A stretch of DNA of 62,597 nt, from positions 1-62,597 of the forward strand of contig JARKPK010000183.1 of the NCBI GenBank assembly GCA_029975295.1. Reading direction: 5' to 3'. This stretch comes from Thermoguttaceae bacterium (GTDB lineage Bacteria > Planctomycetota > Planctomycetia > Pirellulales > Thermoguttaceae). The position numbers were made by a program, and so were the translations under genes. This document shows, piece after piece, positions 1 to 62,597 of the stretch (its first letter is position 1; each line of letters starts with the position of its first letter). The notes under the pieces were generated by a model, which saw nothing but the letters and a program-made list of their open reading frames with translations, made no database searches and was not told the DNA's origin.

Positions 1-97
1 CGCAAGTGGCGACGGCGGTGAAAGATACGGCGCGAGACTGCACCGCTTCGCAGCGGTTCGCATCGGTTTGCACCGCCGCGGGCCGCCCAGATGAAAG

Positions 98-171
98 TAT
101 CCCCGACAGGATTCGAACCTGTAACCTTCGGCTCCGGAGGCCGACGCTCTATCCAATTGAGCCACGGGGAC
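98..171 (-). tRNA. tRNA-Arg (anticodon CCG)
   Basis: Read on the minus strand the segment folds as a complete cloverleaf of 74 nt. It has a 7-bp acceptor stem (first pair G-U), a D arm with GCTC/GAGC, an anticodon stem TCGGC/GCCGA around loop CTCCGGA, and a T arm ACAGG/CCTGT around TTCGAAT. The loop gives anticodon CCG, which reads the arginine codon CGG. The 3' CCA is not encoded. The discriminator base is A. Confidence 0.95.
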
Positions 172-547
172 CTGATTGTTGTTTGCAACGCTGATTGTGT
201 TTAGGCCAAGGCGCACTCAGTTCAATTGACAAACTTGTCCACGAAGCGCATGCGCCCTAAACACTCGGGTCAGCGGCAAACGCTCATCATCTTGGAATTA
301 TAGCGAGTTTCTCGCTGGCGCAAAGCAGTCCCGGCGGGCCCGATAAAGAGAAGCACGCTCTGGGGTAACGAGTCGGTTGCGATGGCCCAGGAATCACAAA
401 CCGCAAAGGTGGCGACATCCCGCTTCAAAAGGGGAAATGCCACGAGCGGCCCAAGCGAGCCTTCCGTGCCGTTGGGCCGCTTAACGGCAACCGCAGCAAA
501 ATTTGCTAACGTGAGGCCTAAATCGGACTCGGCGCCAACTGTTTTAG
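172..547. other. Intergenic region between two tRNA genes
   Basis: This 376-bp stretch between tRNA-Arg and tRNA-Ala has short open frames on both strands, but none has a ribosome binding site or family-like composition. It presumably contains the tRNA-Arg promoter on the minus strand, but I could not settle on convincing -35 and -10 boxes. Confidence 0.6.
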
Positions 548-620
548 TGGAGACGACCGGGATCGAACCGGCAACCCCAGGCTTGCAAAGCCTGTGCTCT
601 CCCAATTGAGCTACGTCCCC
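548..620 (-). tRNA. tRNA-Ala (anticodon TGC)
   Basis: On the minus strand this 73-nt segment forms a full cloverleaf. The acceptor stem is GGGGACG/CGTCTCC, the D arm GCTC/GAGC, the anticodon stem CAGGC/GCCTG around TTTGCAA, and the T arm carries TTCGATC. Anticodon TGC specifies alanine. The 3' CCA is not encoded. Confidence 0.95.
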
Positions 621-1271
621 GAATGGCGTATGTCAGTCGTTCCTCGGCGATCACAACGCCGGCCTCCGCGAGCGAACCGCGCAGCGCCGTGACCGGCCGG
701 CACCGCCCCCCTCAGCAATAACGATTGGCCTTGCCCGGCTTTGCCCTAGGTCTCTGGCCTCGCTGATGGACATCGTGCCGAACCGGCGCGGTCGGCTGCT
801 CGCCAACGGCATGCTCGGCAATCCGACGCCCAAGTGCAGCAAACGCCCGACGAACGACCCGATTCTAATCGATTTCGCGTGCCGGGAGAAGCGGCACTAC
901 CGGCAGAAGGCGGCCGCCGGCGGCCGCGTAGCCCGTAATCCGCCACCGCCGGGCTTGTGCGGCCGGAATCATGCCGACTGAGTTGGGTCTATCTACCTTC
1001 GGTTGGTGTCTGCCACTGCCGTTATTGGAGCGTGAACCGGGCTCGAAGCGAGTGTTCCAGGGAAGTGCCTTCGTTGCGGCGGGTGTCGCTTGACACCCGT
1101 TCTTTCTATGCGACACTACTATTGCCCCTCGGATTAGTAATGCAACGAGCCCGACCAACGAGAGGCCGGTTTGTCGCCAGTGTCAACCCGCCGTTGTGCT
1201 TCTTGTCTGAGGGTCAGAGCCCGTCTGCTTGACTTGGCAGAGCCGTTCTGTTGATGTTGGGGTTTCTGACC
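621..1271. other. Intergenic region without a recognisable gene
   Basis: About 650 bp between tRNA-Ala and the first zinc-ribbon gene. Short frames exist on both strands, but they lack ribosome binding sites and protein-like composition. I see no convincing RNA gene. Confidence 0.55.
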
Positions 1272-1946
1272 ATGCCGATCCCAGTGATCTGTCCTGGCTG
1301 CAAGAAGAGTTTTCGCGTCAGCGAGAAGTTCGCCGGCCGCAAGGGAAACTGCCCCAACTGCAAACACGAAATCACCGTTCCCGCCGCGGCACCGGAAATC
1401 AAAGTGCACGCGCCCGAAGCTTTTGGGTCGGGCGGAAAGACCACAACCGGCGAATTGATCACCAAACCGATTGCACGACGGACCGTGCAGTGGAATCCGG
1501 TACTGGCGACTGTTGTTGTGGGCGCCAGCATGCTGATCCTGTTGATCGCGTTCGTCGGCGGCAAGGCGGGCATTTGGTCGCGTTGGACGATTGCGCCGGC
1601 CTTGCTGCTCCTGTCGCCGGTTCTGGCGGTCGCAGCCTATGCGGTTCTTCGAGACGACGAAACCGAGCCCCATCGCGGCAAGTTTCTTTGGTACCGTGCT
1701 CTGATTTGCGGCGCTGCCTACGCCTTCCTTTGGGGCGGTTTCGAGTACCTTGGGGCATACGGCCTGCTGACCGGTGAGCTTTGGACCTGGCTCATCATCC
1801 TCCCCCCCTTTGTGGCTGTCGGTGGGTTGCTCGCCTTGGCTACGTTCGATCTCGACTTCGGCAACGGTTCGCTGCACTTCGGCTTCTTCGCCCTGGTCAC
1901 CATCTTGTTGCGGGTGACCGCAGGCATCGCTTGGCCGTGGCAATAG
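1272..1946 (+). CDS. Zinc-ribbon multi-pass membrane protein of unknown function
   Basis: The protein starts with a zinc ribbon: CPGC at about residue 7 and CPNC some 19 residues later, a pair spaced to bind one zinc ion. A short linker follows, and then about five hydrophobic segments filling residues 75-220, so the ribbon should sit on the cytoplasmic side of a membrane protein. This architecture is common among uncharacterised planctomycete proteins. The frame is also open from TTG 1251 and ATG 1254. I chose ATG 1272 because it places the start directly before the ribbon, as in related proteins. No partner gene is adjacent, and I cannot assign a function. Confidence 0.75.
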   Translation: MPIPVICPGCKKSFRVSEKFAGRKGNCPNCKHEITVPAAAPEIKVHAPEAFGSGGKTTTGELITKPIARRTVQWNPVLATVVVGASMLILLIAFVGGKAGIWSRWTIAPALLLLSPVLAVAAYAVLRDDETEPHRGKFLWYRALICGAAYAFLWGGFEYLGAYGLLTGELWTWLIILPPFVAVGGLLALATFDLDFGNGSLHFGFFALVTILLRVTAGIAWPWQ

Positions 1947-2196
1947 ACGGCTGGCCGAGAGTCGCGGCCCGCGTCGATGCTGCCGGCAGAAAGGGAACGC
2001 AATCCCCTGGGAAACCCAAGCCAAATACCAACACAATAAGACTGCGGAAAACAATAAACTGCCCAAAAGGGCGGAACGCGCCATCGGGTCGCTTCGCCGT
2101 GGCGGCGGGCATTGCTCGTGATCATCTGGCCCAACGTAGAGAAGCGATGGTGCCAAACAGGCCACCCGTTTCTTCCTTTGGGATCCTGAGACGGCC

Positions 2197-2235
2197 AAAA
2201 AAGAGAACAGGGTGCGGCCGACGGGCTGCACCCTG
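2197..2235 (-). terminator. Rho-independent terminator downstream of csrA
   Basis: On the minus strand an 8-bp perfect stem (CAGGGTGC/GCACCCTG, forward 2208-2215 and 2228-2235) closes a 12-nt loop. It is followed at once by the U-rich run TTCTCTTTTTT. It lies about 115 bp beyond the csrA stop and faces the right way to end that transcript. Confidence 0.8.
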
Positions 2236-2349
2236 ATGAAGGCCAGAATTGTGCGAAGGACAGAAACGCGAATCGAAGCGATTAAGTCAAAAAGTCCACG
2301 TTAACCGTGTTGATCACCGGCAATGACGGCACTGCCCGCATCAATACAG

Positions 2350-2571
2350 CTACTCTTCCGCCCCGTTGGAATCGGACTTAGATTGCGCTTTCTCGCGATG
2401 CACCGACTCGTTTCGCTGAATGGCGTCGAACACCTCGCGACGATGCACGGGCACCTCTTTCGGGGCCTCGACACCCAGCCGAACCTTGTCGCCGCGAATT
2501 TCGACGACCACGATCGTAATGTCATCATTGATGACAATACTCTCGTTCTTCTTGCGCGATAAAACCAACAT
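2350..2571 (-). CDS. csrA: Carbon storage regulator CsrA
   Basis: A 73-residue RNA-binding translational regulator that dimerises and binds GGA motifs in mRNA leaders. The N-terminus [14 protein letters not shown] is the family signature. It is followed by the strand-rich stretch [22 protein letters not shown] and the helix [13 protein letters not shown] typical of CsrA/RsmA. The C-terminal tail of about 15 residues is charged and variable. An upstream extension of the frame to 2658 is not family-like, so the start is ATG 2571, preceded by AAGGA. A promoter lies at 2662-2689 and a terminator at 2197-2235, so the gene appears monocistronic. Its RNA targets cannot be read from here. Confidence 0.95.
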
Positions 2572-3611
2572 GGTACGTTCCTTCGCTTTCTTTCCGAGAG
2601 TGCCTATTCTTGCACCCCCAGGCGAACCACGGGCGAGCGCGCATGGCACCGCCATCAATCTACAATACTCCCCCTGCTAGCGATGTCAAGTTGTCAAGCC
2701 CCCGTTCACGGGGAATTTCGCTCCAAGTGGCACGGTTTTGGCACACAATCGCTAAATCCCGTAACCGTTCGCAACAAAACTAACACAGCGATCCGCCCGC
2801 ACGAAAGCATCACAACATCTATTCCCAGTGCAGTTTACGGCGACTGCACCTTCCGCTTCGTCAACGCACAATGTTCGAACAGAGACAGAACTCGCGGGAA
2901 GTGGACAACAACGTGCCCATCAAGCTGGCGCCCAATTGCGGCAGTCGGCCTGATTGAACCGCGTTGCCGACATTGCGAGCCGTTCTGGAGCGTCCATAGG
3001 GAGTGGAGCTGCCGCCCGAGGCGACCGCATCGGGGTCGCAGCCGACGTCGGCGGACTGTTGGCGAGCTATTCGCTCCGAACCGAGTAGCCCGTTGAAATT
3101 TGCAAGCACACTTGGTAGCGGTTGCAATCTATTTTGCCCACAAGGGCTTGTGCACGCGTTTTGTTTTTCGACAGGCTGCTAGTCCAAGCGTTCGGTTCGC
3201 GCAGAGGCAACCCGCTGGAATTAACAACATCCGAGGCCACGGACATCGGACGGATCGCAGACAAATCAAATTCGATACACCATCGCCCTATGTGTTGCGA
3301 CAACAAACCAGTGGCAGCAACCTCAAACGGTCCTCGGGCCAAACGCTCCAAGCGATTCTTGGCCCCGAATCGTCTTAGGCAGCCATGCTTTCCGCCATTA
3401 GGCCGGCCCCAGAGCCTTCGTGGCGGAACGCGCACCGCATTGATTGATGACAAGGCAAAATCGGTTGTGCCGTTTCCAGCGGTTCGGAGCAGGGCCTTTT
3501 GCCCGCGGAAAATGCGTGTGCAACCTTGTTGTGCATCGCGATTAGGCCGATTAAGATGAACCGAAGGGGCTGGCTATTCTGAAGCCTCTTTCTCGTCTTT
3601 CGGTTCGTCGT
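2572..3611. other. Long intergenic region (csrA leader and promoter, otherwise empty)
   Basis: About 1 kb between csrA and the second zinc-ribbon gene. The first 120 bp hold the csrA leader and promoter. Beyond that I find only short, compositionally random frames. The base composition around 2690-2880 and 3063-3300 is less GC-rich than the neighbouring genes, which fits non-coding DNA. Confidence 0.55.
2662..2689 (-). promoter_or_regulatory. Sigma70-like promoter of csrA
   Basis: On the minus strand TTGACA (forward 2684-2689) and TATTGT (forward 2662-2667) are separated by 16 bp, close to the housekeeping consensus. The predicted transcript would start near 2655 and carry a leader of about 80 nt before the csrA ATG. 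A second TTGACA-like hexamer overlaps just upstream. Confidence 0.6.
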
Positions 3612-3641
3612 TTGGTTACCGCTCGCGCGAAGGATTTCGAC

Positions 3642-4409
3642 GTGATCGAGTTCCTTTGTCCCAATGGGCATAAGATCCAGTGTGGCGACAGCCAAGCTGG
3701 AAAACGCGCCAAGTGCCCGCGTTGCGGAGCCATGTTCCTCGTGCCCCAGAAAGAAGACGCCTCGCTGGACGGCCCCGTGGCCGAGGCGGCCGCAGAGCCA
3801 GCAGGTGTCGGACAGAGGCGAGGCAGCCGAGAGCCGCAAATCGAATTCCTCTGCCCCAATGGGCATCGTTTGCACGGGCCAGCCAGTTTGCAGGGGCGTC
3901 TCGGGCAGTGTCCCGATTGCGGTTCGCGTTTTCGCATTCCCATTTACGACGAGGGCAACGACGACGAGCAGGCCGAGTTGGGCATCGAAATGGGACGGGC
4001 CGACGGGCGTCGCAGTTCGGATTCGCGAATCACCCCTCCGGAGATCAGTTTCGAAGGATCTTCGCGAGCCAAGGACGAGGACGAGGACGAGCAAGTGCCC
4101 GACAACCCCTCCGATGCGATGAGAACTGATATTTCTGCTAGCGATTCCGCTTTAGGGGCAATCCATCCTTTGGGGGCGATTTTCGCCAAGCTATGGGTCG
4201 AGAAGGCCCGCGGAGCGACGTTTGAACTCGTCTTTGATGACCAGCGGGTTCTGACGCCCGACGCGTTCATCAAGACATTGTCGCCGCCCAGCCATGGGGT
4301 ATTCGCGATCAAAGAGTCGAACGGGACGATCACCCTAGAGGCCGTTGCTTGGGAAGCTGTCCAGCGGCTTGTGGTTCGAAACCTCAAACGCATGCCGGAA
4401 GGCTCCTGA
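3642..4409 (+). CDS. Protein with two zinc ribbons, unknown function
   Basis: The protein has two near-identical zinc-ribbon modules. Each opens with IEFLCPNGH and closes with a CPxC knuckle: CPRCG in the first and CPDCG in the second. A linker of about 60 residues that becomes acidic (EDEDEQ) leads to a roughly 100-residue C-terminal domain without a recognised motif. No membrane segment is visible. The duplicated CPNGH ribbon is typical of large planctomycete families of unknown role. The frame is open from TTG 3612. GTG 3642 places the start immediately before the first ribbon and is my choice, though the upstream start is possible. Confidence 0.7.
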   Translation: MIEFLCPNGHKIQCGDSQAGKRAKCPRCGAMFLVPQKEDASLDGPVAEAAAEPAGVGQRRGSREPQIEFLCPNGHRLHGPASLQGRLGQCPDCGSRFRIPIYDEGNDDEQAELGIEMGRADGRRSSDSRITPPEISFEGSSRAKDEDEDEQVPDNPSDAMRTDISASDSALGAIHPLGAIFAKLWVEKARGATFELVFDDQRVLTPDAFIKTLSPPSHGVFAIKESNGTITLEAVAWEAVQRLVVRNLKRMPEGS

Positions 4410-4900
4410 GGCGTTGCCCCGGCCCTATGCTGCATACTCCTTTGAATTGCCGCAAGAGCGGCAGCCTTCTATCTTTTGTCCGTCTCGCGATTCAGACATG
4501 CCTACAAGAGTGCCTCGGTCTTCGGATGCCCCCCGGTAGCCGGACGGACGGAGTCGGTCGCAGTCGCAATGCCTTGCCAATCAGCCCGAAACCCGTTAAG
4601 TTTCATGGTTCGTTCCGTGTCGTTCCCGTGGCAGCACGGGGCGGGGATGCGTGGTCTGCCAAGTTGAAAATGATTGGCAACTCGCCGCAGCCGGATTGCC
4701 CGGCAGTGACGAAGACCCCGTTGCTTGGGTCAACCGTCGACGTCCTTTCGAATGTGTCGGACCGCCCAGGCGCGTTGGCAACGGCCGGATTGCCATTCGG
4801 GCATGGGAACGTCGCGGCTACAGCAGGGTTTGTTTGCGCCCCCGTTCGGACTGGTTGCAGTAAACGGCGACCGCCTTCGGCTCGGCGATGGAGATAGGTC
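4410..4900. other. Intergenic region upstream of the acyl-carrier cluster
   Basis: About 490 bp before the ketosynthase gene. One short plus-strand frame (4651-4863, 70 codons, GTG start) has moderately protein-like composition but no ribosome binding site or recognisable motif, so I do not call it. The promoter of the downstream cluster is expected here, but no clear boxes stand out. Confidence 0.5.
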
Positions 4901-6151
4901 ATGGACGAAGGGCGTCCGGACACAGTTCGAGTGGTCATCACCGGGATCGGCTTGACGGCCCCGAACGGCAACTCCCTAAACGAGTTCCGCGCTGCGCTGT
5001 TGGCCGGCAAGAGCGGGGTTGTCCCGTACGAAACACGGTACTTCGGATCGACCGTGGCGGGCGTTTGCCACTTCGACGAGTTGCGCTACCAGAAGAAAAA
5101 GGATATCCGCCGCGGCACGCGGGCCGGCAGCATCGGCATTTACTGCGCCAACGAGGCCCTGGCCGACGCCCAAATCGATCCGGGGTCCCTCGATCGCTCC
5201 CGGGTGGGCATCTATATCGGTGTTACCGAACACGGAAACGTGGAGACGGAGAACGAGGTCTTTCAGCTCAAGGGCTACGATTACGACACACAGTATTGGT
5301 CGCACCACCACAACCCGCGCACGGTGGCCAATAATCCCGCAGGCGAAATTTCGTTGAACCTGCGAATCACCGGACCGCACTATACGATCGGCGCAGCCTG
5401 TGCGGCCGGCAACGCGGGTGTGATTCAGGGAGTTCAGATGCTGCGTCTGGGCGAGTGCGACGTGGCGATTTGCGGCGGCGTTTCCGAAAGCATTCACACG
5501 TTCGGCATCTTCGCCAGCTTCCACAGCCAAGGCGCTTTGGCGCGTCACGACGATCCGACGCGGGCTTCGCGTCCCTTCGACCTCGACCGCAACGGAATCG
5601 TCGTGGCCGAGGGCGGTTGTATTTTCGTGCTGGAGCGTTTAGCCGATGCAGTGTCGCGGGGCGCACGGTGCTACGGCGAGGTTGTCGGATATGCCCTGAA
5701 TAGCGACGCGGTGGATTTCGTGCTGCCCGACGCGCAACGCCAAGCCGAGTGCATGGCGGCTGCGTTGCGGCGCGCGGGAATCGGGCCGAACGAAGTGGAC
5801 ATCGTCAGCACCCATGCCACGGGCACCAGCAGCGGCGATGCGCAGGAGTGCGCCGCATTGCGGACGGTGTTCAACGGCTCGCCGCGGGTGCACTTCAACA
5901 ATACGAAAAGCTACATCGGTCATGCCATGGGAGCGGCCGGCGCCCTCGAGTTGGCCGGCAATTTGCCCGCCTTCGACGACGGCATCTGCCATCCGACCAT
6001 CAATCTTGACCGTTTAGACCCGGAGTGCGAATTGCCGAACCTCGTCGTGGGTCAACCAAAACAGCTCGGCCGGGTAGAAACGATATTGAACAATTCGTTC
6101 GGAATGCTCGGGATCAATTCAGCCGTGGTTGTTCGCCGGTGCGAAGGATAG
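4901..6151 (+). CDS. Beta-ketoacyl-ACP synthase (FabF-like)
   Basis: A thiolase-fold condensing enzyme of 416 residues that would extend an acyl-ACP or acyl-thioester by two carbons with malonyl-ACP. The catalytic triad is visible: Cys167 in GAACAAG, His305 in STHATGTSSGD and His341 in KSYIGHAMGAAG. Lys336 also matches the family. Overall length fits FabF (about 410). The start ATG is preceded by GGAG at a suitable distance. It heads a plus-strand group with an acyl carrier protein, two FAD desaturase-like enzymes, a FabZ-like dehydratase and a FabI-like reductase. This suggests a dedicated acyl or polyene product rather than housekeeping fatty acids. The precise substrate cannot be read from the sequence. 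Confidence 0.92.
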   Translation: MDEGRPDTVRVVITGIGLTAPNGNSLNEFRAALLAGKSGVVPYETRYFGSTVAGVCHFDELRYQKKKDIRRGTRAGSIGIYCANEALADAQIDPGSLDRSRVGIYIGVTEHGNVETENEVFQLKGYDYDTQYWSHHHNPRTVANNPAGEISLNLRITGPHYTIGAACAAGNAGVIQGVQMLRLGECDVAICGGVSESIHTFGIFASFHSQGALARHDDPTRASRPFDLDRNGIVVAEGGCIFVLERLADAVSRGARCYGEVVGYALNSDAVDFVLPDAQRQAECMAAALRRAGIGPNEVDIVSTHATGTSSGDAQECAALRTVFNGSPRVHFNNTKSYIGHAMGAAGALELAGNLPAFDDGICHPTINLDRLDPECELPNLVVGQPKQLGRVETILNNSFGMLGINSAVVVRRCEG

Positions 6152-6447
6152 CCCCGTCGCTTTCCGGCCCGGTGAAACACGAACCACGCTTTGTGAATAA
6201 TGAACTTTCGGAGGTTTGTGAATTGCGAAGGGACGTGTGCGCGGGCGCATTCGCTCGGTTGTGTTTCGCTCCCATTAAGTGCTCGTCGCAGAGCGGGGAA
6301 TCGAGACGCGACCAACTTTGGCGAAGGATGCGAGAATACGGGCGGCAGACGCCATGAACACATCCGGTTCGCGGCCGAAGCGGCGTGTTGCTTTCACCAG
6401 AGCCCAGTGCGTGTTTACGCAGCTTTGTCCAGACATCTAACGGGGAT

Positions 6448-6717
6448 ATGCAAGACATGACCGTTGCCGAGATACGTCAAGCGGTGATCGACATTCTTTC
6501 CGATATTGCTCCGGACCAAGACCTTTCTGCGCTGAATGACGAGATGAGCTTTCGAGAGCAGCTCGAAATGGACAGCATGGACTTCCTCGACATCGTCATG
6601 GAGCTCCGCAAGCGCTACCGAATTCAGATTCCCGAGGAAGACTACCCGCAACTGGCCAGCATGGCGAGCACCGTGGCCTATCTCGAACCGATCATGAAAG
6701 ACATGCCGAAAAAGTAA
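6448..6717 (+). CDS. Acyl carrier protein
   Basis: An 89-residue acyl carrier protein whose phosphopantetheine arm would carry the growing chain between cluster enzymes. The attachment serine is Ser43 in MDSMDFLDIVMELRK. This matches the DSL-type motif, with Met in place of Leu after the serine. It is acidic and helical throughout, and its length fits ACP. ATG 6448 is chosen, with a second in-frame ATG at 6457. The frame upstream is not ACP-like. It lies 296 bp after the ketosynthase and 108 bp before the first FAD enzyme, so it is probably dedicated to this pathway. Confidence 0.92.
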   Translation: MQDMTVAEIRQAVIDILSDIAPDQDLSALNDEMSFREQLEMDSMDFLDIVMELRKRYRIQIPEEDYPQLASMASTVAYLEPIMKDMPKK

Positions 6718-6825
6718 ACCGGCGGCGGCAACGTCGGAAGCCAAGCCGCGGCTGACAAAGCGAGGACTCCACCAACAGCAGCCTCGCCCATTAGGAACAA
6801 CTTCTTTCAAACCCATGGACCGGCC

Positions 6826-8229
6826 GTGGATTACGATACGATCATCATCGGGGCGGGAATGTCGGGCTTGGCCGCCGGAATCCGCTTGGCCTTGGCCGGC
6901 CAATCCGTGTGCATCGTCGAACAGCACAGCGTCATCGGCGGTTTGAACTCGTATTACAAGCGTCATGGCCGCCGCTGCGATGTGGGCCTGCATGCCCTTA
7001 CGAACTGCGCCTCGCCTTCCGACCGGCGCGCACCGCTGAACCGGCTCTTGCGTCAGCTCCGAATCGGACGAAACGAGTGGGCATTGCGGCCGCAACGATC
7101 GTCGCGGATAGCGTTTCCGGGCGTTGAACTGCGTTTCAATAACGACTTCCTTCTGTTGTGCGAACAGGTTCGGCAGCACTTCGGCGAAGAGGCCGCCCAT
7201 TTGCAGCGTCTCGCGCAATCGCTGCCCGCGTACGATCAATATGCCGATCCCTCGCTGCAAACCTCGGCGCGGCAGTTTGTCGCCGGTTTCATCCGCGATC
7301 CGCTTTTGGCCGAAATGCTTCTTTGTCCCCTGCTCTTTTACGGCGGGCCGACCGAACATGACATGACCGTCGGGCAATTCGCGGTGCTGTTCCGCTCGAT
7401 CTTTCTCGAAGGATTGGCCCGGCCAGCCGAGGGCGTGCGTGTCATCCTCCAGTCGCTCAGTCATCAATTCCGGCGGTTGGGCGGCGAGCTGCGCATCCGC
7501 GCCCGCGTGGCCGAATTACTGACGCGCCACGGCGCGATTCAACGGGTGCGTTTTGCTGACGGCCGGGAGGCCGCTGCCCGACGGGTGATCTCATCAGCCG
7601 GATTTTACGAAACGATGCGGCTGTGCGGGCCGTCTTACGGCACGGTCGGCGCCGACGCCAAGCGCATGTCGTTCGTCGAGGCCGTTGTGCGGCTCAGCAG
7701 GCCGACGGAGCAGTTCGGCCGAAACGATTCCATCGTGTTTTTCAATCGTAGCGAGCAGTTCGCCTACCAACGGCCCAAAGGATTGATCGATTCGCGTTCG
7801 GGCATGGCGTGTTTTCCCGACCATTTCGAGTTCGACTCGCCCGCCGACGAGCGGGTGGTTCGGCTTTCGTGTTTAGCCGATTACGGCCATTGGGCTCGGC
7901 TGAATCGCGACGAATACACTCACGCAAAGAAAACGACGTTTGAGCAATTGGCAGCCGCTGCGGCGGAAGTCGTCGGCGATGTGCGTCCGCTGGCTGAAGA
8001 TGTCGACCTTTTCACGCCCTTGACCATCGAACGGTTCACCGGTCACGATGGCGGATCCATCTACGGCGGCACGAGCAAACGATACGACGGGACGACGCCC
8101 ATTTCCAATCTTTTCGTGTGCGGAAACGATCAGGGATTGGTTGGTGTTGTCGGCGCCCTGATGAGCGGAATCACAGTGGCCAATCGGCATGTCCTTTCCG
8201 AAAGCGGCGCCCGGACCATAACGGTCTGA
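6826..8229 (+). CDS. Phytoene-desaturase-like FAD-dependent oxidoreductase (first copy)
   Basis: A 467-residue flavoprotein of the CrtI/NAD(P)-binding amine-oxidase-like superfamily. The N-terminal Rossmann motif [10 protein letters not shown] (about residues 10-19) ends in an acidic strand (CIVEQH), followed by the family's GGLNSYYKR. The C-terminal FAD-binding segment [13 protein letters not shown] and a helix [13 protein letters not shown] close the protein. Members dehydrogenate, saturate or isomerise long hydrophobic chains, such as carotenoids, retinoids and acyl chains. Here the neighbouring carrier protein suggests an acyl-ACP or a released polyene as substrate, which is an inference. 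The start is GTG 6826, immediately before the canonical [11 protein letters not shown] paralogue follows 200 bp downstream. Confidence 0.88.
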
Positions 8230-8428
8230 CCGGCCGAGGGAGGTCCTCCGGCCGTCAACTGCCAAGATTGGGTCGATCGGCCCGTCGCGGTCGCCGGACA
8301 GGTCGCCGCACCGTCGGCCCATGCCGCCCCCGGAGTCTGCTTTCGCCAACAGATGGGCGAAAGCTGCCTGCTTGATGAAGCGGCAATCCGACTTGTTGAC
8401 AAGCCAATCCGAAAGCGATGATCGACCG

Positions 8429-9898
8429 ATGAACGCACATTCTTCCCGCCAGCGCGCGGGCGACCCCCAGTTTTCTTCTTACGATGTCGTAGTGATCGGC
8501 GCCGGGTTGGCGGGGCTGACGGCGGCAAACATCTTGGGCCGCGCCGGCCACCGCGTGCTTTTGCTCGAACAGCATGACAAACTGGGCGGGCTCGCCACGT
8601 GGTTCAAACGCAAAGGGCACATTTTCGATGTCTCTTTGCACGGTTTTCCCGTGGGAATGATCAAGAGTTGCCGACGCTACTGGAGCCCCGAGATCGCCGA
8701 CGCGATCGTTCAACTCAAACGGATTCATTTCGACAATCCGATGTTCTCGCTGGAAACAACGTTCGACCGTCGCGACTTCACGCGATTGCTCGTCGAACGA
8801 TTCGGCGTCGCGCCGCCGGCGGTTGACGCGTTTTTCGACGCAGCGCGGCAAATGAACTTCTTCGACGATCAATCGGTCACGACCGCCGATTTGTTCGAGC
8901 GATACTTCCCGGGCCGCGAAGACGTGGTGCGTTTGCTAATGGAACCGATCACCTATGCGAACGGCTCAACGTTGGAAGATCCGGCCCTGACCTATGGAAT
9001 CGTTTTCTCCAATTTCATGTCGAAGGGCGTTTACACCTTCGAGGGCGGCACCGATCGTTTGATCGGAATGATGGCCGACGAGCTTCGCCGCAACGGCGTC
9101 GATGTGTGCCTGCGATGCAATGTCGATCAAGTCCTCTGCGAAGGCGGACGAGTTCGCGGGGTCTTGGTCCATGGGAGGCCGATCGCCGCCCGCGCGGTCG
9201 TTTCCAATGCCAATCTTCTGGGAACGATTTTCGACCTGGTTGATGCCCGTCATTGGCCTGCCGACTTCCTCGAACAAGCCCGACAGGTTCGCTTGAACAA
9301 TTCGAGCACGCAGGTTTATTTCGGAATCCGCGCCGGCGACACGATCGACGAAGAGCAGTGCGGCGACCTGCTGTTCACGTCAACCGCGCCGCGGTTCTGC
9401 GCTCAGTCGTTGCTCAGCCGCGACGTCACCAGCCGCACCTTCTCCTTCTACTACCCGCGGACGCGTCCCGGTCACAATCGCTGCACCATCGTGGCCAGCA
9501 TGAACTCGCAGTTTGCCGATTGGGCCGATCTGCCGCCAGAGGAGTATCGCCGCGCCAAGCAGGCCTTGATCGACGACACGCTGCAATGCCTGGAAAAGTA
9601 TGTGCCCGACGTCCGCCAACGGATCGATTGGATGGAGTGCGGAACGCCGCGGACCTTCGCCCGCTACACCAAACACTGGCAAGGAGCCAGCTTCGGCACG
9701 AAGTTCGAGGGCCTGGCCGTCAGCCGCGCCATGCCGAACGTGATCGGCGGGCTCTACCATGCCGGCAGCGTGGGCATTATCATGTCGGGCTGGCTCGGGG
9801 CCGTCAACTACGGGGTGATCGTCGCCAACGAGGTGGACGCGTTTCTGTTGAACAACAGCTCTCAGTCGTCTTTCTCCGAGGAGACCGCATTGCCGTGA
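8429..9898 (+). CDS. Phytoene-desaturase-like FAD-dependent oxidoreductase (second copy)
   Basis: A 489-residue paralogue of the preceding enzyme. It shows the dinucleotide motif [13 protein letters not shown], the acidic strand end [11 protein letters not shown], and a C-terminal FAD motif in [15 protein letters not shown]. Similarity to the first copy appears limited to fold motifs, so the two probably perform different steps. ATG 8429 is chosen, since the upstream extension to 8321 is not conserved-looking. The stop codon overlaps the start of the FabZ-like gene (GTGA), implying translational coupling. Compared with carotenoid CrtI it sits with acyl-carrier enzymes and no phytoene synthase is present, so a carotenoid role is not supported by context. 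Confidence 0.88.
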
Positions 9899-10350
9899 GT
9901 CGCGACGAAATCCTGGCGGCCATCCCGCATCGTCCGCCTTTTTTGCTTGTTGATCGAATATTAGAGCGATCAGCCGATCGAATCCGCTGTTCAAAACGGT
10001 TCGACGAAAAGGAGTGCTTCTTCGCCGGGCACTATCCCGGGTTTCCGATCGTTCCCGGTGTTCTGCTGTGCGAAGCGGCCATGCAGGCAGGGGCGGTCCT
10101 CTTGTCTGCTCACGCCGAGATTAACGGCAAGATTCCCGTGGCCACGCGGATCGGCGATGTTCGCTTCAAACGGATGGTGCGTCCGGGCGACACGGTCGAA
10201 ATCGAAGTCGAGTTGGTCGAGCGCATGGCCGGGGCGTTCTTTCTCAAGGCCAAGGTTTCGGTGGAGACTTCGGTGGCCGCCCGGCTGGAGTTCGCATGCA
10301 CGTTGGCGCCGATGCCCGACGACGCCCCGGGCCGGCAAGCTCGCTATTGA
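9895..10350 (+). CDS. FabZ-like 3-hydroxyacyl-ACP dehydratase
   Basis: A 151-residue hotdog-fold dehydratase that would remove water from 3-hydroxyacyl-ACP to give a trans-2-enoyl-ACP. The N-terminus [12 protein letters not shown] is typical of FabZ. The catalytic pair is His46 in [13 protein letters not shown] and Glu60 in [15 protein letters not shown] 9895 overlaps the stop of the preceding gene by four bases and fixes the start. The longer upstream frame lies inside that neighbour and is spurious. Together with the ketosynthase and reductase it completes an elongation cycle, except that no FabG-type ketoreductase is encoded here and one would have to come from elsewhere in the genome. Confidence 0.9.
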
Positions 10351-10392
10351 TCGGGCGGCTGCAATACTCCATGATTCCGCGGTTGGGTGATA

Positions 10393-11193
10393 ATGACCGA
10401 CATTCTGCAACTGAGCGGCAAGCGATTCTTAGTGTTCGGCGTGGCCAATCGAAAGAGCGTCGCCTACGCGATCGGACGGCAGCTTGCTGCGGCCGGCAGT
10501 CACTGTGATTATGTGGTTCGCGACGAGGCAATCCGCCAACGGGTGGAACCGCTTCTCGAAGCCGCGGCCGTGGACTGCTGCGACCTGACTGACGACCGCC
10601 AAATCGAGGCACTTGCCGCCGCGCTCTCCGCCCGCGGCGCCCGCTACGATGGGCTGGTTCATTCCGTCGCCATGGCCGACTATCAGGAGGGCCCCGTTCC
10701 CTTTCATGAAACGCCGCGAGCAGCCTTTCTTCGGGCGGTCGATGTGTCGTGCTTCTCTCTGCTGGCAATTTGCAATGCCTTGAAGGATCGTCTCAACGCC
10801 GACGCATCGGTGGTGACAATCTCTATTTCGACCACGCGAATGGCCAGCGAAAGCTACGGGTACATGGCCCCGATCAAGGCGGCGTTGGAGTCGTCGGTGG
10901 CGTTTCTGGCCAAGTCGTTCAGCCGATTCTCGCGCGTGCGATTCAACGCGGTTGCGCCGGGGCTGCTGAAGACGTCGGCCTCGGCGGGCATTCCCGGCTA
11001 CGTCGACGCATACCTTTACGCCGAGCAGGTGATTCCCCGCAAGGAAGCAGTTCGCACCGACGAAGCCGCTGCGGCGGCCCTGTTCCTCCTCAGCCCCCTT
11101 TCGAGCGGCATCAATGCGCAGACGATCGTGGTCGATGCCGGAATGTCAATCAATTACTTCGACCGAGAAGTCATCAAGAAGGTCGTCAACTGA
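10393..11193 (+). CDS. FabI-like enoyl-ACP reductase (divergent)
   Basis: A short-chain dehydrogenase-fold protein of 266 residues, close to FabI length. The cofactor motif GVANRKSVAYAIG and the Tyr155-x6-Lys162 catalytic pair match FabI. By hand alignment the second FabI active-site tyrosine (Tyr146 in E. coli) corresponds to Ile145 here, within TISISTTRM, so substrate handling may differ. The end INAQTIVVDAGMSINYF is the usual C-terminal cofactor edge. ATG 10393 is chosen, with GTG 10387 an alternative. The gene follows the FabZ-like one by about 40 bp and closes the cluster. It could be a housekeeping FabI or a pathway-specific reductase. The context favours the latter. Confidence 0.82.
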   Translation: MTDILQLSGKRFLVFGVANRKSVAYAIGRQLAAAGSHCDYVVRDEAIRQRVEPLLEAAAVDCCDLTDDRQIEALAAALSARGARYDGLVHSVAMADYQEGPVPFHETPRAAFLRAVDVSCFSLLAICNALKDRLNADASVVTISISTTRMASESYGYMAPIKAALESSVAFLAKSFSRFSRVRFNAVAPGLLKTSASAGIPGYVDAYLYAEQVIPRKEAVRTDEAAAAALFLLSPLSSGINAQTIVVDAGMSINYFDREVIKKVVN

Positions 11194-11276
11194 TCCCGCT
11201 GCGGTCGGTTGATTTCACGGCGGCCGAGCGCTCCGTCCGCTGCGGCTTCGGAGCCGCGCAACTGCTTGCCGCCGAA

Positions 11277-12476
11277 CTATGCGACCACGCGACGGTACAC
11301 GCCCGCAACCGCCTGAGCCATGGCCTTCGCCGAGAACTTCTCGTCGTGCCGTTTCAGGGCGTTGCGTCCGAGTTCGGCGGCGTCGATCGAGCCGCTGAGA
11401 ATGCGGGCAACGCCGTCGGCCAAAGCAGTGGCGTTGCCGGGGGCCACCACCACGCCTTCGCGACCATCGCGGACGACCTCGGGCACGCCTTCCACCTCAG
11501 TGGCAACCACCGGCAGCCCCTGGGCCATCGCTTCGAGCACAACCATCGGCATGCCTTCACCGAACAGGCTGGGCAACACGAAGAGGTCGAACCGACGCAT
11601 CTCGCTTTCCACGTCCCGAGTGAAGCCCACCCACTCGACCATCGATTCGACCCCCAAACGCGAACAAAGGGTTTTGATTTCCGATTCGTATTCCGGCGTT
11701 TCAAACCCGCCGACGGCCCGCAACCGCACCTCAAACCCTCGCCGCCGCAGCTCCACCAGCGTTTGAAGGAGCACTTCCAAACCTTTCCGCGGGCGAAACA
11801 GAGCGACAACGCCGAGCGTGCAAGGGCGGCCCGACGACGCTTGCGCGGTTCGCTCTACTTGCTCGGCAAGGTCAGCCTCTTGGCGATGCGGAACGCCGTT
11901 GGGCACAACCTGAATCTTTTCGGTTGCAACGCCGCGATCGACCAAGTAGCGGCCGAGACTCTCCGAAACAGCGACCAACGCCTTCGATTGACGGAACGCC
12001 AGACGCTCAACAATCGCGTTCAGCCGGCAGCGAAGGTGATTGGTGGTGTCGCGTGTCGTCGGGCTGTGGACGTGATGCACCAGCGGAATGCCTGTCCACT
12101 TGGAAGCCAGGGCGGCGATCAAGGCCGAACGAGGTCCGTGAGAGTGCAACACGTGATAGCCGCCTTGCCGGATCAATCGCACCAAACGCCAAACCGCCCG
12201 AAGATCGAACCGCCCCTTCATTTCGATTTGATGGACCGGGGCGTCGCCACAACGCCGAGCCTCGACGAACTTGCCCTTCTTCAGACAGGCGAAGCCGACC
12301 GAAACGCGATAGCCCGGAAGCTCGGCGGCCAGGAGGTCTTGAACCCGCTCCGCCCCGGCATAGTGCTCGCCGTTGATCACGTGCAAAACGCGAATCTCGC
12401 CGCCGATCGGCCGAGAAGCGGAATTCGATTCGCGGACAGCAGCCGGGCGATGCGTAATGGCGGTGGCAGTGGTCAT
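11277..12476 (-). CDS. Family 4 glycosyltransferase
   Basis: A GT-B fold retaining glycosyltransferase of 399 residues. The N-terminal half starts RVLHVINGEHYAGAERV, the GT4 acceptor-side signature. The C-terminal half carries VALFRPRKG and the EGMPMVVLEAMAQG element with the two glutamates of the EX7E motif, then GREGVVV. It would transfer a sugar from a nucleotide donor to a lipid or polysaccharide acceptor on the cytoplasmic face. ATG 12476 is preferred over the longer frame (to 12599), whose first 41 codons are unlike the family. It is convergent with the FabI-like gene, 83 bp away, so it is not co-transcribed with the acyl cluster. Confidence 0.88.
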   Translation of the reverse strand: MTTATAITHRPAAVRESNSASRPIGGEIRVLHVINGEHYAGAERVQDLLAAELPGYRVSVGFACLKKGKFVEARRCGDAPVHQIEMKGRFDLRAVWRLVRLIRQGGYHVLHSHGPRSALIAALASKWTGIPLVHHVHSPTTRDTTNHLRCRLNAIVERLAFRQSKALVAVSESLGRYLVDRGVATEKIQVVPNGVPHRQEADLAEQVERTAQASSGRPCTLGVVALFRPRKGLEVLLQTLVELRRRGFEVRLRAVGGFETPEYESEIKTLCSRLGVESMVEWVGFTRDVESEMRRFDLFVLPSLFGEGMPMVVLEAMAQGLPVVATEVEGVPEVVRDGREGVVVAPGNATALADGVARILSGSIDAAELGRNALKRHDEKFSAKAMAQAVAGVYRRVVA

Positions 12477-12768
12477 TGGGGCGTTCTCGTTGGCTCTCGT
12501 TGCGACTGACGCAGAACGAGTAAATGCAACTCCAAAGCCGCAGTACGGGCTAAACAAGGCCGCACCGCAGCACAAAAGCCGCAACCCATTGCCGCGCATC
12601 TATTTACAGCACTTCCATTACCTTTCAAAGAACGGCCGCCCTGTCGTCATGCCTTGCACGGCATGTTGATGTTCGGCTACAACGTGTTGCATTGAGCCGA
12701 CTTCGTGTAACTGTTCGCCGGCGCGGCGCATCGAACCCTATAGACCTTACAAACTTGCGGGCACTGCC

Positions 12769-13020
12769 ATGAACTGCGACGACCTGTTGCGCGCGTTGAA
12801 CGAGTTTGTCGACGGCGAGGTGGACCCCTCGATTTGCGACACGGTTCGGGCGCATTTAGCCGACTGCAATCCGTGTCAGATTGTCGTGGACAATATCCGC
12901 CGAACCATCACGCTCTACAAAGCCGGTGAACCTATCCCGATGCCGCCAGAGCTTTGCCGACACCTCCGCGAGGTGCTCAAGGCGAAATGGTCGAAGCACT
13001 TCTCGTGTTCGCAGGGTTAG
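12769..13020 (+). CDS. Small zinc-finger protein, anti-sigma-factor-like
   Basis: An 83-residue protein that begins MNCDDLLRALNEFVDGEVD and contains His29-x3-Cys33-x2-Cys36 (HLADCNPC). This is the zinc-binding arrangement of the putative zinc-finger (zf-HC2) domain found in ZAS anti-sigma factors. There is no membrane segment, so it resembles the soluble, RsrA-like form. Such proteins usually follow a sigma factor gene. None is adjacent here, since the upstream gene is a divergent glycosyltransferase. The partner is therefore unknown, and a regulatory role rests only on the motif. Confidence 0.8.
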   Translation: MNCDDLLRALNEFVDGEVDPSICDTVRAHLADCNPCQIVVDNIRRTITLYKAGEPIPMPPELCRHLREVLKAKWSKHFSCSQG

Positions 13021-13214
13021 ACGCTGCCGGAATAGGCCCGACCCCATGCCCCCGTTGATGGGATCGTTCGCGCGAAGACAGAGAGATCGCCAGTGCGTTG
13101 ATTGCCTCGATGGGAATATGCGAGCGGGACGGTTGTTTCGCTTGCGAACTAGGCCGGTCGTTTTGCGATTCCGCAACTTCGATCAGCAAACGAATAGATG
13201 GGAGACGATTGAAA

Positions 13215-13457
13215 ATGGATGGCAAAAGCCTTTCGATGTTGTTCATGCTCGTGGTTGCTTGGTTCGTCTTGAATCGCTGGGTGCTGCCCTTCTTCGGAGT
13301 GAACACGTGCATGTCGTGCAGCACTTCGTGCCAACCGCCGAGTCGGCCGACCGTTATCTATTCGGCAGATCGCTCAGAGACACCCGCGGAGAGCGATGAA
13401 GACCAGACGCTCCGTTCAGCTCCATCCAAGCCCGAAACAATCCAGAACCTTCCGTAG
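13215..13457 (+). CDS. Small single-pass membrane protein, unknown
   Basis: An 80-residue protein with one hydrophobic helix near the N-terminus (LFMLVVAWFVLNRWVLPFF). A cysteine pair CMSC and SCQPP follow, then a polar, charged tail with no motif. ATG 13215 is preceded by GGAGA about 10 bases upstream, which decides the start. The protein is not recognised. It lies 195 bp after the anti-sigma-like gene in the same direction and could be co-transcribed with it. Confidence that it is real rests on the ribosome binding site and the clean membrane segment. Confidence 0.5.
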   Translation: MDGKSLSMLFMLVVAWFVLNRWVLPFFGVNTCMSCSTSCQPPSRPTVIYSADRSETPAESDEDQTLRSAPSKPETIQNLP

Positions 13458-14023
13458 CCGATTTCTGTTCGCCTCGGCCTCGATCGGCAAGGGTCCGGGA
13501 TGCAACGCGGCCCATCGCATTCGCCGCAGTAACGCCAGCTCTCCAAAATTGGCGAAATGCGCAAGACGGGCCGACTTTTCGCCCAGCATCAAGCGCATGA
13601 TACGCTCGATGCAACGCTATCTTCCTGGCGTTCTTTGGCGGGCTGTTTTTCGCTGCGGCTTGCGGCCTCTGGCCATTTTCAACCGCCCTCAACAGCAGCG
13701 AGACGCTCGCCGGTTTTGCCTGCCGCTCCCAGTTGAACAACGCCCGCGAGAGGATCAGAATGATGGTGCGACAGGCTAACCATGTGCGAAGGAACGCACC
13801 TTCTCGCGGCGGCTGAGGCGACGAGCATGGGCGGCTTGGCTTTTCCGCAAGTGTGATTTCGCCCTGCGACCTTGCCCCGCAAGCTTGGCGAACGACGACA
13901 GGAAATTCGCGTTGCGTTCGGTCTGTCGCGGGTTGCCGATGAGCGTCTTATAGCGTTATACAACGTCGTGCCAGGTGATCAATCAACCTGTCGTTCGCTG
14001 CCGCCTTTAGAGGTTCAATCGCC
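13458..14023. other. Intergenic region upstream of the cytochrome-bd-like pair
   Basis: About 570 bp before the CydA-like genes. It contains one coding-like but start-less frame, described separately at 13601-13816. The rest holds no recognised gene or RNA. A GAGG ribosome binding site for the next gene lies just upstream of 14024. Confidence 0.5.
13601..13816 (+). pseudogene. Possible start-less remnant of a small membrane protein
   Basis: Between a TGA near 13598 and a TGA at 13814-13816, one frame reads a strongly hydrophobic helix (IFLAFFGGLFFAAACGLWPF) followed by a polar, basic tail (NNARERIRMMVRQANH). This composition would suit a small membrane protein. No ATG, GTG or TTG precedes the hydrophobic segment in this frame, only CTG 13625. 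It may be a frameshifted or decayed gene, a CTG-initiated small protein, or a chance frame. I cannot tell which. Confidence 0.25.
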
Positions 14024-15409
14024 ATGCATTACCCTTGGTGGTACGTGCCCTATCTGACATCGCCGATGCTGATTGCGGCTGTTTCCGTTCTCCATGTGCT
14101 CGTATCGCATTACGCGGTTGGGGGCGGACTGTTTCTGGCCTTCGAAACCGCTTACGCTTACAAGCGCAACGACCGCGACTATCTGGCCTACCTCAAACGC
14201 CACGCAAAGTTCTTCGTGCTTCTTACGGTTGTTCTGGGGGCGATCACGGGCGTCGGAATCTGGTGGACGATCGGTTTGGCGTCGCCACTGGCCACGGAGG
14301 TGTTGATTCAGACCTTCGTGTTCGGATGGGCAACCGAGTGGGTGTTCTTCGTCATCGAGCTGACGGCCGCATTTATCTTCTTGTACTATTGGGGGCGTTT
14401 GCCGCCGCAGATTCACGTTCGGATCGGATGGCTTTACGCGGCTTCGGCCTGGATCAGTCTGGTGTTGATCACCGGCATCACCGCCTTCATGTTGAACCCG
14501 GGCAAGTGGCTCGATCAGCCCGACTTTTGGACGGGCTTTCTCAATCCCCAGTTCCTGCCGCAAACGATTGCGCGCACTGGCGGGGCGTTGCTGCTCTCGT
14601 CGCTTTATGTCTATCTTCATGCGGCCATTGTCATCAAGGATCAGCGATTGCAGCGGCAGATCGAACAGCGTTCGACAAGGCCGGCCCTTCTCGGCGCGGT
14701 GATGATCGCTCTGGGCGGACTAGCCTGGTACTTCTTCCTGCCCGAGTCAGCCATTCGCGCCCTTTCGGCCGCCGCCGCGCTGAACGTGCTGATGGGACTG
14801 CTCTTCGCAGCAACGATCGTGGTTTTCGCCGCCCTGTTCTTCGGGCCGTACCTCAACCCGGGCTGGCTGCACTCCCCCGGCTTTGCCGGTTGCTTGTTGG
14901 CCTTCGGCTTTATCGCGTTCAGCACGGGCGAGTTCATCCGCGAGGCGGTGCGAAAGCCCTACATTGTTTACAACGTAGTGTTCGGCAACGGCATTTTTCC
15001 CGAAGAAACATCGCGGCTTCGCCGTGAGGGATATTTGCAGGGCGGCACATGGACCGCGCAATACGTTCGGGCGAAATATCCTCAAGTGGTAGTGGACGGC
15101 CGCATCGACGACGACCGTTTGCGCGCCCTTGATCGGAACGCCCAGGTGGACTTGGGGGCCGTAATCTTCCAATACCATTGCAACGATTGCCATGCCCCGG
15201 CCGTCGGCTACTCGGCCGTGGGACCGTTGATTCAGGGCTGGTCGTCGCAGATGCTCGCCGACCTCGTCGATGAATTGCACGTCAAACGCTTCACCATGCC
15301 GCCGTTCTGCGGCACCGAGGCCGAACGCGACTTGCTCGTGGCCTACCTGCAGACCATCGCCCCCCCGCCGCCGCACGGCATGCGGCTCAACGGCAGCAGC
15401 ACCCGATAA
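14024..15409 (+). CDS. CydA-like membrane subunit with C-terminal cytochrome c domain
   Basis: A 461-residue protein. Residues 1-310 form about eight membrane helices resembling cytochrome bd subunit I, with His24 and His29 in VLHVLVSHYAVGGG and Glu112 in VFFVIELTA at places where CydA has heme ligands and proton-path residues. The long quinol-binding Q-loop of true CydA is not evident. Residues 375-445 form a monoheme cytochrome c domain: CNDCH (Cys386, Cys389, His390) with Met425 in TMPPF as probable sixth ligand. Such CydA relatives with fused heme c have been described by others as bd-family oxidoreductases of uncertain electron donor. A GAGG site precedes ATG 14024. The partner gene follows after 14 bp. 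Confidence 0.8.
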   Translation: MHYPWWYVPYLTSPMLIAAVSVLHVLVSHYAVGGGLFLAFETAYAYKRNDRDYLAYLKRHAKFFVLLTVVLGAITGVGIWWTIGLASPLATEVLIQTFVFGWATEWVFFVIELTAAFIFLYYWGRLPPQIHVRIGWLYAASAWISLVLITGITAFMLNPGKWLDQPDFWTGFLNPQFLPQTIARTGGALLLSSLYVYLHAAIVIKDQRLQRQIEQRSTRPALLGAVMIALGGLAWYFFLPESAIRALSAAAALNVLMGLLFAATIVVFAALFFGPYLNPGWLHSPGFAGCLLAFGFIAFSTGEFIREAVRKPYIVYNVVFGNGIFPEETSRLRREGYLQGGTWTAQYVRAKYPQVVVDGRIDDDRLRALDRNAQVDLGAVIFQYHCNDCHAPAVGYSAVGPLIQGWSSQMLADLVDELHVKRFTMPPFCGTEAERDLLVAYLQTIAPPPPHGMRLNGSSTR

Positions 15410-15423
15410 GACGGAAAGAACCC

Positions 15424-16578
15424 ATGGACCCTCAAGCCTTGATCGATACGACCTATCTGGCTCCGCTGCCGGCGCCGCTTTGGTTCATCCAGTTCTTTAA
15501 GGTGCTGGGCTTCGTTTTGCATTTGGTGTTGATGAACCTGTGGTATGCCGGCGTGCCTGTCGCCGTTGGGCTTTGGCTCAGTGGTCGCGCCCACGGACGG
15601 CGATGGACCACGCGACTCATCGCGCAAATGCCGCTGATCATCGCATTCGGGGTGAACTTCGGCATCGTGCCCCTGCTGTTCATTCAGGTGGCATACGGCA
15701 AGTTCTTCTATCCGGCAACGATACTGATGGCCTGGACGTGGTTCTCAGTATTCGTACTGCTGACGTTCGCCTACTACGGCATCTACTTGTTCGCGCATGG
15801 GCTGAAAACGTATGGTCCCAACCTGCCCAAGAGGTTTGCGGCGGCCGGTTGGGTTTCGGCACTGATCTTCGTGGCTCTGGGGTTTGTATTCGCCAACGCC
15901 ATGAGCCTGATGTCGAATGTGGCGGCCTGGCCCGGTCTGCTGCAAGACCACTCCGTCCACGGTGCAGCCCTTGGGACCGCGATGAACCTTTGCGACCCAT
16001 CCCTTTGGCCGCGGTGGTTAATGCTTTTCGGGCTGGCGCTGACCACGCTGAGCGTTTGGACCGTGGTTGACGCTGCGTGGTTCGCGGGAAACGAGTCGCC
16101 GGAATATCGCCAGTGGAGCTGCGGCTTCGCATGGAAGACCCATACGGTCGGCATGCTCATCTTCGCCGCCATGGGGGCGTGGTATGTGTTCGGCGCCTGG
16201 CCCGAGGACGTTCGTAACCGGATGCTGCACGGCCCGATGATTGCGCACACGCTGCTGACCGGCGCGATTCCCGGCGTCGTGTGGTTGCTGCTCGCCTGGG
16301 GAGCGCGTGCTTCGTCCTCGTCGGTCGCCAGAACGCCCCCCGGCCGCGGTTGGGCGTCAACGGTCTTCATCGCCCAAGTCGCCGTTCTCGCCATCAACGC
16401 GGTGACTCGGCAGATCGTTCAGAACATCGAACTGCAACGCTACAGCGCATCGCTCTGGAAAGAGACGGCCACACAGTGGAGCCCGATGGCCTTGTTCCTA
16501 GCCGTTTTTGTGCTTGGAGTTGGCGTGGTGGCCTGGATGGTTTTGCAAGTGGTCCGTGCGGAAAGGGCTTCGGGCTGA
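15424..16578 (+). CDS. Second CydA-like multi-pass membrane subunit
   Basis: A 384-residue protein with about nine hydrophobic segments. Its opening stretch FFKVLGFVLHLVLMNLWYAG aligns by eye with SVLHVLVSHYAVGGG of the preceding subunit, with His33 at the equivalent place, so the two look like distant paralogues. It lacks a CxxCH motif. It starts 14 bp after the stop of the heme c subunit, with GGAAAG ahead of ATG 15424, so the two are surely co-transcribed and form one complex. No CydB or CydX follows. The complex would be a pseudo-symmetric bd-like assembly. Its donor (a c-type carrier rather than quinol) and acceptor are inferences. Confidence 0.75.
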   Translation: MDPQALIDTTYLAPLPAPLWFIQFFKVLGFVLHLVLMNLWYAGVPVAVGLWLSGRAHGRRWTTRLIAQMPLIIAFGVNFGIVPLLFIQVAYGKFFYPATILMAWTWFSVFVLLTFAYYGIYLFAHGLKTYGPNLPKRFAAAGWVSALIFVALGFVFANAMSLMSNVAAWPGLLQDHSVHGAALGTAMNLCDPSLWPRWLMLFGLALTTLSVWTVVDAAWFAGNESPEYRQWSCGFAWKTHTVGMLIFAAMGAWYVFGAWPEDVRNRMLHGPMIAHTLLTGAIPGVVWLLLAWGARASSSSVARTPPGRGWASTVFIAQVAVLAINAVTRQIVQNIELQRYSASLWKETATQWSPMALFLAVFVLGVGVVAWMVLQVVRAERASG

Positions 16579-17222
16579 GCGTTTGGCGCAGCCAGCGATC
16601 GGCCCGGCAGACCAAACCTGGGAAGTTGGAAACCGGCGTCTCTTGCCGAACACGGCGGAGCCGGAAAAGCAGCGGCGCGAGCAAACGGCAGCGGCCAACT
16701 CTCTTCGGCTCTTGCCGGCTGTCATCGGCCGCAAGGCGCGGCGGTCACCGACCATTACTTCGCCGAAGACGAGTCGCAAAATGCGATCACTGGCCGGGCA
16801 GGCGGAACGCCGCATCATACCACGGCGGCCTGCTTGGCCCATTCCTTTCGGCCGAGCGTAACCTTTTTCGGCTTCGGTGATTCCAATAGGTAGAGATACA
16901 AGACTAAATCCTGGAATCCGTCGTAGCCGCAAGCGAAAGGCAAATGTTTCGGGCATCGAATCCGAATGTCGGCAACAAACTTAATTGGCCTTTTGATCCG
17001 TGCGGATCATTGTTTCCACTTTTAGACACACCATCGGGCAAGAATGCGGCTGTTCGTTTGGCGGAGTCTATCAGGGAACGAATTTGCGGCGGCGCCCTCG
17101 CGTGTTATGCCGGCGCCAAGTCACGGTAAGCTTACGGCTAGCGGATACCGTTAGGCCGGTATCGAAACCCAGCGATGGCTGCCGCCAACGCGCCGCAGCC
17201 CACTCGCCTTTAGGAGCGTGCC
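16579..17222. other. Intergenic region without a recognisable gene
   Basis: About 640 bp between the bd-like pair and the RND adaptor. Frames on both strands are short and arginine- or serine-rich, like out-of-frame GC-rich DNA. The region from 16870 to 17050 is noticeably less GC-rich. An AGGAG site for the adaptor gene lies at 17211-17215. Confidence 0.55.
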
Positions 17223-18341
17223 ATGCAGTCCCAAGCACGATGGAAACGACTGGCTAGCGTGTTCGGTTCGCTAACTCGTGTGCTCGTTTTTCTGATGTTC
17301 TCGGCGGGCGTTGTGGTCTTGCTCTTGTTCCTTGCCGGCAAGTTCCACACGAAGGTTCCCGTTGAATCCGCCGGCGCGACAGGGCGGGCGATCCCGCCGG
17401 GAACAGTGATTGTGGCGGTTGAGCCGGTCGAGACTCCGCGATTCGAGTCGGCCGTGGGCTCCGTGCGGGCTGTCCACGAAACCAGCGTCGGATCGAAACT
17501 CTTGGCCCGAGTGCTCGAAGTCAATGTCCGGTCCGGCCAAGCGGTTGAAGCGGGCGACGTGCTGATCCGCCTTGACGATACCGACATCAAAGCTCGGCTG
17601 AAACAGGCTGAGGCCTCTCTGGCAGCCGCGCGAGCCCGCTTCGACCAAGCGGCGGCGGATGAGAAGCGTTACGCCAACTTGGTCAAAGATCGAATCGTCA
17701 GCCAGCAAGAGTACGATCGCGCCGTGGCGACGGTGAAGTCCACCCAGGCCGAGGTGCGCCGCGCCGAAGAAGCGATAAACGAAGTTCAAGCCATGCTCGA
17801 TTGGGCGACGATTCGCGCGCCGATGTCGGGCATCGTCGTCGAGAAGAAGGTGGAAGTCGGAGATACAGTCGGCCCTGGGCAAACGCTCGTCGTGCTCTAC
17901 GACCCGCAACGCATGCAGCTTGTCGCGGCCGTGCGCGAATCGCTCGCCGTGCGATTGGAAGTTGGGCAAACCATCCCAGTGCGGCTTGAAAATCTCGACA
18001 AGCAGTGCGAGGGCACGATCGCCGAAATCGTTCCCCAAGCGGCTGCGGCCAGCCGGGCGTTCGACGTGAAAGTCACCGGCCCTTGTCCGCCCGGAGTTTA
18101 CAGCGGCATGTTCGGCCGAGTGTTGATCCCGCTGGAGAACGAGCGAGTGACTGCGATACCGCGCAGCGCGGTGCGGCGCGTCGGGCAGTTGGAGTTGGTC
18201 GATGTTGTTGACAACGGGCGTCTTGTCCGCCGCGCCGTGCGGATCGGGAGATCGCTCGACGATCAACGGGTCGAGGTTCTTTCCGGCCTGAAGGTGGGCG
18301 AGAAGGTCGCCCTGACGGAAGGAGGGTCGGCCCATGAGTGA
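17223..18341 (+). CDS. RND efflux periplasmic adaptor (membrane fusion protein)
   Basis: A 372-residue HlyD/AcrA-type adaptor. One N-terminal membrane anchor (residues 19-38) is followed by a split biotinyl-lipoyl domain (about 60-95 and 180-215) flanking a helical hairpin of about 80 residues rich in Ala, Glu, Gln and Lys. A beta-barrel and a membrane-proximal domain ending near GLKVGEKVALTEGG complete it. It would link the inner-membrane RND pump to an outer-membrane channel. The start ATG follows AGGAG. It overlaps the permease gene by 8 bp, so the two are co-expressed. No outer-membrane factor is encoded next to them, and the substrate is unknown. Confidence 0.9.
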   Translation: MQSQARWKRLASVFGSLTRVLVFLMFSAGVVVLLLFLAGKFHTKVPVESAGATGRAIPPGTVIVAVEPVETPRFESAVGSVRAVHETSVGSKLLARVLEVNVRSGQAVEAGDVLIRLDDTDIKARLKQAEASLAAARARFDQAAADEKRYANLVKDRIVSQQEYDRAVATVKSTQAEVRRAEEAINEVQAMLDWATIRAPMSGIVVEKKVEVGDTVGPGQTLVVLYDPQRMQLVAAVRESLAVRLEVGQTIPVRLENLDKQCEGTIAEIVPQAAAASRAFDVKVTGPCPPGVYSGMFGRVLIPLENERVTAIPRSAVRRVGQLELVDVVDNGRLVRRAVRIGRSLDDQRVEVLSGLKVGEKVALTEGGSAHE

Positions 18342-21300
18342 ATCGCTTTCAACTCGGGCGAAGCCGGAGCATCATTTCACCAACAAGATCGTTCAGATCT
18401 TCCTCGAATCGAATCTGTCGATCATCCTCATTGTCGTCGCCGTCGCTTTGGGGCTGGTCGCGCTTTGGGTGACGCCCCGCGAAGAAGATCCGCAGATCGT
18501 CGTCCCCTTGGCCGACGTGTTCGTGCAGTTCCCTGGACGTTCGGCGGCCGAAGTCGAACAACTCGTTGCCACGCCGCTGGAAAAAATACTCTACCAAATC
18601 GACGGGGTGGAGTATGTCTACTCGATGAGCAGCCGCGATCAAGCGATCATCACCGTGCGTTTCTTCGTGGGCGAAGACCGCGAGCGGAGTCTGGTTAAAC
18701 TCTTCAAGAAGATGGATGAGAGCCTCGACTTGGCGCCGCCCGGCGTGACCGGCTGGATTGTCAAGCCAGTTGAGATCGACGACGTTCCGATCGTCACGCT
18801 CACATTGACCTCGGCAACGGCCGACGACATGACCTTGCGGCGCACGGCCGAGGAACTCACAGAACGGCTTGCTGCGGTGTCGAATGTGTCGCGAGCCTAC
18901 GTTGTCGGCGGCCGGGCCCGAAGCGTGAGGGTGCTGCTCGACCCCGAGCGGATGGCCGCCTATGGCGTGGGCCCCGCCGACGTGCGACGGGCGATTGCGG
19001 CCACGAACCTTCGTCGCCGCGCCGGCGAACTCCGCAACAACGACGAAGTGATTGAAGTCGAGGTCGGCCAACCCTTCTACGATGCCCGTCAGCTCAACGA
19101 ATTGGTGGTCGGCGTAACTGATCAACGGCCCGTTTTTCTCAAAGACGTCGCCGCGATCGAAGACGGCGCCGAGGAGGTCGGGAACTACGTCCGCCACGGC
19201 TGGGGACCGGCGAAAAGATTCGTGCACCACGAAGCTTTCCCGGGCACTGTGTTGGGACAGAGTCTTCACGCGCCTTCACACGAATCGGAACTCCAAGGCC
19301 AAGCGGCGTCTTCAGACCAATCCCCTTCGGATTCGCAGCCCGCTGTAACAATCGCCATTGCCAAGAAGAAGGGAGCCAACGCGGTTTGGGTGGCCGAGGC
19401 CGTGCTGGCTGAGGCGGAGCGTTTGCGCGCAGAGATCGTGCCGGAAGACATGGAATTGGTGGTCACTCGCAACTACGGACTGACGGCGGACGAGAAGGTC
19501 AACGAACTCGTTGAAGCGTTGGTCGTGGCCGTGATTATCGTTATCGCGCTGCTGACGATGAGCCTCGGCTGGCGCGAAGCGCTGATCGTGGCTGTGGCGG
19601 TTCCGGTTGTGTTCGGCCTGACGCTGGCCGTCAACCTGCTGTTCGGCTTCACGATCAACCGCGTCACGCTTTTCGCCCTGATCCTTTCGCTGGGCCTGCT
19701 GGTTGACGACCCGATTGTCGACGTGGAAAACATCGCTCGCCATTTCGCCCTGCGAAACAAGGCTACGCGGCGGATTGTGTTGGAAGCGGTCGCCGAAATC
19801 CGGCCGCCGCTAATCACTGCCACCCTGGCCGTGATCGTCAGTTTTCTGCCGATGTTCTTCATCACCGGCATGATGGGGCCGTACATGCGGCCGATGGCCC
19901 TGAACGTGCCGGTTACGATGATCATGTCGATGGTCGTGGCGTTCACGATCACTCCTTGGCTCTCTTACTTGATGCTGCGAAAGAAGTACGCCCACGGCCA
20001 CGCAGCAGGGCATCATGCCGACGACGACTTGGAAGCCGTCAAGCAATCGGCGCTGTACAAGCTGTTTTATCCCCTCATGGCTCCCTTGCTCAGTTCGCGA
20101 TGGACCGCATGGGGATTCCTTTTGACGATGACGCTGTTGACGATCGGCGCCGTCGGGCTGGCCGCGTTGCGAACCGTCCCGTTGAAGATGCTGCCTTTCG
20201 ACAACAAGAACGAGCTTCTGCTCGTGCTCGACCTGCCCGAGGGAACAACACTCGAGCGCACCGACGCAGCCGTTCGCGATTTCGAAGACTATTTGGCCCA
20301 TGTTCCCGAGGTGGTCAACTACATCAGCTACGTCGGCGTCGCCTCGCCGATGGACTTCAACGGGCTTGTTCGGCATTATTACTTGCGCCGCGGCGACCAC
20401 CTTGCCGAGGTTCGAATCAACTTGGCGGCAAAGAAGAACCGCCGGCAACAGAGCCACGGCATCGGGTTGAGAATGCGGCCCTCATTGCACGAAATCGCCG
20501 CGCGCCACGGTGCAACGCTAAAACTGGTCGAAACGCCGCCCGGGCCGCCCGTCATCGCCAGCATTGTCGCCGAAGTGTACGGCCGGGCCGACGATTCCTA
20601 CGAGAAGATCCTCGCTGCGGCCGATGTCGTCCGAGAGCGGCTGGCCCGCGAACCGGGCATTGTCGATCTCGACGACGTGCGCGAGGCGCCGCAAACTCGG
20701 GCCGTCTTCATTCCCGACACGGAAAAAGCGGCGATCAACGGCGTTTCGGTGGAGGACATCAGCGCGACGATTCGCGCGGCCTTTGGCGACGCGGTGGGAA
20801 CGATCCACGACCCGCGCGAACGCAATCCCCTGAAAATCGAATTGCGCATTCCCATCGACCGCCGCGCGACCCCTCTGGAATTGACTCGGTTGCACGTCAA
20901 GGGACGAGAGGGCGCGTTGGTGCCGCTGGCCGAGCTGGGCCAGTGGACGGAAGAACGCCGCGACCAAATGATTTATCACAAGAACCTGAAACGCGTAGCC
21001 TACGTTTTCGCGGAAACGGCGGGACGTCCGCCCGCCGACGTGATCGTCGATGTGCTGGCCGATCGCGTTGTCGCAACCGAGAACATCAGCTCTCCGCCGC
21101 CTGCGGGCGCACTGAACGTCGGTCCCGGCTGGGTGGCCGCGAGCGAACCGCGACCGACGGCTAGCCGCACCTTCTTTCACAACGGCAGCGGCATCGCGTG
21201 GTCAACCCCGCCCGGCTTTCGCATCGATTTCGCGGGAGAAGGCGAATGGCAGATCACGCTCGATGTCTTCCGAGACCTGGGATTGGCTTTTGCCGCCGCG

Positions 21301-21828
21301 ATGGTGGGCATCTATGTTCTGCTGGTGGCCCAAACCGGCTCGTTCACCATTCCCGTGGTGGTGATGCTGGCGATTCCGCTGACCGTGCTTGGGGTGCTGC
21401 CGGGCTTCTGGCTGCTGAACATGGCCAGTGCCGAAAATATCGGCGGTTACCTCGACCCGGTGTATTTTACCGCCACAGGGATGATCGGAATGATCGCCTT
21501 GGCAGGCATTGTCACTCGCGATTCGATCATCCTGGTCGATTTCATTCATCTCTCCCTGGCCCGAGGGCGGTCGCTCTTCGACGCCATTATGGAGAGCCGT
21601 GTCGTGCGACTCAGGCCGATCCTGCTGACCGCCGGGGCCGCGATGCTCGGCGCCGTGCCGATCATCATCGACCCGATCTTTTCCGGATTGGCGTGGTCGC
21701 TGATCTTCGGACTGTTCGCCTCCACGCTATTCACGCTTTTCGTGATTCCCGTGGCGTATTGGCTGATCTACGACCGGGTGCCGGGCCATGGCTTGCACCA
21801 CTCGACCATGGACGAAGAGTCGCCGTAA
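18334..21828 (+). CDS. RND-family efflux permease
   Basis: An inner-membrane proton-driven pump of the AcrB/MexB superfamily, 1164 residues. Typical members have about 1030-1070 residues. Asp458-Asp459 in LLVDDPIVDVEN are the paired aspartates of the proton relay in TM4. The porter domains and the C-terminal GMIGMIALAGIVTRDSIILVDF segment are clear. The excess length comes from two places. One is a polar, Ser/Gln/His-rich stretch at about residues 288-334, between porter subdomains. The other is a segment around residues 918-945 before FFHNGSGIAWS. Both would lie on the periplasmic side. The gene overlaps the adaptor gene by 8 bp. The substrate is not predictable. Confidence 0.9.
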   Translation: MSESLSTRAKPEHHFTNKIVQIFLESNLSIILIVVAVALGLVALWVTPREEDPQIVVPLADVFVQFPGRSAAEVEQLVATPLEKILYQIDGVEYVYSMSSRDQAIITVRFFVGEDRERSLVKLFKKMDESLDLAPPGVTGWIVKPVEIDDVPIVTLTLTSATADDMTLRRTAEELTERLAAVSNVSRAYVVGGRARSVRVLLDPERMAAYGVGPADVRRAIAATNLRRRAGELRNNDEVIEVEVGQPFYDARQLNELVVGVTDQRPVFLKDVAAIEDGAEEVGNYVRHGWGPAKRFVHHEAFPGTVLGQSLHAPSHESELQGQAASSDQSPSDSQPAVTIAIAKKKGANAVWVAEAVLAEAERLRAEIVPEDMELVVTRNYGLTADEKVNELVEALVVAVIIVIALLTMSLGWREALIVAVAVPVVFGLTLAVNLLFGFTINRVTLFALILSLGLLVDDPIVDVENIARHFALRNKATRRIVLEAVAEIRPPLITATLAVIVSFLPMFFITGMMGPYMRPMALNVPVTMIMSMVVAFTITPWLSYLMLRKKYAHGHAAGHHADDDLEAVKQSALYKLFYPLMAPLLSSRWTAWGFLLTMTLLTIGAVGLAALRTVPLKMLPFDNKNELLLVLDLPEGTTLERTDAAVRDFEDYLAHVPEVVNYISYVGVASPMDFNGLVRHYYLRRGDHLAEVRINLAAKKNRRQQSHGIGLRMRPSLHEIAARHGATLKLVETPPGPPVIASIVAEVYGRADDSYEKILAAADVVRERLAREPGIVDLDDVREAPQTRAVFIPDTEKAAINGVSVEDISATIRAAFGDAVGTIHDPRERNPLKIELRIPIDRRATPLELTRLHVKGREGALVPLAELGQWTEERRDQMIYHKNLKRVAYVFAETAGRPPADVIVDVLADRVVATENISSPPPAGALNVGPGWVAASEPRPTASRTFFHNGSGIAWSTPPGFRIDFAGEGEWQITLDVFRDLGLAFAAAMVGIYVLLVAQTGSFTIPVVVMLAIPLTVLGVLPGFWLLNMASAENIGGYLDPVYFTATGMIGMIALAGIVTRDSIILVDFIHLSLARGRSLFDAIMESRVVRLRPILLTAGAAMLGAVPIIIDPIFSGLAWSLIFGLFASTLFTLFVIPVAYWLIYDRVPGHGLHHSTMDEESP

Positions 21829-21891
21829 TAGCAGCGCCCGAGGACGAAGTGCGGCAGCCGCGTAAACTATCTCTCTTTGTTGCCTAGCGCG

Positions 21892-21909
21892 CGCCGCCGG
21901 CGGCGTTTT
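21892..21909 (+). terminator. Probable terminator downstream of the RND permease
   Basis: The GC-only palindrome CGCCGCCGGCGGCG is followed by TTTTGATTT on the plus strand, about 65 bp after the permease stop. The stem would be five pairs around a four-base loop, which is short but very stable. It also separates this unit from the convergent oxidase operon. Confidence 0.5.
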
Positions 21910-21968
21910 GATTTGCCGAGGGATCGGTTCGCGACAGCGCCTGGGGCTCTTCGACTGCCGAAACAGTC

Positions 21969-22337
21969 TTATGAGCCGGCGTTACGCATTGTCTCTTGCA
22001 GGGCGCGAATATCCGGTTGATAGGTGGTCGAGTCGAGCAGGGCCAGGGCGATGAAAAGCAGCAGCGTCAACAACGCCGAAAGAAAAACCACCGCATTGAA
22101 CGGATGATCGTAGCGCAAGTGCATGAAGTACAGAACCACCAGCGCGGCCTTGATCGTTGCGATGATCAGGGCAATCCAAACGTTCCAACGGCCCAGGTCG
22201 AACCATGTGGCCGCCACGGTCAGAAAGGTGAGCAGCATCAACGCGATGAACACCGCCAGAAGCACCGGCAACGGAACGACATGGGCATAGTGCGCCGACG
22301 CTGAACTGTCGTGCTTGTCGTGAGAGTGTTCGCTCAT
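21969..22337 (-). CDS. Cytochrome c oxidase subunit IV (caa3 type)
   Basis: A 122-residue small subunit with three membrane helices, the small fourth subunit of bacterial caa3/aa3 oxidases. The N-terminus is His- and Asp-rich (SEHSHDKHDSSASAHYAH). It contains the conserved KAALVVLYFMHLRYD, characteristic of this family. ATG 22337 is used. The longer frame to 22466 begins in the spacer after subunit III. It is the last gene of the respiratory operon, 165 bp after subunit III. It is thought to stabilise the oxidase and carries no cofactor. Confidence 0.9.
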   Translation of the reverse strand: MSEHSHDKHDSSASAHYAHVVPLPVLLAVFIALMLLTFLTVAATWFDLGRWNVWIALIIATIKAALVVLYFMHLRYDHPFNAVVFLSALLTLLLFIALALLDSTTYQPDIRALQETMRNAGS

Positions 22338-22502
22338 TTCCTTCTTCCGTCGTGAACTTCTCGCCGCCTGATATTCGCAATCCCCGCACGCCGCCGAATT
22401 TCGTTCCCGCATGGCCGGGGCCACGCGCCGGCATCGTCCCCGGCCACGACTCCGGCGGGCGATCATCGCCCGAGGCCTCGCCCCTGTCCGCGGCCGACCG
22501 AA

Positions 22503-23288
22503 TCAATGAATCAAATACAACAGCGGAAAAAGATAGATCCAAATCAGATCGACCAAGTGCCAATAGAGCCCGACGAAATCGACCGGACCAAAATACAGCG
22601 GCCCGAAATGACCCTTGATCGAGCGCACCAGCACCCAGGTGATCGCGCCCATGCCGGCCAAAACATGCAAGCCGTGCAAAGCCGTCATTCCGAAGTAACA
22701 ACCGAAAAAGGGAAACAGTCCGGCGGCCCGGCGGGTGGCTTCGGCGTCGTCCACCTCTTCGCCGTGCTCGGCAAGATGCTTTCGCACGTAATCGGCGTCG
22801 GGTTGATATCCTCGCTCGGGCGCGGGCGAGTCTTTTCGCAACCAACCCAGCGCCACGAACCAAGCGATGCGCTCTTGCCCAGGCACCAAGCCGTGGTCCC
22901 ATTTCGCCTTGTATTCCACGAACTTCACGCCCATGAATCCCACGCCGCAAAGCAACGTGACGATTAACGAACCGACCAGCAGCCGGCGGCGGTCGGTTTG
23001 CGCCGCAGAGACGGCCAACGCCATCGTCAAGCTGCTGAAGATCAAGACGCATGTGTTTACCGCGCCCAGATAGCGATCGAGAAAAAGATGGCCGTCTTGG
23101 AACATTTCCGGATGGTTGGCACGATACACCGAGTATGCGCAGAACAACCCGCCGAACAGCAAAATCTCGGTCAGCAAAAACAGCCACATCCCCAGCTTGC
23201 CAGCGGCAAACTGTTGCCGCGGCGAGTCGAAATGGTGCGCCAGGAAGGGCGCATGATTGTCGTGCGTGGCTTGGTCTGCTTCGGTCAT
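22503..23288 (-). CDS. Cytochrome c oxidase subunit III
   Basis: A membrane subunit of the heme-copper oxidase, about 261 residues with seven predicted helices. Conserved features include the opening KLGMWLFLLTEILLFGG and the C-terminal LYWHLVDLIWIYLFPLLYL. The protein has a longer hydrophilic insertion in the middle (about residues 145-190, DSPAPERGYQPDADYVRKHL) than mitochondrial-type subunit III, which seems common in relatives with caa3 clusters. ATG 23288 is chosen, with 23321 also in frame. It lies 16 bp after the stop of subunit I. The subunit supports stable turnover of the oxidase and has no metal centre. Confidence 0.93.
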   Translation of the reverse strand: MTEADQATHDNHAPFLAHHFDSPRQQFAAGKLGMWLFLLTEILLFGGLFCAYSVYRANHPEMFQDGHLFLDRYLGAVNTCVLIFSSLTMALAVSAAQTDRRRLLVGSLIVTLLCGVGFMGVKFVEYKAKWDHGLVPGQERIAWFVALGWLRKDSPAPERGYQPDADYVRKHLAEHGEEVDDAEATRRAAGLFPFFGCYFGMTALHGLHVLAGMGAITWVLVRSIKGHFGPLYFGPVDFVGLYWHLVDLIWIYLFPLLYLIH

Positions 23289-23304
23289 AGCGATGATCAC
23301 GGCG

Positions 23305-24969
23305 TTAGGCGACGCGAACATAGTCGTTCGATCGCGGGTCGAACCTCAATTTGCTGTAGTCGTATGGGTCGCCAACCACCGGCGGCGTTGTGAAGTTTTC
23401 GACGGGCGGCGGGGAGCTGGTCTGCCACTCCAGCCCGGCTCCGCCGTAAGGGTTTCGGGGGGCGGGCCGCCCGGCGACGATCGAAACAAGAAGGTACCCG
23501 GCCATCATGATGAACGCCGCGGCCACCAAATACGATCCCAGCGACGAAAGCCAGTGGCCGCCGTGGAAGTCGGGGTGGGCGGGCAGCAGCTTCTCGTAAT
23601 CGTAGTAGCGGCGCGGCATGCCGCGCGACCCGCTGACGAACTGCGGGAAGAACGTGTGGTTGAAGCCGACGAACAACAGCAGAGCGGTGAACTTGCCCCA
23701 CGCGTCGCTGTACATCTTGCCGGTGATCTTCGGCCACCAATAATGAATGCCGGCGATAAAGGCGATGGCCGTGCTTCCCATCATCGTGTAGTGGAAATGC
23801 GCTACGATGAAATAGGTGTCGGTCAAATGCACGTCGGTAGAAAGCGAGCCGAGGAACAGGCCCGTCAGCCCTCCAATGCCGAAAAGAAAGATGAACATCA
23901 GCCCATAGCACATCGGCGTTTCCAGAGAGATCGAGCCTTTATACAGCGTCGAGAGCCAGTTGAACACCTTGATGGCCGAGGGGATCGACACGCTGAACGT
24001 CAGAGCGCTGAAGATCATGCTGGCCAACCGCGTTTGGCCGCTGACGAACATGTGGTGCCCCCAAACCAAAAAGCCGAACAGCGCAATGGCAATGCTGCTA
24101 TAGGCGATGAACCGATAGCCGAAGATATGTTTTCGGCTGAAGACGGAGATGATCTCGCTTGTGATTCCCATGCCCGGCAAAATCATGATGTAAACGGCCG
24201 GGTGCGAGTAGAACCAGAAGAAATGCTGGAACAGCACCGGATCGCCATTGAGCGACGGGTCGAAGAATCCGATGCCGAACAACCGTTCCAAAGCAAGCAG
24301 AAGCAGAGTGATTCCGAGGACCGGAGTGGCCAAAAGCTGAATGATCGCCGTGGCATACAAGGCCCAAACGAACAGAGGCATTTTGAACCAACCCATCGCC
24401 GCCGGCCGCATCGTGTGGACGGTGGCGATGAAATTGACCGCGGTGAAAATCGAACTGAACCCCAAAATGAACGCACCAACCACGGCCGCCACCACACTGC
24501 TCTGACCGGTGGTCGTGCTGTACGGGGTGTAGAATGTCCAGCCCGTCTCCAGCCCGCCGGTGATCAGCACCACAACGAAGAAGACGGCGCCTCCCCAAAA
24601 CATGTAGAGGCTGGCCAGGTTCAGCCGCGGAAACGCCACGTCTTTCGCGCCGAGCATGATCGGCAGCACGAAATTGCCTAAAGCGGCCGGAATGCCCGGA
24701 ATAATGAACAAGAACACCATGACCGCGCCGTGCAAGGTGAACATGTGGTTGTACATGTCGCGGCCCATGATGGTTCGCCCCGGCGCAATTAGCTCGGTTC
24801 GCACCATCAAGGCGAAAACGCCGCCGAGAAGGAAAAAGGCGAGAATGGAGGCGAGATACATCACCCCGATCCGCTTATGATCCAGGGTGAACAGCCACGA
24901 CATCACGCCCCGTCGCGCGGTCAGATAGTTTTCTGCGGATCGAGGGCTTTCGACGGCAACTTCAGACAT
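23305..24969 (-). CDS. Cytochrome c oxidase subunit I, A2-type heme-copper oxygen reductase
   Basis: The catalytic subunit (554 residues, 12 or more helices) reduces oxygen to water and pumps protons. Visible ligands are His80 and His393 for low-spin heme a, His391 for high-spin heme a3, and His256, His305 and His306 for CuB. The cross-linked tyrosine is Tyr260 and the K-channel lysine is Lys334. Helix VI reads YSHPAVY. The D-channel glutamate of A1 enzymes (HPEVY) is replaced by the Tyr254-Ser255 pair that defines the A2 family, as in Rhodothermus caa3. So this is a functional variant and not a broken site. ATG 24969 is chosen. The gene sits between subunits II and III. Confidence 0.95.
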
Positions 24970-25154
24970 GCCAGACCAGTCCGTATTCCGAATAATGGAT
25001 TCATGCGATAAGGAAGGCGGCCGACAGCGAAACACATCGGCCGATTGTGTACGACACAACCGCTCAACCGTCTTCCGCCGTCTGCGGCTTTCGTGCGAAA
25101 TCAGACGGCCCCCCAATCACAAACTCAACTGCCCTAAGGAGCAAAGGCCGGGCG

Positions 25155-26171
25155 CTAGGGCGACTCGCCCTTGGCCGAGCCGCCCAATGACTTGATGTAC
25201 GCGATCAGGTATCCGATTTCTTCATCGCTCAGCACGCCCTTGAAGGTGGGCATCTGATTGACGAACCCCTCACGAATCCGCTTGCCCGGTTCAAGGATCG
25301 ATTCGCGAACATAGTTCTCGTCCACCACGGCCGTGCTGCCGTCGGTCATCCGATGCGTCTCTCCCCAAATGCCCAACAGTGTGGGCCCCGTGCCCGCTTT
25401 GCCGTCCACCGAATGGCATTGCGCGCATCCACGGCGCCGGTGCAGTTCTTCGCCGGCCTTTTCGGGCGGCAGCTTCTTGAGGAAGTCCCCGGCCTCGCGC
25501 AGCCAAGCGGCGAACTCGGCCGCTTCCAGCACGACCACTTTGCTCAGCATGTCGGCGTGCCCCGAACCGCAGTACTCAGCGCAGAACAGACTGTACTCGC
25601 CGGGCTTGATCGCCTTGAACCACATCTTCGTATAGCGCCCCGGCACCAAATCCTGCTTCACGCGAAAATCGGGAATGTAAAGGCTGTGGATCACGTCGTC
25701 GCTGGTCATCACCAGCCGTACGGGCTCGGCCGCGGGAACGTAGAGTTTGTCGTCCACATAGCCGTTGGGATACTTGAAAAGCCAAGCCCACTTCTTGGCA
25801 ATGACGTTGATCTCGTACGCGTCGCGCGGCGGCGTGCGCATGTCCATGTAGCCTTCAAACCCGTAGTAGAACATCAAGCACACGAGGATCACCGGGATGA
25901 CGCTCCAGAGCAACTCCAGCGCCGTATTGTGATGCGGCGACTCTTCGACCTCTTGCCGGTCCGGCCGGCGGCGATACCGCAAGACGAACCAGCACATCAA
26001 CGCCACGATCAGCGCGAAGAAGAACAGCGAAACATACAGAATGAAATTGAACACCCAATCGACATCGCGGGCGAAGGTCGAAGCGCGGTCGGGCAGCCAA
26101 AAGTACGGCTGTGAGCCGCTTTGCGCCCAAGGCCCCCAAATGGCCGCGAGGGAGGAAAGAATCTGATTCAT
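25155..26171 (-). CDS. Cytochrome c oxidase subunit II with fused cytochrome c domain (caa3)
   Basis: A 338-residue subunit. Two N-terminal helices (about residues 40-65 and 87-108) anchor a cupredoxin domain with the CuA ligands His162, Cys197, Glu199, Cys201, His205 and Met208 (CAEYCGSGHADM). The C-terminus is a cytochrome c domain with CAQCH (Cys249, Cys252, His253) and a Met ligand in QMPTFKG. This fusion marks caa3 oxidases, which accept electrons directly from a partner complex or a small c-type carrier. Its start codon overlaps the stop of a small upstream frame by four bases. Placing it directly downstream of alternative complex III and SCO1 supports a complex III-oxidase supercomplex. 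Confidence 0.95.
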   Translation of the reverse strand: MNQILSSLAAIWGPWAQSGSQPYFWLPDRASTFARDVDWVFNFILYVSLFFFALIVALMCWFVLRYRRRPDRQEVEESPHHNTALELLWSVIPVILVCLMFYYGFEGYMDMRTPPRDAYEINVIAKKWAWLFKYPNGYVDDKLYVPAAEPVRLVMTSDDVIHSLYIPDFRVKQDLVPGRYTKMWFKAIKPGEYSLFCAEYCGSGHADMLSKVVVLEAAEFAAWLREAGDFLKKLPPEKAGEELHRRRGCAQCHSVDGKAGTGPTLLGIWGETHRMTDGSTAVVDENYVRESILEPGKRIREGFVNQMPTFKGVLSDEEIGYLIAYIKSLGGSAKGESP

Positions 26172-26428
26172 CGTTGCCGGCGCCGCAACGCGGCGCGCCT
26201 GTTCTTTCGATCGATTCCCACGTTGGTATCGAACAGCAAAAACATTTCAGTCAATAACGCCCCCAGCGAACCCAAAACGCAATCGGCCGCTTCACCCGGC
26301 CGGGGGTCGCCTTCCGGATCGCCAGAGACCAATTCACACAACAATCCCGATCGCAACGCAGCGACGCCGCCATAGTGCATCATGCCGTGGAACATCCCGC
26401 TAAAGTGCGATTTTCCTTGCTCGGGCAT
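26168..26428 (-). CDS. Possible small protein between SCO1 and oxidase subunit II
   Basis: A frame of about 86 codons (ATG 26428, with alternatives at GTG 26446 and ATG 26395) fills most of the 314-bp spacer. Its TGA overlaps the ATG of subunit II (ATGA), as in translationally coupled genes. It has a His- and Met-rich start (MFHGMMHYGG), a moderately hydrophobic middle (VLGSLGALLTEMFLLF) and a basic tail (RKNRRAALRRRQR). I do not recognise it. The overlap and His/Met content are suggestive, but the basic tail could equally be chance GC-rich translation. Confidence 0.3.
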   Translation of the reverse strand: MPEQGKSHFSGMFHGMMHYGGVAALRSGLLCELVSGDPEGDPRPGEAADCVLGSLGALLTEMFLLFDTNVGIDRKNRRAALRRRQR

Positions 26429-26485
26429 GACGGGCCCGGAGCCCACCGTCGGCCCGATGACGCCGGCCGCGAGAGAATCGGCTCT

Positions 26486-27334
26486 CTATGGCACGGCTCC
26501 GACCGGCTGGTCCAACCTGTTGCTGCGTCCGATCTCTCCTCGCCAAAGTCGCCAGAAAACCACTCCGAGAACGACCAGCATGATCAGCCCGGCTGCCTGC
26601 ATCAACCGCACGGCCGCCAAGCTGTAACTGCCGCTCCGTCCGTCGTATTGGTAACAGAACAGCAGCACTTCATCCCAAACCGAGCCCACCTGCCCCTGGC
26701 CGGCCTCGTACAGCGACAATCGCAGCGTCTCCGAATTGTAGTCCACCCCGCCGATGTAACGCGCAACTCGTCCGTTGGGCGTACACAAGATCAGAGCGGC
26801 CGCGTGCAGATACTCGCGTCGCTCGGCCGAATAGACATAACCAAACCCCACCGCATCGGCCAATCGGCGGATGCGATCTTCGTTCGGCGTGACCAAGAAT
26901 CGCCAAGCGTTCGCATCGGTTGCCCGACCGTAAGCCTTCAGGTACTTCTGCTTCGTCAACTGCGCGCGTTCGGCCGTTTCCAACGGATCGATGCTCACCG
27001 TGACAATCCGAAACTGCTCGCCGGCGGTCCATTTCATTCGCTCCAACGCACTGACCAAACCGTCGAGCTGCAAGCTGCACAGCATCGGGCAGTTCGAATA
27101 GTTCATCGTTAGGATCACCGGCTTCGTCCCATCGAACACCTCGCCCAAGGTGATCGTCTGCCCCGAGGAATCGACGAAAGCCAAATCGAGCGGAACCTGC
27201 GCATCGAACTGCGGAAAAATGCCCACGCCGCGCAATTCGTCGGGCGCCTGTTCCTTTCGCTCGGCCCGCACCATCGCCGGGCCGAACACCAAACCGAACA
27301 ACACAAGGACGGACAAGACGGATGTCGCTTTCAC
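26486..27334 (-). CDS. SCO1/SenC-family copper chaperone
   Basis: A thioredoxin-fold protein of 282 residues that delivers copper to, or reduces, the CuA site of subunit II. The copper-binding motif is Cys82-PML-Cys86 (NCPMLC) with His177 in EYLHAAAL. An N-terminal signal or anchor (about residues 5-22) and an extra C-terminal helix (LMQAAGLIMLVVLGVVFW) bracket the domain. The C-terminal helix is less usual for this family, suggesting a double anchor. GTG 27334 is chosen because GGGAGG precedes it. The frame is open to TTG 27361. It sits inside the operon between complex III and oxidase genes, matching its role in oxidase assembly. Confidence 0.92.
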   Translation of the reverse strand: MKATSVLSVLVLFGLVFGPAMVRAERKEQAPDELRGVGIFPQFDAQVPLDLAFVDSSGQTITLGEVFDGTKPVILTMNYSNCPMLCSLQLDGLVSALERMKWTAGEQFRIVTVSIDPLETAERAQLTKQKYLKAYGRATDANAWRFLVTPNEDRIRRLADAVGFGYVYSAERREYLHAAALILCTPNGRVARYIGGVDYNSETLRLSLYEAGQGQVGSVWDEVLLFCYQYDGRSGSYSLAAVRLMQAAGLIMLVVLGVVFWRLWRGEIGRSNRLDQPVGAVP

Positions 27335-27395
27335 GGCTCTTGCTCCCTCCCCGTAACACAAACGATCTCAGCAACGCCGCCAGCGGGGAACGCGG

Positions 27396-27731
27396 CTACT
27401 GCGAGCCCTTTTCCGGCTGCTGCGCCGCCTTGGCCGCCAGCTCGTCCACCACCAACTTCATGGCTCGGCCGATCGGAATGGCCACAATCTTCTTCTCGGC
27501 ATCCAACAAACGGTAATCGGCAAGCTGACCTTCCTGCTGGGCGACCAGCCGGCGCATCTCAGCCGGCGGAACGGCCAGGTCTTTCTCGGCCCGCTGCCGT
27601 CCTTCCGCATTGTAATACACCACGATCAGCAAGACGATTACGGCAAACACGATGATCGCCCCAAGGAAGCCGACAACGGCCACCATCGGCGTATTGATGT
27701 CTTCGTGACTCGCCAGGGTCTTGCTCTCCAC
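27396..27731 (-). CDS. Small membrane protein between actF and SCO1, unknown
   Basis: A 111-residue protein with one N-terminal hydrophobic segment (about residues 17-40, VAVVGFLGAIIVFAVIVLLIV). A soluble helical part contains EGRQRAEKDL and VPPAEMRRLVAQQEGQL, then RLLDAEKKIVAIPIGRAMKLV. No cofactor motif is visible. The start is GTG 27731. It lies within the alternative complex III/caa3 operon, 142 bp after ActF and 61 bp before SCO1. It could be an accessory subunit or assembly factor of either complex. The soluble part is reminiscent of short conserved proteins in such operons, but I cannot name a family. Confidence 0.7.
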   Translation of the reverse strand: MESKTLASHEDINTPMVAVVGFLGAIIVFAVIVLLIVVYYNAEGRQRAEKDLAVPPAEMRRLVAQQEGQLADYRLLDAEKKIVAIPIGRAMKLVVDELAAKAAQQPEKGSQ

Positions 27732-27873
27732 CGAACTATCCTTCCAAAATTAAGCTGCCCCACGGCCGCAATCGACTCTGCCGAGCCGACCAATCCACCG
27801 GCCGATGGTCGGCCGCGCACGACCGGCCCGACCAGCCAGCGCAAGCACTCCCTGCCGCTAAAATCCGCCAATA

Positions 27874-29112
27874 TCAATAGCTGTTCTCGAATCGCAGCGA
27901 TTCGGGCAGCCGCGGATCGGCCAACGGGGCCAGCGCGCAGTGTGAGGCCCAGTGCAGCCAGCCGGCCAACCATAGGCTTCCAACGCCGAACATACAGGCT
28001 GCTTCAACCGGAACCGCCCAAACCGCATTCGCCCCCGCCGACGGCCAAATCAACCAAGCCAAGTCGGCCCAGTGCATCACCAACAGCCACACCGCCCAAA
28101 AGGCCAGCAGCAACGGGCGACGTTTCACATGTCGCGACAGCAAACCAACCATCGGCAACACGAGGTGGCCGATGATCAAAGCCAGCGACCAGCCCCCCCA
28201 AATCCCATGAGCGCGGTGCAAATAATACTCCGTCTCTTCCGGGATGTTGCCGTACCAAATCAGCAGGTATTGCGAGAAAGCGATGTAGCCCCAAAAAACG
28301 GTGAAGGCGAACAGCAGCTTCCCCAAATCGTGATCGTGCTCGACGGTAATCGCGTCGCGCAATACACCGGCTGCGCGCAGCCCCACAGCGAACAAAATCA
28401 TTGCCGACAAGATGGCGACTGCCGCCCCGCTGAAGAAGTACACGCCGAAGATCGTGCTGTACCATGTGGGTTCGAGCGACATGATCCAATCGAACGACGC
28501 AAACGTTGTCGTCAGCGCCAGAAGGATCAGCGCCAACGGGCTGAACCGTTCAAAGGCAATGGTCCGCCCCACGTCTCCGTCGGCGTCTTGCCGGACCGAG
28601 CCGACGAGGAACAGCCGACCAAGCCAAACCCAGACGGCCAAATAGACTACGGCACGAGCGCCAAACCACGTCGTGTTGAGCCAAGGGCTCTTATGCTGCA
28701 ACAAATCGCTAGCAGCAACGGCCTCGGGCGCAACCCATGGATACAGCCCGTCGCCGCCCATGAGCACGGGAACCAGCAACGGCAAAAAGAGCACGGCCAG
28801 CACCGGCATCACGGCCCCGCATAGCTCGGCCAAGCGGCGAACGCTGACACTCCACCCTGCCCGAGTGGTGTGCTGGACAGCGGTGAAAAACAGCCCGCCC
28901 AGCGAAATCGAAGCCCAGAAACACCACGCAACCAAATAAGAGCGAAGAAACCCGCGCCAGCCATCGCCGGCCGCGTTCCCCAACCATGCAGCCAAAGCCA
29001 GCAGAACAACGCCGACCGCGGCGCAACCCCACCCGAGCGTCCGAGCACCAGACGGAAGGCGCCATTGTGCCGTCTGCGGAGATGGGCCGTGTGTGTGCTG
29101 TGGATTGGTCAT
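27874..29112 (-). CDS. actF: Alternative complex III subunit ActF
   Basis: A 412-residue polytopic membrane protein with about ten helices, the smaller NrfD-like quinone-side subunit of alternative complex III. Recognisable parts are LVAWCFWASISLGGLFF early in the membrane core, DWIMSLEPTWYSTIFG in the middle, and FWGYIAFSQYLLIWYGNIPEE, which matches the conserved ActF signature. It partners ActC in the membrane and carries no heme. ATG 29112 is the start. It lies 259 bp after the ActD-ActE fusion and before the small membrane protein and SCO1 gene. Confidence 0.93.
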   Translation of the reverse strand: MTNPQHTHGPSPQTAQWRLPSGARTLGWGCAAVGVVLLALAAWLGNAAGDGWRGFLRSYLVAWCFWASISLGGLFFTAVQHTTRAGWSVSVRRLAELCGAVMPVLAVLFLPLLVPVLMGGDGLYPWVAPEAVAASDLLQHKSPWLNTTWFGARAVVYLAVWVWLGRLFLVGSVRQDADGDVGRTIAFERFSPLALILLALTTTFASFDWIMSLEPTWYSTIFGVYFFSGAAVAILSAMILFAVGLRAAGVLRDAITVEHDHDLGKLLFAFTVFWGYIAFSQYLLIWYGNIPEETEYYLHRAHGIWGGWSLALIIGHLVLPMVGLLSRHVKRRPLLLAFWAVWLLVMHWADLAWLIWPSAGANAVWAVPVEAACMFGVGSLWLAGWLHWASHCALAPLADPRLPESLRFENSY

Positions 29113-29371
29113 GGGGATTCTGCTTGCGGCGATCGCAGGAAGCGACGGCTCGCTATAAAGGTATCCTCACAAGAAGCTTGCAACGGTCAAGGGGCATGGG
29201 TTCGGCCCAGTCGGCGATCTCTTGCGCAACCGTCGCTGTTTCAACCACCTAAACGCCGCACCAAGCGCAACTCCGTCTTTCGGACAGTCTCCCTAATCCT
29301 CCGACGACCGATCGGCAAGCCGTTGGCGCCACCACCGGCCGCGAGGCAAGCGCCGCGGGCGATGACTGCAA

Positions 29372-30604
29372 TTACTTGAGGTTCGACCGTATCTCCTCGG
29401 GCACGTCGTCGATCGTAGCATGGCGACTTCGTTGCAAGGCGCGAATGTAGGCCACAATGGCCCAACGATCCGCCGCTGATATTTGAGCGGAATAGCTGGG
29501 CATGGTGCGCCGGCCGGCGGTAATCGTTTCGAACAGCTGACCAACAGGCTGATCAACCACGCTGTCGGCATGGAGGCTCAGCGGCATCGTCCAAGTGCCT
29601 TCTTGGCGTTTGACGGCCCGGGCCGAAATGATGCCTGTCACGCCGCCTTCGCCGACTCGACCATGGCACGGCGAGCAATAAACGTTGAACAGCTCGCGCC
29701 CGGTCTGCATCATCGGCATCGTAACCGGCATGGGAAACGCCTCAGCCGGCTTCCCGTCGAGAAAACCCCGATAGAGATGCTCGTCTTCCTCGGCCATTCC
29801 GAGGGCCACAACGCCCTCGACGTCGGGCCGCGCGGAACGGCCGTCGGCGAAGAGCGGGCTGACGGTTTGCGCCTTGTACTTTTCCTGGAAATCCATGTCT
29901 TGAATGATATGGATTCGCGGCTCCGACTTGGGGGCGGCACGGTAAGCGGCCACCAGCAACGGCGGCACCGCCGCCACGATGCACACCGAAAGCAGGCCGA
30001 TTTTCAGCCATCCCGGATACGATTCTCGACCGGGCAAATCGAACAACACTTCCGTGTGCGTTGCGCCCAGCGAGCTGAGCAATGCCGGCAGTTGATCGGC
30101 GTCGAATTTGGGATCAACCGCTTCGATCGAAATGAAAAACCCTGTTCTCCCCGAGTCAACGAAACGCCGGCTGCAAAAAACAGGATGACCGAACTGCGGA
30201 AGCAGATTCAGCACCAGGGCGCCGCCAAAAGCGGCGAACGCGGCCAACAGCACCATCAACTCGAAGGTGATTGGAACAAACGCCGGAATGCTGAACAGCG
30301 GTTTGCCGCTGATGTTGATCGGGTAGTCGATCGCATTGGTCCAAATCTGCAACGCGAGAGCCAGTCCGATTCCGGTCAGGCCGGCCAGCAGAACGAGCCA
30401 GGGCAAGCGGCTCGGCCGCATCCCCATGGCCCGCTCAACGCCATGGATCGGATAGGGGCTGTGAACGTCCCAATTGCGGAAGCCCGCGTCGCGCAGGGCG
30501 GCCGCCGCCCGCTTCAAAGCGTCGGGATGGTCAAACTGGCCCAGCACCCCAACGGGCACGGGTTGGCGACCGGTTTCGCTCTTTGCGTTTGACTCAACCA
30601 TCAT
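29372..30604 (-). CDS. Fused ActD-ActE subunit of alternative complex III
   Basis: A 410-residue protein joining two usually separate subunits. Residues 1-195 are an ActD-type DUF3341 protein with GVLGQFDHPDAL near the start and two hydrophobic helices (about 68-88 and 110-135). A third hydrophobic helix (about 200-221) leads into an ActE-type monoheme cytochrome c with CSPCH (Cys310, Cys313, His314) and a Met ligand probably in RTMPSYS. ActD caps the membrane on the inner side and ActE carries electrons to the oxidase, so the fusion fixes their stoichiometry. The start is ATG 30604, with a second ATG at 30601. There is no sign of a frameshift. Confidence 0.92.
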   Translation of the reverse strand: MMVESNAKSETGRQPVPVGVLGQFDHPDALKRAAAALRDAGFRNWDVHSPYPIHGVERAMGMRPSRLPWLVLLAGLTGIGLALALQIWTNAIDYPINISGKPLFSIPAFVPITFELMVLLAAFAAFGGALVLNLLPQFGHPVFCSRRFVDSGRTGFFISIEAVDPKFDADQLPALLSSLGATHTEVLFDLPGRESYPGWLKIGLLSVCIVAAVPPLLVAAYRAAPKSEPRIHIIQDMDFQEKYKAQTVSPLFADGRSARPDVEGVVALGMAEEDEHLYRGFLDGKPAEAFPMPVTMPMMQTGRELFNVYCSPCHGRVGEGGVTGIISARAVKRQEGTWTMPLSLHADSVVDQPVGQLFETITAGRRTMPSYSAQISAADRWAIVAYIRALQRSRHATIDDVPEEIRSNLK

Positions 30605-30716
30605 TCCGCACCGTTTCGGCGGTTAGCGCATCGGGCAACGGATTAGGCGTCTGACCCACTGTGTCGTCGCGCCGCGATTGGCCGTCTGCTCTCGTTGCCT
30701 GACTGCATTCGAACCG

Positions 30717-32117
30717 TTAGTGTTTTTCCGATCCGTGGGCCCCGGGCAAGATCTGTTTGACCTCGGCCATCGCCACCATCGGCAAATAGCGGCAGAACAG
30801 CAGGAAACACGTAAAGAACAATCCAAAACTCCCCACCAGCATCCCCAAATCGACCCAGGTGGGAACAAACATCTGCCAACTGCTCGGCAGGTAGTCTCGG
30901 CTCAGAGAGGTAACGATAATCACGAATCGCTCGAACCACATTCCAATATTCACTCCGATGGCCACCAACCACATCAGCCAAGGCGTCGTTCTCGCCCAAC
31001 GAAACCAGAACAACTGAGGCAAGACCACATTGCACAAAACCATGGTCCAGTATGCCCATGCGTAGGGGCCGGTGGCGCGATTGATGAACACAAACTGCTC
31101 GTACGCATTGCCGCTGTACCAAGCCGTGAAGAACTCCAGCCCGTAAGCGTACCCCACCATGCAACTGGTGCCCAAGATCACCTTGTTCATATTGTCGAGG
31201 TGGCGCACCGTAATCAGGTCTTTCAGGCCGAAGAACTGCCTGGCCGGCACCATCAGCGTCACCACCATGCCGAACCCGCTGAAGATCGCGCCGGCCACGA
31301 AGTAGGGCGGGAAGATCGTCGTATGCCAGCCGGGCAGTTGAGCCACGGAGAAATCAGTGCTCACCACCGAATGCACGCTGAGCACCAACGGGGTCCCCAA
31401 CGCCGCCAAGAAGAGATAGGCCCGTTCGTAAACATGCCATTGCCGCGCCGATCCCCGCCAGCCTAAGGCAAAAAGCCCGTACAACCGCTTGCGCCACCAA
31501 CCGGTGGCCCGATCGCGCAGCACGGCCAAATCCGGAATCAGCCCCAAATACCAGAATAGCAGCGACACCGTGAAGTACGTGCTTACGGCGAACACGTCCC
31601 ACATGAGCGGACTGCGAAACTGCGGCCACATCGCCATCTGGTTGGGATAGGGCGCCATCCAGTAGGCCAACCAGATTCGCCCCATGTGAATTCCGGGGAA
31701 GATCAGCGCGCAGATCACGGCGAAAATCGTCATCGCCTCGGCGAACCGATTGATGCTGGTCCGCCATTTTTGCCGGAACAGGAAAAGAATGGCCGAAATC
31801 AGCGTGCCGGCGTGCCCAATGCCGATCCAGAAAACGAAATTGGTGATGTCGAACGCCCAGTACACCGGGTGGTTGTTGCCCCACACGCCGATGCCCGTGA
31901 CGATCAAGTACCCGATCAGCGCAAAGAACATCGCCGCCACGGCCGCGGAAACGGTGAACGCGGCGTACCAAGCGGCCGGCGCCCGCGGCAGTTCGGGAGT
32001 GCGCGCCACGATATCGTCCACCTGCGACGCCGTTAGGCCAGGCGTCGTCAACGGAGCCCGATGCCGAGGATCGTCGGACAGGTGTTCGTGTTCGTACGCG
32101 GCTGAGACGACGCTCAT
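30717..32117 (-). CDS. actC: Alternative complex III subunit ActC (NrfD/PsrC-like)
   Basis: A 466-residue integral membrane protein with about ten helices, the NrfD/PsrC-type quinol-binding subunit. Conserved stretches include [21 protein letters not shown], the region where this family binds quinol, and [17 protein letters not shown], a strong ActC marker. Later segments include [15 protein letters not shown] 32117 overlaps the ActB stop in an ATGA arrangement, which decides the start over GTG 32129 and implies translational coupling. It oxidises menaquinol or ubiquinol and passes electrons to the iron-sulfur and heme subunits ActB and ActA. Confidence 0.93.
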
Positions 32118-35100
32118 CCTCTCCCCCACGACGGATTGGGATTGCGAATTCGGGCCATGTAGCGGGTTCGCGCCTTGTGATTCAATTCGGCCAGCAGCTC
32201 ATACGTGCGCGGATCGGCGAACTGACGGCCAACGGCCGTGCGCGGCTGCCCATCGGCCGGCCCCAGATCGCCGAACACGATGGCCCCGGCCGGACACGCC
32301 TGTTGACACGCCGTGACAATCGCCCCGTCACGGACAGATTCTCCCGCGTTCTTCGCCCTGATCTTGGCGGCCTGAATCCGCTGAACGCAATAGGTGCATT
32401 TCTCCATCACCCCGCGGCTTCGCACGGTGACTTCCGGATTGGCCCCCATCTTCAATACTTCGTTGCGTGCGTCGGCCAGATGTTTATGATAGTTGAAGTA
32501 GTTGAAACGCCGCACTTTGTACGGGCAGTTGTTGCCGCAGTAGCGAGTGCCCACGCAGCGGTTGTACACCATGTCGTTCAACCCCTCGCTGCTGTGAACC
32601 GTGGCGTTCACCGGGCAAACACCCTCGCAAGGCGCCAGCTCGCACTGCTGACAGAGCATCGGCTCGAAGGCCACCCCCGGCTGATCCGCCGAGCCGGTGA
32701 AGTAGCGGTCGATCCGCATCCAGTGCATTTCCCGGCCGCGGATTACCTGCTCTTTGCCCACCACCGGAATGTTGTTCTCCGCCTGGCAAGCCACCACGCA
32801 CGCGCCGCAGCCGATGCATTTCGAAAGGTCGACGGCCATCGCCCAGCGATACCCGCGATACTCCGGCTCGTTCCACAGCGACTCTTGGTGCGGCACATGC
32901 ACCATGTGACGGGCGAAGTCGGGATGCTTCCGATACTCCTCCAAGTCGGCCTGCCGCACGAGCACCGGAGCCCGGCCCGTTTTCGCCTTAAAGCCCGTGG
33001 CATCGATGGGGAAGTGATCTTGAACCGTGGCCACCGATTCGCGCCGCCCCGCCTTGTAAACTCCCACCCCCCGAAGCGTCCACGGTTGTTCAGCGGTGCG
33101 AAGCCGATAGACACTAGCCCCGACCGAGGTAATGCCGGCCGACACGCTGCCGCCGACCCGCCCCGCTTCACTCCGGCCGTAACCCAGGGCTGCCGTCACA
33201 ACTCCGCCGGCCACACCCGGCACCAGGCAGACGGGCAATTCCACCTCATTCCCGCGAGCCGAAAGGCGGATCACGTCGCCATCACTCACACCGATCGCCG
33301 CGGCCGTCGCCGGACTCATCACCGCGGCGTTGCCCCAAGTCAGCCGAGTGATGGGCTGCGGAAACTCCTGCAACCAAGCGTTATTGGCAAATCGCCCGTC
33401 AAAAACGCCTTCGCTCGGCGTAAAGACCACCTCAACGCGATGCTCGGCCGACGATTGCTGCGGCGGGGCCGCCTGTTCGTCGCCATCGAGTCCGCCCGCA
33501 GCCAGGGCCGCCAAGGCCACCGCGGGCGCCGGAGGGAGTCTCTTCTCCACGACAACGCCATCGTGCAGAGCCTTTCGCCAACGGCGTTCCCATTCGGCAT
33601 CGCCGAAAAGCCGCACGAATTGCGACCGCACCAATTGCCGACCTTGCGTTTGCTCCAAACCGGCGGCAATGGCGAGAAGTTCGATCGCCGAGCGGCCGCC
33701 GTAGATCGGCTCGATCGTCGGCTGAGCCACGCTATAAACGCCGTCGAGCGTCCGCGAGTCGCCCCAGGATTCCAAGAAGTGCGCTTGCGGCAAATGCCAA
33801 TCGCACCACCGCGATGTCTCGTTGCGGTACAAACTCAAGTGAATCGAGCAGTCGGCCGCCTCGATCAACGCCGCCACGTCCACATCACCCGGCGCGTCGT
33901 ACGCCGGATTCCCACCGAGAATCAACAACGTTGACGGCGTCTCATCAAGATCGGCGTCGGTCAAACGCTGAACATCGTCGGGCAGGGCCGAATAATACTG
34001 CACTGTTCGCCCGATGACGCCGAGCGTTTGATTAATCCGTGCAACTTGAGGCAGCAACGTCGGATCGTCGGGGCCGACAACGACGCATCGGCCCGGGTGC
34101 GAGCGGAGATCATCGGCAATCAATGTCGCCCAGCGATCCCAAGCAGAAGTCTGCGCATCGCTCCGCCCTTCGCCCTCGTTGCCAGCGGCGCGCCGGCCGT
34201 CTTCGACAAGCCGACTCAACCGTTCAACGAATTTCGGCAGATCGGAAGGGGCTAGCGACACGCGATGATCCGCGGCCGCCCCCGTCACCGTCAGTCCGCT
34301 TTCCACCACGTAAAGTCGGTTCATCTCGCCGGCGGCGGGGTCGCGGCGCGCAGCGAACTGCCGCGTCAACCGCACCCCGTCTCGCGAAACGCCAAAAAGG
34401 TCCGCGCCAATACTGACGATGACATCCGCTTGATCCAGATCGTATCGCGCAACCGCTTGAGCCCAAGGCCCCACCGGCTCGTGCTGAAGCCATTTCATGC
34501 GGGGCATCGCCTTTCGGAGTTCGCCCCGCAAGAAAGCCAGTGTTGGCGAAGCGCTGGCGCCGGCTACGACGACCAGCCCCGCCCCTTCGGCCGCGCGCAA
34601 CTCGTCAAACCGGGTTCGAAGCATCGCCAGCGCGCGATCCCAGTCGCGGATTTCGTCGCCTTGGGTTGTCCGCTCCATCGGATCGCGGCTGCGATCGGGA
34701 TCGTACAACTCCAACGTGGCCGCCTGTGCGAAAACATGGGTGCCGCCCGCACTCTGCGGATGCAGCGGATTGCCCTCGACCTTGATCGGTCGGCCATCGA
34801 CACAGGTTACAAGCAAACCCAGCGGATCGCCGGCTAAATCCAGCGTCGTGGCGATGCGATACGTCTCGCCGGGCACGCGGCGGTCGGGCCGCTTCGCCAA
34901 TGGCACAATCTCTTCGCGTTCCCACCGGCAGCCCACCGCCGAGGCCAGCGCCGCCGACGCGGCTACAAGTTGGAGCCAACGCCGCCGATCGACATCGCCG
35001 GCGGCCTCCGTCGAGACAAACGGCTGCCCCGCTTCCTGAAATTGCGGCTCGAGCTGCGCGCGGAACTCGGGCGAGCCGGCCAATTCGGCCAAACTGCGCC

Positions 35101-35131
35101 AATATCCATGTTGAGCGTGCTGTTCAGTCAC
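32114..35131 (-). CDS. actB: Alternative complex III iron-sulfur subunit ActB
   Basis: A 1005-residue extracytoplasmic subunit. It opens with a twin-arginine-like stretch ([21 protein letters not shown]), suggesting TAT-type export. The N-terminal part (to about residue 750) resembles molybdopterin oxidoreductases, but in this family it carries no molybdenum cofactor. The last 250 residues are ferredoxin-like with four cysteine clusters: [37 protein letters not shown], and CTYC together with CQQACP. In characterised homologues these hold three [4Fe-4S] and one [3Fe-4S] clusters. GTG 35131 is chosen over TTG 35155. It lies between ActA and ActC. Confidence 0.93.
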
Positions 35132-35248
35132 GTTGTCGTTTCCGGTCTGACCCAAGCGGATTCGCCCCTCACGCCGGCAAGCGGCCGCCCGCCGCGAAAA
35201 ACCCTGCGCCGTCGGGCATCTGCCCTTTCGTCGCCGATGCGCCTGCCG

Positions 35249-35905
35249 CTAACGATGACACGCCGAGCAATCGACCGGCGGATTGATGTTCCGTTGCGCC
35301 CGCAGTCGGGCGCCGAGAACTTCCGGCGCCTCCGAGGATTGATAATCCATGACCGTCACGGCATCGAGCGGGCGCAGGTGCGGCTCCGGATGCCGATGAC
35401 ACTCTAAGCACCAGCCCATGCTCAATCGCTCGACTTGCGCAACCTGTTCCATCGTGTCCACTCGACCATGACACGAGGCGCAACCAACTCCGCGGGCCAC
35501 ATGGGCGCTGTGATCGAAATAGGCGTAGTCGGGCAGGTCGTGAACTTTGACCCAGCGAATGGGTTTGCCCGATGCCGCGCTTTCGCGCACCAACAACACC
35601 TTGTCGCTGTCGGCCGCGATGCGCTCGTGGCAGTTCATACACGTTTGAGTCGGCGGCACCGCAGCAAACGCGGCAGAACCGACCGTCGTGTGGCAATAAC
35701 GACAATCGATCCCCAGGTCGCCCGCATGCTGCGCGTGGCTGAAAGGCAGCGGCTGCTTCGGAGAATAACCGACGTCGGTCGTCGTGGGCGATCCGGCGTA
35801 GTACACCATCGCCACCAAGTACGTCGGCACCAGCACCAAAGCGGCGCCGGCCAAAGGCCGAAGACGATCTACCCAGCGGGGGAAAAGATGTTCGCTGATC
35901 GACAT
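35249..35905 (-). CDS. actA: Alternative complex III pentaheme cytochrome ActA
   Basis: A 218-residue c-type cytochrome with five CxxCH motifs (CRYCH, CMNCH, CASCH, CLECH, CSACH), as in characterised ActA. One N-terminal membrane anchor (about residues 18-36) is followed by the conserved QPLPFSHAQHAGDLGIDCRYCH. It transfers electrons from the ActB iron-sulfur clusters to the monoheme ActE domain. ATG 35905 is used. The longer frame to 36028 adds a basic, non-conserved leader. It is the first gene of the respiratory operon, so the operon promoter should lie in 35906-36100. Confidence 0.94.
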   Translation of the reverse strand: MSISEHLFPRWVDRLRPLAGAALVLVPTYLVAMVYYAGSPTTTDVGYSPKQPLPFSHAQHAGDLGIDCRYCHTTVGSAAFAAVPPTQTCMNCHERIAADSDKVLLVRESAASGKPIRWVKVHDLPDYAYFDHSAHVARGVGCASCHGRVDTMEQVAQVERLSMGWCLECHRHPEPHLRPLDAVTVMDYQSSEAPEVLGARLRAQRNINPPVDCSACHR

Positions 35906-36359
35906 GGCCGCAATTCTAACAGGCAAAAAACCGACTGCAATACACCGCTGCGGCAAACTTCTCTTTTTCTTCGGTCGCGGTTGAGGCAGTACAGGAACAT
36001 GCCCAATAAAATCACGAAGTCGTTTCAATTACATTGCGTTTTGCACGGTGATTCGCCTCGGCGACAAGAGCAGCATTGCCGCGCCCTCGTACCGGAATCC
36101 CGCCGACCCGGTCGCAACGTTTCGGCAACGTGGCAGTGGCGAGAGACTCTTCCGGTCAGGCAGAGAATACCGACTTCACAGATCAGCCGGAACACATCTT
36201 GGCCGCTTTTTGCAGCGCACAATCGGCCTCGATTCGGCCGGCCCACCGAGTCAGTTCTTCTAAGAAAGAACGCGGCTGCGGACCCGAGCGACGGCCGCCG
36301 CGCTCGTCGAGATGATCCCCCCGACAACAATCGCCCGGCTTGGCGTTGCCTTCGCCAGT
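35906..36359. other. Intergenic region upstream of the respiratory operon
   Basis: About 450 bp between ActA and the SMP-30-like gene, both on the minus strand. It should carry the promoter of the long act-cox operon. A less GC-rich stretch at about 35985-36045 contains TTGAAA on the minus strand, but I found no well-spaced -10 box. No gene is visible. Confidence 0.5.
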
Positions 36360-37235
36360 TCACCGATCGTTGAACCAAAAGCCGGGCGTGCCACAGACGC
36401 CCGGCCGAACGACGAACAACCCGCCCGCCGCCGGCTCGGCGCGGAGCCGCGACTCGTCCAGCCCTTTCCGTGCGGTGGTAATGTACAGTTCGTCGAGCAT
36501 CGGGCCGCCGAACGCGCACGAAGTCACTCGGGCGCAGGGCAGCTCGACAACTTCTCGCCGCCGGCCCGACTTGGGATCCCAACACGACACACGTCCGCCG
36601 TCGAACTGGGCAATCCATAATCGCCCCTCGGCATCGACGGCTAAACCATCGGGCCGGCCGTCGTCGCCCGAAAATCGAACCACGCAGCGACGATCAGCGA
36701 TCTGGCCAGTTTCGGCATCGAAATCGAACGCCGAAACCTCCAAGGTGGGCGTGTCGATATGATAGAACACCGTCCCATCGGGGCTCCAGCCGAGCCCGTT
36801 GCTGTTCGTCAGGCCGACAAGGACGGTCCGCAACGACCGATTCGGTTCGAGGCAGTACAGTGCCGCTCGATGGGCGACGCGAAGCATGTGATACGTGCCC
36901 GCCCAAAAGCGCCCTTTGGGGTCAACCTTCCCGTCGTTGAACCGTATCTGCGGGTCGTACTCGAAGGGGTTGGCAATCAACCGTGCCGGCTGGTCGAGCG
37001 ACTCAAGCTCGAACACCCCGCCCGCGCCCGCCGCCAACAAACCGCCGCTTCTGCAAAAGGCCAGGCAGCCGACCATTCGCCCCATCGCCACGGTCTTGTC
37101 CGCGCCCGACACCGGGTCGAACACGTGAATCAAGCCGGGGTCGATATCGACCCAATACAACCGCTTTTCACGGGTATTCCAAAGAGGGCCTTCTCCCAGC
37201 ACGGCCCGAGCATCGAACGCAAGTTCCGCCCGCAT
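36360..37235 (-). CDS. SMP-30/gluconolactonase-family protein
   Basis: A 291-residue six-bladed beta-propeller of the SMP-30/Gre/LRE family, which hydrolyses sugar lactones with a bound divalent metal. Visible family features are GEGPLW with the metal-ligand Glu15, NDGKVDPKGRFWAGT, TNSNGLGWSPDG with the ligand Asn, and GRPDGLAVDAEGRLWIA with the ligand Asp. There is no signal peptide, so the enzyme is probably cytoplasmic. The start ATG 37235 fits the family N-terminus. The natural lactone is not evident. It may feed sugar-acid catabolism alongside other polymer-degradation genes typical of these organisms. Confidence 0.9.
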   Translation of the reverse strand: MRAELAFDARAVLGEGPLWNTREKRLYWVDIDPGLIHVFDPVSGADKTVAMGRMVGCLAFCRSGGLLAAGAGGVFELESLDQPARLIANPFEYDPQIRFNDGKVDPKGRFWAGTYHMLRVAHRAALYCLEPNRSLRTVLVGLTNSNGLGWSPDGTVFYHIDTPTLEVSAFDFDAETGQIADRRCVVRFSGDDGRPDGLAVDAEGRLWIAQFDGGRVSCWDPKSGRRREVVELPCARVTSCAFGGPMLDELYITTARKGLDESRLRAEPAAGGLFVVRPGVCGTPGFWFNDR

Positions 37236-37292
37236 GATGCAAAGTCGTCCTCCTCGGCTGGGACCGCCGATCTCGCCTTCCGGTCGCAGAAG

Positions 37293-38075
37293 CTACGCAT
37301 CGCGCACGCCCAATTCCCAACTCACGCCTTCCAGCCACGCACGCCATGTCGCGTACTTCGGATTGTTCAGCTTGATGGCCAAGACGGGGTTGCGCGCCGG
37401 TTTGGCCGGCTGTCGAATGAGCTTCATCCGCGCCTCTTGCGGGGTGCGTCCTCCTTTGCGCACATTGCAGGCCAAGCAGGCGCACACCACGTTGTCCCAG
37501 GTGGTCTGCCCCCCGCGACTCCGAGGCAAGACGTGATCGATGCTCAACTGGCTGGTTGGAAAATGCCGGCCGCAGTATTGACACACGTGCCCATCGCGCG
37601 CCAAGACATTCCGCCGGCTGAGGTGCATCTGCTGCCGCGGGATGCGATCGTATCGCAAAAGTCGAATGATGCGCGGCGCCTGAATCTCGAACGTCACCGC
37701 GCGAATCCAATCATCGTTGGCGCCCCGCGACTCGCTGCGGCTCTGGCACCAATCGAGCCAGGCGTCGAACGAGAACTGGGCGAAATGCCCGTCCTCGCAG
37801 TGAACGACCTCCGCCAAATCGCGGCAGAGCAAACAGAAGGCCCGCCGCACGTTGACCACCCGCACGGCAACATAGGCCCGATTCAGAACCAAGACGCTCG
37901 CCTCTAATGCGCGAGACCCAGACACCGCCGACTCGCCAGATTCGACGGTGTCGGCAGATTTCGCGATCCGAGACGGACCAGCGCCTTCCGAAACACGCCC
38001 CCCGGGCACGGCTCGCTCCTCAGGTTTGAGGAAACGGAATTGGTGTCGAGAGCAGTCGTCCCGACACCAACTCAT
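37293..38075 (-). CDS. HNH endonuclease family protein
   Basis: About 260 residues. The C-terminal half is an HNH domain: CQYCGRHFP, the catalytic SIDHVLPRSRGG, and WDNVVCACLACNVRKGGRTP, including the Cys pairs of a structural zinc. The middle (LEASVLVLNRAYVAVRVVNVRRAFCLL) is the widespread N-terminal region of stand-alone bacterial HNH proteins of unknown target. The first 60 residues are not conserved-looking. I chose ATG 38075, but an internal GTG may be the real start. No restriction, toxin or mobile-element partner is adjacent, so a defence role is not supported. Confidence 0.85.
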   Translation of the reverse strand: MSWCRDDCSRHQFRFLKPEERAVPGGRVSEGAGPSRIAKSADTVESGESAVSGSRALEASVLVLNRAYVAVRVVNVRRAFCLLCRDLAEVVHCEDGHFAQFSFDAWLDWCQSRSESRGANDDWIRAVTFEIQAPRIIRLLRYDRIPRQQMHLSRRNVLARDGHVCQYCGRHFPTSQLSIDHVLPRSRGGQTTWDNVVCACLACNVRKGGRTPQEARMKLIRQPAKPARNPVLAIKLNNPKYATWRAWLEGVSWELGVRDA

Positions 38076-38389
38076 TCTAACCGTTTCGCCGGCGACACGC
38101 CATAGAGCAAACAGAAAGCAAACACTGCCAACCGCCCTGCACGACCGGGGCCGCACAACGGTGAGCCAGCTCCAACGCACAAAAGACGGAGATTTTGCCG
38201 GGTCCGGCGTTTGCGATTGATTTCGTCACTTTCCGCCGAACGCCGCGTCTCACCGCATTCTGGCCTCGCCGACGGAACATTTCGCTCAGCAAGCAACCGC
38301 TCGCGAACACCGCCGGGCCGCGGGCGCGACGCCCGCTGCCGACTCGCCCGGTTGGTCGGCCGTTGATCCCACAACTGCGATTGTCGCGA

Positions 38390-39076
38390 TCACTTCGCGT
38401 CGAGAGGCAACAATTCCACCTTGCGGAAATGGATTTCGCCCCCCTCCGACTGCAAGCCGATCGGGCCGGCCACCGCGTCGAGTCCAGTCGCCTCAGAAAG
38501 CTTTTCGCCGTTGACTTCCACGGTGATCTTGTCGCCGACGAGTTTGATCACATACCGATTCCACTCGCCCTGCTCTTTTTCGGCCGCCTTCAGTTTGCCG
38601 ACGCCGACAAAGGTGCCGAGTTCTTTGTGATTCTCGACCTTGCGAAGCCGGTCTTCGGGGCCGGTGAGCGAAAAACCTCGGAACGCCCAAATGTCGCCCG
38701 CACTGCCGTGCTTCAATTGCGCTTCGACACAGCGGGGCATGAATCCGATCGGTTCGCCGCTGATTCGCAGCAACACGCCGCTGTTGCCCGCTTCCTTTCC
38801 GGCAGGCCACCTCCATTCAACCACCAAACAGAAATCCTTGAACGCATCCTTCGTCACCAAGTAACCCAACGGCGCGCCTTTGCAGATCAATACCCCGTCT
38901 TCCACCCGCCAAACGTCCTCCATCTTCACGTTCGGATCAACCAAGTGGTACGACCATCCGTCGAGGTTTTTGCCGTTGAACAGGGCTTTCGCCCCAGGCT
39001 TCTGATCTTCCGCCAGGGCCGAGCCGACGATGCCCATCGCAACAACCGTCGCCAACAAGGTGTTCAATCTACGCAT
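38390..39076 (-). CDS. Exported DUF1080 protein (3-keto-disaccharide hydrolase-like)
   Basis: A 228-residue secreted protein with a Sec signal (about residues 1-22, cleavage after SALA). A concanavalin-like beta-sandwich opens FNGKNLDGWSYHL and contains DFCLVVEWRWPAGKEAGNSGVLLR, both strong DUF1080 signatures. The domain ends with GPIGLQSEGGEIHFRKVEL. Family members are abundant in planctomycetes, and some have been linked to hydrolysis of 3-keto-glycosides. A Gfo/Idh-type oxidoreductase, often functionally paired with this family, lies about 2.3 kb further on. The assignment to the family is firm and the substrate is unknown. Confidence 0.9.
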   Translation of the reverse strand: MRRLNTLLATVVAMGIVGSALAEDQKPGAKALFNGKNLDGWSYHLVDPNVKMEDVWRVEDGVLICKGAPLGYLVTKDAFKDFCLVVEWRWPAGKEAGNSGVLLRISGEPIGFMPRCVEAQLKHGSAGDIWAFRGFSLTGPEDRLRKVENHKELGTFVGVGKLKAAEKEQGEWNRYVIKLVGDKITVEVNGEKLSEATGLDAVAGPIGLQSEGGEIHFRKVELLPLDAK

Positions 39077-39433
39077 GCGTTGCTCTCCCGTGAATCAAGA
39101 AGGAATGTTCGAAGCATAGGAAACGCCGCTTTCCATAAGGTTCGGCGACCAACGGCCGCGGCGGGGACTCGTTCATCCTACGCAGCAGGGCAACCAGCGC
39201 CAAGTCGCAAAGTTCGTTCGCAAGGCGGTGAGCCGCCCCCGCTGGCCAAAAAGTGTCTTCCCAACACCGCGGAAAAGCGCCGTCAGCCGCCACACTCGCC
39301 CTTCCGACCGACTTCTCTCGGGCGCGACCGCAGATTAGAATGGCGGGTTTGAAGCGGTTTCGGCAACTGGAAGCTGTTTCGCCAACGAAGACCAAGAGAA
39401 CGATTTCCAACGCCTATTCGGGAGAAGCGCGCC
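39077..39433. other. Divergent intergenic region between the DUF1080 gene and aspS
   Basis: About 360 bp separating divergently transcribed genes, so promoters for both are expected. No convincing boxes, leader hairpin or small gene could be read. A GGAGAAG ribosome binding site for aspS lies at 39421-39427. Confidence 0.5.
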
Positions 39434-41200
39434 TTGTTGCGGACTCATACTTGCGGCCAACTGACCGTTGCAGACATCGGCAAGACAGTTACCCTGTGCG
39501 GCTGGGTCGAGGCCAACCGCGATCATCGCGGCGTGTTGTTCCTCGACCTGCGCGATCGCTACGGACTGACCCAGGTGGTTTTCGGTCCCGAGGGCGGAGC
39601 TTCCTGCCAGGAATTGGCCCGTTCGCTTCGCAGCGAATACGTGGTCAAGGTTTCCGGCAAGGTCGCTCGCCGGCCTCAAGGCACCGAGAATCCGAAAATT
39701 CTCACCGGCGAGATCGAGGTTCGGGCGGAGAGCTTGGAGATACTCAATCGGAGCCTCACTCCCCCGTTTCAGCCGAGCACCGACGACTTGCCCGGCGAAG
39801 ACATCCGTTTGAAATATCGCTATATCGATCTGCGCCGGCCGGCAATGCAGCGAAGCATGTTGCTCCGGCATCGAATGATCAAGATGATGCGCGATTATTT
39901 CGACCGGCTCGACTTCGTCGAGGTGGAAACGCCGATGCTCGGCCGGAGCACTCCCGAGGGCGCGCGCGACTATCTGGTGCCCAGCCGCATCCAGCAAGGC
40001 GCGTTTTACGCCCTGCCGCAGTCGCCCCAGTTGTATAAACAGATCCTCATGGTTGCCGGCTTCGATCGTTACATCCAAGTGGCGCGATGTTTCCGCGACG
40101 AAGACTTGCGCGCCGACCGGCAGCCGGAGTTCACCCAACTCGACTTGGAGATGTCCTTCGTCGAGGCCGACGACATCATCGGAGTGATCGACGGCCTAGT
40201 GGCCCATTTGGCCGCCGAGTTGTTGGGCATTAAGCTCTCTCTGCCGCTGCCCCGCATGACCTACGACGAGGCGATGGAACGATTCGGCCACGACGCCCCC
40301 GATTTGCGATTCGGGATGGAATTGATCGATGTGACCGATTTGGCCGCCCAATGTTCCTTCCGCGTCTTCCACGAGGCGGCCCAGCAAGGCCAGCGTGTTC
40401 GGGGAATCAATGCGGTGGGCGCGGCAGGCAATTACTCGCGCAAAGACATCGACGGGCTGACGCAATTCGTCGTCGAAAACTTCGGCGCCAAAGGGCTGGT
40501 TTGGTTCAAGGTCGAACCCGACGGACAGCTCGCATCCCCCTCGGCCAAGAACTTCGCCCCCGAGACGCTTAAACAAATCGCCGAGCGGTTGTCGGCGAAG
40601 CCGGGCGATCTTTTGCTTTTCGTCGCCGACAAGTTCGAAACGACGTGCAAGGCGTTGTACGCGCTGCGCAAACGGTTCGGAGCGGAGCTGAAGCTCTACG
40701 AACCCGGCCAGATGCACTTCTCTTGGGTGGTCGAATTCCCCATGTTCGCTTACGACCAAGAGGAGCAAGGCTGGGCCGCCATGCATCACCCGTTTACGGC
40801 GCCGCGGCGTCAAGACATCGAGCTCTTGGCCGCCGATCCGGCCGCTTGCCGCGCCCAAGCATACGATTTGGTGATCAACGGCTACGAAGCCGGCGGCGGC
40901 ACGATTCGTATTCACGACCAACAATTGCAACAACAAGTGTTCGGCCTGCTGGGCATCGACGAGGTGAAAGCCAAAGAACGATTCGGCTTCTTGCTCGATG
41001 CGTTGCAGTTCGGCGCTCCGCCGCACGGCGGCATCGCCTTGGGCATCGACCGACTCGTCATGCTCTTCGGCGGATTTGAAAACATCCGCGATGTGATCGC
41101 GTTTCCCAAGACGCAACGCGCCACCGATCTAATGACCGGCGCACCGGGCGAGGTCGACGCCAAACAGCTTCGTGAACTGGGAATCCGCCCGGCTAAATAG
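39434..41200 (+). CDS. aspS: Aspartyl-tRNA synthetase (bacterial type)
   Basis: A class II aminoacyl-tRNA synthetase of 588 residues charging tRNA-Asp, or tRNA-Asx where the enzyme is non-discriminating. The N-terminal OB fold starts MLRTHTCGQL and continues GWVEANRDHRGVLFLDLRDR. Motif 2 is visible in RYIQVARCFRDEDLRADRQPEF with the class II Arg. The bacterial insertion domain lies at about 290-420, and motif 3 is in GIALGIDRLVMLF. TTG 39434 fits the family N-terminus and follows GGAGAAG, so the gene uses a TTG start. It is a housekeeping gene convergent with the Gfo/Idh gene, with no linked partner. Confidence 0.96.
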   Translation: MLRTHTCGQLTVADIGKTVTLCGWVEANRDHRGVLFLDLRDRYGLTQVVFGPEGGASCQELARSLRSEYVVKVSGKVARRPQGTENPKILTGEIEVRAESLEILNRSLTPPFQPSTDDLPGEDIRLKYRYIDLRRPAMQRSMLLRHRMIKMMRDYFDRLDFVEVETPMLGRSTPEGARDYLVPSRIQQGAFYALPQSPQLYKQILMVAGFDRYIQVARCFRDEDLRADRQPEFTQLDLEMSFVEADDIIGVIDGLVAHLAAELLGIKLSLPLPRMTYDEAMERFGHDAPDLRFGMELIDVTDLAAQCSFRVFHEAAQQGQRVRGINAVGAAGNYSRKDIDGLTQFVVENFGAKGLVWFKVEPDGQLASPSAKNFAPETLKQIAERLSAKPGDLLLFVADKFETTCKALYALRKRFGAELKLYEPGQMHFSWVVEFPMFAYDQEEQGWAAMHHPFTAPRRQDIELLAADPAACRAQAYDLVINGYEAGGGTIRIHDQQLQQQVFGLLGIDEVKAKERFGFLLDALQFGAPPHGGIALGIDRLVMLFGGFENIRDVIAFPKTQRATDLMTGAPGEVDAKQLRELGIRPAK

Positions 41201-41388
41201 CGCCGTTCAACCGCCGGATCGACAGAAGCAACCGTCGCGGTCCATCGCACCTCCGATGCCGGAAACGGTGCAAGAGACCGGCGCAGTAGACAAAGCCCTC
41301 GCGGCAGCCCTACGCAGCAGAGTCGGCCCGCGCATGAATTATCTCCGCGCGCACTCGGGGGCCGTTCTCGAATGGCTCTGCGCAAGGT

Positions 41389-42675
41389 TCAATCGACTTT
41401 GGGCAGCTCCCAGCCCTTCCGTCGCGGTCGATCGAGCAGCGACGCCGCCTCGTCATCGCCGATGATTCGCTCTTGCGCCGGATCCCACTGAATGCGGCGG
41501 CCCAGCCATCGCGTAATGTTGCACAGATGACAGATCGTGGCCGAACGGTGCCCGATCTCAACGTCGGCGTTCGGCTTTTCACGGGTGCGGATGCAGTGGA
41601 ACCAATTTTCGACATGGCCCTTGGCCACCCAACCATCGCCTTCCCATTTCTCGGCGAGTCGCGGGTCGGGCCCGTCTTTGATGAAGTCTTTGGGGTTGGT
41701 CGTGTACTTGTTGCGATTGATCTCGATCTTGCATTTCTCGCCCACGAAGATCGCGCCGAGCCGAGGGCCGCGGACATTGTCCTCGTAGATCATGCGAACC
41801 TCGATCCCGTTGGCGTAGCGGAACCGAAGCTTGGCGGGCGAGCCCGGCTCGAACGGTTCGAATTCCACCGGCCCGGTGTCGTCGGCGCCCAGTGCGTATT
41901 GCAGCATGTCGAAGGCGTGGGCGCCGACAAAGGTCATCATGTGCCCGGCGTAATCGCGCCAGCGGCCCCACCATTTTTCGTGCAACTGATTGTTGTACGG
42001 ACGTTCGGCGCACGGCCCCTGCCAAAGATCCCAGTTCAGCCCCTCGGGGATCGGCTCGGCGGGGAATCCCGGGCAAACCTCGGAGCTGGGGAAGTTGACC
42101 ATCTCCACCCAGCGAATCTTGCCGATGCGGCCGTCGCGGACGAACTCGCAGGCGAACTTGTTCATTTCCATCGTGCGTTGTTGCGTGCCGGTTTGCACCA
42201 CGCGATGATAACGGCGGGCGGCTTTGACCAACGCGCGCCCCTCGTTCACATACAGCGAAAGCGGTTTCTCAACATAGACGTCTTTGCCCGCCGCACAAGC
42301 GAGCATCGACGCCAAAACGTGATGCGGATCGGTCGGGCAGACGATGATCGCATCGAGATCGCGTTGCTCCACCATGCGGCGGTAGTCGGCATAAGCCGTC
42401 CAATGGCCGCCATGCTTTTCGATCGACGCGGCCAACTTCGCCCGGTCGGGTTCGGCAACCGCCGCCACTTGTCCATCAGCCGGAATGTTCAGCAGCAACT
42501 GGTTGCCGCGCACTCCCATGCCGATAATCCCGACGGTAATCCGATCATTGGCGCCCGGGCGCCCCCCGCCGCCAAACACACTGCCCGGCACGAATTGCGG
42601 CGCCAGCGACGCTGCCGCGCAGGCGGCGGCCCGGCCCAAAAACTCGCGACGACTATTGCACATGCCGAACTTCAT
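41389..42675 (-). CDS. TAT-exported Gfo/Idh/MocA-family oxidoreductase
   Basis: A 428-residue NAD(P)-dependent oxidoreductase. A twin-arginine signal (NSRREFLGRAAACAAASLAP) precedes the Rossmann motif VGIIGMGVRGNQLL. The signature EKPLSLYVNEG follows, with its conserved Lys about 95 residues into the domain. The C-terminal alpha/beta domain ends with a tryptophan-rich stretch. Such TAT-targeted, planctomycete-specific expansions are thought to oxidise sugars outside the cytoplasm with bound cofactor. ATG 42675 gives the TAT signal directly at the N-terminus. The DUF1080 gene nearby may act in the same keto-sugar pathway. This link is an inference. Confidence 0.92.
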   Translation of the reverse strand: MKFGMCNSRREFLGRAAACAAASLAPQFVPGSVFGGGGRPGANDRITVGIIGMGVRGNQLLLNIPADGQVAAVAEPDRAKLAASIEKHGGHWTAYADYRRMVEQRDLDAIIVCPTDPHHVLASMLACAAGKDVYVEKPLSLYVNEGRALVKAARRYHRVVQTGTQQRTMEMNKFACEFVRDGRIGKIRWVEMVNFPSSEVCPGFPAEPIPEGLNWDLWQGPCAERPYNNQLHEKWWGRWRDYAGHMMTFVGAHAFDMLQYALGADDTGPVEFEPFEPGSPAKLRFRYANGIEVRMIYEDNVRGPRLGAIFVGEKCKIEINRNKYTTNPKDFIKDGPDPRLAEKWEGDGWVAKGHVENWFHCIRTREKPNADVEIGHRSATICHLCNITRWLGRRIQWDPAQERIIGDDEAASLLDRPRRKGWELPKVD

Positions 42676-42883
42676 TGGGTTGCGTTCTCCGTGAGGGAAA
42701 TTAGCAATGCCGGTCTCTGGCGGAAGGGCCGCGTCCTTCAGGGGCGGCGATGTCGAGCTGCTGCAACAACGCCCCGCGCCGCCACTTTGCGACTTCTTGA
42801 TGCCTTCTTCACGCCCCATTCGCAACTTCTTCGCGTCTTCTTGTCTTGCCGCGAATCGATCTCAGGTTAACCGCCCGGCGTGT

Positions 42884-44365
42884 TCATGTCGAATCAGAAG
42901 TGAACTGCGACTCAAAGGCGACGATCGTCGCCAGATGGGCGTCGCGGCGCTCTCGCAAGGCCTGAAACAGCGAATACACCCCGACGGCGATGACTCCTAG
43001 ACCGCCGAACAGCAACAGATCGGACGCCTGCACTTTCAAAGCGGTCAGCGCAATGCCCGCCGCCGAAGCCGTCAACCGCACGGCCCCCGCCAGGAAGGCC
43101 ATGATCCCCATATAGCGGCTCGTGTCGCTTCCGGGCGGGGCGAAATGGGTCACGCCGATCTGCCACCACATGACGAACTGCCCGCCCTGCACCACTCCGC
43201 GCAGGATTCGACCGGCAAGGGGCAAAACGATGATCGCCGGAGAAACACCCTGGGCGACCAAAGGGGTGACGGCCAAGATCAAAGCGTCGAGGCCCCACGC
43301 CAGCCGAATCCACCCCCAGGCAAACCAAGGATTCGTGCGGTCGAACCAAGAGCCGAGCCAGCCGGTGACACAGAAGGCCGCGAACGCCGGAATCACATGC
43401 ATCAGCGCGGCCGCGCCGACGTAGTCGTAGCCAAGCGTCCTCTGCAAGAACGCCCAGATCAACGGCAGATAGAGAGCGGCGCAAAACCCATCCAAGAAGC
43501 AAGAGGCGATGTACCGCCGATAGCGCGCGTCGCCGATGAGAATCTGCCACGAATGCCGCACTGGCTCGTACCACGGCTCCCGCGCCGCCGCACCGGGCTC
43601 GAATCGCTCGCGAACCTCGATTCGTGAGAAGCACGCAAAGCCGGCCATGCTCAAACCGCCGGCAGCAATCAGCAATCCCGCCACGGCCGCATCGGCCCAA
43701 AACGGCGCGCACCGGCCGCCTTCGACCCAATTCGACACCTGTTGCAGCAACGCAGCGGAGGCCAACGACGAAGCCATGAAGGCCAACGACGTCCACTTGC
43801 GCACCTCGCCCGTAGCCCGTCCGCGAAACTCAACGGGATAGTTGAGCCTCAACACGGAGGTGGTCGCCGGGCGAGTGATGAACTCGAACATCGCGCTGAG
43901 CCCGAGCAACGTCAGGAACCAGAACGAGTGGCCCATCGTCGCCGGCATCAGCAGCGTGAATGCTCCCGCAGTGATTCCCGGAATCACGACGAACGGAAGC
44001 TTGCGGCGGGTGGCCATCCAACCGCCCAGGTACAAGGCCAACAACATGCCGAGCCCCGAATAAAGCTCGCGCAGCGGCAGTTGCCAGGTGGGCGCGCCCA
44101 TTCGCTTCAGCGCCATCATCGGCGCGTTAAGCAGAATGCCGCCGGCAACGGCATCGAGCAACGCATAGGCCAAATGCCACCGAAACGTCCGTCGGCACGC
44201 CTCGGGCAGCCCGACGCGAAAGAACCCCGCGACAACCCCCGTCAACGTGCATCGCCGTCGGCCCACCGTCAGTTCCTGCGTCTGCTCGGTTCCGCGAAAC
44301 GACTTGGTCGGTTGCTCGAAACGAATCGGCTCGGCGGCACCGGGCGGGCATCGATGGGCGATCAC
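42884..44365 (-). CDS. Major facilitator superfamily transporter
   Basis: A polytopic protein of about 493 residues with 10-12 hydrophobic segments and a central charged loop (EVRERFEPGAAAREPWYEP), the usual two-bundle MFS layout. It begins with a basic hydrophilic stretch of about 60 residues before the first helix, longer than usual. No specificity motif is recognisable. It resembles permeases of unknown substrate. GTG 44365 is preferred because GAGG lies 8 bases upstream. The frame remains open to TTG 44458, which would overlap the end of the leucine-rich-repeat gene. The two genes are close and in the same direction, so they may be co-transcribed. Confidence 0.8.
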   Translation of the reverse strand: MIAHRCPPGAAEPIRFEQPTKSFRGTEQTQELTVGRRRCTLTGVVAGFFRVGLPEACRRTFRWHLAYALLDAVAGGILLNAPMMALKRMGAPTWQLPLRELYSGLGMLLALYLGGWMATRRKLPFVVIPGITAGAFTLLMPATMGHSFWFLTLLGLSAMFEFITRPATTSVLRLNYPVEFRGRATGEVRKWTSLAFMASSLASAALLQQVSNWVEGGRCAPFWADAAVAGLLIAAGGLSMAGFACFSRIEVRERFEPGAAAREPWYEPVRHSWQILIGDARYRRYIASCFLDGFCAALYLPLIWAFLQRTLGYDYVGAAALMHVIPAFAAFCVTGWLGSWFDRTNPWFAWGWIRLAWGLDALILAVTPLVAQGVSPAIIVLPLAGRILRGVVQGGQFVMWWQIGVTHFAPPGSDTSRYMGIMAFLAGAVRLTASAAGIALTALKVQASDLLLFGGLGVIAVGVYSLFQALRERRDAHLATIVAFESQFTSDST

Positions 44366-44439
44366 CAATGACGCCTCACTGGCATTCCCCCCAAGCCCGG
44401 AAAGCAGGCGGCTCCGCGCGCGGCGCGCCGGCGTTCGCC

Positions 44440-45987
44440 CTATCGGACAATCGTGCAATTGGGCAACGCCTCGGCAATCTGCTTTTCGGCGGCGTCGCTG
44501 ATCTGAGTCAAGCCGATGTTCAGTGTCTTCAAATTCTTCAGTTTGATCAGAACCGGCACGGCCTCATCGGTGATCGCGTTCTGCTTCAAGTTCAAGTCTT
44601 GCAGCGCGGTCAGCGGTTCGAGATGTTTGATCGCCGCGTCGGTCAGATAATTGTCTTCCAGGTTGAGCACGCGCAGCTTCGTCATGCCGGCCAGGTTTTG
44701 CAGGCCCGCATCGGTAATCCGCGTATGCCAAAGTTCCAGCGACTCCAACGAAACACACTCTTTGATCGAAGCCAGCGCCTCGTCGGTAATTTCCGTTTCG
44801 TTCAGATCAAGTGTGCGAAGTTGCTTCGCCCCCCGAATGTGGACAAGGAACGATCCATTCAACGGGATGCCGCGAACGGCCAGAATCTTCAGGTTTTTGA
44901 ATCCGGCGAGAACGGCCAGACCTTCGTCGGTAATCGACATGCAGCGCATTACGTTGAGGTCTTCGATCGGAAGATCCTTGATGTTCTGCAAGGCGGCGTC
45001 GCCGATCCGAGAGTCTTCCAGGGCCAGGCCGCGCAACTTGGTCATGTGCTTCAACACAGCCGATCCTTCGTCGGTGATCGGGCTGGCCCGAAGCTTCAGG
45101 CTCTGAAGATTGGGCAGATTCTTCAGTTCCGCCAAGCCGGCGTCGCCGATTTGCTCCATTCCGCGGGCGTCGAGCACCCGAAGCTGCTTCATCCGGCCGA
45201 CATGTTTCATCCCCGCATCGGTGAACTTGTTGTACAGAATGATCAACCGCTCCAGCTTGGGCAGTTCCGCCAGATCGGCCAAAACGTCGTCGCTCATCTC
45301 GTCGCTGCTTCGCAGATTCAGCGCCTTCAGGCTAGTGAGTTGCTTGAGCGACTTCCCTGCGGCGTTCGAGGCGTTCGTATTGATCAGCGACAGATCTTCC
45401 AAGTTCTTCAAGTTCACCAATTCCGCCACGCCGGCGTCATGAATATCGGCGCCGAACAGCACCAACTTCTTCAGATCGGTGAGCTTTCCGATCAACTTCA
45501 AGTCGGCGTCGCTTGTGGGCGATTGATCGAGATCGACGGCCACAACGCGACCCTGGGCATCCTTTTCCACGCCGCCGGCCAATTCCTTGATGCGCTTCAG
45601 CGCGGCCTCAACGTCGGCTTCAGCGGGTTGCGCCGCCGCAGGCTCGGCCGGCGCCGTCGCCGCCGGAGTATCGGCTGGAACCGGTTTCTCGCCCTCGCCC
45701 GATTTTATCGCGTCGGCGGGCGCAGCGGCTGCCTTCGGTTCCGGTTCCGTCGAAGCTTGAGACCCGTCGGACGGTTTGCCGCTGTCAGCCGGTTTCGCGT
45801 TATCGGCGGGCTCGCCGTTGTCAGCCGGTTTGCCGCTATCCGCGGATTTGCCGGAGTCGGCCGGCTTGGTTCCGTCGGTTTTCTGATCGGTCGCAGGCCC
45901 TTTCTTCGTCGGTCCGCTTCCCGCCGGTCCGCATCCCAAGCCCCCAATCACACAGGCAACGCACAAGCTGAGCAGAATACGAAACAT
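44440..45987 (-). CDS. Leucine-rich-repeat lipoprotein
   Basis: A 515-residue lipoprotein. The signal peptide ends in a lipobox with Cys19 (GGLGC). A low-complexity linker (about residues 28-120) contains imperfect repeats of the PADSGK/PADNGE type, then Ala/Pro-rich sequence. Residues 150-510 are about 14-15 leucine-rich repeats of roughly 24 residues, each with ITDEGL- or LTDAAI-like turns. This is the subtype widespread in planctomycetes. The protein is probably anchored outside the cytoplasm and binds a partner through the repeat face. AGAGGGAG precedes the start. The function is unknown. The downstream MFS gene begins 75 bp after its stop. Confidence 0.9.
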   Translation of the reverse strand: MFRILLSLCVACVIGGLGCGPAGSGPTKKGPATDQKTDGTKPADSGKSADSGKPADNGEPADNAKPADSGKPSDGSQASTEPEPKAAAAPADAIKSGEGEKPVPADTPAATAPAEPAAAQPAEADVEAALKRIKELAGGVEKDAQGRVVAVDLDQSPTSDADLKLIGKLTDLKKLVLFGADIHDAGVAELVNLKNLEDLSLINTNASNAAGKSLKQLTSLKALNLRSSDEMSDDVLADLAELPKLERLIILYNKFTDAGMKHVGRMKQLRVLDARGMEQIGDAGLAELKNLPNLQSLKLRASPITDEGSAVLKHMTKLRGLALEDSRIGDAALQNIKDLPIEDLNVMRCMSITDEGLAVLAGFKNLKILAVRGIPLNGSFLVHIRGAKQLRTLDLNETEITDEALASIKECVSLESLELWHTRITDAGLQNLAGMTKLRVLNLEDNYLTDAAIKHLEPLTALQDLNLKQNAITDEAVPVLIKLKNLKTLNIGLTQISDAAEKQIAEALPNCTIVR

Positions 45988-46595
45988 TTCAATTCAACTC
46001 CCTCTGCACAGTACCCCGAAACACGCGACCCAACACGACCAAGCCAAACACCGGCTAACGCCTGCAAATCCGTCGAAACCATTGACCAACGATGCCCGCC
46101 AACGGATGCCGTCGCACCCTCCTAAGGCAAAGGGCCTGGGATTGATGCCATAACGAAGGCCGTTTGCCCCCCCAGCGCGCAACGGTTGTCGAGAATCAGA
46201 CGGCCACACGGGGATGCAGGCCTGGCAACAGCGGGCGGTCCACCCTTGTTGAACGGGAGGTCGATTTTGCGGGCGGCATCCCGTGCCGAAAACGCTTTGC
46301 CTTCCTGCATTCACTAACGTATCGCATGCCGACAGGACTGGCAAACCCCCCCGGGGCTTGTTCGTTGGGTTTCGGGCGGCGCACCCGGCTGGTCACCTCG
46401 TTCCGCCGGAGTAGAATCATACTGGCATTTGCATCCGAAGCGGAACGGTCATTGAGGCAAGGCCATCGGCCCACTGCGAAGTCTGCCAGCCCGTTGCAAC
46501 AAGTGCGGGCTTTCGTCCGAAAGCTCGTTTGGCAAGTCGGCGGGCCCAATCGCCTCGCCCCCTGTTCGTCCCCAGTTTAGAGAGGACCCCCGGCG
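45988..46595. other. Intergenic region without a recognisable gene
   Basis: About 600 bp between the divergent lipoprotein and acetyltransferase genes. Frames on both strands are short and unlike proteins. I saw no tRNA, terminator or repeat. A GAGAGGA ribosome binding site sits just ahead of 46596. Confidence 0.55.
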
Positions 46596-47063
46596 ATGAG
46601 CGAAGCTGGCTCGGGCATCTTCCGAGAGATCGTGCATGGATCGAACGAGTACGACGCGGCCTGCGCACTGCGCCATGCAGTGCTTCGCGAGCCGCTTGGT
46701 TTGGATCTCTATCAGGAAGACCTCGAGCGCGAAGCCAGTCAGTGGCATTTCGGGCTGTTCACCGAGGCGGGCCATCTGCTTGGTTGCGTCGTCGCTTTGC
46801 CGATGCCCGGTCGGACCGTGCGCGTTCGTCAAATGGCTGTGGTGCCCGATTTTCAGCGACGCGGCTTGGGAACGCGCATCATGCAGCATCTCGAACAGGA
46901 ACTCGTTCGTCGCGGAATCCGCAAAGCGATTTTGCATGCACGGGCTTCGGCGGCGGGGTTCTACGAACGGCTCGGCTATCGCGTTTCCGGCGAGCCGTTC
47001 GAGGAAATCGGCCTGGTTCATTATCTAATGACGAAGAACTTGGCGGCTGACGAAACCGACTGA
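46596..47063 (+). CDS. GNAT-family N-acetyltransferase
   Basis: A 155-residue acetyl-CoA-dependent transferase. The acetyl-CoA-binding motif A is VPDFQRRGLGTRIMQHLEQE (Q/R-x-x-G-x-G), preceded by the strand VRVRQMAVVPDF and followed by FYERLGYRVSGEPFEEIG. This is the ElaA/PhnO-like pattern of GNAT proteins. GAGGA precedes the start. It is convergent with the BatA-like gene and has no functional partner adjacent, so the acceptor (amine, amino acid, peptide or protein) cannot be inferred. Confidence 0.9.
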   Translation: MSEAGSGIFREIVHGSNEYDAACALRHAVLREPLGLDLYQEDLEREASQWHFGLFTEAGHLLGCVVALPMPGRTVRVRQMAVVPDFQRRGLGTRIMQHLEQELVRRGIRKAILHARASAAGFYERLGYRVSGEPFEEIGLVHYLMTKNLAADETD

Positions 47064-47201
47064 CGCTGCCGCCGGCGCACGGCGGAGACTTCGTGCAGAC
47101 CGCACCGCCCGGGGGTTAGCCGCCCCAAAGGTCCTCCAGCGAATTCACACCGCCGATTGGGCGATCCTCGTTCGGTTCGCTTTCGTTTTTCGCGGTTGCT
47201 T

Positions 47202-49475
47202 TCAGCCCGCTGCGGGCGACTCAATGGCGGTTGCCGACCGCCGCTTGCGCCGCATATACGGCGGCAACTGCTTGATCGCCTGATCCTCATCCTGCTTCGG
47301 CGTCATCAGGTTGGAAAGCAAGGTTTCGAAAAACAGCGCAATCAGCACGCAGGTGAGGAACGCGCCCCAAAGGCTTTGCCCCTCGCGGAGCAGTTTGAAC
47401 GTGCTCGTCAGATCGTCAGGGTTTTCAGCGTAGATCACCGGCGTCTTCCCCAAACGCTGCCGGAACTCGTCGCGTTCGATCTTCTGCGGGTTCGCTTCGT
47501 CGGGATCGACATTCACGGCGTAGGCCACCTGCATCGGCTTGCGCGCGTCGAGAACTCGCAACAGGTAGATGCCAATCTCGTGCGTCTCCGGATAGCGGAA
47601 CTCCTGCTCGCCGCCCTCCTCTTTTGTCTGAAGGCGGATGGTCTCGCCGGTGGGTGGTTGCAGCTCGACGCCCAACGGCTGGCTTTCCTTCTCGAAACGC
47701 ACGGTGATCGGAACGCCGGCCAACCCTTCATACCGCACCTGCTCCGCACCCGACAGGTAGAACGTCAATCTCGCCAGCAGCGGAAGGAACAAGTTCTTCA
47801 GCGGAAGGTTCGTCCAGTTCACATGGACGCTGGTTCCCCAAAACAGCGACTTCCCGCGGCCCACCCCGCGCTGCACCAGCAGCGGCTCGCCGTCGCTTAG
47901 ACGGGCCAACACCATTGCGTCGCTCTGCGCCCCCGCATCGATACGGACATGCTTATAAACAAGCACCGACTGATAAAGCGAAGCCGGCTCGACAAGCTGC
48001 CTCAGCGCCGGATGCTGCTTTTCCAGGTACGAGATCGACCAACTGTCCACGCCGCTTCCCGCCTCCGGCGAACGCACCGCTGCCAGCGGGGCGGGCAGCA
48101 GGCGGCCGTCGGCCGCTTGATTCATCTGATTGTAGGCGTCGGGATCCACTCGGTCGCCAGCGATCCAGACCACGCTGCCCCCGTCCTCCAAGAACCCCCG
48201 CACCCGCTCGGCGGCGTCGCCGCTCAGGGCCGGAAGGTTCACCAAATAGAGCACGCGATAGTTCTGAAGCGGCTCGCTCAACAAGTCGCCGGCCGTCAAC
48301 GGCGTAATCCGCAAGGCCCAGCCGCCGTTGCGGGCGGGCGTCAGGGCCTGCTCGAGGTAGAACGAGTCTTCCAAGTATGAAATCTCGTGTCGCTGCGGTT
48401 TGACAACGGCCACGGGAATGCCTTGGTCAACCTCCATCGAGAACCATCGGCGATCGTCGAGCTTCGAACCGTCTTCACCGGCCAAGCGAACCTCGCCCTT
48501 GTGCAGCCCGCCCCGTTCAAATCGGAAGGTGAACTCGTGCGTGGCGCGGCTGCCGGGCTCGATTTTCAATTCCGGACTGACCGCTTCCTTATTGCCGTCG
48601 AGATACAGTTCGACCACCCGCGACACGGCCACGCTCGACGCATTGAACACCTCGACTCCGGCCTTGACCGGAAGCCCGGCCACCGGCACCGTCGTCTCCA
48701 ACGCAACGTTTTGCACGGCCGCGTTCGGCTTTGGCGCGCGGTGGACATCGACGACAATGATCGGAATGTCGAGCCCTTGTTCCTTTTCCGATCCGCCGCT
48801 GCCGGCTTCCGGGCCCGGTTTGGCATCGCCCGACGGCGATTCGTCGAGTTTCTTCAAAGCGTCGAAACTCAGCGACTGCATGTCGGAAATCAGATAGATC
48901 TGTTTGTTCGGCGCGTTCGATTTCGCCAGCAAGCTTCTCGCTTCGAGCAACTTCACGCCCAGGTTGGCCTTCTCGTAAGTCACCTTCACCTGCGAGAGAA
49001 TCTGCGTCGCCTTCTCCCGGGTTCGGTCGAGCTTGTCTTGCTCGGGCAGCGCCGGGCCGCAAGGAATGAACAACCCGACCAGGTCGCCGTCTCGCAATTC
49101 GCCTAAGATCTGCTCGCAGGCGCGCAGGGCCGTGTCGAAACGCCGCGAGTCTTGGTCGATCACTCCCATGCTGGCCGAATTGTCCAGCACAATGGCCACG
49201 GCAGAGGTCGCTCCCCCGGCAAACAGCGAACTGAGGCTCGTCAGGGCCGGACGGGCCAAACCCAAGGCCAGCAACACCAGCACTGCCAGCCGTAGAAGCA
49301 TCAGCAGAACATCTTGAATCCGGCGGCGGCGGCGGGTCTTTTCCACGCTAAGGCGCAGGAAAATCAGCGTAGGGAAAGGCAAATCCTTCACCTTCTGCCG
49401 ATTGATCATGTGCAGCACGACCGGAATCGCTCCGGCAAGAACTGCCAGCAAAAACAGCGGAGCGGCAAACGTCAT
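47202..49475 (-). CDS. BatA-like membrane protein with von Willebrand domain
   Basis: A 757-residue inner-membrane protein. Two N-terminal helices (about residues 5-22 and 55-75) surround the BatA signature IPVVLHMINRQKVKDLPFPTL. A von Willebrand A domain follows, with an intact MIDAS motif at Asp98, Ser100 and Ser102 (DNSASMG). A long periplasmic region with beta-rich and glutamine-amidotransferase-like parts (RVLYLVNLPALSG, GGSVVWIAGD) comes next, and one helix lies near residue 690. Its start overlaps the DUF58 stop by four bases. Bat-type clusters are thought to act in envelope stress or complex assembly with MoxR AAA ATPases. Confidence 0.85.
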   Translation of the reverse strand: MTFAAPLFLLAVLAGAIPVVLHMINRQKVKDLPFPTLIFLRLSVEKTRRRRRIQDVLLMLLRLAVLVLLALGLARPALTSLSSLFAGGATSAVAIVLDNSASMGVIDQDSRRFDTALRACEQILGELRDGDLVGLFIPCGPALPEQDKLDRTREKATQILSQVKVTYEKANLGVKLLEARSLLAKSNAPNKQIYLISDMQSLSFDALKKLDESPSGDAKPGPEAGSGGSEKEQGLDIPIIVVDVHRAPKPNAAVQNVALETTVPVAGLPVKAGVEVFNASSVAVSRVVELYLDGNKEAVSPELKIEPGSRATHEFTFRFERGGLHKGEVRLAGEDGSKLDDRRWFSMEVDQGIPVAVVKPQRHEISYLEDSFYLEQALTPARNGGWALRITPLTAGDLLSEPLQNYRVLYLVNLPALSGDAAERVRGFLEDGGSVVWIAGDRVDPDAYNQMNQAADGRLLPAPLAAVRSPEAGSGVDSWSISYLEKQHPALRQLVEPASLYQSVLVYKHVRIDAGAQSDAMVLARLSDGEPLLVQRGVGRGKSLFWGTSVHVNWTNLPLKNLFLPLLARLTFYLSGAEQVRYEGLAGVPITVRFEKESQPLGVELQPPTGETIRLQTKEEGGEQEFRYPETHEIGIYLLRVLDARKPMQVAYAVNVDPDEANPQKIERDEFRQRLGKTPVIYAENPDDLTSTFKLLREGQSLWGAFLTCVLIALFFETLLSNLMTPKQDEDQAIKQLPPYMRRKRRSATAIESPAAG

Positions 49476-50371
49476 GGGCGATTACGAGCGGCGATGTAAC
49501 GAGCCAACATGAAATCGTACGGAACGCTGGTGTCGGTCAGCACGTAGTCGATCTTCATCTCAGCGCAAGCACGGCGATAGCTGTCGATGAACTTCTGAAT
49601 CTGCTCGATGTAGGCGTCTCGGACAACCAGCGGATCGATTTGAATTCGATCGTCCGACTCCAAATCATGAAACGAGATCAGATCGCGAAACGGGAACTCG
49701 ATCTCCGCTTTGTCGAGCACGTGAAACACAATCACTTCGTGGTGCCGATGCCGAAAATGGTGCAACGCCCGAATCACTTCCTCGGGATCGTCGTACAGAT
49801 CGCTGATCAACACAATCAGACACCGCTTCTTGAAGCGATTGGCCAGTTTGTGCAGCGTTTCGGCCACGCCGGTTTCGCCGCCCGGCTCGATCCGCTCGAT
49901 TTGCCGCATCATTTCGTTGAAATGGCGCGGCGAACTGCGGGCGGGCATGTCGAGGCGAATCTCGGTGTCGAACGTGGTCAGCCCCACCGAGTCTTGCTGG
50001 CGCGTCATCAGGTACGTCAGAACCGCCGTCAGATAGCCCCCGTACTCGAACTTGGTGATTTTCGTTTCGTAGCGGTAGTTCATCGAACCGCTGGTGTCCA
50101 GCAGCACCTGAACCCGCATGTTCGTTTCTTCTTCGTACTGTTTCACGTACAGCCGCTCGGTGCGGGCAAGCATCCGGTAGTCCAAATGCCGCGGGTCGTC
50201 GCCCAGGGCGTATTCGCGGTGTTCGGCGAACTCGACGCTGAATCCCTTGTACGGGCTGGAGTGCAATCCGCTAATGAAACCCTCGACCACCCCTCGCGCC
50301 ACCAGTGAAAGATTCTTCACCCGCGCCAAGGCCTGCGGTTCCAGGAATCGGTAGCCGGTTTGCATGCTCAA
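49472..50371 (-). CDS. DUF58 domain protein
   Basis: A 299-residue cytoplasmic protein of the DUF58 family, von Willebrand-like. It opens with FLEPQALARVKNLSLVARGVVEG and contains SPYKGFSVEFAEHREYALGDDPR, the DUF58 core signature. The MIDAS-like motif DTSGSMNYR follows. It ends in the family segment YIAARNRP. Members usually pair with MoxR ATPases, which may chaperone or insert metal into membrane proteins. Here the MoxR gene is not adjacent and no AAA+ gene is seen within the window. Coupling to the next gene is by a four-base overlap, and 49 bp separate it from the upstream von Willebrand protein. Confidence 0.93.
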   Translation of the reverse strand: MSMQTGYRFLEPQALARVKNLSLVARGVVEGFISGLHSSPYKGFSVEFAEHREYALGDDPRHLDYRMLARTERLYVKQYEEETNMRVQVLLDTSGSMNYRYETKITKFEYGGYLTAVLTYLMTRQQDSVGLTTFDTEIRLDMPARSSPRHFNEMMRQIERIEPGGETGVAETLHKLANRFKKRCLIVLISDLYDDPEEVIRALHHFRHRHHEVIVFHVLDKAEIEFPFRDLISFHDLESDDRIQIDPLVVRDAYIEQIQKFIDSYRRACAEMKIDYVLTDTSVPYDFMLARYIAARNRP

Positions 50372-50420
50372 CTCACTTGCGACGAATCTGCCAAAAGCAG
50401 CTCGAACGCCGAACGGCGTT

Positions 50421-52673
50421 TTACCGCAACTGAAACTTCTTTCGAAGAATCCACTCGGTGGTCAACACCGATACGAACACCGTCCACAACAGAGGCGGAA
50501 AATACAATTCTCTCTCGAAATACTCCTTCTTCTTCCGCAAAGTGCGATCGAGCTGCTCGATCGCGTGGTCGGCAGCGCTGATGTGAAGGTATCGGCCGCC
50601 GGAATCTTGCGCAATCTGTTGCAGGAGTTTCTCGTTGAGATCCAGACGTTCAAACTCGAGATTGGGCCGTCCGACGTCAATAATCAGCTTTTCCGACTCG
50701 ACCGTTTGCGTTCCCACCCTGGCTTCCACGACGATCTCGTAGGCGCCGGGCATCGCGGGCGCGTAGTTGCCGGCGAAGTGCCCCGCCGGCCCCACCGCGG
50801 GCGGCATATCGATTTGCTCGGGCCGGCCGGAGGGCTCGCGTATTTTGGCGGTCACCTTTGCGTCGGCCGCCCCCTGCCCTTCCTGGTTTCGCACTACGGC
50901 AGTCAGCTCGACCTGTTCTTCCGGCTCGAAGTAGGCCTTGTTCACGGCCGCCGTGATGCCCACCCCCAAATCAACTGCCGCGCCGCGTCCGGCGAGCCAG
51001 CGCACCATCTGCCCCCAAAAACGAGTGAACGGCGAATCTTGATCGAGCGCCTTGGGCCCCTGCTGCCAATTACGCGTCGTGTCGCCGACGAACACCGCCG
51101 TGCGTCCTTTGTCTAACGGCGCCACAGCCAGCACAGGCATCGCCGTTTCGTCAACGCCAAACGTTGCCAAGGCAATCGCGTTGGGCTTCAAGCCTTCGAC
51201 TCGCGTGCAACCGTTGAGGGTCGGCAAGCCCGCGGTTTTCGGTTCCGCCGATTGCCGCGACGGGAAGAAGTCGGCGATATTGGCGAAGATCGGGTGCCGC
51301 ACCCCGTCAGGCGTCAGCGCCGGCAGAAAAGGTTCGGTGATTTGGCCGATGTCGCGCGCGCCCAAACGTACCGGCAACACCTCCCCGATCGCCGTGCCCT
51401 CGTACCCGCCCGGCCCAAGGCTGTGATAGCCGCCGAGCATCACCAGTCCGCCGTTCTCGCGCACTCGTTTGACGATCAGCTCTTGGACGGCGGGCTTGAA
51501 ATAGGTCGAATCCAGATCGCCGATGATGAACACGTCAAACTTGTTGATCGTTTCCGCGTCGGTGGGAATAGCCCGCAAATCCATGTCGGCCATGTTCGTT
51601 CGACGGAGGAAAACGTTGGGCCGGGTTTGCACCAATGCGCAGAACTCGAGGTCGGGGTCTTTGGCCAAAAACCGATCGACGATGGCGCCGTACTCCGCAC
51701 GCAACGTGCCTTCCACATAGAGAACCCGGATGCCGGGCTCAACCACCATGGCCGAGGCCGTCCGTTGATTGTTCTCTGTGATCTTCTCATCCGCTTGCGG
51801 TATCACGCGAATGGTGTATTTGCGGCGGCCTTTGACCGTCGGCCGATGCTCGAACTCGACCTGCTGACCTCCTTCAACGTCGTCGATGGTCAATTCTTTT
51901 TCGCCGATCGGCTTGTCGTCCTCGGTGAGCTCGACTTTGACCACCCGGCCTTCCATGCCGATCCCTTCGACCAATCCGGTGATCTTCACGATATTGTTCA
52001 GCAGCAGCCGCTCCGGACAGTCCATGCCGATCAACTGCAAGTCGCGATGGGTGGCGCTGCTTCGCAGGCTGGCGCCCACGCCGATGGCAAACACGGGCCG
52101 CCCCAGCTTGATCGCTTCTTCCGACGGATTGCCGGCCGAGTTGTGCTGCCCATCAGTGAACAGCATGATCGCCTCGATGTCCTTGCGGTTCTTTTCCTGG
52201 CGAACCGCGGCCGACAACGCCCGAGAAATCGAGGTCGCCTTGCCCTCGGGCGACAAGCCGGCCAGCGCCCCGGGGCCTTCAATCGGCCGGGCTCGCTCTG
52301 AGAACTCGATCAGATGCAGATGAAAGTCGTCTTTGAGCCGATCCCACCATTGTTCGATCTTCGCGCGCGCCTGATTGAATCGGGTAATCCCGCTGGGATC
52401 GTCGGAAATGCTCATCGACCCCGATGTGTCGAGCAGGAACACGCAGGCCGGTTTCTGCTCTAATTCCTTGTGGTAACTGAAAACCGGCCGAAACAGCAAC
52501 ACCACCACAATCACGATGGCAATCCACCGCAATGCCAGCAGCAACTGCCATCGTCCGCGCGACAACATTCCGAACGCGCGGTAGTAGAAGATGGCCGTCA
52601 GCGCGCAGGCTCCCAGCGCCACTAACACCATCGTGGACAAGCGATATCCGTGTTCCAGCGTCAGTTCTGCCAC
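50421..52673 (-). CDS. Membrane von Willebrand / glutamine-amidotransferase-like protein
   Basis: About 750 residues. Two N-terminal helices (MVLVALGACALTAIFYY and LLALRWIAIVIVVVLLF) are followed by a von Willebrand domain with MIDAS motif DTSGSMS. A beta-rich region comes next. A class-I glutamine-amidotransferase-like domain (FDVFIIGDLDSTYF, NGGLVMLGGYHSLGPGGYEG) lacks an evident catalytic Cys, so it is probably non-enzymatic. A last helix lies near the C-terminus. It is the largest member of the Bat-type cluster and probably spans the envelope with most mass outside. GTG 52673 is a compromise start. TTG 52745 or ATG 52631 are possible. Confidence 0.85.
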   Translation of the reverse strand: MAELTLEHGYRLSTMVLVALGACALTAIFYYRAFGMLSRGRWQLLLALRWIAIVIVVVLLFRPVFSYHKELEQKPACVFLLDTSGSMSISDDPSGITRFNQARAKIEQWWDRLKDDFHLHLIEFSERARPIEGPGALAGLSPEGKATSISRALSAAVRQEKNRKDIEAIMLFTDGQHNSAGNPSEEAIKLGRPVFAIGVGASLRSSATHRDLQLIGMDCPERLLLNNIVKITGLVEGIGMEGRVVKVELTEDDKPIGEKELTIDDVEGGQQVEFEHRPTVKGRRKYTIRVIPQADEKITENNQRTASAMVVEPGIRVLYVEGTLRAEYGAIVDRFLAKDPDLEFCALVQTRPNVFLRRTNMADMDLRAIPTDAETINKFDVFIIGDLDSTYFKPAVQELIVKRVRENGGLVMLGGYHSLGPGGYEGTAIGEVLPVRLGARDIGQITEPFLPALTPDGVRHPIFANIADFFPSRQSAEPKTAGLPTLNGCTRVEGLKPNAIALATFGVDETAMPVLAVAPLDKGRTAVFVGDTTRNWQQGPKALDQDSPFTRFWGQMVRWLAGRGAAVDLGVGITAAVNKAYFEPEEQVELTAVVRNQEGQGAADAKVTAKIREPSGRPEQIDMPPAVGPAGHFAGNYAPAMPGAYEIVVEARVGTQTVESEKLIIDVGRPNLEFERLDLNEKLLQQIAQDSGGRYLHISAADHAIEQLDRTLRKKKEYFERELYFPPLLWTVFVSVLTTEWILRKKFQLR

Positions 52674-52794
52674 TTGGATCAATCCACGGGCTTCGGGTTC
52701 GGGCGGCTTGCCGAAGGGCCGATGACCTTCGAGCGAGACCGCCAAGCGGAGCCGCCGGCGATCGTTGGCGCCAAACGCGGAGAAGTGCCCGGCG

Positions 52795-53607
52795 TCAACG
52801 GGAAGGCTTGGCGGGCACAGTGCGGTTCTTGCTCTTCTGCTGTCCCTCGCGGTAAGCCTCTTCTCCCAGCTTAATCAGCTTCACGTACTTTAGCGACTTC
52901 AATTCGTCGCCAACCTCGCCTTTGTCGCGTTTGTGCAGCAGAAACTTCTGCGCCTCGACGGCCGGGCGGTACTCGTTCGGCCGCTGCGGATCGTAGATCT
53001 GCGGTTGCAGATAGACGACGCCCGACAATCCCCCTTCGATCGTCCGACCGTCTTGAAGCGTCACCACATGCTCGTACTCACGCGCCGGATAGCTGCGGCC
53101 CGTGTACATCTTCTCGTCCTTGGCCAACTCCTTGAACTTCCATTCTTTCTCCATCCACTCGCGTTTCACTTTGCATTCGATCTGTTGAATCACATTCAGC
53201 GGAATCTCGCGCTGCCGCTGCATCTTTTCGTCGTTGATCTGAAGCCGTTTGTCGCGAGTCAGATAGATCATTCCGCAATGGATCGATCCGTCCGACATCT
53301 CGATGTAGCCGGGAAACTGATCCTCGCGCTCCACCCCGACTTTGCCGAACGGATTGAGCGCGGGCGGTTCTTCCGCTGCTTGCGACTGAAGCGGCAACGT
53401 CGCGAAAGCCAGAAACGCCGCGACCACTGCAACCGATCGAGTGCCGATCCCCGAGAGATGCCGTGATGCCGACCTCGGCAACGGCTGTCGGGGCGAAGCC
53501 GCCGACGGCGATGCGCCCATGTCGCCATCGCCGCAAGCCCGCAACGAAACGCCCGCAGACAACTCGGCCGAGATAGAAAAGGCGGAACCGGATTGGGTGA
53601 GTCTCAT
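52795..53607 (-). CDS. Exported protein of unknown function upstream of the Bat-type cluster
   Basis: A 270-residue protein. A low-complexity basic leader of about 55 residues precedes a hydrophobic segment (SVAVVAAFLAFATLPLQSQA), probably a signal peptide or anchor. The mature part is soluble, with GYIEMSDGSIHCGMIYLTRD and VVTLQDGRTIEGGLSGVVYLQ. These are two similar beta-hairpin-like stretches suggestive of small-barrel repeats. No family is recognised. It ends 121 bp before the von Willebrand gene and shares its direction, so co-expression is likely. The real start may be an internal codon nearer the signal peptide (ATG 53520). Confidence 0.7.
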   Translation of the reverse strand: MRLTQSGSAFSISAELSAGVSLRACGDGDMGASPSAASPRQPLPRSASRHLSGIGTRSVAVVAAFLAFATLPLQSQAAEEPPALNPFGKVGVEREDQFPGYIEMSDGSIHCGMIYLTRDKRLQINDEKMQRQREIPLNVIQQIECKVKREWMEKEWKFKELAKDEKMYTGRSYPAREYEHVVTLQDGRTIEGGLSGVVYLQPQIYDPQRPNEYRPAVEAQKFLLHKRDKGEVGDELKSLKYVKLIKLGEEAYREGQQKSKNRTVPAKPSR

Positions 53608-53695
53608 GGCAACCCTTCCGAAAATTAACCGCTGAAGAAAAAAACGGAATCAAGGCAAACACGCCATCGCACACAACGCAAACGAAGGAACGAAT

Positions 53696-54004
53696 CCGCG
53701 AAAAACGGGAAGCGGCGCGGTCTGGCGATCTGCGCCATCAATCCGCTTACAATGCTTTCTTCTGCTTTCACTATCGCTCAAGCCGCAACTTCGACGGCAG
53801 CGAGGCGTACGATGTCCAACGCTGCTTTCGCGATTGCAAGACGGTCGCTACGGCCCGTCTCCCTACCGCCCGGTGAAGATTCGCCGCCCGGACGGCCGTC
53901 GGCGGATTCCCAAAAGCCTCGCCTCGCAATCTTCACAACAACGCCCCGCAAAAGCCGGCAAGCCGAAGGGCATCAAGCGTGCGATCCTCCTCGATCCATA
54001 CTAA
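53696..54004 (+). pseudogene. Possible frameshifted small gene
   Basis: One frame reads ...SAYNAFFCFHYRSSRNFDG then SEAYDVQRCFRDCK before running to TGA 53874-53876. A second frame, shifted by one base around 53838-53845, continues DGRYGPSPYRPVKIRRPDG and RRRIPKSLAS, ending at TAA 54002-54004. Joined, they give a plausible small basic protein with aromatic and Cys-rich N-terminal and basic C-terminal parts. GC-rich third positions on both sides also suit coding DNA. No ATG or GTG start is evident upstream. It may be a decayed gene, an assembly error or chance. Confidence 0.3.
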
Positions 54005-54487
54005 ACCAGCACTTCCCGCCGCGAAAGAGTTGTTCCGCACAAACCGCGGCAGCCCCCCGCAGCCTTCTGTCCGCCCGTTCGGCCACGCTGAAAACCGGCG
54101 AAGCGCCCGATCGAGCTTCGCTGCTTGTCCGAGATGGCCGAGGCCGCAGACCACCACCAAATTTGCGCGTTAGGCAACAATCGTCATCGCCGCTCACGAA
54201 CCGCATCCGCCGGCGCAATAGCGCGTTGGACAGACGCGGGCGAAGCATCGCGGGAATAACGCACCCCTCAGAAGCTGCATTGTCTTGGTTCCTTGCCCCG
54301 TTGCCGCCACTATTGCTTCTGCTAAACTTTTGGTTTTCCCCGTTTCGGCCGGCCCAACAGACGCACGCGGCGCTCATCCGGCGCCAAACGGCCCTCGGGG
54401 CCGATCGCCTTGCGTGGGCTAACGCGCCCGCCTGAGCAGCATCTCTGCCACCGGGCGCAGGCCAACCGCCCGGCGCGGCCGACACAT

Positions 54488-54510
54488 CATTAATTATTAT
54501 TTATATTTGT
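54488..54510 (+). promoter_or_regulatory. AT-rich tract upstream of dapL, possible promoter
   Basis: A 23-base run of nearly pure A and T (around TTAATTATTATTTATATTTG) stands out in DNA of otherwise high GC. It includes TATATT, a good -10-like hexamer at 54502-54507, but the -35 position is weak. It lies 20-40 bases before the dapL start and probably marks its promoter or leader. Confidence 0.4.
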
Positions 54511-54526
54511 CGGGACAGCCCAAGAC

Positions 54527-55759
54527 ATGAACGACCCGTACTTTCAAAAACTGTTTGCGCAGCGGATCGGCGGCACGCAGTATGGCAAAGGCACCGAGAT
54601 TTACAAGTTTGAGAAGATCAAGCGAGCCAAACGGAGGGCGCTCAGCGAGCATCCCGAGCGGCGGTTGATCGACTTCGGCATTGGCGAAAACGATGAGATG
54701 GCCGACGAAACGGTCCGCCGCGCCATGGCCGACGAAATCAATCGGCCCGAAAATCGCGGATACGCCGACAACGGCATTGCCGCGTTTCGTGAAGCAGTCG
54801 CCCGCCTAATGCAGCGCGAGTTCGGCGTCGCGCTCGACCCGGCCACCGAAATCAACCACTGCATCGGCAGCAAGACGGCCCTGGCGATGCTGCCGGCGGC
54901 CTTCATCGACCCGGGCGACGTGACACTGATGACGGTGCCGGGCTATCCGGTTGCGGGAACACACACGCGCTATTGCGGCGGAGTTGTCTATCGCTTGCCG
55001 CTGCTGCGAGAGAACAATTTCTTTCCCGACCTCTCTACGATTCCCGGCGACGTGCTCGATCGAGCGAAATTGCTGGTCATCAACTATCCCAACAGCCCAA
55101 CGGGCAAGACGGCGACGCGCGAGTTTTACGGGCGCGTGATCGATTTCGCCAAACGGCATGAACTCGTGGTTGTGCAGGACGCCGCGCACGTTATGCTCAG
55201 CTACGGCGAGCGGCCCCTCAGTTTCCTCGAAATGCCCGGCGCACGCGACGTGGGCGTCGAGGTGCATTCGCTGAGCAAAGGCTGGCACATGATCGGCTGG
55301 CGGCTGGGGTGGGTGTGTGGCAACGAACGAATCGTTCGCGCGTTTGCCGACATTAAAGACAACAGCGATTCCGGCCAGTTCATCGCCATTCAGAAAGCGG
55401 CTGTGGCCGCCTTAGACAATCCTGAAATTCCCCGACGGGCTCGGGCGAAGTACCATCGGCGACTGACTAAACTGGTCGCCGTCCTCCGCCGGTGCGGATT
55501 CGAGTGCGAAGTTCCCGGTGGGACCTACTTCCTGTATGCGCCGGCGCCGAAGGGTTTGGCCGATGGACGCCGATTCGAGTCGGCCGAGGCCTGCTCGCAA
55601 CACCTGATCACCGATCATTCGATTTGCACGGTCCCTTGGGACGATGCCGGGCCCTTCCTCCGTTTCTCGGTTACCTACGAGGCGGCCGACGAAGCGGCCG
55701 AAGACGAACTGATGGCCGAAACGCAGGCTCGACTCGAGCGGCTGCAACTGGTGTTCTGA
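54527..55759 (+). CDS. dapL: LL-diaminopimelate aminotransferase
   Basis: A PLP-dependent class I/II aminotransferase of 410 residues. In one step it converts tetrahydrodipicolinate to LL-diaminopimelate, for lysine and peptidoglycan synthesis. The N-terminus NDPYFQKLFAQRIGG and the FGIGENDEM stretch are characteristic of DapL. PLP contacts are visible: Asn189 in NYPNSPTG, Asp218 in VVVQDAAH, and the Schiff-base Lys251 in SLSKGWHMIGWRLG. The length matches the family (about 410). The pathway variant is known from planctomycetes, chlamydiae, cyanobacteria and plants. It is monocistronic as seen, with a hairpin about 290 bp beyond its stop. Confidence 0.94.
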   Translation: MNDPYFQKLFAQRIGGTQYGKGTEIYKFEKIKRAKRRALSEHPERRLIDFGIGENDEMADETVRRAMADEINRPENRGYADNGIAAFREAVARLMQREFGVALDPATEINHCIGSKTALAMLPAAFIDPGDVTLMTVPGYPVAGTHTRYCGGVVYRLPLLRENNFFPDLSTIPGDVLDRAKLLVINYPNSPTGKTATREFYGRVIDFAKRHELVVVQDAAHVMLSYGERPLSFLEMPGARDVGVEVHSLSKGWHMIGWRLGWVCGNERIVRAFADIKDNSDSGQFIAIQKAAVAALDNPEIPRRARAKYHRRLTKLVAVLRRCGFECEVPGGTYFLYAPAPKGLADGRRFESAEACSQHLITDHSICTVPWDDAGPFLRFSVTYEAADEAAEDELMAETQARLERLQLVF

Positions 55760-56148
55760 ACCGCGATCGGGTACGATGACGATAGATGGCGATAAGCGAC
55801 TTTGTCATCCTTGCGCGACGTCGCTCAACAAACAGGATCGCCTCCGGAAACGAATACAACGAGGCCGGCCAAGGTCAGGCCGACTTCCCGTGAAAACGAT
55901 GAACGCTGTTCTGCCAATCTCTTCTCGTCTGCGGTGGGCCGCGGGACTGCCAGCGGGCCGCCCCAAGAACGACAATAGCCGCCGCCTGGGTGCTTCGGCT
56001 GGGTCCCACTGAGGTGGGCAACCGCCGGCCGAGGCTGCCCAGCAAGGACCGTCGCCCCGGCTCGATGCCAATCGCCCGGGGCGTTTTACTAGTTCGGTGC
56101 GTAGTGAAGGAACGGAGTTTTCGGAAAACGAGTGAAGAGGAATTAGTC
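55760..56148. other. Intergenic region with strong hairpins
   Basis: About 390 bp between dapL and the lipoprotein gene. The 3' part (55985-56087) is rich in complementary GC segments, for example CTGGGT with GCCCAG, and ends in a terminator-like hairpin. It could encode a small structured RNA or a leader. No known RNA family signature was recognised. Confidence 0.4.
56053..56087 (+). terminator. Rho-independent terminator-like hairpin before the lipoprotein gene
   Basis: The perfect 8-bp stem CGCCCCGG/CCGGGGCG (56053-56060 and 56076-56083) closes a 15-base loop and is followed by TTTT. It lies 294 bp after dapL and 62 bp before the lipoprotein start. It could end the dapL transcript or an intervening small RNA, or attenuate the next gene. 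Confidence 0.6.
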
Positions 56149-57102
56149 ATGCGACTAGTGAGGAGCGATCGTGTTTGGTGGTGTGCGGCGCTGATGACCG
56201 TTGGTTGCCTGTTCGCTGCGGCCGGTTGCGGCGGGGGCGCAGGGGGTGGTGGGGGCACGGGCAAGTCGATCTCGCAGCGGATTGCCGAGGCTCAAACGAA
56301 AGAACCGGCCCAACGGGCCCGCCTTCTGATCGGAATTGCGCGGGAGCAAGCCCGGGCGGCCGACAGTTCCGGCGCGAAACAAACGCTCAATCAAGCGTTC
56401 CAAGCCTGCAAAGACATCGAAGAGATCAGCAGCCAGGCCGACGCATACGCCCGTCTTGCGCAAGCCCAGGCCGAAATCGGCCAAAGCACCGAAGCCCGCA
56501 ACACAGCGCAATTGGCCATGAACGCGGCCGAGAAGATCGACTCGCCCGAGTATCACGCTAAAGCGATTGCCGCGGCTAGCAGGGCCCTCAGCGCAGCTGG
56601 CGCGGCCGACAACGCTGTTGCCGCCCTGAAGAAGGCCGAGCCTCTGGCAGCCAAGGTTGACGACGCCACGGGACGCGTTCAAGTTCTTTGCGAAATCGCC
56701 GGCGCATACGAGAAAGCAGGCAAATCGGCGGAGACCGATCGAGTGCTTTCCGAAGCGTTGGCCTTCGCTAAGAGTCTGCCCGACGAGAAGTCGCAAGCAA
56801 TCGCCACGGCAACGGTCGCGCTTGAGCAAGCGGTCAACAAGCGGGCCGACGCCGCCAAGCAGTCGTTTGCCGCGTCGCTGGAGCTGGCCCGCAAATCCGC
56901 CGAACCCGGAGACGAGGTAACCGCGCTCGTCGAAATCGCTGATCGGCTTTTCCGGGCGAATGAGGCGAAGCAGGCCAACGAGTTGCTGGTCGAAGCCGAG
57001 AAGAAGTGCTCGAAGGTGAAAGCGCCCGACCTGCAATCGCAGCTCTTGGATCGTGCGCGAAAAATGATGAACAAACCTCCGCGCGCCGTTGTCGGCGCCT
57101 AA
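56149..57102 (+). CDS. Lipoprotein with helical repeats, unknown function
   Basis: A 317-residue lipoprotein. A signal peptide with lipobox AAGC precedes a glycine-rich linker (CGGGAGGGGGTGK). The rest is almost entirely helical and Ala-rich, with repeated A-x-x-A-x-x-L/I patterns of about 34-36 residues, such as ARLLIGIAREQARAADS and LVEIADRLFRANEAKQA. These resemble tetratricopeptide-like repeats. GAAGAGG precedes ATG 56149 and settles the start. It probably acts as an envelope-bound scaffold. The gene stands alone between dapL and the C1 genes. Confidence 0.8.
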   Translation: MRLVRSDRVWWCAALMTVGCLFAAAGCGGGAGGGGGTGKSISQRIAEAQTKEPAQRARLLIGIAREQARAADSSGAKQTLNQAFQACKDIEEISSQADAYARLAQAQAEIGQSTEARNTAQLAMNAAEKIDSPEYHAKAIAAASRALSAAGAADNAVAALKKAEPLAAKVDDATGRVQVLCEIAGAYEKAGKSAETDRVLSEALAFAKSLPDEKSQAIATATVALEQAVNKRADAAKQSFAASLELARKSAEPGDEVTALVEIADRLFRANEAKQANELLVEAEKKCSKVKAPDLQSQLLDRARKMMNKPPRAVVGA

Positions 57103-57505
57103 GTGAACCGCGAGAATCGGAAAGCAGATCGGCGGCGGCGCGTGCGCCCCTGGGGCATATTCCCTTCGCCTTCGGTCGCTTTCTGTTTTGTACAAACCTT
57201 TTTTGATCTTTAGACACGCAGCGCAACCTCGGGATGCCGGGCTGCCTAACGACGCCGGCCTGCCGTTGGTTGGCCCCATTGTATTGCGATTCTGAGCATC
57301 GATTGGGGTTGTCCGCCGAAACCATTTCGGCCGCGACTTGTTGCCGGCCCGATCGGGCGTTGCGACTGTCGCGCGCTGCCGCAAGGCGATGAACGGGCCA
57401 ACGGAAGGCCGGCCGCGATCGCTCTCCCATCTCGATCATGCGGCGCGATCGAGACGGCAGACGGTCGGGCTCGATCGGGACTCGCGCCGCCGAGGTGCCG
57501 GATCA
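57103..57505. other. Intergenic region without a recognisable gene
   Basis: About 400 bp between the lipoprotein and the MetF-MetV-type gene. A frame open from 57338 leads into the next gene but is not family-like. A stretch with TTTTGT and CCTTTTTTGATCTTT near 57190-57215 could be part of a terminator, but no clear stem precedes it. Confidence 0.5.
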
Positions 57506-59194
57506 ATGGCCAGCGGTCAGGGTTCACCAGCTTCGTTCCGCCACTCGTTGCTCAGCAATCGATTCATCTACGGAGCCGAGGTCGTTACGAGCCGCGGATA
57601 CGTCGCCGACCAGCCGCCTTCCTATCTGGCGATGACGCGGCAGTTGCTCGCCGATGCACGGATCGGATGGGTGTCTGTCACGGACAGCCCCGGCGGCGCC
57701 CCGATGCTGCCGCCCGACTGGCTCGCTGCGCAACTGCCGGCCGACCGCGAGCGCATCGTCATCCATCTGACCTGCAAAGATTTGAATCGAAACGGCCTGG
57801 AGTCGGCCGCGTGGCGCCTGGCCGCTGATGGCTGCCGCAACGTGTTGGCCCTAACCGGCGACTATCCGACCACCGGATTCGGCGGCCGCGCCGAGGGCGT
57901 GTTCGACATCGATTCCGTCGGACTGATCGCCCTGTTGCGCAGCATGAACGACGGGATGACGGTTCCCGGGCGCGGCGGACGACCCGAGTCGCTTCCTCGC
58001 ACCGACTTTTTCATTGGATGCGCCGTCTCGCCGTTCAAACGGCGAGAAAGCGAGTTGATGCCCCAGTACTTCAAGCTCCTCCGCAAGATTGCGGCCGGTG
58101 CGCGTTGGGTTATTCCACAGCTCGGCTACGACATGCGAAAGTTCAACGAAGTGCGGCTCCTGCTGGCCGCCCGCGGAATCGACGTGCCCGTGATCGGAAA
58201 CGTCTATCTGCTCAATCGCGCAGTCGCCAAACTGTTCAACAGCGGCAAGTTGGCCGGCTGCGTTGTGAGCGACGAGTTGCTTGCGCTCTGCGACAAATAC
58301 GCGGCCGGAGCCGACAAGGGCAAGCAGTTCTTCCTCGAACTGGCCGCCAAGCAACTGGCCGTTTTCAAGGGTCTGGGATTTGCCGCCGGTTATCTTGGCG
58401 GCATCGCCAAGGCCGAAGTGTTCGCCCAGGTGATCGACATGGCCGAGGGCTTCGGCGCCGGCGATTGGCGCGATTTCATCAAAGAGATTCGCTTTGCCCA
58501 GCCGGGCGAGTTCTTCCTGTTCGATCATGATCCCGTGACCGGACTGGGCGACAGTTCTCGGTTCAACCCCGATTATCTTGCGTCGATCCGCCGGCCTCAG
58601 GGGCGGCGTCCGCTGAGCTATCGGGTTTCGCGTTGGTTTCACCGATGGATGTTCACTCGCGACCGCGGCCTTTGGCGATGGATGCAACGGTTCTATGCCA
58701 GGCGAGAAAAAAAGGGGGGCGTGTTGGCAGGCATCGCCCACGCCGTTGAACGAGGCTCGAAACGCCTTCTTTACGGGTGCGAAGACTGCGGCGATTGCAG
58801 CCTGCCCGATTGCGCCTACCTTTGCCCGCGGTACAGTTGCTCGAAGTGCGGGCGCAACGGTCCCTGCGGCGGCTCGCTCGACGCCCGCTGCGAACTGGGC
58901 GACAAGCAGTGCTTCTGGACCCGCGTGTACGAGCGGTTGCAAAGCTACGGCGAAACCGAACAGATGCTCAATGGACCGATTACCTTCTACAACGCCGAAC
59001 TGAAGCACACTTCGTCGTGGGCCAACACCTTCTTAGGACGCGACCACCATGGCCGTGAAGAGGCTGTGCCTGTTGCCCCGTCAGGCAACGACGCCGCACC
59101 ACCGCCGGCCGCTGAAAGCCGCGCCGAAAAGCCTGCCGATCCGCCTGCCGCAGACCGCGGCGCGACGCCGAAGAACGATTTGCCCCCAAGCTAG
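57506..59194 (+). CDS. Methylenetetrahydrofolate reductase fused to a MetV-type Cys-rich domain
   Basis: A 562-residue protein. Residues 10-330 form a TIM-barrel methylenetetrahydrofolate reductase (MetF-like): GAEVVTSRG, LTCKDLNRN, NVLALTGDYPTTG, a flavin-site pattern, and GARWVIPQLGYDMRKF. Residues 420-510 are a Cys-rich domain like the MTHFR C-terminal/MetV family: GCEDCGDCSLPDCAYLCPR, CSKCGRNGPCGG, then CELGDKQCFW, with more than ten Cys likely to bind zinc or iron-sulfur. The last 45 residues are low-complexity Ala/Pro. In acetogens MetV and MetF are separate partner subunits, whereas here they are one chain. GAGGTG precedes ATG 57506. Confidence 0.88.
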   Translation: MASGQGSPASFRHSLLSNRFIYGAEVVTSRGYVADQPPSYLAMTRQLLADARIGWVSVTDSPGGAPMLPPDWLAAQLPADRERIVIHLTCKDLNRNGLESAAWRLAADGCRNVLALTGDYPTTGFGGRAEGVFDIDSVGLIALLRSMNDGMTVPGRGGRPESLPRTDFFIGCAVSPFKRRESELMPQYFKLLRKIAAGARWVIPQLGYDMRKFNEVRLLLAARGIDVPVIGNVYLLNRAVAKLFNSGKLAGCVVSDELLALCDKYAAGADKGKQFFLELAAKQLAVFKGLGFAAGYLGGIAKAEVFAQVIDMAEGFGAGDWRDFIKEIRFAQPGEFFLFDHDPVTGLGDSSRFNPDYLASIRRPQGRRPLSYRVSRWFHRWMFTRDRGLWRWMQRFYARREKKGGVLAGIAHAVERGSKRLLYGCEDCGDCSLPDCAYLCPRYSCSKCGRNGPCGGSLDARCELGDKQCFWTRVYERLQSYGETEQMLNGPITFYNAELKHTSSWANTFLGRDHHGREEAVPVAPSGNDAAPPPAAESRAEKPADPPAADRGATPKNDLPPS

Positions 59195-59539
59195 CGTGCC
59201 GAATTGCCGGTGAGAATCCTGCCAACGGCCCTCCGCAGAAATTGCCGGCCTGCTGGGCCGGTCCTCGCCTCGGCCCCCATTCGTCGATGGCGATGATCGG
59301 CCCGCGCGCGGTCGCATCGCGACTTTGTTTGCCGGGAGCAGGAGTTGCCGAGGGCTCAACGGCGGTTGGGCATCAAGGTTTTCCAAACGAATGCGTGCGA
59401 TTATACTACGGAGATTGTGCGCGGCGTCCCGCGCTGGGCGGCCAGTTCGCCGTCAGAAGGCTTGTCCGCCGTTGCTTGCCGTACCTGCAAACCGACAATA
59501 GATCTGTTCTCTATCTCCGCCCAAAGGAGCAAAACGATC
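59195..59539. other. Intergenic region within the C1 gene group
   Basis: About 345 bp between the reductase fusion and the methyltransferase gene. The frame open from 59345 is not methyltransferase-like before 59540. An AAAGGAG ribosome binding site lies at 59523-59529. No other feature is recognised. Confidence 0.5.
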
Positions 59540-60415
59540 ATGCCCATTGCCGGACTAACGATCATCGGCGAATCGATCAATGATTCCGTCCCATCAACGA
59601 AGCTGCTTTTCGACTCGGGCGACATCAACGGCATCATTGAATTGGCCCGGTCTCAAGACCTCGGCGGCGCCGAATACATCGATGTGAACATCGGCGCTCG
59701 GCCGCCCGAGTTCATGGCCGAGTTGGTCGCCAAACTGCAAGAGGTGACCTCCAAACCGCTTTCGATTGATACGCCCGATCCGGCCATCGCCGAGGCGGGC
59801 TTGCGGGCGTACCAACCCTCAAAGGCCGGCGGCCGGAAGCCGATTCTCAATTCCGTTACCGCCTTGCGGGCCGACATGTTCGACCTGGCCAAGCTTCAGC
59901 CCTTCATGCCGATTTTGCTGGTTTCCGAACAACTGGTCGATGGGCAATCGAAGCCGTGCCACACGGCCGAAGAGACCTATCAAGCGGCTCGGCACTTGGT
60001 CGGCACTTTTCTCGAGCGCGTTCCCGCGGCCGGCATCGGCGATTGCATCATTGATCCCGGCATCGCCCCGCTCGGAAGCGACTCGCAGGGCAACATCCAC
60101 CGGTTGATTCGAGCCATGGAGATGATTCATTCCGACCCCTACTTCACAGGCTGCCATGCGTCGGTCGGACTGAGCAATTTCACGGTCATGCTGCCGGCGA
60201 AGCGCAAGGACGGTTCGCCGGTGAAAGGCCCGTTGGAAAGCGCGTTCCTCACGAAAGCCATGCCGCTGGGCCTCGACATGGTCATCGGCTCGGTCAAGCG
60301 AAAGTACGAGCTTCTGCCCCCGGATCATCCGGCGATGGTTTGCCTGGAGGATTGCCTGAAGGCCAGCGGGTTCGACGTGCTGATGCGCGTGCGCGAGTTC
60401 TACGCGGGCGGATGA
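59540..60415 (+). CDS. AcsE-like methyltetrahydrofolate:corrinoid methyltransferase
   Basis: A 291-residue TIM-barrel protein of the dihydropteroate synthase/MeTr superfamily. Family marks are GLTIIGESIND at the start, AEYIDVNIGARP (pterin-site Asn), PLSIDTPDPAIAEAGL, CIIDPGIAPLGSD, and CHASVGLSNFTVMLP near the C-terminus. Characterised relatives move the methyl group of methyl-H4folate to a corrinoid protein. The length fits AcsE (about 260-290). AAAGGAG lies 10 bases before ATG 59540. No corrinoid protein or CO dehydrogenase is encoded nearby, so the methyl acceptor is unknown. Confidence 0.85.
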   Translation: MPIAGLTIIGESINDSVPSTKLLFDSGDINGIIELARSQDLGGAEYIDVNIGARPPEFMAELVAKLQEVTSKPLSIDTPDPAIAEAGLRAYQPSKAGGRKPILNSVTALRADMFDLAKLQPFMPILLVSEQLVDGQSKPCHTAEETYQAARHLVGTFLERVPAAGIGDCIIDPGIAPLGSDSQGNIHRLIRAMEMIHSDPYFTGCHASVGLSNFTVMLPAKRKDGSPVKGPLESAFLTKAMPLGLDMVIGSVKRKYELLPPDHPAMVCLEDCLKASGFDVLMRVREFYAGG

Positions 60416-60543
60416 GCGATGAACCGGGCGGACGTACGGCCGCTTGTGCAATCAAGCCGCCGCCTATCGCCGCAGAGCGATTTGATCTTGGGCCATCGCA
60501 AATAACCTCGGGATAATAAGCTTTAGATCATCAGGAAAAGGCC

Positions 60544-62235
60544 ATGCCGGACCAAGTTCGTTCCCTGCCGCCCGACATCGAAATCGCGCGCCGAGCAAAG
60601 ATGCTGCCGATCGAGGAGGTCGCCGCGAAGCTCGGCATCGATCATTGTGATCTTGACCATTACGGACGTTACAAGGCGAAGGTAGCCCAAGATATCCCCC
60701 AGCGATTGGCCGATCGGCCCGCGGGCAAGCTCGTGCTGGTGACGGCCATCACGCCCACTCCCGCCGGCGAAGGCAAGACCACCACCAGCATCGGCCTGAC
60801 CGACGCGTTGAATCGGATCGGCAAACGCGCCACCGTCTGTCTGCGCGAACCGTCGATGGGGCCCTGTTTCGGCATGAAGGGCGGAGCGGCCGGCGGCGGA
60901 TACTCGCAGGTGGTGCCGATGGAGGACATCAACCTTCATTTCACCGGCGACTTTCACGCGATCGGCGCCGCCCATAACCTGCTGGCGGCCATCGTGGACA
61001 ATCACCTGCACCAGGGCAACGCCCTGCGATTGGACATGCGTCGGATCGCTTGGAAACGAGTGGTCGATATGAACGATCGCGCGCTGCGCAACGTGATTGT
61101 CGGCCTGGGCGGCGTGAACAACGCCGTGCCGCGCGAAAGCGGCTTCGACATCACCGTCGCCTCCGAGGTCATGGCGGCCTTCTGCCTGAGCGAATCGCTC
61201 CTGGAACTGAAAGAGAAGCTGGGCCGAATGATCGTCGGCTACACGCGGCAGAACGAACCCGTTACGGCGGCCGACCTGAAAGTGCACGGCGCCATGACGG
61301 CTTTGCTGAAAGACGCGTTGCGGCCCAATCTCGTTCAAACGCTGGAGAACAACCCGGCTTTCATCCACGGCGGGCCGTTCGCCAACATTGCCCACGGCTG
61401 CAATAGCGTGCTGGCCACCAAGCTCGCCATGCGGCTTTCCGATTATACGGTGACCGAGGCCGGTTTCGGCGCGGACTTGGGAGCGGAAAAGTTCTTCAAC
61501 ATCAAATGCCGCAAAGCCGGACTGAAACCCGATGCAGTCGTCGTCGTCGCCACGGTTCGGGCGCTAAAGATGCACGGCGGCGTGCCGCTGAAGGAACTGC
61601 AACGGCCCAATGTCGAGGCGATCGACAAAGGCGTGGAGAACCTCAAGAAACACATCGAGAACATCCACCGCTTCGGCCTGCCCGCCGTGGTGGCGGTCAA
61701 CCACTTTGCCGCCGACACGCCCGAAGAAATCCAATTCATCAAAGACAAATTGGCGTATCTCTCGGTCAAGATCGTTTGCGCCGACCATTGGGCGCGCGGC
61801 GGCGAAGGCGCGATCCCCTTGGCTCAGGCCGTCGTTGAAGTGGCCGAGAACACAAAGACCGACTTCAGCCTGCTCTATCCCGATTCATGCACGCTATGGC
61901 AGAAGGTGGGGATCATCTGCCGCGAAATTTACGGGGCCACCGACGTGCTGGCCGATAAGAAACTGCGCGAGAAGTTCCAGCACCTGCAAGACGCCGGTTT
62001 CGGCCACCTGCCGATCTGCATGGCCAAGACTCAATACTCCCTTTCAACCGATCCGGGTTTGGTGGGTCGGCCGAAACGATTCGATGTTCCGCTGCGCGAT
62101 GTGATGGTGGCTGCCGGCGCCGGATTTGTCGTGGTGCTTACCGGCGACATCCTCACCATGCCCGGTCTGCCCAAAACTCCATCCGCCGAGGCGATCGACA
62201 TCAACGACCGCGGCGAGATCGTGGGGCTTTTCTAA
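60544..62235 (+). CDS. fhs: Formate-tetrahydrofolate ligase
   Basis: A 563-residue enzyme making 10-formyl-H4folate from formate, ATP and H4folate. The ATP-binding loop [10 protein letters not shown] is at residues 71-80. Signature regions [20 protein letters not shown] and [20 protein letters not shown] follow. [14 protein letters not shown] and [15 protein letters not shown] near the C-terminus are highly conserved. The length fits Fhs (about 556). An AGGAAAAGG site precedes ATG 60544. It follows the methyltransferase by about 130 bp, so the three C1 genes may be one unit, although FolD-type enzymes between formyl- and methylene-H4folate are not in the window. Confidence 0.96.
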
Positions 62236-62597
62236 ACAAGGCGTCGGAACATCGCGCGCAATCGCGGGCATCTCTCGAGCAGCTCCAGCCGCATCGTCGG
62301 CCGAGCTCCGCCCGGGTTGCGCAGCGTGTCCCGATCAGAACGAAGCCTTTGTTCTGTCTGGTGTGCAATCTTATCAACGTCGCGGTCAAACACAACCAGC
62401 GTGCCCGCCCATCAGGCAAACACGCTGGTTGATCGCACTTGCACGGGGCCGCTTCGACTAAATAGCTCCACGGTGCGAGCGTAGCGCTGGGCGGGGAGGT
62501 TTGTCGACCGGGAAGTTTGCCGCAAAATCCCTCTGGAAATGAGAACAGGCTTGGCTCTAAGGTAGTTGTTGTTGGTGTGAGTGTCATGCAACAACTG
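62236..62597. other. 3' end of the window, no gene recognised
   Basis: About 360 bp after fhs. It contains an 11-bp perfect inverted repeat, CAACCAGCGTG/CACGCTGGTTG (62393-62403 and 62421-62431). This could be a hairpin terminator or protein-binding site, though no U-tract follows. Minus-strand frames running to the edge have no recognisable motif. Confidence 0.45.

Follow-up and report, generated by a model that had tools for sequence, protein, structure and literature searches.

The stretch of DNA that was analysed (the window, 62,597 nucleotides of a Thermoguttaceae contig) includes two adjacent genes on the + strand. The first, P1 (14024..15409), encodes a bd-superfamily subunit I of 461 amino acids with eight transmembrane helices and a C-terminal monohaem cytochrome c domain. 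The second, P2 (15424..16578), encodes a putative CydA-paralogous partner of 384 amino acids with about nine transmembrane helices that falls in no Pfam or NCBIfam family. The initial annotation described the region as two CydA-like membrane proteins 14 bp apart, and we confirmed both the coordinates and the open frames.

P1 matches PF01654 with 68.4 bits (cut-off 26.2), best over residues 16-230. A P1 profile built from 62 sequences, the window's P1 included, matched a CydA profile (32 planctomycete sequences and E. coli) with 98.6% probability in a profile-profile comparison. In this alignment E. coli CydA His19, Glu99, Glu107 and Glu445, which we take to be the active-site ligand positions, correspond respectively to P1 His24 (codon 14093..14095, +), Glu105 (14336..14338, +), Glu112 (14357..14359, +) and Glu307 (14942..14944, +), the last being part of the motif E303-xx-RE-xx-RKP. 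Residues were counted over 65 P1 sequences, i.e. the 62 of the profile and three from plasmids. Glu105 is found in all 65, His24 in 64 (the remaining one has a gap there) and Glu112 in 64, with Asp in Thermus; Glu303, Arg306, Glu307, Arg310, Lys311 and Pro312 are each present in 65/65. With its PF01654 match, its CydA fold and the four active-site ligand positions kept, P1 is a bd-superfamily subunit I.

The ligands of haem b558 are presumably CydA His186 and Met393. His186 is replaced in P1 by Arg184 (14573..14575, +; profile alignment), which is found in 65/65 sequences, and the P1 positions around Met393 (254, 257 and 258) are variable. The quinol Q-loop between TM6 and TM7 is absent from P1, where it corresponds to a gap in the profile alignment with CydA; at this site helices 207-237 and 251-276 are separated by 13 residues. 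The earlier suggestion that the Q-loop is missing held for P1. P1 has neither the b558 histidine nor the Q-loop that mark the qOR group.

The AF2 model of P1 (pLDDT 93.2) shows eight long helices. Over residues 7-324 it fits solved structures of bd subunit I, with Z 30.0-33.3 and rmsd 2.5-2.9 A over 310-316 residues. Residues 371-448 (15134..15367, +), delimited by the cytochrome c matches of the model, superpose on solved cytochromes c with Z ~6.5 and rmsd 2.1-2.6 A over 75-77 residues in most of the matches, and score 25.2 bits against PF13442, just below the cut-off of 27. The domain includes the haem-c attachment site CNDCH at residues 386-390 (15179..15193, +), in which C386, C389 and H390 are each conserved in 65/65 sequences, and the likely distal haem-c ligand Met425 (15296..15298, +), also in 65/65. 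The C-terminal monohaem c domain was correctly recognized from these residues at the outset. Because the model has eight helices with the N-terminus outside, the cytochrome c domain that follows the eighth helix should be outside as well; the distribution of K/R in the loops under this N-out model (8 inside, 2 outside) agrees. In some P1 homologues (L124, L127, L131 and L132) the cytochrome c domain is set off from the membrane core by an additional 100-200 residues.

P2 has no match in Pfam or NCBIfam at E <= 1, PF02322 (CydB) included, and none among PDB sequences at E <= 10. P2 homologues from Thermus, Agrobacterium, Methylosinus and loci L051 and L025 likewise gave no Pfam match over cut-off, and the one from L050 exceeded it for cytochrome c families only. 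The L050 homologue (8904-10742, -; genome G051) has 612 amino acids and includes extra C-terminal cytochrome c domains. Profile-profile comparison connects P2 to P1 with 95.8% probability (E 6.8e-9, 274 columns), as was anticipated when P2 was called a distant paralogue of P1. The probability against the CydA profile alone is 6%; the link between P2 and CydA runs through P1 and the fold. For the P2 model (pLDDT 94.0; nine membrane helices, some limits of which were set by eye) the best-matching chain of each of the ten bd entries is subunit I (Z 25.6-27.5, rmsd 3.9-4.5 A, 345-358 residues), subunit I and CydB being told apart in solved entries by chain length and letter. The next best matches are NrfD-like subunits of alternative complex III, with Z 16.6-17.6. 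Beyond the bd and NrfD-like groups, the fold search with the membrane parts of both models found nothing well above background, a result that excludes nothing.

Four P2 residues, His33, Gly80, Pro83 and Arg197, are each present in 62/62 sequences. His33 (15520..15522, +) aligns with P1 His24 in TM1 and is the sole CydA-type haem-ligand position unchanged throughout P2; the glutamate ligands are missing. The position facing Glu307 is Gln330 in 53/62 sequences. In four divergent P2s (Thermus, Methylosinus, L025 and L051) it is a Glu within RE-xx-R, which looks like a remnant of a second CydA active site. The initial annotation envisaged a pseudo-symmetric enzyme and regarded loss of haem ligands as an argument against it. 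The architecture it proposed is borne out, with the qualification that the halves are unequal: the active-site positions are invariant or nearly so in P1, while P2 has lost most of them and keeps His33.

P1 and P2 are a stable unit. Among 60 relatives, the window's own genome included, strong matches were found for P1 in 27 genomes, for P2 in 27 and for both in 26; weak P1 matches in G015, G036 and G050 were excluded. In the one genome with P1 only (G022) the contig, seemingly L071, ends 43 bp past the match, and the one with P2 only (G009) is 82% complete. The two genes are adjacent in 23 of the 26 pair-bearing relatives, fused in one of these; G008, G024 and G031 retain both genes on different contigs. 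A phylum-wide sample of 294 genomes gave P1 (> 100 bits) in 28, P2 (E <= 0.001) in 27 and both in 26, scoring the best matches of each genome (up to six candidates for P2 and five for P1), so that misses are possible. To reach these numbers, 26 of 54 genomes with P1 matches were dropped, as their matches were weaker and in many cases covered the cytochrome c domain or the CydA core alone. G234 and G257 have P1 only and G166 has P2 only (45 bits). All phylum pairs are adjacent save in G120, where the matches are ~2 kb apart with P2 first (25/26 adjacent). Fisher p values of 8e-34 (294 genomes) and 1e-14 (60 genomes) are nominal, as the genomes are not independent and three of them are in both sets.

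Of the 80 named loci, 58 have P2 as a separate neighbour of P1 (54 with P1 first, 4 with P2 first) and one has the two fused. The other 21 gave no P2 profile match in the fetched stretch; at least five of these (L067, L071, L081, L107 and L115) break off within 0.4 kb of the P1 gene. Over 47 loci, P1 distances correlate with P2 distances with r 0.92, a value obtained without species-tree control, against 0.43 for the best of 1000 label shuffles. Chance is excluded, since tens of genomes show both the ligands and the pairing. The natural in-frame fusion (L035, 9210-11792, -; genome G014) encodes 860 amino acids. L041 was also considered as a fusion and rejected: its N-terminal half is read in a different frame, and P1 lies in an ORF of its own. 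P2 precedes P1 at L096, L099, L108 and L114, all planctomycete MAGs, of which three have titles that point to ruminant gut.

Upstream of the pair, the window encodes a zf-HC2 protein (12769..13020, +; PF13490), with homologues at 8/80 named loci, and a small membrane protein with a CxxCxxxC stretch and a putative start codon (13215..13457, +), whose homologues (tblastn E 3e-11 and 5e-10) lie upstream of the pair at 5/80. Downstream are a HlyD/CusB-type membrane-fusion protein (17223..18341, +; PF16576/PF13437) and an RND permease of the AcrB family (18334..21828, +; PF00873, 499 bits). These two efflux genes (17223-21828, +) are co-linear with the pair in a planctomycete subset, and RND matches of > 1000 bits occur near the pair at 9/80 named loci. 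In a Pirellulales subset, efflux and YgaP-like genes lie beside the pair; at L057, L058 and L065 the gene order is zf-HC2, small cysteine protein, YgaP-like transmembrane protein, P1, P2, HlyD and RND. No convincing match to the YgaP-like gene was found in the 12.5-17.3 kb stretch of the window, so the window seems to lack this member of the cluster; the other cluster genes are present. Further downstream, on the - strand (21969-36028), the window encodes an alternative complex III (ActD, NrfD-like, Fe-S and multihaem subunits) and subunits I-IV of a caa3-type oxidase. This cluster makes a cytochrome c pool likely.

The window's genome (5.01 Mb) includes a single PF01654 match. It gave no match to PF02322 genome-wide, which extends the initial remark that no CydB follows the pair. 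CydB is missing from 24 of the 27 P1-bearing genomes, the window's own included. PF00115 is absent from 12 of the 27, of which G011 has CydB and the other 11 do not. Within the oxidase families searched, haem-copper (PF00115) and CydB, these 11 MAGs (87-94% complete) thus have no terminal oxidase other than the pair. G021, one of the 11, seemingly corresponds to record L108 from water-buffalo omasum. ActD was found in 0/11 and PF13631 cytochrome b in 9/11. G004 and G014 (MAGs, 94 and 93% complete) encode the pair, and none of PF00115, CydB, ActD and PF13631 was matched in them. The strongest objection to a cytochrome c-fed enzyme is that none of the cytochrome c reductase families searched was found in these two genomes. 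ResB (PF05140) was dropped as evidence of cytochrome c maturation, as the window's genome itself gave no match; the window nonetheless encodes several c-type cytochromes.

We consider it probable (about 0.62) that P1 and P2 form a heterodimeric, CydB-less O2 reductase of the bd superfamily that is fed by cytochrome c. Ligand positions and pairing can be read from the genes; the cofactors, the electron donor and the acceptor, O2, we infer. The haem c in the C-terminal domain of P1 would be reduced by a periplasmic c-type cytochrome and would pass electrons to two high-spin haems in the four-helix core of P1. His24, Glu105 and Glu307 would be the ligands of these haems, with Glu112 close by, and the haems would operate without a b558 on P1 and without the known quinol site. 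By analogy with the superfamily, O2 would be reduced to water at the P1 core with cytoplasmic protons. P2, with its glutamate ligands lost and one invariant histidine kept, would take the structural place of CydB and might bind one haem or help to shape the route of the protons. For the organism from which the window comes, we picture the pair as a side branch to the alternative complex III and the caa3 oxidase ~5 kb away.

With b558 lost, the electron route from haem c to the core is no longer given, and the invariant P2 histidine is a natural candidate for binding an extra haem. Electrons might then pass from haem c to a haem at P2 His33, replacing b558, and from there to the two-haem site of P1. 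We regard this version as tentative and rather doubtful. If true, it would be a bd-type oxidase with a redox chain that spans both subunits, and it would be the only terminal oxidase in several relatives, one of them from ruminant gut.

Three other explanations have to be weighed against an O2 reductase fed by cytochrome c. The pair could reduce a ligand other than O2 in vivo (NO, peroxide), or mainly scavenge O2 without energy conservation, as its presence in planctomycete MAGs from ruminant gut (by record titles), where respiration is doubtful, might suggest. We find this unlikely: P1 keeps the core ligand positions, and the characterised members of the bd superfamily reduce O2. The subset of loci with the YgaP-like transmembrane protein, HlyD and the RND pump also fits such a role, as a study on Azospira reports that related genes, a DUF2892 gene and RND genes, rise under sulfide (PMC5358917). 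The RND link is limited to 9/80 named loci, though, and the same study reports an unchanged sulfide oxidation rate upon deletion of the SQR-RND operon or of DUF2892 (PMC5358917). Any sulfide response of the pair loci would be by analogy, and a link of this neighbourhood to sulfide stress is a guess from Azospira. It is improbable that the pair is instead a quinone-interacting enzyme (quinol:cytochrome c or the reverse) with a new quinone site in P2 and no O2 chemistry. Such an enzyme would suit G004 and G014, from which the cytochrome c reductase families searched are missing. NrfD-like subunits of alternative complex III rank right after bd subunits for both models, and a quinone role of this kind was raised by the Nitrospina authors for other bd-like proteins (PMC3578206). 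P1, however, lacks the Q-loop and the b558 histidine, and it keeps all four active-site ligand positions, which a quinone role would not need.

Very improbable, in our view, is that P2 is a CydB-type subunit, which would make the enzyme a two-subunit bd oxidase fed by a c-type donor. The fold is common to CydA and CydB and does not by itself separate them cleanly. In Foldseek, CydB-type chains match the P2 model too, and 7oy2 places its shorter, CydB-like chain before the longer one; the fold of P2, which was to decide whether it is CydB-like, matches both and is a weak test. CydB is also without most of the ligand positions, as is P2. The profiles point the other way, with 95.8% for P2 against P1 and 24.7% over 72 columns for P2 against CydB (HHalign), as do the best solved chain, which is subunit I in all ten bd entries, the invariant His33 and the four divergent P2s that keep RE-xx-R where P1 has it. 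The CydB reading, examined by Pfam, HHalign and the fold search, is not favoured, and by profile P2 appears to be a distant paralogue of P1 that is closer to P1 than to CydB.

The OR-C group, which Murali, Gennis and Hemp reportedly defined in 2021, is said to comprise bd subunits I that carry haem c and lack a quinol site. P1 fits this definition (haem c in subunit I, no quinol site), and the pair probably belongs to OR-C. Cytochrome bd (CydAB, qOR) shares with P1 the fold and the CydA active-site ligand positions, but the pair has no Q-loop, b558 histidine or CydB and includes a fused cytochrome c. Archaeal CydAA' also consists of two CydA paralogues with no CydB; it uses quinol and has no fused cytochrome c, in contrast to P1, which lacks the Q-loop. 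Five bd-like proteins of other planctomycetes, presumably of the OR-N or anammox type, are 601-715 amino acids long, have no CxxCH in the chain and stand apart from P1 in the tree. The existence of qOR, OR-C and OR-N groups in the bd superfamily is mentioned in two papers (PMC13189123, PMC11707229). For OR-N/bd-like oxidases of Nitrospira, Nitrospina and anammox bacteria, a cytochrome c donor and CydAA' pairing have been proposed (PMC10839748), and the Nitrospina bd-like protein is described as lacking quinol-binding residues and having 14 transmembrane helices (PMC3578206).

No description of a P1-P2 enzyme was found in the titles and opening abstracts retrieved by full-text searches of open-licence PMC papers. 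P2 is absent from Pfam, NCBIfam and PDB sequences as searched; P1 itself would be filed under OR-C. If the O2-reductase reading holds, many uncultured phyla couple cytochrome bd chemistry to the cytochrome c pool, by a subunit that the family databases searched do not recognize and that plasmid records mostly call 'hypothetical protein'. This could explain O2 consumption where organisms appear to be oxidase-free. The pair would also be a natural test of a bd enzyme that works without b558 and without quinol.

Placement in a bd-superfamily phylogeny, proposed at first for both proteins, was obtained for P1. A quick tree of 80 rows (65 P1, ten of the 33 CydAs and the five long bd-like proteins), to be read with a warning of long branches, separates the 65 P1 rows from the CydAs and the five long proteins by a branch of SH-aLRT 99. 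Among named P1s, one from a Pirellulales MAG is the closest to that of the window. Fifteen P1 rows from other phyla, including Acidobacteriota, Chloroflexota, Bacteroidota, Bipolaricaulota and Armatimonadota, group together (SH-aLRT 98) inside the planctomycete rows, which they join via forks of 83-98. The placement suggests that planctomycetes were the source of a transfer to other phyla; mis-binning of MAGs may contribute to the pattern. Deeper-branching non-planctomycete rows are from Thermoflexus, WOR-3 and plasmids.

A plasmid search with P1 found four records with 27-28% identity, and one with P2 itself found none at E <= 1e-5. On the plasmids of Thermus thermophilus, Agrobacterium and Methylosinus, the gene after P1 matches the P2 profile with 72-82 bits and has no significant CydB match; two of these genes are annotated 'hypothetical protein' and one 'cytochrome C'. 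On the Agrobacterium (L228) and Methylosinus (L229) plasmids the pair is followed by genes annotated as an ATP-binding protein and a response regulator, and the Methylosinus copy lies near a methanobactin gene.
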